Assembly: GCA_944390015.1 (NCBI GenBank)
Contig: CALXOL010000019.1
Coordinates: 1-40,542, forward strand
Length of the DNA: 40,542 nucleotides
Direction of reading: 5' to 3'
Origin: an uncultured Spirochaetaceae bacterium
GTDB lineage: Bacteria > Spirochaetota > Spirochaetia > Sphaerochaetales > Sphaerochaetaceae
The notes beneath the pieces are model-generated. The model made no database searches. It saw only the letters and a program-made list of their open reading frames with translations, and was not told the DNA's origin. The translations under genes were made by a program, and so were the position numbers. Below are positions 1-40,542 of the stretch, piece after piece. Numbering within the stretch: the first letter of the stretch is position 1; each line of letters begins with the position of its first letter.

Positions 1-45
1 ACATGCGAGAAGTGCAACTGTAAGAATTGTAAGTATCTTTTTCAT
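1..45 (-). CDS. Lipoprotein, N-terminal fragment (runs off the window)
   Basis: Only the first 15 codons are inside the window. On the minus strand they read MKKILTILTVALLAC, a lysine start, a short hydrophobic core and a LLAC lipobox, as expected for a signal peptidase II substrate. A GAGGAAGT stretch lies just before the ATG and can serve as ribosome binding site. The rest of the protein, and so its function, is outside the window. The gene diverges from the efflux operon that begins at 367. The fragment is short, but lipobox and ribosome binding site in register make a real start likely. Confidence 0.6.
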   Translation of the reverse strand, partial: MKKILTILTVALLAC

Positions 46-366
46 ACTTCCTCGAGGTAGAAATAGAAGAAATTTGTATGTTTTACTTTGATAGAGAAGG
101 GGAGGTGCAGTATTTTATGCAGATTAGTTTTTAGATAAAAAAATAGCGATACAATTCTTTGAGGTCTATAAGAATCAGTAGAAATATTATTTTTATGTTA
201 TGTTGTTGTTAATACACAAAAAATTCATAACTAAATCATTGAGATGACATGCTTAGAGACTTAAAAAAATACCCGTTTTTGATACATAATCAGACAAGTT
301 GTAAATACATTAACAAATGTGGAAAGTTTTTGATGATAACATGTTGATAACTATTAGGAGAAAAAT
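46..366. promoter_or_regulatory. Divergent intergenic region upstream of the efflux operon
   Basis: This 321-base AT-rich gap separates the divergent lipoprotein from the tolC-like gene. A possible promoter for the efflux operon is TTGATA at 279-284, a 17-base spacer and TAAATA at 302-307 (the -10 is poor). Close to the gene the motif GATAAC occurs twice, around an AACATGTT palindrome, which could be a regulator site. AGGAG at 357-361 is the ribosome binding site of the first gene. I see no ORF, tRNA, riboswitch or repeat array here. Confidence 0.3.
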
Positions 367-1662
367 ATGAGGAAAATCCTTCTTGTTCCCATTCTCCTTC
401 TCGCACTGTTGATGCCGGTCTTTGCTGATATCCCTACGATAACGCTGAGTGAGGCTATTGAGAGTGCCATGGAGAATAATACGGATATGGAGAAAGCACG
501 CCTTGAGTTGCAGTCCTCGCTACGAAGTGCGAGTAACATATCCCAATACATACCTGATTTATCATTAACAGGATCTGCTACATTTATTGGCAGCATTAAA
601 AATCAGAGCTGGAGTAATAGTGGTAGCTTTTCTGCGGGTATTTCAATGGGACTTGGTACAAGTCTCATCGGTTCGACGGCAGTAAATAATGCTACAAGGA
701 TGCTGGCAAATCTCAATTATGCTATTGAAACATCCTCTTTAGAGCAGAGCGTTACTAAATCTTATTGGACTCTTGTAAGTTCTAAAAAGAGTATTGAGAG
801 TGCTCAATCGGATTTAGAGGCATCTGAGAGGACGCTTGAGAGCACAAAGGCATCATATGAGGCTGGTATGGCATCAAGCCTTGATCTTGCTAATGCGGAG
901 CTTACGGTTCTTCGCTATCAGTATGCCCTGAAACTCCAGGAGGATGCATATATAATAAGCCAGGAGGCATTCAGAACTCTTACTGGCATAGAAGGGGACT
1001 TTGATGTCACTGATTTCCCTGAGATCGTATATCTCTCACTTCCAACGGCAGAAGAACTTTATAAAGAGTATGGAGAAAGTACTAACTCAATTAAGATGCT
1101 GAATGCTTCGGTTTCCTCTAAAGAGGCGGCATTAACGCTTCAACAGGTTTCAAATCTCTATCCAAGCGTATCTTTGGCTTTGGATTATAATGTTATTGGT
1201 ACAACAGATTTTGAGAAAGCAAATGGTTTTGAGGATGATTTTACTGCAAGAGTAACTGTTTCAGTTCCTATAAGCTCATATATTCCAGGTAGCTCTGCTA
1301 ACAACAACTTAAAGAACGCAAAAGATTCTGTTGCAATAAGTAAGATTGAACTTAATGCAGGAAGAAAAGAGCTTTTAAGCTCGATAAGAAGTCTTTTAAC
1401 AACGATTGAGCAGAACAGGAGCAATATCGAGATCTGCAGTAAGCTTTCAGATACTGCCGAGAAGACATATGAGCTTGCTCTTGAGTCTTATAATGCAGGG
1501 CTTATATCCTCATCTGAGCTTCAGAGTAAGATGGACAGCCTCAGCAGCGCCCAGTTGGATTTAATTAGCGCAAAGAGCGAATACATTCAGAATGTATACT
1601 CTCTTGCATTCATGTTGAACATAGATTACGAGAGTCTGGTAACTCTCTATGCTGAAAAGTAA
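367..1662 (+). CDS. TolC-family outer-membrane efflux protein
   Basis: This 431-residue protein begins with a Sec signal peptide (basic start, a leucine-rich core, cleavage near VFADIP). The mature part is the two-repeat TolC fold: long alpha-helical stretches rich in Ser, Glu, Lys and Leu, around residues 30-200 and 230-420, alternating with strand-forming segments such as SFSAGISMGLG and FTARVTVSVPIS. Length fits the family (420-490). It would form the trimeric outer-membrane channel of an RND efflux pump. The adaptor and pump follow directly, 14 and 12 bases apart, so the three form one transcription unit. AGGAG lies 5 bases before the ATG. The presence of an outer-membrane factor shows the cell is diderm. 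The substrate cannot be told. Confidence 0.9.
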   Translation: MRKILLVPILLLALLMPVFADIPTITLSEAIESAMENNTDMEKARLELQSSLRSASNISQYIPDLSLTGSATFIGSIKNQSWSNSGSFSAGISMGLGTSLIGSTAVNNATRMLANLNYAIETSSLEQSVTKSYWTLVSSKKSIESAQSDLEASERTLESTKASYEAGMASSLDLANAELTVLRYQYALKLQEDAYIISQEAFRTLTGIEGDFDVTDFPEIVYLSLPTAEELYKEYGESTNSIKMLNASVSSKEAALTLQQVSNLYPSVSLALDYNVIGTTDFEKANGFEDDFTARVTVSVPISSYIPGSSANNNLKNAKDSVAISKIELNAGRKELLSSIRSLLTTIEQNRSNIEICSKLSDTAEKTYELALESYNAGLISSSELQSKMDSLSSAQLDLISAKSEYIQNVYSLAFMLNIDYESLVTLYAEK

Positions 1663-1676
1663 TATTGGAGAAGAAA

Positions 1677-2600
1677 ATGGAAAAGAAGAAATCTAGTGGT
1701 TTTGATAAGACAGTTACTCTGATTCTCGTTCTTATCTGTCTTGTGCTTTTAGGAGCGACACTATATAAGATGTTCAGTCCTGAGGAGGAGATTCAAAGGG
1801 TTAACCAGGTAACGACTGATGATGTCGTTATAAACGTCTCTGCATCTACCGCAGAGCGCACAGAATTCATTCAGACAACAAGGTTCCAGGGTGAGGTTAC
1901 TACCGATGATAACAACATCAGTGTTCTCCCAGAGACTGCGGGAACGCTTAAGAGCGTCCAGGTGAAGAGGGGAGACCTTGTTAATGCAGGGGATGTGGTT
2001 GCATACGTGGATCCATCGCGCCCCGGAAGCCAGTACGAGCTAAGCCCCGTTACGGCAAAGGTCAGTGGAACAGTCCTTTCTGTTGATACTACGGTAGGCT
2101 CCAGCGTGAGCGCTTCAACCCCAATCATAACGGTAATGCCTGAAAAGACGCTTTATGTATCGACATTAATCCCTGAGCGTTATATCTCAACACTCTCAAT
2201 CGGTCTTGAGGGAAGCGTCACCTCTGTCGCATATCCTGATAAGAGCTATCCCGTTGAGGTAAGCTACATCTCTCCGATTCTTAATTCTACGAACAGGACT
2301 CTTCCTGTTGAGCTTTCATTCACATCGGATGAAGATGGGATTCTTGAGGGAATGTACGTATCAATAGATCTTGTTACGGAAAAGATCTCCGACGCTCTTG
2401 TTATTCCATCTTCAGCTTTAAGCTCATATGCCGGAGATACAGTCGTATATGTCGTTCGTGACAATACTGCGGTAAGAACAATAGTTGAGACTGGAAGCAG
2501 CAACAGTAATGAGGCTGTCATCATTTCAGGCTTAACTGAAGGGGATGTGGTTGTGACGGCAGGTAACGTAACTGACGGCACTAAGGTTTCCATCGTTTAA
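1677..2600 (+). CDS. RND efflux periplasmic adaptor (membrane fusion protein)
   Basis: The product is about 307 residues. A single N-terminal membrane anchor (TLILVLICLVLLGATLY) is followed by a short helical stretch and then the split biotinyl/lipoyl domain (GDLVNAGDVVAYVDP and its partner half VSGTVLSVDTTVGSSVSAST). A beta-barrel and a membrane-proximal domain ending TEGDVVVTAGNVTDGTKV complete it. This is the HlyD/AcrA adaptor family, on the short side. It bridges the inner-membrane pump and the TolC channel encoded on either side. I choose the ATG at 1677 because GGAG at 1667-1670 is spaced correctly from it. An in-frame TTG at 1665 has no ribosome binding site. Confidence 0.88.
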   Translation: MEKKKSSGFDKTVTLILVLICLVLLGATLYKMFSPEEEIQRVNQVTTDDVVINVSASTAERTEFIQTTRFQGEVTTDDNNISVLPETAGTLKSVQVKRGDLVNAGDVVAYVDPSRPGSQYELSPVTAKVSGTVLSVDTTVGSSVSASTPIITVMPEKTLYVSTLIPERYISTLSIGLEGSVTSVAYPDKSYPVEVSYISPILNSTNRTLPVELSFTSDEDGILEGMYVSIDLVTEKISDALVIPSSALSSYAGDTVVYVVRDNTAVRTIVETGSSNSNEAVIISGLTEGDVVVTAGNVTDGTKVSIV

Positions 2601-2612
2601 GGAGGGCTTTGA

Positions 2613-5600
2613 ATGACAATTGCTGAATTATCGGTAAGACGTCCGGTTCTTATGACGATGGTCTATCTGCTTATCGCCGTAATAGCCGTTGTTTTCTTGC
2701 CTCGATTGGATATCGCACTCTATCCGTCGGTAGAGATGCCCGTAGTCTCCGTAATGGTCAGTTGCAATGATGCCGGACCTGAGGAGGTTGAACTGCAGGT
2801 TGCTCAGGTGATAGAGAATGCTGTCGGTAACATAGAAAATCTGGATACCATGACAAGCGTCAGCAACGAGGGCTCCTGTTTTGTCGTCCTCCAGTTCGAG
2901 TATGGTACGGATCTTGATGAGGCTCAGGATGAGGTGCAGAGCGCTGTAACACGTATTACGAGGGCCCTTCCAGACTGGGCTGAGAGTCCTACGGTCATGA
3001 CGTTCAATGCTTCTGGAAACACGACAATCCTCCGTCTCATGCTCCGCGGTAACATGACCGTTGATGAGCTTCAGGTAATAGCCGATGAGACTGTAAGTCC
3101 TCTTATCGAGAGAATCGAGGGCGTTAGCCAGGTAGATTCCTTCGGAGGTGCTAATGTCGAGTATGATATCCTCGTCTCTCCGAACCGCATGCAGGCATAT
3201 GGTGTTACTATTTCCCAGATCGGCTCTGCTGTTGCCGCAAGAAACATTCAGAGCACTATGGGCGAGGTTACCCAGAACGGCGTGGATTACCAGATAACGG
3301 TAGATGGAAGGTACAGAAGCATTGAGGAGATAGAGAACACTCTGGTAGCCACCATCGACGGCTATCCCGTGCTTGTACGTGATATAGCCGATGTGGTACG
3401 CACTGAGGAGCGTGGTGGAAGAGAGAGCTATTACAACAACGAAAGGGTTGTAACGTTAAGTGTTTCAAATGATTCAGATAGCAATGAGACGACTGTCGCA
3501 GCGGCTGTAATAGCAGCACTTCCTGAGATTCAGGCTCAGCTTCCAGATGGTGTCGTGCTATCCGTACAGAGGGATTCCACTGAGATGATCACTCAGACGA
3601 TGGATGCGGTTTACAGCTCTCTCATCGAAGGTGTTATTCTCGCAGCTCTCATCATCTTCGTATTCCTAAGGGGAATCAAGACCACGATAATAATCTCTCT
3701 TTCCATGCCTATCTGTGTTCTCATTACACTGATGATCATGAGTATCGCGGGAATGAGCGTGAACAGCATGAGTATGAGCGGTCTCATCCTGGGTATCGGT
3801 ATGATAGTTGATGCTTCAATCATCATCCTTGAAAATACGTATTCATTCCGTCAGCAGGGGGAAAAGAGTGCTATTGCGGCAATCCTCGGTTCAAAGAACA
3901 TGTTCCTTGCAATCGTTGCATCAACGCTTACTACGCTCTGCGTATTCGTACCGTTCATCATTTATAAGTATGAGCTTGGCATGATGGGTATCATGTTCCA
4001 GGATCTTGTCATAACGGTATGTATATCACTTGCATGCTCGCTCTTTGTGTCTGTAACCCTCGTTCCTGCACTCTGCGGAAGTATTCTCAGAATCAACACA
4101 AGGACGCAGAAACCGCTTAAGTTCAAGCCTTTAAGGGTGATTGACAGTGCAATGGCATCATTCGAGGATAAGATGAGGAACGCATATGCGAAAGTTCTCG
4201 ATTACTTTCTCTCCCATCGCTTCCTGCTTGTTTTACTGCTTATTTTACTGCTTGCATTCAGTTTTGCGATGTTCTCGGATGTTGGAATCAGCCTTACTCC
4301 TGCAATGACGAGTGATGACGAGGTAAGCTTAAGCCTTTCTCTCGAACCAGGAACGACGCAGGCAATCACAAGAGAGTACGTGTTCGATATGCAGGATAGA
4401 ATCCTGGAGACACTTCCTGAGGGGAGTTATGAGACCATTACGATGCAGGTAGGCTCATCGAATACAGGAAGCATTACAATCGCTCTGCCAGATCTTGAGA
4501 ATCAGGAGTATTCTGCCATAGAGATTCAGAACATGATTCGTCCTCTTACAACAGAGCGCCCTGAGGCGACATGGACACTCAGCTCTGGAAGGGGATTCTC
4601 AAATCCTATCCAGGTAACGATCCACAGTGAGGATGAGGACTCTGCGCTTCAGGTTGCGAACGACATAGTCAGCATCTTAAATGAGCATGTTCCTGAGGTA
4701 ATTGACCTTGAGACAGACCTTGAGAATGGTTCTCCTAAGGTTGAGGTGACCGTGGATTACGAGCTTGCACGTGAGATGGGTGTCTCCGTATCAGACCTTT
4801 CATCAACACTGACAGCGGCTTTGACCGGCATGACTGCAACCCAGCTTTCTACTTTCAGTGCGGATACTTCTTATGATGTTGTCGTGAAGCTCGATGATTC
4901 CGATATCAGTCAGATCAACAACCTCTCATCGATTACGGTTCCATCAAGTCATGGAGACGTACGCCTTGAGACTTTTGCTGAGCTTAAAGAGGGAACTAGC
5001 CCTAGGAGCATCCAGAGGGAGAATAAGGTAAGGGTCAACCATGTTACAGGAGGTCTTGCCGAAGGATACTCCACAAGTGAGGTTCAAGCCCTTGTTGATC
5101 AGGCTCTTGCTGATTACCTCGTACTTCCAGAGGGTGTTACGATCGAGCAGACCGGAGAGATGAGTGATTTCAGCGAGTTCGGACCGACTCTCATAATGAT
5201 CGTGCTCCTGGCACTCTTTTTGGTTTATGCTGTCATGGCGGCTCAGTTCGAGTCTTTGATCGATCCTCTGATCATATTCGTAACAATCCCGTTGCTTTTA
5301 ATCGGAGTAATCTGGATTCATATAATCTATGGTGCTGATTTCACGCTCTTCTCAATTGTTGGAATAGTCGCGCTTATCGGAGTCGTCGTTAATAACGGTA
5401 TCGTTCTTATCGACTGTATCAACCGTCTTGTGCGTCAGAAAGTGCCTGTAAGAGAGGCATGCCTCCAGGCTGCACGTGGAAGACTGCGCCCGATTCTCAT
5501 GACGACGCTTACAACCATCCTCGGCCTTATCCCGATGGCTTTCTTCCCTGGAGAAGGCACGGAGATGATGCAGCCGATCGCACTTACGTTCGTAGGTGGA

Positions 5601-5759
5601 ATAACCACTGGTGCGTTCCTGACTCTGCTTCTCTCCCCTGTCCTGTACTCACTCTTCAATACGAGAAGGGAAAAGAGGTTTGATGATCCAGAGAGCCTGA
5701 ATAACCAGCTCTTTGAATACGATATGAGAAGATTGAAGCATATTGATTCTGAGCTTTGA
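2613..5759 (+). CDS. RND efflux transporter permease (HAE1/AcrB type)
   Basis: At 1048 residues it has the full RND length: TM1 at 12-30, a large periplasmic loop, TM2-6 from about 335, a second loop, and TM7-12 at the end. Its ends are typical (start MTIAELSVRRPVLMTMVYLL; TM11 region MTTLTTILGLIPMAFFPGEG). It would expel hydrophobic or amphipathic compounds by proton exchange together with the two proteins upstream. The TM4 motif is GMIVDAS, so the AcrB double Asp is reduced to D400 with A401. The AcrB TM10 Lys position reads VVNNG (N927). AGGAGG overlaps the end of the adaptor gene and is 7 bases before the ATG. The substrate is unknown. A hairpin follows the stop codon. Confidence 0.93.
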   Translation: MTIAELSVRRPVLMTMVYLLIAVIAVVFLPRLDIALYPSVEMPVVSVMVSCNDAGPEEVELQVAQVIENAVGNIENLDTMTSVSNEGSCFVVLQFEYGTDLDEAQDEVQSAVTRITRALPDWAESPTVMTFNASGNTTILRLMLRGNMTVDELQVIADETVSPLIERIEGVSQVDSFGGANVEYDILVSPNRMQAYGVTISQIGSAVAARNIQSTMGEVTQNGVDYQITVDGRYRSIEEIENTLVATIDGYPVLVRDIADVVRTEERGGRESYYNNERVVTLSVSNDSDSNETTVAAAVIAALPEIQAQLPDGVVLSVQRDSTEMITQTMDAVYSSLIEGVILAALIIFVFLRGIKTTIIISLSMPICVLITLMIMSIAGMSVNSMSMSGLILGIGMIVDASIIILENTYSFRQQGEKSAIAAILGSKNMFLAIVASTLTTLCVFVPFIIYKYELGMMGIMFQDLVITVCISLACSLFVSVTLVPALCGSILRINTRTQKPLKFKPLRVIDSAMASFEDKMRNAYAKVLDYFLSHRFLLVLLLILLLAFSFAMFSDVGISLTPAMTSDDEVSLSLSLEPGTTQAITREYVFDMQDRILETLPEGSYETITMQVGSSNTGSITIALPDLENQEYSAIEIQNMIRPLTTERPEATWTLSSGRGFSNPIQVTIHSEDEDSALQVANDIVSILNEHVPEVIDLETDLENGSPKVEVTVDYELAREMGVSVSDLSSTLTAALTGMTATQLSTFSADTSYDVVVKLDDSDISQINNLSSITVPSSHGDVRLETFAELKEGTSPRSIQRENKVRVNHVTGGLAEGYSTSEVQALVDQALADYLVLPEGVTIEQTGEMSDFSEFGPTLIMIVLLALFLVYAVMAAQFESLIDPLIIFVTIPLLLIGVIWIHIIYGADFTLFSIVGIVALIGVVVNNGIVLIDCINRLVRQKVPVREACLQAARGRLRPILMTTLTTILGLIPMAFFPGEGTEMMQPIALTFVGGITTGAFLTLLLSPVLYSLFNTRREKRFDDPESLNNQLFEYDMRRLKHIDSEL

Positions 5760-5765
5760 TAATCC

Positions 5766-5792
5766 AGTCCCTCTTCGATTCGAGGAGGGACT
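5766..5792. terminator. Bidirectional hairpin terminator between convergent genes
   Basis: An 11-bp stem (AGTCCCTCTTC paired with GAGGAGGGACT, one G-U pair) closes a 5-base loop, directly after the stop codon of the RND pump and just before the stop of the convergent threonine aldolase. The flanks are AT-rich but lack a long U run, so it may act as a weak terminator or an mRNA end protector for both genes. Confidence 0.6.
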
Positions 5793-5798
5793 TATTAA

Positions 5799-6851
5799 TT
5801 ACATTGAAAGTATGGAAGATATTAATTTCTCCGTATTTTCATCGCTTGTCGCCCACGACGTGCAGAAGCGGACTATCGTTTTATCTCCGCTCTTTCCCCA
5901 GAGCTCGAACACATAGTCCTTTTCAAGGGCTTTTATCTGCTCATTGGATAGAATCGGAAACTGCTGATTCGTATAGGATGTGCCGAAAAGAGGAATTCCT
6001 TTCTTTTCAAACGCCTCTCTTATTCTCAGAGCCTTTTCCACGGCTTTCTTTGTGATGTTGAAATACCTGTCATCTTCAAAAAGGGTTTCAAACTGTATGC
6101 CGAGCATTCTTCCTTTTGCAAGAAGTGCTCCATTCTGTTTGATCATGTATCTGAAATCCTTTTTAAGCTGGTCGTTAAGAATCACGAGGGCTTCCCCGAA
6201 GAGGGCACCACATTTTGTTCCTCCGATATAGAACATGTCCGCAAGATCTGCAATATCCTCAATTGTAAAGTCGCATTTCGGACTTGCAAGAGCATAACCA
6301 AGGCGTGCTCCATCTATGTAGAAGAAGAGTCCGAGCTCCTTTGTCGCTTCTCTTAGCGCTATAAGTTCTTTTTTTGAGTACAGGGTACCGCTTTCTGTTG
6401 GCTCTGAGATATAAACCATGGCTGGCTGTACCGTATGTTCCGCCGTAGGGCTATCATAATGCTCTTTAACGTATGCTCTCACCTGATCGGCATTTATCTT
6501 TCCATCGATATTTGGCAGGGTAAGAACCTTATGTCCCGTGGATTCTATCGCACCTGTCTCATGTGCTGCTATATGCCCCGTATCAGGGGATAGAACACCC
6601 TGGTAAGGCCTTAAAGCCGCCTGTATGGCGATTCTGTTCGTCTCTGTTCCACCGACAAGTAGATGTACATCGGCATTCTCCTTGCCGATTCTCTTCTTTA
6701 TCAGTTCTTTTGCCCTTATGGAGTGCTTATCGAGTCCATAACCTTCACTCTGCTCCATATTAGTACTGCTAAGCCTTTCTATAATCGCAGGGTCGGCCCC
6801 CTCTGCGTAGTCACATTGGAAGTAAATCATGTTAACAACATACATCAACAT
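5799..6851 (-). CDS. Low-specificity threonine aldolase (PLP-dependent)
   Basis: The product is a fold-type I PLP enzyme of the beta-eliminating lyase/threonine aldolase family, which splits threonine or allo-threonine into glycine and acetaldehyde. Hallmarks are the N-terminal CDYAEGADPAIIERL and the substrate-loop segment STNMEQSEGYGLD, the PLP-ring segment DTGHIAAHETGA, FFYIDGARLGYAL (Asp-Gly-Ala-Arg) and the Schiff-base lysine in YIGGTKCGA. Length is about 343-350 residues, normal for the family. Homology suggests translation from the ATG at 6830 (MIYFQCDY), but no ribosome binding site precedes it. The ATG at 6851 lies 8 bases after a -10-like TATACA and could be a leaderless start, so I use it as the outer limit. 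The gene stands alone between a terminator and a divergent recombinase gene. Confidence 0.87.
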   Translation of the reverse strand: MLMYVVNMIYFQCDYAEGADPAIIERLSSTNMEQSEGYGLDKHSIRAKELIKKRIGKENADVHLLVGGTETNRIAIQAALRPYQGVLSPDTGHIAAHETGAIESTGHKVLTLPNIDGKINADQVRAYVKEHYDSPTAEHTVQPAMVYISEPTESGTLYSKKELIALREATKELGLFFYIDGARLGYALASPKCDFTIEDIADLADMFYIGGTKCGALFGEALVILNDQLKKDFRYMIKQNGALLAKGRMLGIQFETLFEDDRYFNITKKAVEKALRIREAFEKKGIPLFGTSYTNQQFPILSNEQIKALEKDYVFELWGKSGDKTIVRFCTSWATSDENTEKLISSILSM

Positions 6852-6859
6852 ATCCGTTT

Positions 6860-6865
6860 TGTATA
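6860..6865 (-). promoter_or_regulatory. Putative -10 box of the threonine aldolase gene
   Basis: On the minus strand TATACA lies 8 bases before the ATG at 6851. There is no Shine-Dalgarno motif before any of the three candidate starts. No clear -35 is visible. It belongs to the recurring pattern described in the findings. Confidence 0.35.
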
Positions 6866-6910
6866 CCTTTGATATAATCATCAACACATTTTAAATAAGG
6901 AGGCGCGGTA

Positions 6911-8113
6911 ATGGCGCATAGGACGGAATTCTATCTTTATAAGAGGAAGAAACAGAAAGCATCCTACTGGTACGTATGCTATCTGGACAGGGAGAGCGGG
7001 AAGCAGATGACGGCAAAGAGCATCGATGTTCTCAAAGAGAGGCTCGGCTTTCTAGATTTCAGGAGCGTGACAAGACGGGATGAAGCGGTAATTATTGCGA
7101 AAAAGGCCTTAGATAGCGGGATTATCTTCTCAAATGAGGCAAATTTACCTTTTATAGACTATTGTCTTAATTTCTGGGACTGGGATACAAGTGAGTATAT
7201 CAAGCTAAGAAACGCATCAAAAGAAGGCTCGATAGGCAGGGAGTATGCAAACAATATGAAGTTCTTTCTCCGCAAGCATGTTGAGAAGTACATTCCATCC
7301 CAGCTTAAGCTCCATAGCGTTCAGACAAGACATCTTGATAAAGTCATAATCTCTTTAAAAGAGGATGCGGAGCTTGCAAGCGGAACAATCCAGCTCATAG
7401 CGCTTTCATTCTCAATCCCATTGAAAGAGGCTTACAGAAAGAGCATCATCGCATCAAACCCCGCACTTAAGATGATGAGGATAGTCAGGATGGAAAAGGA
7501 AAGGGGATGCTTCAGCTATGATGAGTGTCTGAGAATCCTTTCATATCTGAAAGAGCATAAAAAGGATATGTATCCATCTTATTATCTGGCAATAACGCTG
7601 GCAATGGTGACCGGGATGCGTAGCGGAGAGGTAAGGGCGCTTAATATCAATGATATAGAGCAAAGCAGGTATGATGGGCTATGGAAGATTAGAATAGCCC
7701 ATTCTCTCAGCCCTTACTCAGGGCTGAAAGGTACGAAGGGGAATTATGAGCGCTCTGCCTTGATACCAGAGGCTCTCAAGGATGAATTATTCGAGAATGC
7801 CGATAGAAAGGGGATACTTCTTCCTTCCCGCTGGGGAGGGTATATCTCATCCCCGACACTGCGCAACACGTTCTATCAGGTACTTGATGAGGTCGGTATC
7901 GATGAGAAGGTAAGAAAAGAGAGGAATCTTACGTTCCACTCACTGCGCCACTCTTTCTCAACTCTTGGCAGGGACAGGGACATCCCCCAGGAGGACAGGA
8001 TGGTCGTCCTGGGACATAAGAGCAGGGAGGTAAACGATAGATATACCCATGCGTCTGATGAGGCTCTCTACAAAGTCTTTACACTTACAAGTGAGCTTTT
8101 CTCTAAACTTTGA
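6911..8113 (+). CDS. Tyrosine recombinase / phage-type integrase
   Basis: This 400-residue protein has the two-part integrase layout. An SAM-like core-binding domain lies at about 75-185, and the catalytic domain at about 200-395. The catalytic set is complete: R237 in TGMRSGEVRAL, a lysine in the beta-hairpin (K273 or K276), H343 and R346 in HSLRHS, H369 in LGHKS and the nucleophile Y378 in DRYTHAS. It should cut and rejoin DNA at specific sites through a 3'-phosphotyrosine. A strong AAGGAGG at 6897-6903 precedes the ATG. No excisionase, cargo or tRNA target lies beside it, and the neighbours are ordinary metabolic genes. It may be the relic of an element or a domesticated recombinase. Its length and the N-terminal arm domain (residues 1-70) speak for an integrase rather than XerC/XerD. 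Confidence 0.9.
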   Translation: MAHRTEFYLYKRKKQKASYWYVCYLDRESGKQMTAKSIDVLKERLGFLDFRSVTRRDEAVIIAKKALDSGIIFSNEANLPFIDYCLNFWDWDTSEYIKLRNASKEGSIGREYANNMKFFLRKHVEKYIPSQLKLHSVQTRHLDKVIISLKEDAELASGTIQLIALSFSIPLKEAYRKSIIASNPALKMMRIVRMEKERGCFSYDECLRILSYLKEHKKDMYPSYYLAITLAMVTGMRSGEVRALNINDIEQSRYDGLWKIRIAHSLSPYSGLKGTKGNYERSALIPEALKDELFENADRKGILLPSRWGGYISSPTLRNTFYQVLDEVGIDEKVRKERNLTFHSLRHSFSTLGRDRDIPQEDRMVVLGHKSREVNDRYTHASDEALYKVFTLTSELFSKL

Positions 8114-8135
8114 AGTGCAGAGGAGAGTGCAGAAA

Positions 8136-8891
8136 TCAGTATTTTCTCTGGTCTCCGAACACGAGACATGCCGATTGCCTGTCAAGGAAAAGGGAGGTGT
8201 CTATCCCCCTTCTTATGGCAGAGCTTGGGCTCAGAGGCGTAATGTCATCGTATATGCACATCGCAACGGCTTTCGCTTTTCTCTGATCCGGGCATGAGAC
8301 GATTATGTGCTTACTTGATAGGATCTCATGGATGCTCATCGTAATGGCTGTGCGTGGTACCTCGTTTATGCTTTTAAACCAACCCTCGTTCGCCTGCTGC
8401 CTTCTTGAACGGTCCTCGAGTTCTACGAGTATGTACGCATCGGTCGTATCGAAGTCAGCAGGTGGATCGTTGAACGCAAGATGTCCGTTTTCTCCGATGC
8501 ATATGAATGCCACGTCGATAGGATGCTCTTTCATCGTATCGTTAAGTTCCTTAAGCGTTTCTTTTACCTTGGTCTCATCGGAAGAGATGGCATGGAAGCT
8601 GTTTACTCCACCTATTAGGTTTAAGAAGTTCTCATATAAAAACGTGCTTGATGAGGCTTTATGCCCTTTTTCCAGACCGATGAACTCGTCAAGGAGAAAG
8701 ACGTTAACCTTCGACCAGTCAATCCTGGTCTCAAGTGCCAGGCACTTAAGGGTGGCTATCTGGCTCTTTCCTGTAACGAATGCTACATTGCATTCCCCCC
8801 TTTCCGTGATAGCTTTTCTTATGAATCTGCCGCCTTTCTCCGCAGCCTGTTCGCCAAGGGCGTTCTTGTCATCACATATAGTAATAAGCAT
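8136..8891 (-). CDS. Glucosamine-6-phosphate deaminase-like sugar-phosphate isomerase (NagB family)
   Basis: The protein has 251 residues and the NagB/6-phosphogluconolactonase fold. It shows LLDEFIG (D68, E69), IGENGHLAFNDPP (133-144) and CPDQRKAKAV (200-209). The family reaction is conversion of glucosamine-6-phosphate to fructose-6-phosphate and ammonia. In classical NagB the motif reads NDGHIAFNEP with a catalytic Asp; here that position is N135 (ENGH) while H137 is kept and the later Glu is D142. The sequence therefore belongs to a divergent NagB-like subgroup and its substrate is less certain. It diverges from uxuA and shares the promoter region with it, so a role in sugar-acid or amino-sugar use is plausible. 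AGGAG precedes the ATG. It converges on the recombinase gene with 22 bases between them. Confidence 0.75.
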   Translation of the reverse strand: MLITICDDKNALGEQAAEKGGRFIRKAITERGECNVAFVTGKSQIATLKCLALETRIDWSKVNVFLLDEFIGLEKGHKASSSTFLYENFLNLIGGVNSFHAISSDETKVKETLKELNDTMKEHPIDVAFICIGENGHLAFNDPPADFDTTDAYILVELEDRSRRQQANEGWFKSINEVPRTAITMSIHEILSSKHIIVSCPDQRKAKAVAMCIYDDITPLSPSSAIRRGIDTSLFLDRQSACLVFGDQRKY

Positions 8892-8936
8892 GGGACTCTC
8901 CTAGGTAAAATCTCTATATAGGATAATACAAAAAAA

Positions 8937-8984
8937 ATTTGTTTACAAATAGGAAAAACGGTACTAATATATTAGTATATTAGT
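8937..8984 (+). promoter_or_regulatory. uxuA promoter with two palindromic operator candidates
   Basis: TTTACA (8942-8947), a 17-base spacer and TAATAT (8965-8970) form a sigma70-type promoter. A perfect 16-bp palindrome, TACTAATATATTAGTA (8962-8977), covers the -10 and is followed by an extra half-site ATATTAGT (8977-8984). A second inverted repeat, ATTTGT-TT-ACAAAT (8937-8950), covers the -35. Palindromes on both core elements point to repression. The FadR-type GntR regulator encoded inside the operon is the obvious candidate for one of them. The same gap must hold the promoter of the divergent NagB-like gene. Confidence 0.6.
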
Positions 8985-9002
8985 TAAAAGGAGAATATGA
9001 CC

Positions 9003-10082
9003 ATGCAGATGACATTACGTTGGTTTGGCGATAAATTTGACTCCGTCAAACTGTGGCAGATCAGGCAGATTCCAGGAGTTACAGGGGTAATCACGACACT
9101 TTATGATATTCCGGCAGGGGATGTCTGGCCGATAGAGAGGATTAAGGCCCTCCAGAAGGAAGTAGAGGATGCCGGCCTTAATATTGCAGGCATTGAAAGT
9201 GTCAACATCCATGATGCGATAAAGATTGGTAACGCAGATAGGGACAAGTACATCGAGAACTATATAACGACACTTGATAACCTCGGGCAGTGCGGCATAA
9301 AGCTCGTATGCTACAACTTCATGCCAGTATTCGACTGGACAAGGACGGATCTTGCAAAGGTAAGACCTGATGGTGCGACCGTTCTTGCTTATGACCAGAA
9401 GGTCGTAGATTCAATCGACCCTCAGACATTCTTTGATCAGACTAACGACAATTCAAATGGTTTCGTAATGCCGGGTTGGGAGCCAGAGAGGCTTAGCAAA
9501 GTAAAGGAACTCTTTGAGGCATATAAGGATGTTGATGAAGAAAAACTTTTCAATAACCTTGTCTATTTCTTAAAAGCAATTCAGCCGGTATGCGAGAAGT
9601 GGGGAATCAAGATGGCAATCCATCCTGATGATCCCGCATGGCCTGTGTTCGGGCTTCCAAGAATCATCACGAGCAAGGAGAAGATCCTCAAGGTCATGAA
9701 GGCTGTGGATGCACCATTTAACGGACTTACTTTCTGCGCTGGATCTTTTGGAAGCAATCCAAACAACGATCTGCCTGGAATCATCAGGGCCCTCCCAGGT
9801 AGGGTGCATTTCGCACACGTAAGGAACCTCCATCACTTCGCACCAGGGCTTTTTGAAGAGGCTGCACATCTCTCAAGTGATGGCTCCTTCGACTTGTATG
9901 AGATTGTAAGAGCGCTCTATGAGACAGGATTTGACGGTCCAATCCGTCCTGACCATGGAAGGGCCATCTGGGGTGAGGTGTCAATGCCTGGATACGGTCT
10001 TTATGACAGAGCTCTTGGAGCTGAGTACATTCTTGGACTCTGGGAAGCGATTGATAAGAGCGAGAAGAGACTTTGCAAGTAA
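9003..10082 (+). CDS. uxuA: D-mannonate dehydratase
   Basis: The enzyme dehydrates D-mannonate to 2-keto-3-deoxygluconate in glucuronate breakdown. It is a TIM-barrel of the xylose-isomerase-like superfamily. The N-terminus MQMTLRWFG and the following IRQIPGVTGVITTLYDIPAGDVW match UxuA closely. Metal- and substrate-binding segments are visible: IAIHPDD-type sequence KMAIHPDDPAWP, LTFCAGSFGSNP, VHFAHVRNLHH and RPDHGRAIWGE. The product is 359 residues, within the usual range. Three ATGs lie near the start; 9003 aligns with known family N-termini and is 9 bases after AAAAGGAG, whereas 8997 is only 3 bases away. The stop codon overlaps the start of the GntR gene, so expression of the two is coupled. 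kdgK and kdgA, needed to finish the pathway, are not in the window. Confidence 0.93.
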   Translation: MQMTLRWFGDKFDSVKLWQIRQIPGVTGVITTLYDIPAGDVWPIERIKALQKEVEDAGLNIAGIESVNIHDAIKIGNADRDKYIENYITTLDNLGQCGIKLVCYNFMPVFDWTRTDLAKVRPDGATVLAYDQKVVDSIDPQTFFDQTNDNSNGFVMPGWEPERLSKVKELFEAYKDVDEEKLFNNLVYFLKAIQPVCEKWGIKMAIHPDDPAWPVFGLPRIITSKEKILKVMKAVDAPFNGLTFCAGSFGSNPNNDLPGIIRALPGRVHFAHVRNLHHFAPGLFEEAAHLSSDGSFDLYEIVRALYETGFDGPIRPDHGRAIWGEVSMPGYGLYDRALGAEYILGLWEAIDKSEKRLCK

Positions 10083-10756
10083 GAAGAACTGCGGGTGTGG
10101 ATGTCTATGAGAGGATAAAATCCGACATCCTCACCCTTTACCGGATACCCGGCTCGGAGATAAAGATCAACGATATCGCAGAGGATATGGGCATCTCCCG
10201 TTCTCCTGTGCGTGATGCCTTGATGCGACTTTCTGACGAGGGCCTCGTGGATATCGTTCCCCAGCGCGGTTGCTGGGTAAGCCTTATAGACCTGGAAAGG
10301 GTCGATGAGGAGAGATTCTTGCGTCACAGCCTGGAAAAAAGCGTTCTAAGCTATTTCATAGACTATGCGAAAGAATCCGATATATCGAGACTCTTCTATT
10401 TCGTATCTCTTCAGAAGGAAGCATTGAGGGACGGGGATGGTAATGTGTTCTTTACATACGATGACCAGATGCACCAGAGCATTTTCGAGAGTGCGAGAAA
10501 GGCACGCATCTGGCAGATCATCGCACGCGAGACCGGGCATTACAGGAGGATGAGAATTCTCTCTTTCGATCAGCCGGGTGTACTTGATAAGAATATCGAG
10601 CAGCACCTTCACCTCATAGATGCTTTGAGTAAGAAGGATCTTGCAGAGGCGCTGAAAATCGAAGGGGAACATATCTTCAAGCTTAATTTCGAGGCAAATG
10701 AGATTATCAAGGATAATCCAAAGTATTTTAAGAAGGTAACAGATGAAGCTGAATAA
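10073..10756 (+). CDS. GntR-family (FadR/FCD) transcriptional regulator of the hexuronate operon
   Basis: This 227-residue regulator has an N-terminal winged helix (about 10-70, with KINDIAEDMGISRSPVRDAL as helix-turn-helix) and a C-terminal FCD ligand domain. The FCD metal-site residues are seen as D131 and H134 (DDQMHQ), H156 and H178/H180. Such proteins (UxuR, ExuR, KdgR types) usually bind a sugar acid and leave the operator. The gene begins with TTG at 10073, 10 bases inside uxuA, and ends 14 bases inside uxuB, so it is translationally coupled on both sides. A GTG at 10097 is an alternative start. It probably controls its own operon through the palindromes at 8937-8984. Confidence 0.85.
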   Translation: MQVRRTAGVDVYERIKSDILTLYRIPGSEIKINDIAEDMGISRSPVRDALMRLSDEGLVDIVPQRGCWVSLIDLERVDEERFLRHSLEKSVLSYFIDYAKESDISRLFYFVSLQKEALRDGDGNVFFTYDDQMHQSIFESARKARIWQIIARETGHYRRMRILSFDQPGVLDKNIEQHLHLIDALSKKDLAEALKIEGEHIFKLNFEANEIIKDNPKYFKKVTDEAE

Positions 10757-12344
10757 CAAAGAACTTGAAAACAAGAAGGTTTGGACCGACAAGGGTTATA
10801 ACGTTCTCTCATATGACAGGCAAAAGATGATAGAGAACACTCATAATAATCCGATGTGGGTACATTTTGGAGCAGGGAATATATTCCGAATTTTCCCCGC
10901 TAAACTATGTCAGACGCTTTTAGAGAATGGCCTTACCGACAGAGGTATCATCGTTGGTGAGGGGTTTGACTATGAAATTATAAGCAAGGCATATGCACCG
11001 TTTGACAATATGACTCTCATGGTTACGCTCAAGGCGGACGGTACGATTGATAAGGATATTGTTGGATCGGTGGCTGAGGCTTATCCGTTTGACTACTCCT
11101 TTACGGATGAGTGGAAGAGGTTCGAAGAGGTATTTGAGAGCGAGAGTCTCCAGATGGTCTCATTTACGATTACGGAAAAGGGTTATGCGCTTAAAAATCC
11201 TGCAGGGGAGTATTTCCCCGCATATTTGGAGGATTTCAAGGATGGTCCGGGAAAAGGCAGGATGCTTTTCTCTCGCCTGACAGAACTCTTATATAAGAGA
11301 TATAAGAAGATTGGTACGCCTATTGCGCTTTGCAGCATGGATAACTGCTCTCATAACGGAGAGAAGGTGGAGAATGCGGTAAAGACGATTGCCCGTGAAT
11401 GGCAGAAGAACGGATTCGTCGATGAGGGATTCTTATCCTATCTTGATAACAAGGTCTCATATCCATGGTCGATGATCGATAAGATCACTCCGCGCCCCGA
11501 TAAGAGCGTTGCAAAGATGCTCAGCGATGATGGGTTTGAGGATACGGATGTCATTGTAACGAACCGTAATACATATACTGCGGCTTTTGTTAACGCGGAG
11601 GAGTGCCAGTACCTGGTAATCGAGGATGACTTCCCGAATGGAAGACCTCAGCTTGAGAAGGCAGGAGTGTATTTTACTGACAGGGAGACTGTGAACAAGG
11701 TTGAGAAGATGAAGGTATGCACATGCCTTAATCCACTTCACACGGCCCTTGCCGTCTACGGTTGCCTACTTGGCTATGATCTTATCAGTGCGGAGATGAA
11801 GGATGAGGATCTTGTTGCACTCATAAAGAGGATTGGTTACACGGAGGGACTTCCAGTCGTTGTAAACCCTGGAATCATAGAGCCGAAGAAGTTCATCGAT
11901 GAGGTAGTCACACTTCGCCTTCCAAACCCGTTCATGCCAGATACGCCGCAGCGCATTGCAACCGATACGAGTCAGAAGCTGTCAATCCGCTTCGGAGAGA
12001 CGGTCAAGGCTTATATAAGGGAAGGACGTAATCTTGCTGAGCTTAGGGCTATTCCTCTCGTTTATGCAGGCTGGATGCGTTATGTCCTTGGCCTCGATGA
12101 TGAGCTTAACTCATTCACGCCATCTCCTGATCCGCTCCTTGATTATGCAAGAGAGGAACTTTCATCCGTCAAGATCGGCAAAGAGGTCAGAGTCGATGAT
12201 ATAAGAAGTCTCTTAGAGAATGAGAGCATTTTCGGAGTAGACCTTACTAATGTTGGCCTTGCAGAGCTTGTAGTCAGAGATTTCAATAGTCTTTTGAAAG
12301 GCAAAGGGGCTGTAAGAGAGACGCTGAAAAACTATCTGAATTAA
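10743..12344 (+). CDS. uxuB: D-fructuronate reductase / mannonate oxidoreductase (mannitol dehydrogenase family)
   Basis: The enzyme reduces D-fructuronate to D-mannonate with NADH, the step before UxuA. It belongs to the polyol-specific long-chain dehydrogenases. The N-terminal Rossmann part starts with MWVHFGAGNIFRIFPA. The catalytic centre is around KVCTCLNPLHTALAVYG, with the conserved Asn and His, and the C-terminal helical domain contains PLVYAGWMRYVLG. At 533 residues it is of the longer UxuB type. The start overlaps the end of the GntR gene by 14 bases and AAGGT precedes it. A clear hairpin follows the stop. Family and context agree; the exact substrate (fructuronate rather than tagaturonate) rests on the neighbouring uxuA. 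Confidence 0.88.
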   Translation: MKLNNKELENKKVWTDKGYNVLSYDRQKMIENTHNNPMWVHFGAGNIFRIFPAKLCQTLLENGLTDRGIIVGEGFDYEIISKAYAPFDNMTLMVTLKADGTIDKDIVGSVAEAYPFDYSFTDEWKRFEEVFESESLQMVSFTITEKGYALKNPAGEYFPAYLEDFKDGPGKGRMLFSRLTELLYKRYKKIGTPIALCSMDNCSHNGEKVENAVKTIAREWQKNGFVDEGFLSYLDNKVSYPWSMIDKITPRPDKSVAKMLSDDGFEDTDVIVTNRNTYTAAFVNAEECQYLVIEDDFPNGRPQLEKAGVYFTDRETVNKVEKMKVCTCLNPLHTALAVYGCLLGYDLISAEMKDEDLVALIKRIGYTEGLPVVVNPGIIEPKKFIDEVVTLRLPNPFMPDTPQRIATDTSQKLSIRFGETVKAYIREGRNLAELRAIPLVYAGWMRYVLGLDDELNSFTPSPDPLLDYAREELSSVKIGKEVRVDDIRSLLENESIFGVDLTNVGLAELVVRDFNSLLKGKGAVRETLKNYLN

Positions 12345-12354
12345 GATAATTCCT

Positions 12355-12384
12355 TTATAGGCTGGTAATTATGCCAGCCTATAA
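12355..12384 (+). terminator. Terminator-like hairpin after uxuB
   Basis: A perfect 11-bp stem (TTATAGGCTGG with CCAGCCTATAA) closes an 8-base loop 10 bases after the uxuB stop codon. The following bases are AT-rich, without a strict U run. It most likely ends the hexuronate operon. Confidence 0.75.
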
Positions 12385-12464
12385 TATTCTAAACATTCTT
12401 AGTTAATGAAACTAACTAATTAGGTTCGACATTATTCTTCTTTCTCATTATCCATGCTGTATGT

Positions 12465-12470
12465 TACACT
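12465..12470 (+). promoter_or_regulatory. Putative extended -10 of the yitT-like gene
   Basis: TG-T-TACACT reads as an extended -10 element and lies 8 bases before the ATG at 12479, which has no ribosome binding site. Further upstream an inverted repeat TTAGTT-5-AACTAA (12399-12415) could be a regulator site. The -10 hexamer itself is weak. Confidence 0.3.
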
Positions 12471-12478
12471 TAAAAACT

Positions 12479-13393
12479 ATGGAAGGGAATAAGAAGAAAC
12501 TGAAGCTTTTCACTCGCCCAAGCGAGTATTTTTACCTTATAATCGGTGCTTTCACATCAGCAGTCGGCGCATCTGTTTTCTATACGCCTGGACATATTAC
12601 AGGGGGCGGTGCAACCGGTATAGGAACAATATTCTATTATCTATTTCACATCGACCAAGGTCTTGTGATGATGGTAGTGAACATAATCCTGTTCCTTATT
12701 GGCGTGCATTTCTTTGGCCTAAGGTACGGAATAAAGGCTTTGATCGGTTCGACGATGTTATCCATCTTCGTCTCAATCATAGGAATGATTACCGGCTATA
12801 ACGGCATACTGGACTATTCTGATAGGCTCAACGTGCTCATGAGTGCGATATTCGGTGGGGTATGCATGGGAACGGGCATAGGGCTCGTTCTTAAAAGCGG
12901 TTGCAACACTGGAGGAACTGACATCGTCGCACAGGTGGTATGCCATTTCACCCCGTTCTCGTTCGGAACGGTACAGTTCATCTTCAATGGTATAATCGTG
13001 GCCTGTGGTGGCATATTCATGGGCTTTGAAGGAATGCTCTTCTCGATAATCGCGATGTACATCTCATCACAGGCCGTGAACTTCGTACTTCTGGGGTTCG
13101 GTACAAACCTTGCAAAGGCCCTTTATGTGATATCCGAATACCACACGGTGGAGATATCACAACGGGTAATCAGCGAGCTTCATAGAAGCGGCACGATACT
13201 CCATGGAACGGGTATCTATACTGCAAAGAACAGGAACGTCCTGTTCGTCATCGTGCCCAATCAGCAGCTTCAGCGCCTTACAAGGATTATTAATGAGGAA
13301 GATCCGACAGCGTTCGTCCTGGTAACACCGGCTTATGAGGTGCTTGGAAACGGATTCGAATCACTTAAAAAAGTTGCAGATAAAGAAAACTAG
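12479..13393 (+). CDS. YitT family membrane protein (DUF161 + DUF2179)
   Basis: About 304 residues. The N-terminal part has five to six membrane helices with the family's glycine-rich motifs (FYTPGHITGGGATGIGTI near the start, KSGCNTGGTDIVAQV in the middle). The C-terminal 80 residues (TVEISQRVISELHRSGTILHGTG onward) form the soluble DUF2179 domain. The family is widespread and its function is not established; the transport of a small solute has been suggested. The ATG at 12461 and the one at 12479 both lack a ribosome binding site. I choose 12479 because a -10-like element sits 8 bases upstream of it. The nitroreductase gene follows 12 bases later and is probably co-transcribed. Confidence 0.82.
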   Translation: MEGNKKKLKLFTRPSEYFYLIIGAFTSAVGASVFYTPGHITGGGATGIGTIFYYLFHIDQGLVMMVVNIILFLIGVHFFGLRYGIKALIGSTMLSIFVSIIGMITGYNGILDYSDRLNVLMSAIFGGVCMGTGIGLVLKSGCNTGGTDIVAQVVCHFTPFSFGTVQFIFNGIIVACGGIFMGFEGMLFSIIAMYISSQAVNFVLLGFGTNLAKALYVISEYHTVEISQRVISELHRSGTILHGTGIYTAKNRNVLFVIVPNQQLQRLTRIINEEDPTAFVLVTPAYEVLGNGFESLKKVADKEN

Positions 13394-13405
13394 GAGGTAA
13401 AACTC

Positions 13406-13909
13406 ATGGACGCATATTCTTCAATCATGTCGCGTAGGTCAGTAAGGGCTTTCAAAGCTGAGATGCCACCGATGGATCTTGTGATGAAAGTAGTAGATGC
13501 GGGGCGTTATGCTCCAAGCGGGATGAACACGCAGAAATGGCATTTCACGGTTGTCATGAACAAGGAGAAAATCAAGGAGATAGGCTCTTACGTACTTTCT
13601 TCAGATAAATCCATATGCTACGATGCCCCAGTATTCATAATGGTAAGTTATGAAGCAGATGATTTCTTTGCAAAGGAAGACACTTCCTGCGCTCTTACTA
13701 ACATGATGCAGGCTGCTAATGCATTGGGTCTCGGCTCTGTCTGGATTAATGCGATCAACAGGTGCGATGAGAAAGCCAGGGCTATGCAGGATTTCTCCGT
13801 GCCCTCCGGCTACCGCGTTTATGGCTCTCTTGCCCTCGGCTATCCAGAAGGGGAGGTAAGGCCGCGATCTGTTAAGCCTTCAAATGAGACTGTAAGTATT
13901 ATCAGATGA
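13406..13909 (+). CDS. Nitroreductase-family FMN oxidoreductase
   Basis: This 167-residue protein is a short nitroreductase. FMN-contact segments are visible: SRRSVRAFK at the start, RYAPSGMNTQKWHF, a central MMQAANALGLGSVWI and YGSLALGYPEGE near the end. Family members are dimers that pass electrons from NAD(P)H to quinones, nitro compounds or flavins. The physiological substrate cannot be read from the sequence. AGGAGG at 13392-13397 overlaps the end of the yitT-like gene and is 8 bases before the ATG, so both genes are in one unit. The stop codon lies 2 bases from the 3' end of a tRNA gene on the other strand. Confidence 0.85.
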   Translation: MDAYSSIMSRRSVRAFKAEMPPMDLVMKVVDAGRYAPSGMNTQKWHFTVVMNKEKIKEIGSYVLSSDKSICYDAPVFIMVSYEADDFFAKEDTSCALTNMMQAANALGLGSVWINAINRCDEKARAMQDFSVPSGYRVYGSLALGYPEGEVRPRSVKPSNETVSIIR

Positions 13910-13911
13910 TG

Positions 13912-13983
13912 TATCCCCAGGCGGAATCGAACCGCCATCCCATCTTCCGGAGAGATGTGCACTATCCATTGTGCTATGGGGAC
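13912..13983 (-). tRNA. tRNA-Arg (anticodon CCG)
   Basis: On the minus strand the 72-base gene folds into a full cloverleaf: acceptor GTCCCCA/TGGGGAT, D arm GCAC-AATGGATA-GTGC, anticodon arm CATCT-CTCCGGA-AGATG with anticodon CCG, a 4-base variable loop, and T arm GGCGG-TTCGATT-CCGCC. The discriminator is A and the CCA end is not encoded. The first acceptor pair is G-U, which is unusual. It reads arginine CGG codons. The gene ends right at the nitroreductase stop and is transcribed towards it. Confidence 0.93.
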
Positions 13984-14023
13984 CACTAAGGATAATGAAT
14001 ACTCCAAAACGGGAAGAATTTCT

Positions 14024-14069
14024 AGATGATTTTCATCTCTTGAGGAAGATGGGCTAAGTTCATTATGAT
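14024..14069 (+). promoter_or_regulatory. Promoter of the ABC exporter operon, with inverted repeat
   Basis: TTGAGG (14040-14045), an 18-base spacer and TATGAT (14064-14069) form a plausible promoter whose -10 ends 6 bases before the ATG at 14076; no ribosome binding site is present. Just upstream a perfect inverted repeat AGATGA-TTT-TCATCT (14024-14038) abuts the -35 and may be an operator. The divergent tRNA promoter must also lie in this gap. Confidence 0.4.
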
Positions 14070-14075
14070 AACATC

Positions 14076-15791
14076 ATGGAAAAAAGCTTGCTCTCATATA
14101 TGAAGCCATATAGGAAGGAGTGTGTATTAGCTCCTCTTTTCAAGCTTCTTGAAGCGCTGCTTGAACTTTTCGTTCCTCTCGTTGTCGCTTCTATAATCGA
14201 TTATGGCATTCGTAATAACGATGTACCATACATACTCAGGATGTGTCTGCTTCTTGCCGCTTTAGCAGCTTTAGGTCTAAGCGTCTCCATTACGGCACAG
14301 TATTTCTCTGCAAAGGCAGCATCCCTTTACTCCCGTGATGTCAAGGCTGCTCTTTTCCGCAAGATTGAAAGTCTTGGAAAAGCTGATCTTGATAATGTGG
14401 GGGAGGCTACCCTGATTACCAGGATGACGAGTGACATGAATCTCGTGCAGAACGGTGTGAATATGACGCTGCGTCTTCTTTTAAGAAGTCCTTTTGTTGT
14501 TTTCGGCGCTGCGATAATGGCATTTACCGTCGATGTCCGCTCAGCCATGGTTTTTGCCGTTACGATTCCACTGCTTGCGCTCTCTGTAGCACTTTTCATG
14601 GCACTATCTCTTCCACGCTTTAAAAAGGTTCAGGCTCTGCTTGATAAAGTGCTATCTAGAACAAGAGAGAATCTAGTAGGAGTAAGGGTTCTCAGGGCAT
14701 TTGCTCTTGAGGAGGCGGAGGAGAAGGCCTTTAGGGAGGAGAACGGTGCTCTTTACAGAATGCAGGTGGCTGCATCGAAGATATCGATTCTCACAAACCC
14801 TGTTACAAGTGCGATAATCAATCTTTCAATCATCGCATTACTTTATTTTGGAGCCATAAACGTCGATACAGGATCTCTTAGCCAGGGTGAGCTTGTAGCC
14901 TTGATAAACTATATGAATCAGATTCTTGTCGAGCTAATTAAGCTTGCAAACCTCATAATCACGATTACGAAAGCTCTTAACAGTGCGGGTAGGATCTCTT
15001 CCGTCCTGAGCCTTGAGAGTTCTCTTGAATACGGGAAGGAATCTACACTGCTCTCTGATGATGCAATTGCTTTTGACCATGTGTCATTTGCATATTCAAG
15101 CGGAGCGAAGGATGCCTTATCAGACATTGATTTCACTGTTAAAAAAGGTGAGGTTTTAGGTGTAATCGGTGGAACGGGAAGCGGAAAAAGCACGCTTTGT
15201 GCTCTGATTTCCCGCCTATACGATGTTAAAGAGGGGGAAGTCAGGCTGTTTGGCCGGAATGTGAAGGACTATAGCGAGGAGGCTCTTTCCGATATCGTTA
15301 CCGTAGTTCTTCAGAAGGCAAGGCTATTCAAAGGTACGATAAGAAGCAATCTTCTCTTTTCTAAGAAAGATGCAACGGATGATGAGATGATGCGCTCTCT
15401 TGAGATTGCCAGGGCGAAGGAGTTTGTCGATAAGAAGGGTCTCGATGCACCTGTGGAGGCGCTTGGAAAGAATCTCTCTGGTGGTCAGAGGCAGAGGCTT
15501 TCAATCGCCCGTGCAGTTTTAAAAGGTGCAAGGATCCTGGTTCTTGATGATTCTTCCAGTGCTTTGGACTATAAGACGGAGAGTGAGCTCAGAGCTGAAC
15601 TTTCAAAACTCGACTCGACACTGGTCATAGTATCACAGAGAGCGTCTTCAATGCTCCATGCGGATAAGATACTCGTCCTGGATGATGGTCGTATCGTAGC
15701 CTGTGGTAGGCATGAGGAGCTTTTGAAGAGTTGCCCGATTTATTCTGAGATCTACTATACCCAGTTTGAGAAGGAGGAGAAAAGTGTATAA
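14076..15791 (+). CDS. ABC exporter subunit A (degenerate ATPase site), fused TMD-NBD
   Basis: A 571-residue half-transporter: six membrane helices (about 1-310) followed by a nucleotide-binding domain. The domain has Walker A GGTGSGKST (365-373), the Q-loop in VTVVLQKARLF, and signature LSGGQRQRLSIARA (467 onward). After the Walker B Asp the catalytic Glu is replaced by D492 (LVLDDSSSALD), and the switch His is replaced by Q521 (VSQRAS). Both changes are typical of the non-hydrolysing site in heterodimeric exporters of the TM287/288 or BmrCD type. It would pair with the next protein, whose gene overlaps it by 8 bases. The likely role is export of lipids, drugs or peptides. The start has no ribosome binding site and lies 6 bases after a -10-like box. 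Confidence 0.9.
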   Translation: MEKSLLSYMKPYRKECVLAPLFKLLEALLELFVPLVVASIIDYGIRNNDVPYILRMCLLLAALAALGLSVSITAQYFSAKAASLYSRDVKAALFRKIESLGKADLDNVGEATLITRMTSDMNLVQNGVNMTLRLLLRSPFVVFGAAIMAFTVDVRSAMVFAVTIPLLALSVALFMALSLPRFKKVQALLDKVLSRTRENLVGVRVLRAFALEEAEEKAFREENGALYRMQVAASKISILTNPVTSAIINLSIIALLYFGAINVDTGSLSQGELVALINYMNQILVELIKLANLIITITKALNSAGRISSVLSLESSLEYGKESTLLSDDAIAFDHVSFAYSSGAKDALSDIDFTVKKGEVLGVIGGTGSGKSTLCALISRLYDVKEGEVRLFGRNVKDYSEEALSDIVTVVLQKARLFKGTIRSNLLFSKKDATDDEMMRSLEIARAKEFVDKKGLDAPVEALGKNLSGGQRQRLSIARAVLKGARILVLDDSSSALDYKTESELRAELSKLDSTLVIVSQRASSMLHADKILVLDDGRIVACGRHEELLKSCPIYSEIYYTQFEKEEKSV

Positions 15792-17505
15792 GAAGACTTT
15801 AAAAAGAATAGCCTCCCTTGTTTTAAGGTACAAGTTCTCATTCGCCCTGAGCCTGATCTGTGCATTCCTCTATACCCTCTCAAGCCTGGCGATTCCACTT
15901 TTCACAGGTAGGGCTATAGACCATGTCATTTCTGAGGGTAATGTCAATTTTACCGCACTCTTTTCTTCCCTTATCGACATCGCACTTCTAGCAGTCCTCT
16001 CATTCATCTCATCGTATGTGATGGCAAGACTTAACAACAGGATATCTTATCTGGTAAGCAGGAGGATGAGGGATCTCTCGTTCAGCAAACTTTCCAAACT
16101 CCCTCTATCTTACCTTGATAGCCATCAGACGGGAGATACCCTTTCAAGAATAGTCAGTGATATCGATAACCTCTCTGATGGCCTTATACTCGGCTTCTCG
16201 CAGCTTTTTACTGGCATTATGACGATTGTAGGAACTCTTATTCTGCTTTTCAATCTGAATTTCATCCTCTCTCTTGTAGTCCTTCTTGTAACCCCGTTGA
16301 GCTTCTTTGTCGCATCATTCATCTCCAGCCGTACGAACAGGATGTACCGCATAATGGCGGAAGACAGGGCAAGACAGACTGAGTGCATCGATGAGATGGT
16401 CAGGATGGATGATGAGGTTAAGATCTTCCATGGAAAAAGAAATGCCGAAGAGGTTTTTGACAAGATAAATGAGGCCTATGCCGCATCATCATTTAAGGCT
16501 ACATTCTTCTCTTCGATTACAAATCCATCGACAAGATTCGTTAATTCAATCGTATATGCGCTTACGGCATTAACCGGTGCACTGCTGGCAATCGGGGGAA
16601 GAATAAGCGTGGGACTCATGACCTCTGCATTAAGTTATGCGAACCAATATACGAAACCGTTTAATGAGATTACGGGTGTCATCGCAGAGTTTCAGAATGC
16701 GATAGTATCGGCCTCCAGGGTGTTTGCCCTAATCGATGAGGCGGAGGAGAGTACAGAAGGGGAGTCTGAGATTGAAGAGGCGAAAGGGGATGTTACATTC
16801 AGCGATGTCTCTTTCTCATATAATAAAAATGAAAAGCTTATAGAGCACTTCTCTTTCAGCGCACTTTCTGGAAAACATGTTGCCATAGTTGGACCTACTG
16901 GAGCAGGAAAGACAACAATCATAAACCTTCTTATGAGGTTCTATGATTCGGATGACGGAAAGATACTTCTTGATGGAAGGGATATCACGAGTATTAACAG
17001 GCAGAGTGTCAGAAGACTGTTCGGCATGGTGCTGCAGGATACCTACATAAGAAATGCAAGTGTCCGTGATAACATTCTCATGGGGAGGAATTTCTCAGAT
17101 GAGGAGGTAAGACGGGCTGCGCGTTTAAGTCACGCTGAAGGTTTCATCGAGCGACTTCCTAACGGTTATGATACCGTCTTGTCGGATGAATCCTCTGCCT
17201 TGAGCCAGGGAGAGAGGCAGCTTCTCTCAATTGCCAGGATAATGCTCTCCCTTCCACCGATTTTAATTCTTGATGAGGCGACGAGCAGCATAGACACCAG
17301 AACGGAGCTATTGATTCAGAACTCATTCCAGCGCCTCATGCAAGGGCGTACTACGTTTTCCGTCGCACATAGGCTCTCGACTATAGAGAGCGCAGATACG
17401 ATTCTTGTAATGAAGGATGGTAAGGTGATAGAGATGGGAAGCCATAAGGAGCTTCTTGAGAAGAAGGGATTCTATCATGAGCTTTATAGAAGCCAGTTCG
17501 CATAA
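15784..17505 (+). CDS. ABC exporter subunit B (catalytic), fused TMD-NBD
   Basis: About 573 residues with six membrane helices and an ATPase domain. Walker A is GPTGAGKTT, Walker B LILDEATSSID with the catalytic Glu, and the switch His is present (VAHRLST), so its own composite site should hydrolyse ATP. Its signature is LSQGERQLLSIAR instead of LSGGQ. That motif faces the degenerate site of subunit A, matching the asymmetric design of heterodimeric exporters. GTG at 15784 is the start, supported by AAGGAGG 7-14 bases upstream; an in-frame TTG at 15766 lies before that ribosome binding site and is rejected. The 8-base overlap with subunit A indicates coupled translation. Confidence 0.9.
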   Translation: MYKKTLKRIASLVLRYKFSFALSLICAFLYTLSSLAIPLFTGRAIDHVISEGNVNFTALFSSLIDIALLAVLSFISSYVMARLNNRISYLVSRRMRDLSFSKLSKLPLSYLDSHQTGDTLSRIVSDIDNLSDGLILGFSQLFTGIMTIVGTLILLFNLNFILSLVVLLVTPLSFFVASFISSRTNRMYRIMAEDRARQTECIDEMVRMDDEVKIFHGKRNAEEVFDKINEAYAASSFKATFFSSITNPSTRFVNSIVYALTALTGALLAIGGRISVGLMTSALSYANQYTKPFNEITGVIAEFQNAIVSASRVFALIDEAEESTEGESEIEEAKGDVTFSDVSFSYNKNEKLIEHFSFSALSGKHVAIVGPTGAGKTTIINLLMRFYDSDDGKILLDGRDITSINRQSVRRLFGMVLQDTYIRNASVRDNILMGRNFSDEEVRRAARLSHAEGFIERLPNGYDTVLSDESSALSQGERQLLSIARIMLSLPPILILDEATSSIDTRTELLIQNSFQRLMQGRTTFSVAHRLSTIESADTILVMKDGKVIEMGSHKELLEKKGFYHELYRSQFA

Positions 17506-17517
17506 GAGAGGCGTGTT

Positions 17518-18444
17518 ATGAAGCTGTATATTTCAAAAAGCATAGAGGAGAAAGCCTCGGTAAGAGCGCAAAGGGTGGCCTCGGCGAAAGATATCGATTG
17601 CTGGAAGGCCGATATAATCAGCATCAAAGGCAAGAAGGTGATAGCATTCTTAAACGAGGCCAGTTCTCTTGTCTTTTTCTGCTCGAGGCCTCAGGAGAGG
17701 GATTTTAAGCATCTTGCGGATGTGTTCAAAGAGGTGCTTTCTAAAAGTTTTAATGCTTTTGGCATACCCTTTTCAGACGATGGAGCCATAGAGGTTTATA
17801 AAGGGGAGAACAAGGTGGCGTTCGAGAGGATAAAGGAGCGCCTCTCTCTTTTATATGATTATTTCTCCAGTGACGACCGGTATCTCATATACCCATCTTT
17901 CCTCCTTTCAAGCCGTAAGGTAAGGGGAGTGAGTGCTCTGGATGAATATCTTTCCCTCAGAGAGTGGAAGCTGAAAGATATCTCATTTCTCGTAAAGATA
18001 AGAAGAGCTGACGGCTCGGGTGAGTTAAGCCTCCTAATCCCTTCTACCTTCACGCTCTTAAGCCTTAAGAGATGCATTGATCTTATTTATTCTCTTAGTG
18101 GGGATGAAAACTATGATTTCATCTCATACAGCAGTGATTCAAGGTATTCGACGCTAAAGTATTACTATCGGCCAGAGGTATTCCGTGCTCTTAAAAATGA
18201 GCTGGATTGCTCCCTTAAGAGGAAGGGATGCCAATATGCAAAGGCCTCAAGCACGATGCTCTCCACGCTGAGTCCTGAGTACTCTACCTTGGTCTACAGG
18301 CCGGATCTCAATTTGGATATGCGCTTCTTCATATCATTTGATTCGACAATGGAGAATCTTGCATTAAAAAGCCCACTTATCCTTTCTATAAAGTGGGCTG
18401 ATGACAGCCAGTTGAACAGGGCATTGAAGGAGATTACCTCCTAG
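17518..18444 (+). CDS. Unrecognised 308-residue protein, possibly two domains
   Basis: I do not recognise this protein with confidence. It has no signal peptide and no membrane helix. Residues 1-120 (MKLYISKSIEEK..., WKADIISIKGKKVIAFLNEAS, SLVFFCSRPQERDF) resemble small uncharacterised domains of the DUF6933 kind. After a helical stretch (RIKERLSLLYDYFSSDDRY) residues 150-308 hold a mixed beta domain. It starts 12 bases after the ABC exporter, with GAGG before the ATG, so it is probably the third gene of that operon. It meets the NYN-domain gene tail to tail: the two stop codons overlap inside CTAG at 18441-18444. The function is unknown; a link with the exporter is only suggested by position. 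Confidence 0.6.
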   Translation: MKLYISKSIEEKASVRAQRVASAKDIDCWKADIISIKGKKVIAFLNEASSLVFFCSRPQERDFKHLADVFKEVLSKSFNAFGIPFSDDGAIEVYKGENKVAFERIKERLSLLYDYFSSDDRYLIYPSFLLSSRKVRGVSALDEYLSLREWKLKDISFLVKIRRADGSGELSLLIPSTFTLLSLKRCIDLIYSLSGDENYDFISYSSDSRYSTLKYYYRPEVFRALKNELDCSLKRKGCQYAKASSTMLSTLSPEYSTLVYRPDLNLDMRFFISFDSTMENLALKSPLILSIKWADDSQLNRALKEITS

Positions 18445-19199
18445 CTCCTGTCTAGGCACTTATAACTGAGTACTGATGAGCCCTTGCCTTCTTTCTTGAG
18501 CTCATAACGCTCAGGATAATCCATCAGGATATCTGAGAGCTTAGAGTATCCGTACTGATAGGGGTTGAATTCGGGGCGCACACGTTTAATGTAGTTTCCC
18601 GCACTGGAGACCTTTACGAAATCATCCTCATCCTGATACTTCTCGTATGCTATATGCAGAAGGCTATGAAGCTCCTCCATCTGGGGATCCTCAGGCTCAT
18701 CGTATCTGATTTCCTTCTCCCTCTTTGGTGGGTTCTTCTTTTTTTTCTTCTCGACCTTTCCCTCCTCTCCGAGGTATTCAAGGTAGATGAACTGGTCGCA
18801 TGCGTTACAGAACGCCGTTGGTGTCTTCTTCTCTCCAACACCTATTACGAATATTCCGGATTCCTTGAGCCTTACGGCCAGGGGAGTGAAATCACTGTCC
18901 GAAGAGACAAGTACGAATGCATCGTATAGTCCGATGTGAAGAAGGTCCATCGCATCGATCACCATTGCGATATCCGTAGTGTTCTTTCCAGAGACGTAAT
19001 CAAACTGCTGCTCTGCTTTTATCGCAAGCTCTTTGATTACATTCTCCCACTTAGCCAAAGCGGGCTTCTTGAAGTTTCCATATGCTTTTTTTACTATGAT
19101 CCTTCCGTATGCGGATACCTCAGTCAATATATCTGCAAGCTTTTGAAGCTGAGTGTTGTCCGCATCGATCAGGACCGCCATTTTTTCAAATTCTTTCAC
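18441..19199 (-). CDS. NYN-domain (PIN-like RNase) protein with OST-HTH/LOTUS domain
   Basis: This 252-residue protein has an N-terminal NYN domain with acidic residues where the PIN-like nuclease centre is expected: D12 and D14 (VLIDADN), D76 (GKNTTDIAMVIDA) and D101/D103 (VSSDSDFTPLA). A lysine-rich linker (148-165, KKKKKNPPKREK) leads to a C-terminal OST-HTH/LOTUS-type winged helix (about 173-248), a fold thought to bind RNA. It is therefore probably an RNA-binding ribonuclease of the DUF88/LabA type, cytoplasmic; the target is unknown. The start is GTG at 19199 with GAGGTAAC before it. The gene lies 27 bases downstream of feoAB on the same strand, so it may be co-expressed with iron uptake. 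Confidence 0.85.
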   Translation of the reverse strand: MKEFEKMAVLIDADNTQLQKLADILTEVSAYGRIIVKKAYGNFKKPALAKWENVIKELAIKAEQQFDYVSGKNTTDIAMVIDAMDLLHIGLYDAFVLVSSDSDFTPLAVRLKESGIFVIGVGEKKTPTAFCNACDQFIYLEYLGEEGKVEKKKKKNPPKREKEIRYDEPEDPQMEELHSLLHIAYEKYQDEDDFVKVSSAGNYIKRVRPEFNPYQYGYSKLSDILMDYPERYELKKEGKGSSVLSYKCLDRS

Positions 19200-19226
19200 G
19201 TTACCTCACAAAAGAAATATTACCAC

Positions 19227-21572
19227 CTAAAGGAGGATTCCGATAGTGTGTACAAAGAGGGCCACTATGTATGCGATCACGCACTGTATTATGACGACTA
19301 TGATGCTCCATCTTCTTCCCAGCTCCCTGCGTACCGTTGCGATTGCTGCGACGCAAGGGGTGTAAAGGAGTGTGAAGATAAGGAATGTGAATGCCGTCAG
19401 AGGAGTAAACAGTGTTTTTATCGCCTCATCGGATCCCATGAGTACTAAGAGAGTGCTTACCACGTTCTCCTTAGCCGTAAAACCCGTTACGAGGGCCGTT
19501 GAAACTCTCCAGTCCGCAAGCCCGAGAGGGCTGAAGAGTGGGCTTATGAGGGAGCCAAGGGCGGCAAGTATGCTCTCTTGGCTGTCAGTAACCAGGTTCA
19601 GGCGCATGTCGAAGCTCTGCAGGAACCAGATTATGATGGATGCAAAGAAGATGATCGTGAAGGCCCTGGTGATGAAATCCTTCGTCTTCTCCCATATTAA
19701 AAGTCCCACGTTCCTTAATGTAGGGAAGCGATAGTTGGGAAGTTCGAGAACAAAAGGTATCGGGCTTCCTTTGAATCCCGTTTTATTGAGTATGATTGCA
19801 AAAACGATTCCAACAAGTATTCCAACGCCGTATAAGCCGATCATTACAAGGGCCCTGTAACGGGCGAAGAATGCCGCTGTGAAAAGCGCATAGATTGGAA
19901 GTTTTGCAGAGCACGATGCAAAAGGTGTGAGTAGTATCGTCATCTTCCTATCCCTCTCAGATGAGAGTGTACGTGTGGCCATGATCGCAGGAACAGAGCA
20001 GCCAAATCCTATGAGCATCGGTACAAAGCTCCTTCCTGAAAGCCCGATTTTCCTCAGGATCTTATCCATGACGAATGAGACACGGGCCATATATCCAGTA
20101 TCTTCGAGAATGGATAAAAAGAAGAACAGTACTACTATTATTGGTAGGAATGAGAGCACGGAACCGACTCCCACGAATATTCCATCTATTATCAGGGAAT
20201 GTACTACAGGGTTAAGGCCATATTGAGTAAGTGCGCCGTCCACGATGCCGGTCAGCTTGTCTATCATAAGGGACAAGAGGTCTGAGAGTACGGTACCTAC
20301 CGGGCCGAATGTCAGATAGAATATCATGGCCATTATGATGATAAAAGAAGGTATTGCCGTGTATTTTCCCGTCAGTATCTTATCGGCCTTTATGCTCCTT
20401 TCCCTTGCCTTACTCTTTCCGCTTTTTATTACCACCGCATCGCATACTTCTTCAATGAAGGCAAAACGTGAGTCTGCAATTGCCGCTTCCCTGTCCGAGT
20501 GTGATTCCGCCTCTAGCTGAAGGAGAATATGCTCTAGCATCTCCTCCTCGTTCTTATCCAGGGCAAGCTGCGCCTTTATAAGCTCATCCCCTTCGACAAG
20601 CTTTGATGCAGCGAATCTTACCGGTATTCCTGCATTCTTCGCATGATCCTCGATAAGGTGCATGATCGCATGCATAGTCCTATGCATCGCCGTCTCCTCA
20701 TCGCTCCCATTGCTTTTGCAGAAATCGATATGAAGTGGTGCTTCCTTGAATCTCGCGACATGCATTGCATGACTTATAAGCTCATCTATTCCCTCTCCTT
20801 TGGAAGCTGAGATTGGTATGACAGGAACGCCGAGCATATCCTCAAGTCTGTTTATGTCGATACTTCCACCGTTTTCCCTGACCTCGTCCATCATGTTCAA
20901 GGCAAGTACTATCGGAGTGTTGAGCTCCAGAAGCTGCATCGTCAGATACAGGTTCCTCTCGATATTTGTGGCATCGATTATGTTTATTATCCCATCAGGT
21001 TTCGTTTTAAGAAGGAAATCCCGAGTTACGATCTCCTCGTTCGAAAATGGTGAGAGTGAATATATTCCAGGCAGATCGACGACAGAAGCGTTCTCTCCCC
21101 TTATTATGCCTTCCTTCTTATCTACCGTTACCCCTGGGAAATTGCCGACATGCTGGTTAGAACCAGTGAGTTTGTTGAAAAGGGTGGTCTTTCCTGAGTT
21201 CTGGTTTCCTGCGAGTGCGAACTTTACCTCTATGCTCTCCGCAATCAGAGGTTTTTCACTTGGCTTGTGTTCCCCTTTTTCTCCGATATGAGGATGGCTT
21301 ATCTCATCACGCCTCTCATTATCCCTTCCTCTTTTTCTTACTTCCGCTGATGCTGGCTCTGCTTCAATCATGGCAGCATCATCTTTTCTAAGCGTCAGCT
21401 CGTATCCTCTTATATACAGTTCTATTGGGTCTCCAAGCGGTGCCGTCTTGATAAGAGTCACGACCGTTCCAGGAGTCAGTCCCATATCAAGAAAATGCCT
21501 TCTCGTTGTATGCTCGCCCCCCACAGTGAGTATGCGGGCGCTCTCTCCGACTTTCAGTTCACTTAATTTCAT
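19227..21572 (-). CDS. feoB: Ferrous iron transporter, FeoA-FeoB fusion
   Basis: This 781-residue protein joins a FeoA SH3-like domain (1-72) through a charged linker (about 73-115) to FeoB. The G domain has G1 GNQNSGKTT (122-130), the G2 Thr in FPGVTV, G3 DLPG (166-169), G4 NMMD (226-229) and G5 SASKGEG. The membrane part carries both gates with conserved Cys (GFGCSVPAIMATRT and PFASCSAKLPIYALF) and the C-terminal YTPCVAAIATVRREL. It imports Fe2+ across the inner membrane under GTP control. The frame stays open 193 codons further upstream, but the true start is ATG at 21572, where FeoA homology begins and a promoter lies just before. The NYN-domain gene follows after 27 bases. Confidence 0.95.
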   Translation of the reverse strand: MKLSELKVGESARILTVGGEHTTRRHFLDMGLTPGTVVTLIKTAPLGDPIELYIRGYELTLRKDDAAMIEAEPASAEVRKRGRDNERRDEISHPHIGEKGEHKPSEKPLIAESIEVKFALAGNQNSGKTTLFNKLTGSNQHVGNFPGVTVDKKEGIIRGENASVVDLPGIYSLSPFSNEEIVTRDFLLKTKPDGIINIIDATNIERNLYLTMQLLELNTPIVLALNMMDEVRENGGSIDINRLEDMLGVPVIPISASKGEGIDELISHAMHVARFKEAPLHIDFCKSNGSDEETAMHRTMHAIMHLIEDHAKNAGIPVRFAASKLVEGDELIKAQLALDKNEEEMLEHILLQLEAESHSDREAAIADSRFAFIEEVCDAVVIKSGKSKARERSIKADKILTGKYTAIPSFIIIMAMIFYLTFGPVGTVLSDLLSLMIDKLTGIVDGALTQYGLNPVVHSLIIDGIFVGVGSVLSFLPIIVVLFFFLSILEDTGYMARVSFVMDKILRKIGLSGRSFVPMLIGFGCSVPAIMATRTLSSERDRKMTILLTPFASCSAKLPIYALFTAAFFARYRALVMIGLYGVGILVGIVFAIILNKTGFKGSPIPFVLELPNYRFPTLRNVGLLIWEKTKDFITRAFTIIFFASIIIWFLQSFDMRLNLVTDSQESILAALGSLISPLFSPLGLADWRVSTALVTGFTAKENVVSTLLVLMGSDEAIKTLFTPLTAFTFLIFTLLYTPCVAAIATVRRELGRRWSIIVVIIQCVIAYIVALFVHTIGILL

Positions 21573-21575
21573 AAA

Positions 21576-21619
21576 ATTCTCTCTAGAGAGAATATAGAAC
21601 AACAGAGGTAAATTGTTAA
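21576..21619 (-). promoter_or_regulatory. feoAB promoter overlapped by an 18-bp perfect palindrome
   Basis: On the minus strand TTAACA (21614-21619), a 17-base spacer and TATATT (21591-21596) make a near-consensus promoter. The palindrome ATTCTCTCTAGAGAGAAT (21576-21593) overlaps the end of the -10 and the start region and stops 3 bases before the ATG. It is placed as a repressor operator. In RNA it could also fold into a hairpin over the ribosome binding site, since GAGAG is the only candidate for one. It does not look like a Fur box. Confidence 0.65.
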
Positions 21620-21645
21620 CACTCGAGCTGAAAGAAAATCTTTTT

Positions 21646-21676
21646 TTGAACGGAGAAATCATTTTTCTGCTATAAT
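21646..21676 (+). promoter_or_regulatory. Promoter of the cysteine desulfidase-like gene
   Basis: TGC-TATAAT at 21668-21676 is a consensus extended -10. TTGAAC at 21646-21651 is a possible -35 with a long, 19-base spacer. It drives the gene at 21721, whose ribosome binding site is AAAAAAGGA, and lies back to back with the feoAB promoter. Confidence 0.6.
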
Positions 21677-21720
21677 CTTTCTTGCTGTAATATTGTTTAG
21701 TTTCAAAAAAGGAAAATACG

Positions 21721-23007
21721 ATGGAAAAGAACAGGGAAATAGATGCTATCATGTCGGCCGAGCTTACATTGGCTTTAGGTTGTACAGAGCCGGCTTGTGC
21801 CGCACTCTCTGGTGCAAGACTGAGGGACGAACTCGGTTTTACGCCGAAGAAGGCAAGGGTGAATGTCTCAAGGGACATGATGAAGAATGCGATGGGTGTA
21901 TCCATTCCGAACAGCAATCTCTCAGGAATAAGTGCCGCGGTTGCCCTAGGACTTGCGACAGGGGAGAGCTCAAGGGGGCTGAGCGTGCTTTCCGCACTTG
22001 ATGATGGGAAAAGAAAGGATGCCTCTGCAATCGAGATAGAGCTCAATCTTGTGGAGAACGTTCCGTCCCTTTTCATAGAGGTAGAGGCCGAAGAGAATGG
22101 ACACTCGGCATCCGTTTCCATCGAAAATGAGCATGACAGGTTTTCACGCATAATGAAGGATGGTATTCGGGTTGAGGGTAATTCATCATTCTTCTCAGAG
22201 TGTGAGACCTCTATTGAGAATGAGCTTTTAGCCAGTCTGAGCCTCAGGGATGTAGTCAGCTATGCAGAGAGCCTCTCTGATGAGATGAAGGAGCTTTTAA
22301 GAAAAGCCTATATGACGAATCTGGAGATAAGCTATGCCGGTCTTGAAGAGGACTGGGGGCTTGCTGTGGGGCGTACCATGTTTCCACTTGTGAAAAAGAT
22401 AGAGAGTGTCGATGATGCAATGAGGAAAGCCGCAGCGCTTGCCGCAAGTGGAAGTGATGCCCGCATGTCCGGCTCCTGCCGCCCCGTTATGATAAACAGT
22501 GGAAGCGGGAACCAGGGAATCACGGTTACAGTCCCTGTTGCACTTTTAGCCGAATACCTCAAAGTAGGGGAGGAAAAACTTCTGTCCGCTCTTGCTATAA
22601 GTGAGCTCATAGGACTTATTCTCACGAATAAGAAGGCAAGACTATCTGCGCTCTGTGGAGCATTTACCGCATCGATTGCCACAGCCGCAAGCTGGGTGTA
22701 CCTTCTTGGTGGAAGCATGCGGGAGATGGATGCTGCGATAAACAACATGATTGCGAATCTCACGGGAATAATCTGCGATGGGGCTAAAAAAACATGTGCC
22801 TTGAAGATATATTCATCCCTTATTGCCGCAAGCGTGGCGACTCATCTTGCCATGAAGGGAAAGAGCGCTTCCAGTGAATCGGGCATAGTAGGCTCTGACA
22901 GCCTTGAGTCCATAAGGTATCTTTCCCAGCTCAGCCACGAGGGGATGGAGGAGACTGATAGGACGATTTTGAAAATAATGATCGAAAAGAGTGCGAATAA
23001 GGAATGA
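21721..23007 (+). CDS. L-cysteine desulfidase / serine dehydratase-like [4Fe-4S] enzyme (UPF0597, CyuA family)
   Basis: The 428-residue protein belongs to UPF0597, the family of L-cysteine desulfidase (archaeal CdsB-like enzymes and E. coli CyuA/YhaM), related to the iron-sulfur L-serine dehydratases. The four cluster cysteines appear at C21 (ALGCTEPAC), C312 (ALCGAFT), C352 and C359 (ICDGAKKTC). The last three have the 40- and 7-residue spacing of the archaeal enzyme. Other marks are SGSCRPVMINSGSGNQG, probably the substrate site, and NLTGIICDGAK. The expected reaction is cysteine to pyruvate, ammonia and sulfide, in the cytoplasm. A strong promoter and AAAAGGA precede the ATG. It is divergent from feoAB, whose iron it would need. 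Serine as the substrate is not excluded. Confidence 0.82.
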   Translation: MEKNREIDAIMSAELTLALGCTEPACAALSGARLRDELGFTPKKARVNVSRDMMKNAMGVSIPNSNLSGISAAVALGLATGESSRGLSVLSALDDGKRKDASAIEIELNLVENVPSLFIEVEAEENGHSASVSIENEHDRFSRIMKDGIRVEGNSSFFSECETSIENELLASLSLRDVVSYAESLSDEMKELLRKAYMTNLEISYAGLEEDWGLAVGRTMFPLVKKIESVDDAMRKAAALAASGSDARMSGSCRPVMINSGSGNQGITVTVPVALLAEYLKVGEEKLLSALAISELIGLILTNKKARLSALCGAFTASIATAASWVYLLGGSMREMDAAINNMIANLTGIICDGAKKTCALKIYSSLIAASVATHLAMKGKSASSESGIVGSDSLESIRYLSQLSHEGMEETDRTILKIMIEKSANKE

Positions 23008-23012
23008 ATTGT

Positions 23013-23020
23013 GCTATAGT
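23013..23020 (+). promoter_or_regulatory. Extended -10 just before the exonuclease start
   Basis: TGC-TATAGT ends 8 bases before the ATG at 23029, and no ribosome binding site lies between. Transcription from it would begin at or next to the start codon. This is the clearest example of the leaderless pattern in the window. Confidence 0.55.
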
Positions 23021-23028
23021 ACTCTGCG

Positions 23029-23628
23029 ATGGAATACGTAGCATTGGATTTCGAGACAGCTAATACATATTTTTCTAGTGCCTGTGCAATAGGGCTCTGC
23101 CGTTTTAATGAAAAGGGGGAGGAGATCGATTCCTATTACAGCCTTATAAGGCCGAAGGAGCTTTACTTTGATCCCAGGTGTACAATGGTACACAATCTCG
23201 ATCCTTATGACATAGCCAATGCCAGAGGGCTTGATGAGATATGGGATGATGTTACTTCTTTCATAAAGGACAGCCCGATTGTCGCTCATAATGCCCCTTT
23301 TGACATGAAGGTATTAAAAGAGAGTGCCGCTTCATATAACCTCGGCGGTCTCGATAATGATTATTACTGCACGCTCTCCCTTTCAAGGAAGGTGCTAAGA
23401 CTTCCCAGTTACAGGCTTTCTAAGATAGCTGAGCATTTCTCATGGCTTTACAGGGCGCACATGGCCCTTGATGATGCCCATGTGTGCGGTCTTCTCTTTT
23501 CCCGTTTATGTGGCAGCGCCCTTGAGAGTAAGGACGAATTTACAGCATTCATGAGTGAGAAATATAAGAGCGGATCAAACGGGTATCCAAAGCATATTAG
23601 GCTGGAAAGCGAGCTTCTTCTTTGCTAA
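23029..23628 (+). CDS. DEDDh-type 3'-5' exonuclease (DnaQ/RNase T-like)
   Basis: This 199-residue protein is a stand-alone exonuclease domain. The acidic residues are all there: D7 and E9 in ALDFETA (ExoI), D92 in HNAPFDM (ExoII), H144 and D149 in HMALDDAH (ExoIII). The spacing is that of the epsilon-subunit/RNase T superfamily. It probably trims single-stranded DNA or RNA ends with two metal ions. No BRCT, polymerase or helicase part is attached. The start has no ribosome binding site but lies 8 bases after an extended -10. Its stop overlaps the stop of the PAP2 gene on the other strand. Confidence 0.87.
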   Translation: MEYVALDFETANTYFSSACAIGLCRFNEKGEEIDSYYSLIRPKELYFDPRCTMVHNLDPYDIANARGLDEIWDDVTSFIKDSPIVAHNAPFDMKVLKESAASYNLGGLDNDYYCTLSLSRKVLRLPSYRLSKIAEHFSWLYRAHMALDDAHVCGLLFSRLCGSALESKDEFTAFMSEKYKSGSNGYPKHIRLESELLLC

Positions 23629-24557
23629 ATGACATCACGGAACATGTCGATATAGTAGCTTTTCTCCTTAACGATATCCAGTTTTATAAGAAGTCTTGGA
23701 ACAAGATATGTTGCAAGCAGTCCTATAAGGGCATAGCGGATAAACGCCCAGATATAATAGATGCTCTGGGGAACTAGAAGTTTGCTCGTCTGTACGATTA
23801 GTATTGGAATTACACCTATTACGAGGGACAGCAGTTTCTTCTTTTTCTCTTTTGCCGGTACGAAATCCGTAGTCGAAAGTTCTATTGCCGCCCCTATTGA
23901 TGCCGTTGAGAAAACTGCAAGTATCTTCATGAGATCCGAGAACGCCACAACATCAACAAGGCCAAGTTCAAGGGTGATGGAAAGAAAGAGTGATATTAAG
24001 AGTGCAAGTATTCCAATCGGCATATAAATCTTTCTTACTTTTCTCTTATCCTCGTATAGTGAGAGGAAGAGAGGCTCTAGGAATGTCGATATTCCAACTC
24101 CTATTATCGTTCCGCAAAGTACGTCGATAGGCCAGTGCACCCCTAAGTATAGTCTTGAAAGAGGGACGAGGATTACGATGGCCACCATTAATATTTTTAC
24201 CGCTATGTTGTTATAAAGAAGTGCTATTGAGTAATAAAACGCCGATGCTCCCGTGCTGTGCCCGGAAGGAAATGAGTATCCCGTCGCAGTCTCTATCCTG
24301 TCGGCATCGATCAGCTCTGGATGAACTTCAAACGGCCTGGGAGCCCTTACTATCGCTTTGAGCGTCTGCATCGTGATTAGTGACAAGAACAGGGATGAGA
24401 AGATCGCGAAACCTTTCTTCTTATCGAAACACCAGTATATCGTGATGAGTATGACAATCATCAGAGACTCTTCTGCAAAAGCTGAGAAGAGGTTTGCAAG
24501 AAAAGACAGAAATGGATTCTGTATCCTTTGGAAAAACAGCATTATCTCTAACTGCAT
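23625..24557 (-). CDS. PAP2-family membrane phosphatase
   Basis: The protein has 310 residues and about eight to nine membrane helices. It carries the three PAP2 signature motifs: K67-x6-R74-P75 (KAIVRAPRP), PSGH (97-100) and SRLYLGVHWPID (134-145, catalytic His 141). These enzymes remove phosphate from lipid phosphates such as undecaprenyl pyrophosphate or phosphatidic acid, with the active site at the outer face of the inner membrane. The C-terminal half (about 165-310) adds further helices not needed for catalysis, and its role is unclear. The start ATG has no ribosome binding site; an extended -10 (TGG-TAGAAT) ends 6 bases upstream. It is convergent with the exonuclease gene and divergent from the metallophosphatase gene. 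Confidence 0.85.
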   Translation of the reverse strand: MQLEIMLFFQRIQNPFLSFLANLFSAFAEESLMIVILITIYWCFDKKKGFAIFSSLFLSLITMQTLKAIVRAPRPFEVHPELIDADRIETATGYSFPSGHSTGASAFYYSIALLYNNIAVKILMVAIVILVPLSRLYLGVHWPIDVLCGTIIGVGISTFLEPLFLSLYEDKRKVRKIYMPIGILALLISLFLSITLELGLVDVVAFSDLMKILAVFSTASIGAAIELSTTDFVPAKEKKKKLLSLVIGVIPILIVQTSKLLVPQSIYYIWAFIRYALIGLLATYLVPRLLIKLDIVKEKSYYIDMFRDVI

Positions 24558-24563
24558 GATTCA

Positions 24564-24572
24564 ATTCTACCA
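24564..24572 (-). promoter_or_regulatory. Extended -10 just before the PAP2 start
   Basis: On the minus strand TGG-TAGAAT ends 6 bases before the ATG at 24557, with no ribosome binding site. It faces away from the similar element of the metallophosphatase gene 34 bases further on. Confidence 0.5.
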
Positions 24573-24605
24573 TGGAAAATACTTTCCTGCAGAGCTTTTT
24601 CCTCT

Positions 24606-24611
24606 TAATAT
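24606..24611 (+). promoter_or_regulatory. Putative -10 just before the metallophosphatase start
   Basis: TAATAT ends 6 bases before the ATG at 24618. The bases upstream of that ATG (TTCTTAT) contain no Shine-Dalgarno motif. The -35 is not clear. Confidence 0.4.
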
Positions 24612-24617
24612 TCTTAT

Positions 24618-25394
24618 ATGGCGAAGAGAAGACTGATTGTAGGGGATATACATGCATCCTATGAGAAACTGATGGACGTATTGGAAAAAGCCAGGTTCTC
24701 ATCCTCTGATGTACTCTATTCTGTAGGGGATATCGCGGATAGGGGGGATAAAGTGACGGAGACTCTTGATTTCCTCATGAGTCTCGATAATTTCCGCCCA
24801 GTCCTTGGAAATCATGATGGATGGCTCGAATCATACCTATATACAGGCAAGATCGATTCTTCATGGTATATGCATAACGGCGGGGATGTCACTGTCAACG
24901 CCATAAAGAAAAAAGATCATGATTGGCTTTTGCAACTTAAGTCTTGGCTTTCTAATTTCCCTCTCATCAGAATTGAAAGCGATGCGATAATCGTACATGG
25001 TGGCATACCGAACGGCTATAACGAGAAGCAGATTTCCAACATCGCAGAGAGAGGGAGGCCTCATCCTCTTGTCAAAATATTTTCGTATGATGATTTCATG
25101 GATTTCAGCCAGGATGAAGAGGAGGACTACGATTACTTAGAGGAGTTCTTCTGGGACCGCGACTATCTATATAGCGCGATGTATGATGCCGGTATCAAGA
25201 CCGCACTTCTTCGCTTACAGCGTAAGGCAAGGCCACTAGATACCTTGAAAACCATTTGGATAGGGCATACTCCGCTTCCAGATTGCCGCCCTTTTATAAG
25301 CAGGAAATACCATCTTGTTGCTATCGATACAGGTTCTTACCGTGGTAAACTTACCTTAGTAGATATGGATAGCCATGAATATTGGCAGAGTTAG
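24618..25394 (+). CDS. Metallophosphatase of the PPP (serine/threonine phosphatase-like) family
   Basis: The 258-residue protein has the calcineurin-like motif order: GDIHAS (D10, H12), GDIADRGD (from G37), GNHDGW (N65, H66), IVHGGIPN and IGHTPLPDC, then a C-terminal AIDTGSYRGKLTLV. Bacterial relatives include phage lambda phosphatase, PrpE and ApaH-like enzymes. It may dephosphorylate proteins or a small phosphate ester such as Ap4A; the sequence does not decide. It is a cytoplasmic enzyme with two metal ions. The small zinc-ribbon gene follows after 8 bases and is probably in the same transcript. Confidence 0.87.
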   Translation: MAKRRLIVGDIHASYEKLMDVLEKARFSSSDVLYSVGDIADRGDKVTETLDFLMSLDNFRPVLGNHDGWLESYLYTGKIDSSWYMHNGGDVTVNAIKKKDHDWLLQLKSWLSNFPLIRIESDAIIVHGGIPNGYNEKQISNIAERGRPHPLVKIFSYDDFMDFSQDEEEDYDYLEEFFWDRDYLYSAMYDAGIKTALLRLQRKARPLDTLKTIWIGHTPLPDCRPFISRKYHLVAIDTGSYRGKLTLVDMDSHEYWQS

Positions 25395-25402
25395 GAGTAA
25401 TC

Positions 25403-25615
25403 ATGGAAAAGATTCATTACAAATGCCCGAAGTGTGGCAATACAAGATATGTCTCAGATCAGATTCAGACGACCGGTAGCAACTTCTCAAAGATTTTTGA
25501 TATACAGAATAAGAGATTCACGGCAATCTCCTGCACAAATTGCGGATACACTGAGCTCTATAGGAGAAAAAATAATGCAGCCTGGGACATTTTGGATTTT
25601 CTAATCGGCTCCTGA
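25403..25615 (+). CDS. Small zinc-ribbon protein
   Basis: A 70-residue protein with two CxxC knuckles: CPKCGN at the N-terminus and CTNCGYTE in the middle. Between them lies TTGSNFSKIFDIQNKRFTAISC, the pattern of a widespread family of small zinc-ribbon proteins with no settled function, possibly nucleic-acid binding. GGAG overlapping the stop of the metallophosphatase gene sits 5 bases before the ATG at 25403. An in-frame start further upstream (25382) lies inside that gene and has no such support. It ends 1 base from the stop of araR on the other strand. Confidence 0.78.
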   Translation: MEKIHYKCPKCGNTRYVSDQIQTTGSNFSKIFDIQNKRFTAISCTNCGYTELYRRKNNAAWDILDFLIGS

Positions 25616-25616
25616 T

Positions 25617-26690
25617 TTAGCCGCTTGAGCGTGGAATAAGCTCCCATTTCAGTGACATGGATGACGGTTCTTCCTTATTAAGCATAGCTACAAGCATCTC
25701 GGCTGCGCTCTTTCCCGTTTTTTCCCTCTTGTGCCCGAGCGAAGTAATGGGTACGGCACCGATCTGGCTGTAGAAGCTGTTGTCGAAACTTACGACTGAG
25801 ATGTCGGATGGAACTTTCTTTTCAAATTCAATCATCCTTTTAATCAGTGTATATGCGATCTCGTCATTGTAGCATACCACCGCGGTTGAGCCCGAGAGAC
25901 GCTTGTTTATAAACCTGTCAATCCTGTCCGTTCCCTGTCCGCTTATGATTGCCTTTCTGTCCTCACTGTCATACCAGCAGAATGAGCTGTCGTTTATCTT
26001 AAGGCCGGCATCCACCATTGCTGAGACGACACCGTGGTACCGCTCAGGGCCCTGCATGTCATCACTTTTAAATATTCCTGCTATCTTCTTATGACCTTTT
26101 TCAATCAGGTACCGGGTGAGCATGTATCCTCCTCCATAGTTATCATCGAGGACGCATGGGAAATCAGGAAGATTTTTGTATGCACCATGTAAAAACAGTA
26201 CGGGAATCTCCATCTTCCTAAGTTTCATGAATAAGTCGCTGTTCGGGGTTGGAAGAGCGGTCTTGGAGCCCTCTATGAGTATGGCACTGACGCTTTTCTC
26301 CATTAGGGAGAGTAGTATCTCCCTCTCCCTCTCAACCTTGTTTTCCGTGGCATAAACCAGTGTCGAGTATCCGTTTTTCTCGAAAATGTTCTGAGCGTCA
26401 TGCAAAATGGTGGGAAAGATATAGTCATCGATGAATGTTGTGATTACGGCTATCTGCCTTGCATCTGTCCTCTCTTCCCTTATCTCCTTGATATACGATC
26501 CGCTTCCCTGGATTCTTTCAATAAGTCCTTCGCTTTCTAAGACTTCAAGCGCATTGCGCACAGTCTGTCTGCTTACATCGTAAGAAAGGGATATCTCCTT
26601 TTCCGTTGGCATCCTGTTGCTGCCGTTCTTCGTAATTCTTGCAATCTCTCCCCTTAGGAGATCTGCAAGTTGCATGTATTTTGCCGACAC
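25617..26690 (-). CDS. araR: AraR-type arabinose repressor (GntR DNA-binding domain + LacI-type sensor)
   Basis: This 357-residue regulator joins a GntR winged helix (about 1-70, with PTEKEISLSYDVSRQTVRNALEVLESEGLIE split around the recognition helix) to a periplasmic-binding-protein-like sensor domain of the LacI/GalR class (about 78-357, TDARQIAVITTFIDDYIFP onward). This combination is the hallmark of AraR, which leaves DNA on binding L-arabinose. The gene is divergent from a complete arabinose operon, which supports the name. The start is GTG at 26690 with AGGTGG 6 bases upstream. It would repress the operon, and probably itself, through the half-sites in the 297-base gap. Confidence 0.87.
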   Translation of the reverse strand: MSAKYMQLADLLRGEIARITKNGSNRMPTEKEISLSYDVSRQTVRNALEVLESEGLIERIQGSGSYIKEIREERTDARQIAVITTFIDDYIFPTILHDAQNIFEKNGYSTLVYATENKVEREREILLSLMEKSVSAILIEGSKTALPTPNSDLFMKLRKMEIPVLFLHGAYKNLPDFPCVLDDNYGGGYMLTRYLIEKGHKKIAGIFKSDDMQGPERYHGVVSAMVDAGLKINDSSFCWYDSEDRKAIISGQGTDRIDRFINKRLSGSTAVVCYNDEIAYTLIKRMIEFEKKVPSDISVVSFDNSFYSQIGAVPITSLGHKREKTGKSAAEMLVAMLNKEEPSSMSLKWELIPRSSG

Positions 26691-26987
26691 CTTTAACCAC
26701 CTTTGTATGATGATATCATGTTTCTTGGAATATTGGAATTGTATTTATTTTTGAAAGTTGAATACAAAATGTATTTTAAAAACTTATATTTGTATTCTTA
26801 ATGTAATGCTGTTTTTAAAAATAGAGCACTTAGAAATAAAAAAACGAGCTTAAAATGTATTTAAAAAAAATTAAAACAGTAATTTGTATTTAAAATAATG
26901 ATTACTTTCTGTGTCCCTTTAAAAATTTGTTGACAGCTCAAAAAACCCATGGTGTAATTTCAGTAGGATGTCATTGGAGGTAAAAAC
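26691..26987. promoter_or_regulatory. Arabinose control region with five TGTATT half-sites
   Basis: This very AT-rich gap between araR and the arabinose operon holds TGTATT at 26740, 26770, 26791, 26856 and 26885, all on the plus strand. The spacings of 30, 21, 65 and 29 bases are close to whole helical turns. The second copy forms an inverted repeat, AATACA-AAA-TGTATT (26761-26775). Flanks are A/T runs, giving a consensus like ATTTGTATTTAA, related to one half of the Bacillus AraR box. These are the likely AraR sites. An ATGATATCAT palindrome also lies near the araR start (26709-26719). Confidence 0.55.
26930..26958 (+). promoter_or_regulatory. Promoter of the arabinose operon
   Basis: TTGACA (26930-26935), a 17-base spacer and TGTAAT (26953-26958) form a near-consensus sigma70 promoter, the best in the window. 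The last TGTATT half-site lies 40 bases upstream of the -35, so repression probably needs looping or cooperative binding. Confidence 0.75.
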
Positions 26988-27020
26988 ATGGCATCTGAAA
27001 AAAACAAAGGAGAGGTAAAA

Positions 27021-27995
27021 ATGAAGAAATTATTGCTTTCTTTACTCGTTATGCTTCTTGCTGTAACGACAGTATTCGCAGGTGGAGCAGCAGAGGCTGC
27101 AGAAGAAGATGGTGGACTTATCAGAGTAGGTATCATCAATAACGACCCTAACGAATCGGGTTATCGTACTGCTAATGACAACGACATGAAGGCCATGTTC
27201 ACAGAGGAAAACGGCTATGACGCTTCTTTCTTCTATAGCCTTAGGAATGATGAGCAGATTGCAGCGGCTCAGAACTTCATACAGAATGAGGTTGACTACC
27301 TCCTGATTTCCGCAGCAGGAACAGCTGGATGGGATTCTGTTCTTCAGGATGCTCAGAACGCAGGTATCTATGTAATTCTTTTTGACCGCACAATCGATGC
27401 AGATGAAAGCCTCTATGTGGCTTCAATCGTATCTGATATGGCTCTCGAAGGGGAGACTGCGGTTAACTGGCTCGCTTCCCAGGGGCTTGATGAGTACAAC
27501 ATCATCCATATCCAGGGTGTCATGGGTTCTGCAGCTCAGATTGGAAGAACAGGCGCATTGGATGAGATGGTAGCTGCAAACGACAACTGGAATCTCGTAA
27601 CACAGCAGACAGCTGAATGGAACGCAGAGACCGCTCAGCAGATCGTACAGTCTGTAATCGATGCAGGAACTCCGTTCAACGTAATTTATGCTGAGAATGA
27701 TGATATGGCACGTGGCGCTGTCGCTGCTCTGGATAGAGCAAACATCTCACATGGAGTGGATGGAGACGTCATCATCATGGGATTCGATACTAACAAGTGG
27801 GCTCTCGAGGAACTTCTTGCTGGAAGATGGAACTATGATGGACAGTGCAATCCTTTCCAGGCTGCATACATCGATGAGATCATCAAGAATCTTGAGCAGG
27901 GCATTCAGCCAACAGAAAAGGTCATCTACCTTGAAGAGAGAGGATTCGATGCTGCGACTATCACAGCAGAGGATGTTGAGAAGTACGGAATCTAA
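27021..27995 (+). CDS. Sugar ABC transporter substrate-binding protein (YtfQ-like)
   Basis: The protein is a periplasmic type I binding protein of about 324 residues. A signal peptide (MKKLLLSLLVMLLAVTTVFA) precedes GGAAEAAEEDGG, then LIRVGIINNDPNESGYRTAN. The segments GTAGWDSVLQDAQNAGIYVILFDRTID and YAENDDMARGAVAALD match the galactofuranose-binding protein YtfQ. Here arabinose genes follow in the operon, so L-arabinose (or an arabinoside) is the likelier ligand. Two in-frame starts exist: ATG at 26988, after GGAGG, and ATG at 27021, after AAAGGAGAGG. Only the second places the signal peptide at the N-terminus, so I choose it. Confidence 0.88.
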   Translation: MKKLLLSLLVMLLAVTTVFAGGAAEAAEEDGGLIRVGIINNDPNESGYRTANDNDMKAMFTEENGYDASFFYSLRNDEQIAAAQNFIQNEVDYLLISAAGTAGWDSVLQDAQNAGIYVILFDRTIDADESLYVASIVSDMALEGETAVNWLASQGLDEYNIIHIQGVMGSAAQIGRTGALDEMVAANDNWNLVTQQTAEWNAETAQQIVQSVIDAGTPFNVIYAENDDMARGAVAALDRANISHGVDGDVIIMGFDTNKWALEELLAGRWNYDGQCNPFQAAYIDEIIKNLEQGIQPTEKVIYLEERGFDAATITAEDVEKYGI

Positions 27996-28022
27996 TCCGG
28001 TTTAAAAATATTTTCTGGAAGG

Positions 28023-28065
28023 CAAGGCACGGGGAAGCAGAGCCAAATGCTGTCCACGTGCCTTG
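28023..28065 (+). other. Intercistronic hairpin after the binding-protein gene
   Basis: A 9-bp perfect stem (CAAGGCACG with CGTGCCTTG) closes an internal structure with further pairing (AGCAG with CTGT, GG with CC), between the binding-protein and ATPase genes. No U run follows, so it is less a terminator than an mRNA 3'-end stabiliser or partial attenuator. Such hairpins allow more binding protein than membrane components. Confidence 0.6.
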
Positions 28066-28103
28066 ATTGTTAATTGGAAGATTAAAAAAAGGAGTGATAT
28101 GGC

Positions 28104-29609
28104 ATGCAGAAGGATTCTGTTCTTGAAATGAGGGGAATCTCAAAAAGCTTTTATAGCGTAAAAGCACTGCAGAATGTCGATTTTACGCTTAGAGAAGGGG
28201 AAATCCATGCTCTGATGGGTGAAAACGGAGCTGGAAAATCTACACTTATTAAAGTCCTTACTGGTGTGTATGAGAAGGATGAGGGAGAAGTATACCTTAA
28301 GGGTGTTGAAGGTGCTGTTCACATCAAATCTCCCGAAGATGCCCAGAATCTTGGGATAAGCACCGTTTATCAGGAAATTACGCTCTGTCCGAATCTGACC
28401 GTGGCAGAGAACATGTATATAGGTAGAGGCAAAGCAAAAATCACACGGTGGCGTAAGATGAACTCGGATGCTACGAGAATTCTTGAGAGCCTTCAGATTC
28501 CGGCAAAGGCGGACCAGCAGCTTGGAACCTGTTCGATTGCAGTTCAGCAGATGGTTGCCATCGCACGGGCAGTGGATATGGACTGTAAGGTTCTCATACT
28601 CGATGAACCTACATCCTCCCTTGACGAGAATGAGGTTGCTAAACTATTCAAGCTGATGCTTGATTTAAAGAGCCGTGGGGTTGGAATAATTTTCGTAACC
28701 CATTTCCTTGACCAGGTCTACGAGGTCTGTGACAGGATTACTGTCCTCAGGGACGGAAAACTGGTAGGGGAGTACGCCATTGAGAATCTTCCCCGTGTCG
28801 AACTCGTTTCAAAGATGCTTGGAAAGGAGCTTGACGACCTTTCGGAGATAAAGAGTTCAGATGGTTCTGATGAGGTTCTTGGTGAGGTCATATACAAGGC
28901 GGACGGACTTTCAAGTATTGCCTCCAATCCTTTCAATTTTGAAATCCATAAAGGGGAGGTCAATGGTTTTACCGGGCTTTTAGGCTCTGGGCGAAGTGAG
29001 TCTGTTCGTGCGATTTTCGGTGCCGATAAGGTAACAGGGGGAAAAGTTCACATCGATGGAAAGGATGTGCACATCTCAAGACCGAGAGAGGCGATGAAAT
29101 ATGGTATCGGCTATCTTCCTGAGGACAGGAAGAGGGATGGGATCGTAGGAGACCTCTCTGTAAGGGAGAATATAATTCTTGCTCTTCAGGTAATGAAGGG
29201 ATTCTTTGGTCCGATTTCAAGGGCGAAGGCCGAGGAATTTGCTGATAAGTACATCAAGCTCCTTGAGATTAAGACTGAGTCCCCTGACACTCCGATCAAA
29301 TCCTTATCTGGAGGAAACCAGCAGAAGGTCATTCTTGCCAGATGGCTCTTAACAAATCCTCAGTATCTTATTCTGGATGAGCCTACAAGGGGAATCGATA
29401 TCGGAACAAAGATTGAGATTCAGAAGCTCGTGCTTGACCTTGCAAAGGAGGGAAAGAGCGTCACGTTCATCTCCTCTGAGATAGATGAGATGCTTAGAAC
29501 CTGTTCCAAGCTCTATGTTATGAGGGATGGCAAGCAGGTTGGAGAGATCTCGGGTGAGGGTCTGACACAGACTAATGTGATGAATACTATTGCAGGAGGG
29601 GGAAATTGA
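28104..29609 (+). CDS. Sugar ABC transporter ATPase with two nucleotide-binding domains (YtfR/AraG-like)
   Basis: This 501-residue protein has the duplicated ATPase layout of ribose/arabinose/galactofuranose importers. The first domain has Walker A GENGAGKST, Walker B VLILDEPTSSLD and the switch His in FVTHFLDQ; its signature is altered to CSIAVQQMVAIARA. The second domain has the usual degenerate Walker A (GLLGSGRSES), a good signature LSGGNQQKVILARWL and LILDEPTRGID. It powers uptake through the two permeases downstream. GGAG is 9 bases before the ATG, and the stop overlaps the TTG start of the first permease. Confidence 0.93.
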   Translation: MQKDSVLEMRGISKSFYSVKALQNVDFTLREGEIHALMGENGAGKSTLIKVLTGVYEKDEGEVYLKGVEGAVHIKSPEDAQNLGISTVYQEITLCPNLTVAENMYIGRGKAKITRWRKMNSDATRILESLQIPAKADQQLGTCSIAVQQMVAIARAVDMDCKVLILDEPTSSLDENEVAKLFKLMLDLKSRGVGIIFVTHFLDQVYEVCDRITVLRDGKLVGEYAIENLPRVELVSKMLGKELDDLSEIKSSDGSDEVLGEVIYKADGLSSIASNPFNFEIHKGEVNGFTGLLGSGRSESVRAIFGADKVTGGKVHIDGKDVHISRPREAMKYGIGYLPEDRKRDGIVGDLSVRENIILALQVMKGFFGPISRAKAEEFADKYIKLLEIKTESPDTPIKSLSGGNQQKVILARWLLTNPQYLILDEPTRGIDIGTKIEIQKLVLDLAKEGKSVTFISSEIDEMLRTCSKLYVMRDGKQVGEISGEGLTQTNVMNTIAGGGN

Positions 29610-30703
29610 AAGAGATAGCCAATAAGAAAAGCGGCTTGAAGACAGCAACGCAGCTGATGAGAAAGCAGATATTCATTCCTATCGCCGCTCTTTTGATTCT
29701 TGTATTATTCAATCTTATCGCGGATCCTTCGTTCTTCCAGATAAATTATGCGAAGAACAGCGCAGGAGATCCTGTTCTCTCCGGTTATCTGATTACGATA
29801 TTGGATAATGCATCCGAACTTGCCATCCTGGCAATCGGCATGACCCTTGTAACGGCCGCTTCAGGTGGTCAGGACATAAGCGTCGGTGCTGCAATTGCCA
29901 TAAGCGGAAGCGTGGTTCTACGTGTCCTCTGCGGGGATAACCCACGTCCTGAGGAGATGCAGGCATCCATTCTTACTGCATTCCTGGTAAGCTGTCTTGT
30001 ATCGATGCTCTTCGGTGCTTTCAACGGTACTTTGGTCGCTTATTTTAACATACAGCCGATGATTGCGACATTGATCCTCTATACTGCGGGAAGATCGATT
30101 GCCGCATGGATTAACAATAACAGGCTTCCTATAATATCAGATCCGGTATTCGGGTATTTTGGAACGTTCATCCCGGGAATTCCAATACCAACACCGATAT
30201 TCATAGCCGCAGCATGCATGATAATAATCGCGCTTGTTCTTAAGTTTACGACGCTTGGCCTTTATACGCAGGCAGTAGGAATAAACCCAAATTCGGCTAA
30301 ACTCAATGGCATTAATCCACAGTTGATAAAGTTCATCACATATGTGATCATGGGACTTTGTGTAGCCGTTGCAGGATTTATAAAAGTCACGAGGTTCTCT
30401 ACGATAAACTACTCCGTAGTCGCTGCGGATATCGAGATGGATGCAATCCTTGCAGTTGCTCTTGGAGGAAACGCACTCTCTGGAGGACGATTCAGCATGG
30501 TCTCATCCATACTCGGTGCGTATGTGATTCAGTTCCTGACTACGACGCTCTTCAAGTTCAATGTCTCTTCGAGTGCTCTTCCTGCATATAAGGCAATAGT
30601 CGTCATAGTACTAGTTATAATCAGTGCTCCGACTGTGAGGGAGAAGCTTTCAAAGTTCTGGAAGAGAATACAGACATCGAGAATCAGGAAGGAGGCCGCA
30701 TGA
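29606..30703 (+). CDS. Sugar ABC transporter permease 1 (YtfT-like)
   Basis: The 365-residue membrane protein has eight to ten helices and the BPD_transp_2 fold of ribose-type permeases. Family marks are ASELAILAIGMTLVTAASGGQDISVGA near the front and EMDAILAVALGGNALSGGRFSM near the end, where the coupling to the ATPase is made. The insertion after TM1 (FFQINYAKNSAGDPVLSGYL) is characteristic of YtfT. The start is TTG at 29606, overlapping the ATPase stop (TTGA) with GGAGGGGG before it. It ends 4 bases inside the second permease gene. Confidence 0.9.
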   Translation: MKEIANKKSGLKTATQLMRKQIFIPIAALLILVLFNLIADPSFFQINYAKNSAGDPVLSGYLITILDNASELAILAIGMTLVTAASGGQDISVGAAIAISGSVVLRVLCGDNPRPEEMQASILTAFLVSCLVSMLFGAFNGTLVAYFNIQPMIATLILYTAGRSIAAWINNNRLPIISDPVFGYFGTFIPGIPIPTPIFIAAACMIIIALVLKFTTLGLYTQAVGINPNSAKLNGINPQLIKFITYVIMGLCVAVAGFIKVTRFSTINYSVVAADIEMDAILAVALGGNALSGGRFSMVSSILGAYVIQFLTTTLFKFNVSSSALPAYKAIVVIVLVIISAPTVREKLSKFWKRIQTSRIRKEAA

Positions 30704-31746
30704 TGAAGACTGCTTTTAACAAGAAGACAAGAAAACTTGCGATGATGTCGGATACGAATCTCCTTCTCACGATTACAATCGTTGTTTTCGTACTGATGTA
30801 CCTCTCTGCCATGCTCTTCATAGGACGAGGCTTCCTCCGTTTCCAGATGTTCTTTAACATACTCAATGAGAATGCCGCCTTGATAATACTTTCCTGTGGA
30901 ATGAGCATCGTCATGATAACCGGAGGCATCGACATCTCAGTCGGCAAGCTTACGGCTCTTATCTGTATGAGCGCCGCGGTTAATCTCGATTACCAGGGTG
31001 GAAATGTTATGACTGCGGTTCTTCTCTCTCTTGCAATAGGAATTGCATTCGGCCTTGTACAGGGTTATCTTGTGGCATACCTGGATATCCAGCCGTTCAT
31101 CGTAACTCTTGCAGGTATGTTCTTCGCAAAAGGTATGACTACGATTGTTAATTCAACACAGTTCAATGTAGAGAACGAGGCTTTCGTGGCTTTGAAGAAT
31201 ACAAGGGTGTATGTTCCTGGAACGGGTTATGTGAATAGGCTCGGGGTATATGTACCATCCTATGTCGAGATAGGAGTCATCATCGCACTTTTGACCGTTG
31301 CGCTGCTCTTCGTGATTCTCAGATGGACAAAGCTTGGAAGAAGCTTCTACGCTGTGGGTGGAAACTCCCAGAGTGCGAACATGCTCGGAATAAACGTCAA
31401 GAGAACGAAGTTCCTTGCACACCTTCTTTGCGGACTACTTGCTGGAATCGGCGGTTTCGTCTACTTCCTGCATGTCGGTTCTGGTGCTCCCTCTCATGCT
31501 ACGGGAGCCGAGATGAATGCCATCGCATCCTCCATAATCGGTGGAACGATGCTCACTGGCGGAGTCGGGAATATCATAGGAACTCTCTTTGGAGTACTTT
31601 CTCTAAGTACGATTAAGAATATAGTAACGATGCTTGGTCTTGATGATGCATGGTGGACCAATATTACAGTCGCACTCATGATCTGTATCTTCCTCGTCGT
31701 ACAGTCTGTCGTTCTTCTGAGAAAGAGGGGAAAAACAAAGGCTTAG
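30700..31746 (+). CDS. Sugar ABC transporter permease 2 (YjfF-like)
   Basis: The 348-residue protein is a second BPD_transp_2 permease, paired with the one before it. It has about ten helices, with ALIILSCGMSIVMITGGIDISVGKLTAL and EMNAIASSIIGGTMLTGGVGNIIGT as family signatures. YtfT and YjfF together form the heterodimeric pore in the galactofuranose system. ATG at 30700 overlaps the preceding stop; a second ATG at 30703 is equally possible given GGAGG at 30691-30695. The kinase gene follows without a gap. Confidence 0.9.
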   Translation: MMKTAFNKKTRKLAMMSDTNLLLTITIVVFVLMYLSAMLFIGRGFLRFQMFFNILNENAALIILSCGMSIVMITGGIDISVGKLTALICMSAAVNLDYQGGNVMTAVLLSLAIGIAFGLVQGYLVAYLDIQPFIVTLAGMFFAKGMTTIVNSTQFNVENEAFVALKNTRVYVPGTGYVNRLGVYVPSYVEIGVIIALLTVALLFVILRWTKLGRSFYAVGGNSQSANMLGINVKRTKFLAHLLCGLLAGIGGFVYFLHVGSGAPSHATGAEMNAIASSIIGGTMLTGGVGNIIGTLFGVLSLSTIKNIVTMLGLDDAWWTNITVALMICIFLVVQSVVLLRKRGKTKA

Positions 31747-31755
31747 GAGGTTATG

Positions 31756-33312
31756 ATGACAATTGATTTATCATCCTGCTATCTGGGAATAGAATTCGGT
31801 TCGACAAGAATCAAAGCCGTTTTAATCTCTTCCGATTATGTTCCACTTGCCTCTGGAGGCTATACATGGGCCGATCATCTTGAGTCAGGATACTGGTCAT
31901 ATACCATGGACGAGGTTAAGAAAGGGCTCAGAAGCTGCTATGCGGAGCTTAAGAAGGAAGTAAGAGATAGATACGGCGTCGTTATCAATAAAGTAGGTGC
32001 GATCGGCATTTCTGCGATGATGCATGGTTATCTTCCTTTCGATAAGAATTGGGAGCTGTTAACTCCGTTTAGAACGTGGAGAAACACAACCACAGGAGAG
32101 GCTGCGGAAAAACTTACTGAGCTTTTCTCTTTTAACATTCCTCAGCGCTGGAGTGTCGCACATCTTTATCAGGCTATACTCAATAAAGAAGATCATGTAG
32201 CACGCATCTCATATCTGACGACACTTTCTGGGTATGTGCATTATCTTCTCACATCGGAGAATGTACTCGGGGTAGGAGATGCTTCCGGCATGTTCCCCAT
32301 CGATTCAGATACATGCGGTTATGACAGTGTGATGGCATCAAAATTCAAGGCCCTCACAGGGCTCGATATCCTTGAAATCCTTCCCAATGTGCTTAAGGCA
32401 GGGGATGATGCGGGATCTCTCACAGCTGAGGGTGCGCTTCTTCTGGATGAGGATGGAGATCTGGAGATCGGCATTCCGTTTGCTCCTCCTGAGGGGGATG
32501 CGGGAACAGGAATGACTGCTACGGACTCAGTACGTGAGAGGACGGGAAACGTCTCTGCAGGGACATCTATTTTCTCCATGGTTGTTCTGGAAAAGATGCT
32601 TAATGCCGTACACCCGGAGATAGACATGGTTACCACCCCAACGGGAAAACCTGTGGCAATGGTGCATTGCAATAACTGTACTACGGATATGAACAGTTAT
32701 GTATCGATCATAAGGGAAGCTGTTGAGCTTATGGGCGGAAACAGTGATCTTGATGAGATATACCGTCTGCTTTATAAGAAATGCCTTGAGGGCGAGCTGG
32801 ATGCAGGAGCTTATACCGTCTATAACTACATCTCGGGGGAGCCTGTTGTCGGTCTCAATGATGGAAAGCCTATAATCGTAAGAAGAGCGGATAAGCCTGC
32901 GAGGCTGGCGGATTTCGTGAGAGCACACCTTTATTCAGCTCTTGCTGCCCTTGCGTATGGCATGTCAATTCTAAGGGATGAAGGGGTGAAGATAGATCGC
33001 CTGATGGGGCATGGAGGACTATTCCGTCACCCCGTGACAGGTGCGAAGTTCCTTGCCTCTGCAGTCGATGCCTCGGTATATACGATGAAAACCGCAGGCG
33101 AGGGTGGTCCGTACGGAATGGCCCTTTTAGCCGCATATAGGATCAGAGGGAAAGGTTTAAGCCTTGAGGACTTCCTCGATGAGAAGGTGTTTAAGGATGC
33201 AGAAGGGTCCAGAATGGATCCTCTGGAGAGTGAAGTAAAAGGATTCAAGGCCTATCTTGATAGATTCCTAAAAGGTCTTGATGTGGAGAAGATCGCGATA
33301 CGCTGTTTTTGA
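31756..33312 (+). CDS. araB: FGGY-family sugar kinase, probable L-ribulokinase
   Basis: The protein has 518 residues and the two-lobed FGGY kinase fold: the N-terminal phosphate loop YLGIEFGSTRIKAVLI, a central AIGISAMMHGYLPFD, GDAGTGMTATDSVRERTGNVSAGTS and the C-terminal LMGHGGLFRHPVTGAKFLASAV. It should phosphorylate L-ribulose to L-ribulose-5-phosphate. It is shorter than and distinct from the E. coli AraB type, so the name rests mainly on its place between the importer and araA/araD. Two ATGs occur; 31756 has the better spacing to AGGAGG than 31753. The stop lies 14 bases before the araA start. Confidence 0.78.
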   Translation: MTIDLSSCYLGIEFGSTRIKAVLISSDYVPLASGGYTWADHLESGYWSYTMDEVKKGLRSCYAELKKEVRDRYGVVINKVGAIGISAMMHGYLPFDKNWELLTPFRTWRNTTTGEAAEKLTELFSFNIPQRWSVAHLYQAILNKEDHVARISYLTTLSGYVHYLLTSENVLGVGDASGMFPIDSDTCGYDSVMASKFKALTGLDILEILPNVLKAGDDAGSLTAEGALLLDEDGDLEIGIPFAPPEGDAGTGMTATDSVRERTGNVSAGTSIFSMVVLEKMLNAVHPEIDMVTTPTGKPVAMVHCNNCTTDMNSYVSIIREAVELMGGNSDLDEIYRLLYKKCLEGELDAGAYTVYNYISGEPVVGLNDGKPIIVRRADKPARLADFVRAHLYSALAALAYGMSILRDEGVKIDRLMGHGGLFRHPVTGAKFLASAVDASVYTMKTAGEGGPYGMALLAAYRIRGKGLSLEDFLDEKVFKDAEGSRMDPLESEVKGFKAYLDRFLKGLDVEKIAIRCF

Positions 33313-33326
33313 TAAAGGAGGAAAAA

Positions 33327-34790
33327 ATGGAAAAGAAAGAATTCTGGTTTGTCGTTGGTTCTCAGTTCCTATATGGTCCTGAGGTGCTTGAGACTGTTGA
33401 GAAAAGAGCAAGAGAGATGGCCGCAGAGATGTCGAAATCTCTTCCTTATAAGCTTGTATATAAGGTAACTGCAAAAACAAATAAAGAGATTACGGATGTT
33501 GTCAAAGAGGCGAATTATGATGATTCATGTCTCGGTATCGTAACATGGTGTCATACATTCAGCCCCAGTAAGATGTGGATAAATGGACTTGAGGCTCTCC
33601 AGAAGCCATACTGCCACCTTGCGACACAGTATAACATGGAGATTCCAAACGAAGAGATCGATATGGATTTCATGAATCTTAACCAAGCCGCACATGGAGA
33701 CAGGGAACATGGTTTCATTGCCGCACGACTGAGGATGAAGAGAAAGATCATCGCAGGTTATTGGCGTGATGAGAAAGTTTTAAGCCGTCTCTCTTCCTGG
33801 ATGAGGACTGCCAACGGGTATGCGTTCTCCAAGAGCATGAAGGTCATGAGGTTCGGAGACAACATGAGGGAAGTCGCAGTCACCGAAGGGGACAAGGTCG
33901 AGACTCAGATTAAGCTCGGCTGGCAGGTAAATACATGGCCTGTAGGTAAGCTCGTCGAAGTGATGGATGGTGTAAGCGAGAAGGAAATCGATGATCTGAT
34001 GGATGAGTACAGGGCATCATACGATTTCGCAACTGATGATATCGAGACTGTACGCTATCAGGCAAGGGAAGAGATTGCCATAAAGAAGATGATGGACAGT
34101 GAAGGATGCTCTGCTTTTTCCAATACGTTCCAGGATCTTTATGGAATGGAACAGCTTCCAGGACTTGCCAGTCAGCATCTAATGGCGCTCGGCTATGGAT
34201 ATGGCGGAGAGGGAGACTGGAAGGTAAGTGCGATGATGAGCATCATGAAAAGGATGGGAAAGGATGAGAACGGAGAGTCTGCTTTCATGGAGGACTACAC
34301 CTATAATCTTGTTCCAGGGGCTAAGTACAGTCTTGGTGCCCATATGCTCGAAGTCTGTCCTACAATCGCATCAGGCCGACCTCGCATAGAGGTACATCCT
34401 TTGGGAATCGGAGATAGAAAAGATCCGGCACGTCTTGTTTTCGAGGGCAAGGAAGGGGATGCCATCGTCGTGTCCTTGATAGACATGGGGGGCCGTCTTC
34501 GCTTGATCTGCCAGGACATTAAGTGCGTCAAACCTATTCTTCCAATGCCGAATCTTCCTGTAGCCCGTGTAATGTGGCAGGCATATCCTGATCTTGAGAC
34601 AGGTCTTGAGTGCTGGATAACCGCAGGTGGTGCGCATCATACGGTTTTGAGCTATGATGTAAGTGCGGAGCAGATGAAGGACTTTGCGAACATGATGGGA
34701 ATAGAGTTCGTGCATATCACGAAGGAGACCACTGTTGAAAGTCTTGAAAAAGAGCTCTTCTTAAACGATATCGCATGGAAGCTGAGGTAA
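33327..34790 (+). CDS. araA: L-arabinose isomerase
   Basis: The enzyme converts L-arabinose to L-ribulose. The 487-residue protein starts with [17 protein letters not shown], as AraA does. The Mn-binding and catalytic residues are present: E295 in GGEGDWK, E322 in FMEDYTY, H339 in [10 protein letters not shown] and H437/H438 in [10 protein letters not shown]. They correspond to E306, E333, H350 and H450 of the E. coli enzyme. Length is slightly below the usual 500. ATG at 33327 follows AAGGAGG by 6 bases; an upstream TTG at 33309 precedes that ribosome binding site and is rejected. Confidence 0.97.
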
Positions 34791-34791
34791 T

Positions 34792-35481
34792 ATGTTAGAG
34801 AAACTTAAAGAAGAGGTATGCAGAGCTAATCTTGAACTTCCGAAATACGGTCTTGTAACTTTCACATGGGGCAATGTTTCTGGAGTTGACAGGGAGAAAG
34901 GCTTGATGGTCATCAAACCAAGCGGGGTAAGCTATGATAACATGTGTGCAGATGACATGGTCGTCGTATCCCTTGAGACGGGGGAGAAGGTGGAAGGAAG
35001 GTGGAAACCTTCTTCAGATACACCTACACATGTAGTGCTTTACAACGCATTTAAGAATATCGGGGGAATCGTGCATACCCATTCCAGATGGGCGACATCG
35101 TTTGCCCAGGCCGGGGTAGGAATTCCTGCGTATGGCACGACACAGGGGGATTATTTCTATGGAGAGATTCCTTGTACGAGGAAGATGACTGCCGATGAGA
35201 TAATGGGTGAGTATGAGAAGGAGACGGGAAACGTCATCGTAGAGAGGTTCAAGAGCTTATCTCCTGATGATATCCCAGCTGTTCTTGTGAACTCCCATGG
35301 CCCGTTTGCCTGGGGCTTGGATGCTGAGAACGCGGTACATAATGCAGTAGTACTTGAGGAGGTTGCATTCATGGCTTTTCATGCGAGGATGCTCAATCCT
35401 GATCTAAAGCCGATGCAGAAAACTCTCCTTGATAAGCACTATCTGCGAAAGCATGGAGCTAATGCCTATTACGGGCAATGA
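34792..35481 (+). CDS. araD: L-ribulose-5-phosphate 4-epimerase
   Basis: The 229-residue class II aldolase-like enzyme turns L-ribulose-5-phosphate into D-xylulose-5-phosphate, which enters the pentose phosphate pathway. The catalytic D76 and the zinc ligands H95 and H97 (VHTHSRW) and H169 (NSHGPFAWG) are at the expected places, and TWGNVSG and KPSGVSYD bind the phosphate. Size is the same as in E. coli. The ATG lies 1 base after the araA stop, with GAGGTAAT before it. It is the last gene of the arabinose operon. Confidence 0.96.
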
Positions 35482-35498
35482 ATATTTTGATGATGCTT

Positions 35499-35524
35499 GC
35501 AGCCCTGCCATATGGTGGGGCTGC
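35499..35524. terminator. Hairpin at the end of the arabinose operon
   Basis: A GCAGCCC/GGGCTGC stem (7 bp, inner CCATATGG can extend it) begins 17 bases after the araD stop and ends 7 bases before the stop of the convergent barrel gene. It is GC-rich but followed only by TCTAAATT, so it may act in both directions. Confidence 0.65.
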
Positions 35525-35531
35525 TCTAAAT

Positions 35532-36794
35532 TCAGAATCTGTATCCTGCTTTTATTCCTATTGATAGGTCTTCAAACGAGAATGAGATCTCTCCTTGGAG
35601 CCCGAGGTATTCTACTCCGAAGAGAATGCCGGAGTACTCCAGGCCTGTATTGATGCTGAGTTCCTCATTGATGTCGTAGATGAAATATGCCTTTGGTACT
35701 GCGAAGAAGTCGAAAGTCATATTGTCTCTCTCATTCATCCAGATAAGCTGACGTACTATGTCTCCCATCTCCGCTACCACATGATACTTTCCGTAATCCC
35801 AACGGGCTCTGACTATGATATCGAGTGGTTCGTAGTATACGTTCTCATCCATATCAAGGCCATTGAAATTTACGAAATCTGTAAGCTCCATGATTGCATA
35901 TTTTCTGAAAGATACAAGATTGGTAAAATCCATAGTGAATGCGAGATTATCTGAATGGCGGTACATCACTCCTGCATTAAGAGAAACACCCATGCCGAGT
36001 CTGAACGGGTTCTGGATCGCCAATGCTCCAGAGAAGCGCGCATCAAGAAGTGCCGGATTATTAATTATGTTGTTTGCATAAAGTCCTGCTTCTAAACTCG
36101 TTCCAATTGTTATCTTCTCATTGAGAAAATGGAATGCATAACCGACATCTCCTCTGACATCAAGGCCTAGGATACTGGAAGAGGATGAGAGCATATTACC
36201 GCTTCCTGAAAGTCCTATGTTTGATTTAACTCTCCATCCAAAACCATTGCCCTCGATAACCCCTCCATGCATCTTAAGCGTCAAATCCAGCGCTCCATTA
36301 AGCTCTGGAGCTGATGAAGATTTAAAGATGTTCGTATTGTTAATGGCTTTTATAACGGCACTTGCCTTTTGGCTCTCATCAAATCGATGAGCATATGAAT
36401 CTTTTAAGTATGCTTTTATCTGGGCAATATTTGCTTCTGATAATGGTTGGGTGAATATTGGTTTTGAAGAATCAAAATCAAACATTAGAGAGAATATACT
36501 GTAGTTTTCATTCCAGAAAGATTCATCTCCATTCATCAACGTGTCATAGAGGTAGTCAGAAGCCTCAGCCAAGGAAGATGATGGATTAGCCAGATAAGAT
36601 AGATAATCTATGGCGCTCATTGCCTCAATATCGAATCCAAAATGCACAACAGTCTTTTCCGCTTCCAGCAAAAGAGCAGGGGAAGAGAAGATGTCGTCCT
36701 TATCGAAATAGTAATCGTTGAAAGGTACTAATGAAGCACTAAGTGGAGCGATAACAAAACAAATAGAAATTAAAACAATTATAAGCTTTTTCAT
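35532..36794 (-). CDS. Putative outer-membrane beta-barrel protein
   Basis: This 420-residue protein has a signal peptide (MKKLIIVLISICFVIAPLSAS) and no membrane helix after it. The first part of the mature protein (about 20-165) is helical and polar. The rest alternates short amphipathic strands (GFGWRVKSNIGLSGSG, KITIGTSLEAGLYANN, LGMGVSLNAGVMYRHSD) and ends SIGIKAGYRF, with the terminal Phe used by the BAM machinery. It is therefore probably an outer-membrane barrel with an N-terminal periplasmic or surface domain. I do not recognise the family. It lies 15 bases after a lipoprotein gene with AAAGGAGG before the start, so the two are one operon. Its codons look more AT-rich than those of the arabinose genes. 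Confidence 0.7.
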   Translation of the reverse strand: MKKLIIVLISICFVIAPLSASLVPFNDYYFDKDDIFSSPALLLEAEKTVVHFGFDIEAMSAIDYLSYLANPSSSLAEASDYLYDTLMNGDESFWNENYSIFSLMFDFDSSKPIFTQPLSEANIAQIKAYLKDSYAHRFDESQKASAVIKAINNTNIFKSSSAPELNGALDLTLKMHGGVIEGNGFGWRVKSNIGLSGSGNMLSSSSSILGLDVRGDVGYAFHFLNEKITIGTSLEAGLYANNIINNPALLDARFSGALAIQNPFRLGMGVSLNAGVMYRHSDNLAFTMDFTNLVSFRKYAIMELTDFVNFNGLDMDENVYYEPLDIIVRARWDYGKYHVVAEMGDIVRQLIWMNERDNMTFDFFAVPKAYFIYDINEELSINTGLEYSGILFGVEYLGLQGEISFSFEDLSIGIKAGYRF

Positions 36795-36809
36795 TTTTCA
36801 TATCCTCCT

Positions 36810-38645
36810 TTAGTTACTTTCCCTTTCTATTAAGTAGAAGCAGTAAATTGAATCTTGTTTTGCCAAAGGATCATTATATTTTTCACCTTCCTGACCATTA
36901 TTGTTGTTGTAGGAATTTGTATATAAGAATCCGTTTACTGTACTAGCACTTGAACCCGTTCCCATGTTCTTGAATTTTATTACTGGTCTATATGTCTCTC
37001 CGTCATAATATTCCATGAATTCAAATGTCGTATCTGTTGTAGTTTCTCCAATTAGCGCATTTGTTATGGTTGTAGTTTTTACTCTATCTTTCGTAATTTC
37101 TGGGTTATTATTAAGTTTCCAACTATCTGGAGATACACTTGTAAAACTATTCCATTTTTCACTATTTGCTTTATATGCATATTGTTGAGGTGTAGTTCCA
37201 CCATATGGATAAGGGGCTTGAATGTTCAATATTTCGTCTCCTGCGGCCTTATCTATTAATGGCATTATTCTCAAATCCGTATTGTAACTTTTGCAGATGG
37301 GATCATCTTCGGAATAGTAAACATAGTATGGATAATCGCTATTATCAGCAGACTTTGTTACTTTTATAACAAATGACATTGGTGTGTTAGGCTTTAGAAA
37401 ACCTTTAACTTTTCCAACCCACTCATAGCTCTTACCATTAACAGGATCATCTCCAGCAAAGCTCTTGGTTTTTACGTTGTTTATAGTCATGGATTCAACT
37501 GTTGCATATTCTGCATTAGTTGGTTTAATACTTAGCGTACTCCCGTAATCGGTATTGCTGTCGAGCCCAGAGATTGTTATCTTTCCGTTTTCAGCTTTTG
37601 CTGTAGCATTAGGCGCTCCAGAAATTGAGAATGTCAATGATTCTAAATCTATATCATCCGCGAAGTTGATTGGTAATACAACGCTCTTATAGTTGATTAC
37701 TGGTGTCGAAACAGTCATAAGCGGAGTAGTGTATTTGAACATATTGCTCACGACAGTCTTGTTCGAGGCATCATTTGCAGAAACATAGAAATAGCCGCTC
37801 TCTAGGCTTTTAAGACTGCTAATATTAATCGTTGCTTTCTCACTACTTACTTGGGCATTTGAGTAAATTAAAATGCTGTTTGAAGATGTAGAATTATCTT
37901 TTTTCTTGTAAAGGTTCAGAGATGTAATTCCTTCTGGAATTCCAGCAATCGTGAAAGCTTGATTTGAAACATTTAATGACATTGGTGCAGAAATGTTTTC
38001 ATCATATGTGTTGATATATAATTCAGCATAGTTGCTACCATACGTAGTGTCTGTAGTAAGTTTATGATAAACCTTTATTGTATATGTATCATTTGCTGTA
38101 AGCCCTGTTATCGTAAGTGTATTACTTGTGTTGTTATCGAAGATTTGTTCCTGATTCCCGATTCCTTCAACTTTGTAGTTAACATTTTTAGGGTTGATTG
38201 AGGTATTAATTATGATTTCGGCTGATGTCTCATTTCTACGTGCAACATATGCATCTGGTTTTACGTTTTCCAAAGACATAACATATTGAACTATTGCTAT
38301 AGCACTCATTTCATTAGGTTTATTGGTATTGTTTCCTGCATAAATTGTTATTTCTCCTGTGCCTCCTTCCTGTATATCTGAGATTGAGAACACGTATTTC
38401 CCGTCTATGAAACTTGGTTGTGGCGCTATTATGATTTCCTCGTCATTTATCTTGTATCCATAGCTTGTAGCGTATGCAACGGGAGAAAAGCTGACTTCGA
38501 TTGAATTTGGACCTTTTACTGTTACTATCGGTTCTTCTTTCAAAGAGTTTGGTTCTTCCTTTGGTAAGTTATCAACCAATACTGGCGAGCATGCCATAAG
38601 CAGCAATACTAATAAAGTGATTAGAAGATAGAATTGTTTTTTCAC
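36810..38645 (-). CDS. Large lipoprotein with fibronectin type III-like repeats
   Basis: The 611-residue protein starts MKKQFYLLITLLVLLLMACS, a type II signal peptide with lipobox LMAC. The mature part is almost all beta: segments such as GPNSIEVSFSPVAYATSYGYKIN, NTLTITGLTANDTYTIKVYH and GKITISGLDSNTDYGSTLSI look like three or four Fn3-type repeats (about 35-125, 130-220, 225-310, 315-400). A C-terminal domain (about 400-611), rich in Tyr, Asn and Asp, is unlike the repeats. It is probably a surface or periplasmic adhesin or glycan-binding protein, but this is inference. The start is GTG at 38645 with AAGGA before it. The beta-barrel gene follows in the same operon. The sequence is AT-rich and looks fast evolving. 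Confidence 0.72.
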   Translation of the reverse strand: MKKQFYLLITLLVLLLMACSPVLVDNLPKEEPNSLKEEPIVTVKGPNSIEVSFSPVAYATSYGYKINDEEIIIAPQPSFIDGKYVFSISDIQEGGTGEITIYAGNNTNKPNEMSAIAIVQYVMSLENVKPDAYVARRNETSAEIIINTSINPKNVNYKVEGIGNQEQIFDNNTSNTLTITGLTANDTYTIKVYHKLTTDTTYGSNYAELYINTYDENISAPMSLNVSNQAFTIAGIPEGITSLNLYKKKDNSTSSNSILIYSNAQVSSEKATINISSLKSLESGYFYVSANDASNKTVVSNMFKYTTPLMTVSTPVINYKSVVLPINFADDIDLESLTFSISGAPNATAKAENGKITISGLDSNTDYGSTLSIKPTNAEYATVESMTINNVKTKSFAGDDPVNGKSYEWVGKVKGFLKPNTPMSFVIKVTKSADNSDYPYYVYYSEDDPICKSYNTDLRIMPLIDKAAGDEILNIQAPYPYGGTTPQQYAYKANSEKWNSFTSVSPDSWKLNNNPEITKDRVKTTTITNALIGETTTDTTFEFMEYYDGETYRPVIKFKNMGTGSSASTVNGFLYTNSYNNNNGQEGEKYNDPLAKQDSIYCFYLIERESN

Positions 38646-38772
38646 GTTTTCCTTCTTTTAAATTCATTTTTTTACAACAAAAATCATAGAATTTGTTGTT
38701 TTTGCATTAATAAAATATATAAATGTCTAATTCGTTACAACTATAGTATAGCACGGATTTGTTAAGTTGCAG
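38646..38772 (-). promoter_or_regulatory. Upstream region of the lipoprotein gene with leader hairpin
   Basis: On the minus strand a TGC-TATACT extended -10 (around 38735-38745) is the likely promoter. The leader then holds an inverted repeat ACAACAAA-10-TTTGTTGT (38674-38699) before the AAGGA ribosome binding site. On the plus strand the same repeat is followed by TTTTTGC and would look like a terminator, but no gene reads into it from that side. The repeat may be an operator or an mRNA stem. Confidence 0.4.
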
Positions 38773-38812
38773 TTAAAAGAAAAGGCCTGCCCGTTTTCTC
38801 TGGACAAGCCCT
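38773..38812 (-). terminator. Intrinsic terminator of the DUF362 gene
   Basis: On the minus strand AGGGCTTGTCC pairs with GGGCAGGCCT (one bulged G, two G-U pairs) around a 9-base loop, followed by TTTTCTTTT. The hairpin spans 38783-38812 and the U-rich tail 38773-38782. It lies 22 bases after the DUF362 stop and separates that gene from the lipoprotein operon. Confidence 0.8.
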
Positions 38813-38833
38813 GTAGTTTGTTTTGTCTTTTTT

Positions 38834-39724
38834 TTAGAACTCAATTAGTTCATATTCCCTTACTCCATAGCCGAGGTCGGCAGCAGCTTCTATAGTATGA
38901 ATTCCATTGCGGCTCGTGACTCTTTCCATGAAGTGTTCCTTTCCCATGTCATCTGATGCCATTACGAGATCTATGCATGCCTGGTCAATGGCAACTGGAT
39001 CGAGGGATGCGAGTATCCCGATATCATGCATGCATGGGTCTTCAGCCACAGCACAGCAGTCACAGTCCACAGAGAGGTTCTTCATTACGTTTATGAATGC
39101 GATATTTCCTTTAAAGTGCTCTACGACACTCATTGCCGCATCAGCCATAGCCTCTGGAAATTCAGTTTTGGATGCATGCATATTCCATGTTTCAAAACGG
39201 TCATCGGTCTTTCCTGCCGAATGGATCAAGGCCTTTCCTGCACGGCTTGCGCATCCAATCGAGAGCTGTTTCAGTGCTCCACCGTATCCACCCATCGGGT
39301 GTCCTTTGAAATGTGCAAGAACAAGCATCGAATCATAGTTGAGAATGTTCTTTCCCATGTGATTCTCCTTCAGCACTTTACCGTTTTCAATCGGCCAGAT
39401 TACATCCGGCCCCTTGGCATCCATGAGATCTACAGAAAAATACTTTGTCCACCCATGCTCTTCTAAAAGCTTTAGATGAGACTCGGTATTATCCCTTACA
39501 CCACCGGTAGCATCACCATAGGCAGTATTGCATTCGACGATAGTACCATGTACCTTATCTACCATCGGTTTGAAGAACTCAGGCTTAAGGTAGTTCTGGT
39601 TACCTTTTTCCCCTGAGTGGATTTTAACAGCTACTTTTCCTTTTAGCTTTATGCCCAGCTTATCATATGCCTCTGTTACCTTCTCAGCTGTGATTATACG
39701 TGTGAAATATACTTTTGCTTTCAT
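38834..39724 (-). CDS. DUF362 domain protein
   Basis: This 296-residue protein belongs to the DUF362 family, often found with ferredoxin domains in anaerobes. Typical segments are KVAVKIHSGEKGNQNYLKP, IVECNTAYGDATGGVRDN, MLVLAHFKGHPMGGYGGALKQLSIGCASRAGK and the cysteine-rich VDCDCCAVAEDPCMHDIGILASLDPVAIDQA, split here by its conserved Asp. No separate CxxCxxC ferredoxin domain is attached, but the Cys cluster (CDCC and C eight to nine residues later) could bind a metal or cluster. The function is not known. AGGAAG precedes the ATG by a few bases, and an intrinsic terminator follows the stop. It appears monocistronic, 45 bases after the broken MATE gene. Confidence 0.85.
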   Translation of the reverse strand: MKAKVYFTRIITAEKVTEAYDKLGIKLKGKVAVKIHSGEKGNQNYLKPEFFKPMVDKVHGTIVECNTAYGDATGGVRDNTESHLKLLEEHGWTKYFSVDLMDAKGPDVIWPIENGKVLKENHMGKNILNYDSMLVLAHFKGHPMGGYGGALKQLSIGCASRAGKALIHSAGKTDDRFETWNMHASKTEFPEAMADAAMSVVEHFKGNIAFINVMKNLSVDCDCCAVAEDPCMHDIGILASLDPVAIDQACIDLVMASDDMGKEHFMERVTSRNGIHTIEAAADLGYGVREYELIEF

Positions 39725-39769
39725 TTCTTCTTCCTGCGTACTTTTAAGTACTCCAGATATATTCTTGCT

Positions 39770-40357
39770 CTATTCTGACACTGTGTCAATATTATTTTCT
39801 TTGTTCCTTAGCCTGCGTACGGTCGAAGCACATATTATAGTCGTTGGAATGCAGATTCCCCAGTTAGATACGAGCATCATTATGCCGAGGGCGGTCGCTC
39901 CGTCTTTTATGAAAAGCTGGAGAATGAAGAGTACGGGAATACGAAAGACGAATATCTTCAAAAAATTAAGCACGAGTGTGATTTTTGTTTTTCCAAGACC
40001 AAGGAGGAAGTCTATTCCCGCACCGTTAAGCGCTATTCCTAGACATCCGATTGAATCATATATGAAGATTTTCCTTATATTTTCTTTGAATGATGCATCG
40101 TAGCCTGTTCTGCTTGTTGCGAATATGTCTAAAAGAAAATCATTTATCAGGAAGAGAAAGGAAATGGCGATTATGCTTGCCACCATTGTAATTACGAAGT
40201 TTGCTTTATAAGCTTTAATTGCCCTTTTATATTTGCCTGCACCATAATTCTGGCTGATGATTGAGGAGGATGCGTCTGAAAACCCGTTTTCAACCCAATT
40301 CTCCAGGAGTCTCCATCTTCTAAGCGAAGCGAAAGGTGGAGAGGAATGGAGGAAGAA
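39770..40357 (-). pseudogene. MATE-family efflux transporter, C-terminal part (probably broken)
   Basis: The open frame reads LLENWVENGFSDASSSIISQNYGAGKYKRA and then five or so membrane helices to ...TVRRLRNKENNIDTVSE. This is the C-terminal half of a MATE transporter (TM7/8 motif QNYGAGK onward, then TM8-12). A normal MATE has about 450 residues; here the frame is closed upstream by TGA at 40358-40360. The first ATG in it (40186) would start in the middle of the conserved domain. Immediately upstream of the MATE homology lies a hairpin-bearing stretch (see 40310-40342). The gene is thus truncated or interrupted. A sequencing error cannot be excluded. Confidence 0.6.
40310..40342. repeat. Hairpin-forming inverted repeat inside the broken MATE gene
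   Basis: TCTCCATCTT and AAGGTGGAGA form a 10-bp stem with one G-U pair around a 13-base loop (CTAAGCGAAGCGA). It sits where MATE homology breaks off. Its compact form resembles a REP-like or MITE-like element, but only one copy is visible in the window, so a mobile nature is not shown. Confidence 0.4.
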
Positions 40358-40360
40358 TCA

Positions 40361-40542
40361 TCAGATATGATAGGATTAAGACATGAAGAAATGGCGGGAT
40401 GAAGAGTATGAGTTTGAGATTAAGGTTACAGGATATCTGAGGGGAGATAAGCCGAAGGCCTCTGTCGCAACGGTGAGGAGATTGGCGACAAGTATTCCTG
40501 CACCTATGGCTGTCCGGTGAATCAGGAAGGATATCGTATGCC
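40361..40542 (-). other. Region upstream of the MATE fragment; hydrophobic remnant in another frame
   Basis: On the minus strand one frame runs from the window edge to TAA at 40376-40378. It begins with a hydrophobic piece (TAIGAGILVANLLTVATEAFG) like a membrane helix, then turns polar. TAIGAGILVAN could be an early helix of the same MATE protein. The distance to the C-terminal part is far too short for an intact gene, so an internal deletion plus frameshift would be needed. The evidence is weak. Confidence 0.3.

Follow-up and report, generated by a model that had tools for sequence, protein, structure and literature searches.

A lipoprotein gene and a gene for a predicted FadL-type outer-membrane barrel, adjacent in a 40,542-nucleotide stretch of DNA from an uncultured Spirochaetaceae bacterium (contig CALXOL010000019.1; the whole stretch is referred to as the window), recur as neighbours in other genomes, and sequence comparisons support their inheritance as one unit across two genera. 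We put the chances at about even that the two genes encode a unit dedicated to surface display, in which the barrel would anchor and display its own lipoprotein and the outer tip of the lipoprotein would serve recognition. In open-licence PMC text, no description of this lipoprotein-barrel pair was found.

Linkage and co-inheritance of the two genes

Rechecking the locus reproduced the coordinates, lengths and 15-base gap of a first-pass annotation exactly (Table 1). That annotation had also assigned the pair its own promoter and an AT-rich composition. An extended -10 element (TG-C-TATACT), recognised by eye behind a terminator-like hairpin, makes a separate promoter plausible, but a promoter scan listed no site upstream of the pair, this element included, and returned fewer sites in total (11) than shuffled sequences (mean 15.6). 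The AT-richness was confirmed in the window, with GC contents of 0.353 for the lipoprotein gene and 0.405 for the barrel gene compared to 0.452 in the remaining sequence, but did not hold as a family trait, since GC fell below the flanks for the lipoprotein gene in 22 and for the barrel gene in 19 of 36 loci. Horizontal acquisition, as read from AT-richness, was rejected because this composition is not general in the family.

Table 1 Features of the lipoprotein-barrel locus in the window
Feature	Position	Strand	Remarks
Lipoprotein gene	36810..38645	minus	611 aa, GTG start
Lipoprotein signal peptide and lipobox	38589..38645	minus	lipidated Cys19; C-x-P in 34/37 homologues
Stalk of roughly four Fn3-like domains (residues 39-397)	37455..38531	minus	from profile and model
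C-terminal domain (residues 398-611), exchangeable tip	36813..37454	minus	beta-rich, without Pfam family
Lipoprotein-barrel gap	36795..36809	minus	15 bases; AGGAGG abuts the lipoprotein stop (sequence)
Outer-membrane barrel gene	35532..36794	minus	420 aa, FadL-type model
Barrel residues 22-47, hatch-like N-terminus of the mature protein	36654..36731	minus	SPA motif at 38-40
Helical insert separating strands 1 and 2 (residues 62-153)	36336..36611	minus	from model; extracellular position inferred from topology
Remaining barrel strands (residues 169-419)	35538..36290	minus	from model; C-terminal GYRF
Extended -10-like element TGCTATACT	38745..38753	minus	may be the promoter of the pair; recognised by eye
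Hairpin resembling a terminator, following the upstream DUF362 gene	38782..38812	minus	-17 kcal/mol, z -2.4
Hairpin where the barrel and araD-type genes converge	35499..35524	.	without long T run

The proposal of a lipoprotein-barrel system had been made to depend on the two genes occurring together in other genomes. Indeed, upstream DNA could be read for 53 barrel loci, the one in the window among them, and 52 of these encode a lipoprotein of the same family directly upstream, the sole exception being a barrel without an upstream lipoprotein (L120). The lipoprotein model, built from the window protein and 17 complete relatives from a single-sequence search, recognised all 19 held-out upstream lipoproteins and none of 20 control lipoproteins. 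Barrels were present in two of the 22 genera of the family and in 35 of 48 genomes of the same genus, some of which are incomplete; among the 13 genomes in which no barrel was found, two carry the lipoprotein at a contig end. Some genomes harbour several copies of the pair.

Comparing the lipoprotein and barrel trees revealed a Mantel r of 0.80 (permutation maximum 0.18) and 23 of 34 splits in common (at most 3 by chance). The nearest neighbour was the same in both trees for 26 of 37 sequences overall and for 12 of 13 paralogous copies from six genomes. Five strongly supported conflicts between the trees count against the display-unit reading. The genes of one operon can be co-inherited without a shared complex, and the two might accordingly be envelope genes with nothing in common but their shared transmission; given linkage in nearly every assessable locus, through varied neighbourhoods and duplications, and the fidelity of paralogues to their partners, we consider this very unlikely.

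In the window, the pair adjoins kinase, arabinose isomerase, class II aldolase-type and sugar ABC transporter genes, an arrangement that would suit a lipoprotein-barrel sugar importer in arabinose utilisation. However, the arabinose block and the pair converge, the neighbours differ at other loci, and the closest relative (G045) retains the same flanking genes around the pair while the entire block is absent. Because of this locus, there is no fixed tie to the arabinose genes; arabinose import is refuted as a general explanation and we regard it as highly improbable.

At 13 of 54 loci, genes for larger lipoproteins and for a small putative outer-membrane protein are found close to the pair. 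This neighbouring array (c2, c5, c18, c8) comprises three lipoproteins, two of them large with Fn3-like repeats and one small, together with the small putative outer-membrane protein. Nearness is the only link between the pair and the array. As judged by c5, which was counted in 20 of 35 same-genus genomes with a barrel and 8 of 13 without (27 long matches and one cut by a contig end), presence gives no support to an obligate joint system, and this candidate was rejected. Past the signal peptide, the barrel showed no relation to c8 (14.6%).

Predicted folds of the lipoprotein and the barrel

The Fn3-like repeats described for the lipoprotein were upheld at the family level. With E values up to 1 allowed, Pfam fn3 matched 16 of the 37 homologues (best 2.4e-12), whereas the window protein by itself reached just E 0.54. 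The lipoprotein profile matched fibronectin chains at 2.2e-8, and the stalk model aligned with a fibronectin segment (VIA Z 11.9, 165 residues, rmsd 5.2), so that profile and fold agree on Fn3 in the stalk; the domain limits are read from the predicted model, in which residues 29-216 are the part well covered by structural comparison. The distinct C-terminal domain proved real, as it also occurs in shorter stand-alone proteins. No Pfam family was found for it among 14 proteins (best by members was DUF5991, two members, E 0.1), and among the PDB profile matches listed, all fell within the Fn3 part and none over the tip domain. From the model, the lipoprotein would be a lipidated rod of about four Fn3-like domains with a C-terminal domain that lacks a Pfam family.

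The barrel, on whose structure prediction the earlier proposal had also been staked, held up with a pLDDT of 77.8 and a pTM of 0.68, residues 13-33 scoring below 50. DSSP assigned 15 strand segments, or the 14 strands of the FadL family if residues 314-320 and 325-334 are joined as one broken strand. TodX, FadL and CymD were among the top structural matches; the best VIA scores were obtained for CymD (19.1), FadL (18.8) and TbuX (18.7), with 262-270 residues aligned and rmsd 4.2-5.3, and further rows for the FadL family and for CymA scored level with these. FadL-family chains generally gave VIA Z 17-19 over 255-280 aligned residues. Chains of type 9 complexes (17.4, 17.1), which we take to be PorV of type 9 secretion, and of Bacteroidota BAM complexes (17.3, 16.8, 16.3), presumably BamG, also share this fold; in contrast to PorV, the spirochaete barrel is paired with a lipoprotein gene. 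At the sequence level, Pfam OMP_b-brl matched 7 of 37 homologues (best E 1e-5) and not the window barrel itself, and Toluene_X (PF03349) matched one of the 37 members at E 0.015. Because the Toluene_X match expected of the FadL family is lacking, we refer to a FadL-type fold rather than to a FadL member. The earlier statement that neither family was recognised is corrected for the barrel, whose fold is recognisable.

The barrel may resemble FadL, TodX and CymD in a hatch-like N-terminus with a Pro-Ala-type motif. [SHT]-P-[AGS] occupies residues 38-40 in 37 of 37 members, with the N of the NPA-type motif replaced by S, T or H; the segment overlaps the low-confidence residues, and the structural alignment begins at residue 26-28. 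Unlike these channels, the barrel carries a helical insert of roughly 90 residues and has a lipoprotein partner. In the model, the helices of the first-pass annotation follow the first strand instead of forming an N-terminal domain.

A helical part and a FadL-size barrel beside a single lipoprotein gene, paired one to one, recall a Slam-like exporter, in which the barrel would flip the neighbouring lipoprotein to the cell surface. We judge this unlikely: the helices come after strand 1 and not ahead of the barrel, the top model matches are FadL-type, and the Slam barrel family was absent from the 14 Pfam families that gave a match to at least one of the 37 members with E as high as 10, a setting at which the HMMER filters lose most weak matches. 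What had been proposed as a lipoprotein-barrel system is supported as a paired unit, through linkage, congruent trees and, at 13 of 54 loci, nearby lipoproteins, and not as lipoprotein export in the Slam sense. Nor does the pair resemble SusCD/RagAB with their large TonB-dependent barrel, as its barrel has 14-15 strands in 420 residues and none of the 37 members matched a TonB-receptor family in Pfam.

Among spirochaetal proteins, membership in UPF0164 (PF03687), which we take to be the Treponema FadL-like family, was rejected (hhalign probability 3.9% against 12 UPF0164 proteins), and UPF0164 was not found in any of 36 same-genus genomes searched. Profile comparison related the barrel to other spirochaetal FadL-like barrels (L127, L129, L130), with an hhalign probability of 97.2%, E 2.9e-11 over 224 columns; the six sequences compared comprise four profile hits and two of their neighbours and are therefore not independent. 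Their genes are ordered barrel-lipoprotein-barrel and differ in that the lipoproteins are small (about 200-230 aa); the one scanned had no Pfam match at E 0.1.

Replacement of the lipoprotein tip

In two close pairs (G032/G018 and G025/G024), DNA identity stood at about 0.9, dropped to about 0.5 across the tip and recovered in the barrel gene. The breakpoints in G032/G018, resolved to the base, lie at the start of the C-terminal domain and inside the signal-peptide codons of the barrel, and those in G025/G024 were located at 100-base resolution. The tip was replaced above a 99% identical mature barrel. Among the 48 same-genus genomes, the best other matches to the G018 tip were only 44% (G047) and 51% over 89 residues (G043) identical, so no recent donor was found. 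Across all pairs, which are not independent, barrel identity was tracked better by stalk identity (r 0.89) than by tip identity (0.71). Two further observations count against the display-unit reading: in 31 close comparisons the tip was better conserved than the stalk in 19 and replaced in just 3, and at three g12 loci (L150, L151, L153) the stalk had diverged (0.31-0.37) while the barrels remained 0.80-0.87 identical. Occasional wholesale replacement of the tip suggests a surface recognition device with an exchangeable tip.

These data also bear on nutrient uptake, in which the lipoprotein would capture a substrate, probably hydrophobic or amphipathic, and pass it to a FadL-type channel leading to the membrane or the periplasm. 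FadL, TodX and CymD among the best structural matches, the lack of UPF0164 in the genomes searched and the hatch-like motif present in all 37 members, which could reflect a retained transport function, favour import, as do the FadL-like proteins of Treponema pallidum, proposed as importers of hydrophobic nutrients (PMC8407342). A tip swapped over a nearly unchanged barrel, however, ill suits a ligand-specific channel, the Toluene_X match was weak and confined to a single member, and no fatty-acid or hydrocarbon genes were present among the scanned window neighbours, leaving uptake possible but rather doubtful.

For the display unit, we picture the FadL-type barrel, with its hatch-like tail and outside helical cap, as seated in the outer membrane, where it would grip its lipoprotein partner through the lipidated N-terminal tail and Fn3-like stalk of that protein; physical contact between the two is inferred from the genetics. 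The stalk would project outward, and the beta-rich C-terminal domain may contact a ligand, a surface or another cell. Because the tip is replaceable while the barrel stays nearly unchanged, the barrel would be platform and anchor and not the specificity part. As a more tentative extension, the pair may form a recognition system with exchangeable tips: the barrel would permanently carry the Fn3-stalk lipoprotein, and recombination between the conserved coding stretch at the tip start (SFAG) and the barrel signal-peptide codons would swap the whole tip as a cassette, changing the target or the visibility to phage or host while the anchor is left in place. Such a system might, at roughly one locus in four, belong to a larger coat or adhesion machine together with the array.

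A possible counterpart of BamG-BamH

Among known designs, BamG-BamH comes closest to the pair. The FadL-type, 14-strand BamG of the Bacteroidota BAM holds the surface lipoprotein BamH via extracellular extensions, and a putative BamG2-BamH2 operon exists (PMC12611786, PMC12578637). At the level of the genes, the spirochaete pair shares with BamG-BamH the pairing of a FadL-type barrel with a lipoprotein. It differs in its lipoprotein, an Fn3-like rod with another C-terminal domain, and in the helical insert of its barrel. Moreover, it is dispensable and sometimes multi-copy, lacks universal conservation in its lineage (two of 22 genera and 35 of 48 same-genus genomes, some incomplete), and nothing in the genes and model links it to BamA.

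With this pair, uncultured spirochaetes gain a genetically defined barrel-lipoprotein combination like BamG-BamH, described not long ago in Bacteroidota, and FadL-type barrels may more widely hold surface lipoproteins, beyond their role as channels. The tip swaps found in nature already amount to experiments, in which barrel and stalk are constant and the putative recognition domain differs. The placement of lipoproteins on the spirochaete surface is a long-standing question, and the pair makes one version of it testable.

Gene pair and its surroundings in the window

Both genes lie where the first-pass annotation had placed them, and their coordinates and the 15-base gap were checked in the sequence. 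The DUF362 gene upstream of the pair ends with a terminator-like hairpin, and an extended -10-like element sits ahead of the lipoprotein gene. Because this element was not among the sites listed by a promoter scan of the window, transcription of the pair is treated as putative. For the barrel, single-sequence searches gave no match; those with the lipoprotein returned weak hints such as fn3 (E 0.54), none of them solid.

Features of the window and their coordinates
Feature	Position	Strand	Remarks
Lipoprotein gene	36810-38645	minus	GTG start, clear lipobox
Barrel gene	35532-36794	minus	15 bases behind lipoprotein gene, AGGAGG inside gap
L-arabinose block	25617-35481		GntR/LacI-type regulator, binding protein, ABC transporter, FGGY kinase, arabinose isomerase, class II aldolase-type protein
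MATE-like gene	39770-40542		Pfam MatE E 3.3e-4, under its cut-off
FeoA-FeoB gene	19227-22151		one 974-aa protein joining both domains

Relative G045 lacks the arabinose block at the corresponding position; there, the next gene after the barrel is the phosphoesterase gene that in the window stands beyond the block. The pair therefore has no fixed tie to arabinose. The MATE-like gene of the window is a 195-aa open frame whose stop lies 185 bases from the contig end (487 aa in the G045 homologue), reflecting either a broken gene or an assembly fault. In the FeoA-FeoB protein, the ~190 leading residues had no Pfam match at E 1e-10.

Linkage, distribution and co-inheritance

Linkage was scored first in the 41 barrel genes of an initial set of loci, with two small fragments (G016, G007:C11) kept outside the set and three loci (L063, L083, L097) dropped for contig ends that left the upstream DNA unreadable. 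The lipoprotein stood directly upstream of the barrel in all 38 readable loci, cut by a contig end in L064 and L069 (36 complete pairs). Half of these lipoproteins (19/38) were found by single-sequence search with the window protein; the other 19 were initially assigned by position, lipobox and length. A recognition model of the window lipoprotein and 17 complete ones of the search-found group detected all 19 position-assigned proteins (E below 1e-76) and none of 20 controls, which were the lipoproteins c2 and c5 of the neighbouring array. A second set, 12 loci from the other barrel-bearing genus (g12) and two from the window's genus (g1), had the lipoprotein upstream in 13 of 14 cases (cut by a contig end in L147), giving, window included, 52 of 53 barrel loci. 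The sole exception, L120 (6878-8239), lacks the lipoprotein gene and lies in unrelated surroundings. Over 1362 bases, its barrel DNA matches a g1 copy, from a different genus, at 98.75% identity; the locus reflects either a recent transfer in which the barrel moved without its partner, or an assembly fault or chimeric contig. Of the 36 complete pairs, 35 have intergenic gaps between -4 and +19 bases; in L093 the start was re-chosen, and with the new start the genes overlap by 4.

A single-sequence search found the barrel in 36 of 100 relatives; across 139 genomes of the family, a 37-row profile detected it in 47, from two of 22 genera: 35 of 48 g1 genomes and 12 g12 genomes, with at least four g12 genomes lacking it. 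Among the 13 g1 genomes with no match, G021 and G043 may hold the barrel too, because their lipoprotein is present and cut at a contig end. Class-wide, 23 of 297 genomes matched, 17 belonging to g1 and g12 and the other six matching weakly (E 5e-7 to 5e-4). The lipoprotein was found in 25 of 100 relatives by single-sequence search and in 51 by profile, many of the latter matches being shorter proteins with only the C-terminal part in common.

Comparison of trees of 37 barrels and 37 lipoproteins gave a Mantel r of 0.80 (maximum of 2000 permutations, 0.18) and 23 of 34 splits in common (at most 3 in 500 shuffles). Among splits with support of 0.9 or more (28 and 27), 20 were common to both trees, and five conflicts were strongly supported. 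The nearest neighbour was the same in both trees for 26 of 37 members, and for 12 of 13 paralogous copies from six genomes, the thirteenth having the same two neighbours in swapped order; partners were therefore kept through duplications.

In 13 of 54 loci, one or more of c2, c5 and c8 lay within 8 kb of the barrel; among loci flanked by 5 kb on either side, the count was 10 of 25. The c2 product, ~1000-1250 aa long, is a lipoprotein that matches Fn3; c5 is a lipoprotein of ~750 aa with c2-like repeats by profile and no fn3 match of its own, c18 a small lipoprotein between c5 and c8, and c8, by eye, a small putative outer-membrane protein. The order is c2-c5-c18-c8-lipoprotein-barrel in g12 (L061, L144, L148, L152; also L121, with c2 beyond the fetched stretch) and lipoprotein-barrel-c2-c5-c18-c8 in g1 (e.g. 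L070, L073), while pair and array are convergent in L081. That nearness survives rearrangement suggests that pair and array act jointly; presence alone gives no such support: c5 occurs in 20 of the 35 barrel-bearing genomes and in 8 of the 13 that gave no barrel match. The window's genome carries its array on a contig other than that of the pair (G000:C18, 4386-11091, locus L114), as four codirectional genes.

Predicted structure of barrel and lipoprotein

The barrel model, built from eight sequences (pLDDT 77.8, pTM 0.68), has a hatch-like N-terminal stretch with residues 13-33 poorly modelled and 15 DSSP strand segments, counted as 14 strands if 314-320 and 325-334 are joined. A helical insert between strands 1 and 2 (residues 62-153; conservation 0.47 versus 0.49 for the whole mature barrel) is placed extracellularly because both barrel ends are taken as periplasmic; given the 14-strand count, the other loop helices would lie on the same side. 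Top fold matches were CymD, FadL and TbuX (VIA Z 19.1, 18.8, 18.7), tied with further FadL-family rows and CymA. OmpG was among the next, alongside chains that we take to be PorV and BamG. Foldseek E-values of ~1e-7 with TM-scores near 0.4 give good support for the class of fold, not for its details. Sequence support was weaker than that of the fold: OMP_b-brl matched 7 of 37 members and Toluene_X one (E 0.015). All 37 carry x-P-[AGS] at residues 38-40, near the position of the NPA motif of FadL, whose role is described in PMC8407342.

FadL-like barrels of other spirochaetes are distantly related to the barrel (hhalign 97.2%; six sequences, four profile hits and two neighbours, thus not independent). 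In three loci of other spirochaete families (L127, L129, L130), FadL-like barrels with NPAG flank a small lipoprotein gene. UPF0164 (hhalign 3.9%) and c8 (14.6%, signal peptide only) were rejected as relatives.

The modelled lipoprotein comprises a ~20-residue tail, a stalk of ~4 Fn3-like domains and a beta-rich C-terminal domain, or tip, of ~210 residues, part of it at pLDDT below 50. The tip domain also occurs without the barrel, in a 268-residue protein of the window's genome (L115:6264-7070) beside a gene that, by eye, we take to encode topoisomerase I, and in lipoproteins of ~320 residues, three of which (L099, L100, L102) adjoin c2, or c2 and c5. Another stand-alone copy lies near a gene that, again by eye, is topoisomerase-I-like in a different genus of the family (L116, ~7259-7978), and a short lipoprotein with this domain directly follows three relatives of window efflux genes 367-5759 (L101:3-6199).

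Tip exchange and a candidate surface display unit

In 31 overlapping comparisons of pairs with mature barrels at least 60% identical (50 loci), the tip was more conserved than the stalk by > 0.05 in 19 and less conserved by > 0.2 in three. The second copy in G032 and the pair in G018 share 0.99 identity in the mature barrel, 0.92 in the stalk and 0.30 in the tip. Their DNA identity is 0.86-0.97 in the stretch that begins ~100 bases ahead of the lipoprotein start and runs to the end of the stalk, drops to 0.41-0.57 in the 600-base tip and is 0.83-1.00 over the barrel and downstream, the loci being unlike farther upstream; the breakpoints lie directly 3' of the FETKSFAG codons and within the barrel's signal peptide. 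At 100-base resolution, G025 and G024 show a similar pattern (stalk blocks 0.85-1.00, one at 0.65; tip 0.50-0.58; barrel mostly 0.85-1.00), with differing barrel signal peptides. G004 and G035 may represent an older exchange (identity 0.26 in the tip, 0.57 in the stalk and 0.75 in the barrel), and the control pair G003/G023 showed no drop over the tip. A search of 48 same-genus genomes for a donor of the G018 tip found no recent one. In g12 loci L150, L151 and L153, barrels are 0.80-0.87 and stalks 0.31-0.37 identical; judged by sequence, the entire predicted ectodomain has diverged.

The pair is most likely a surface display unit, in which the barrel would serve as anchor, stalk and tip would stand outside the cell, and the tip would be the recognising part. 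The main rival is uptake through the barrel. We prefer display, most strongly because the tip can change while barrel and stalk stay, and because over all, non-independent pairs identity of the stalk tracks that of the barrel (r 0.89) more closely than does that of the tip (0.71). BamG-BamH offers a precedent: there, according to published work, a surface lipoprotein is held by a barrel of FadL type, through the lipidated tail and through extracellular extensions of strands. The present pair, with its surface placement predicted, is not a member of that system, since it is not universal in its lineage, nor is the barrel a member of Pfam FadL by sequence. Measured against open-licence text, the pair would be a variation on a known design, in which a barrel of FadL type bears a lipoprotein on the cell surface.
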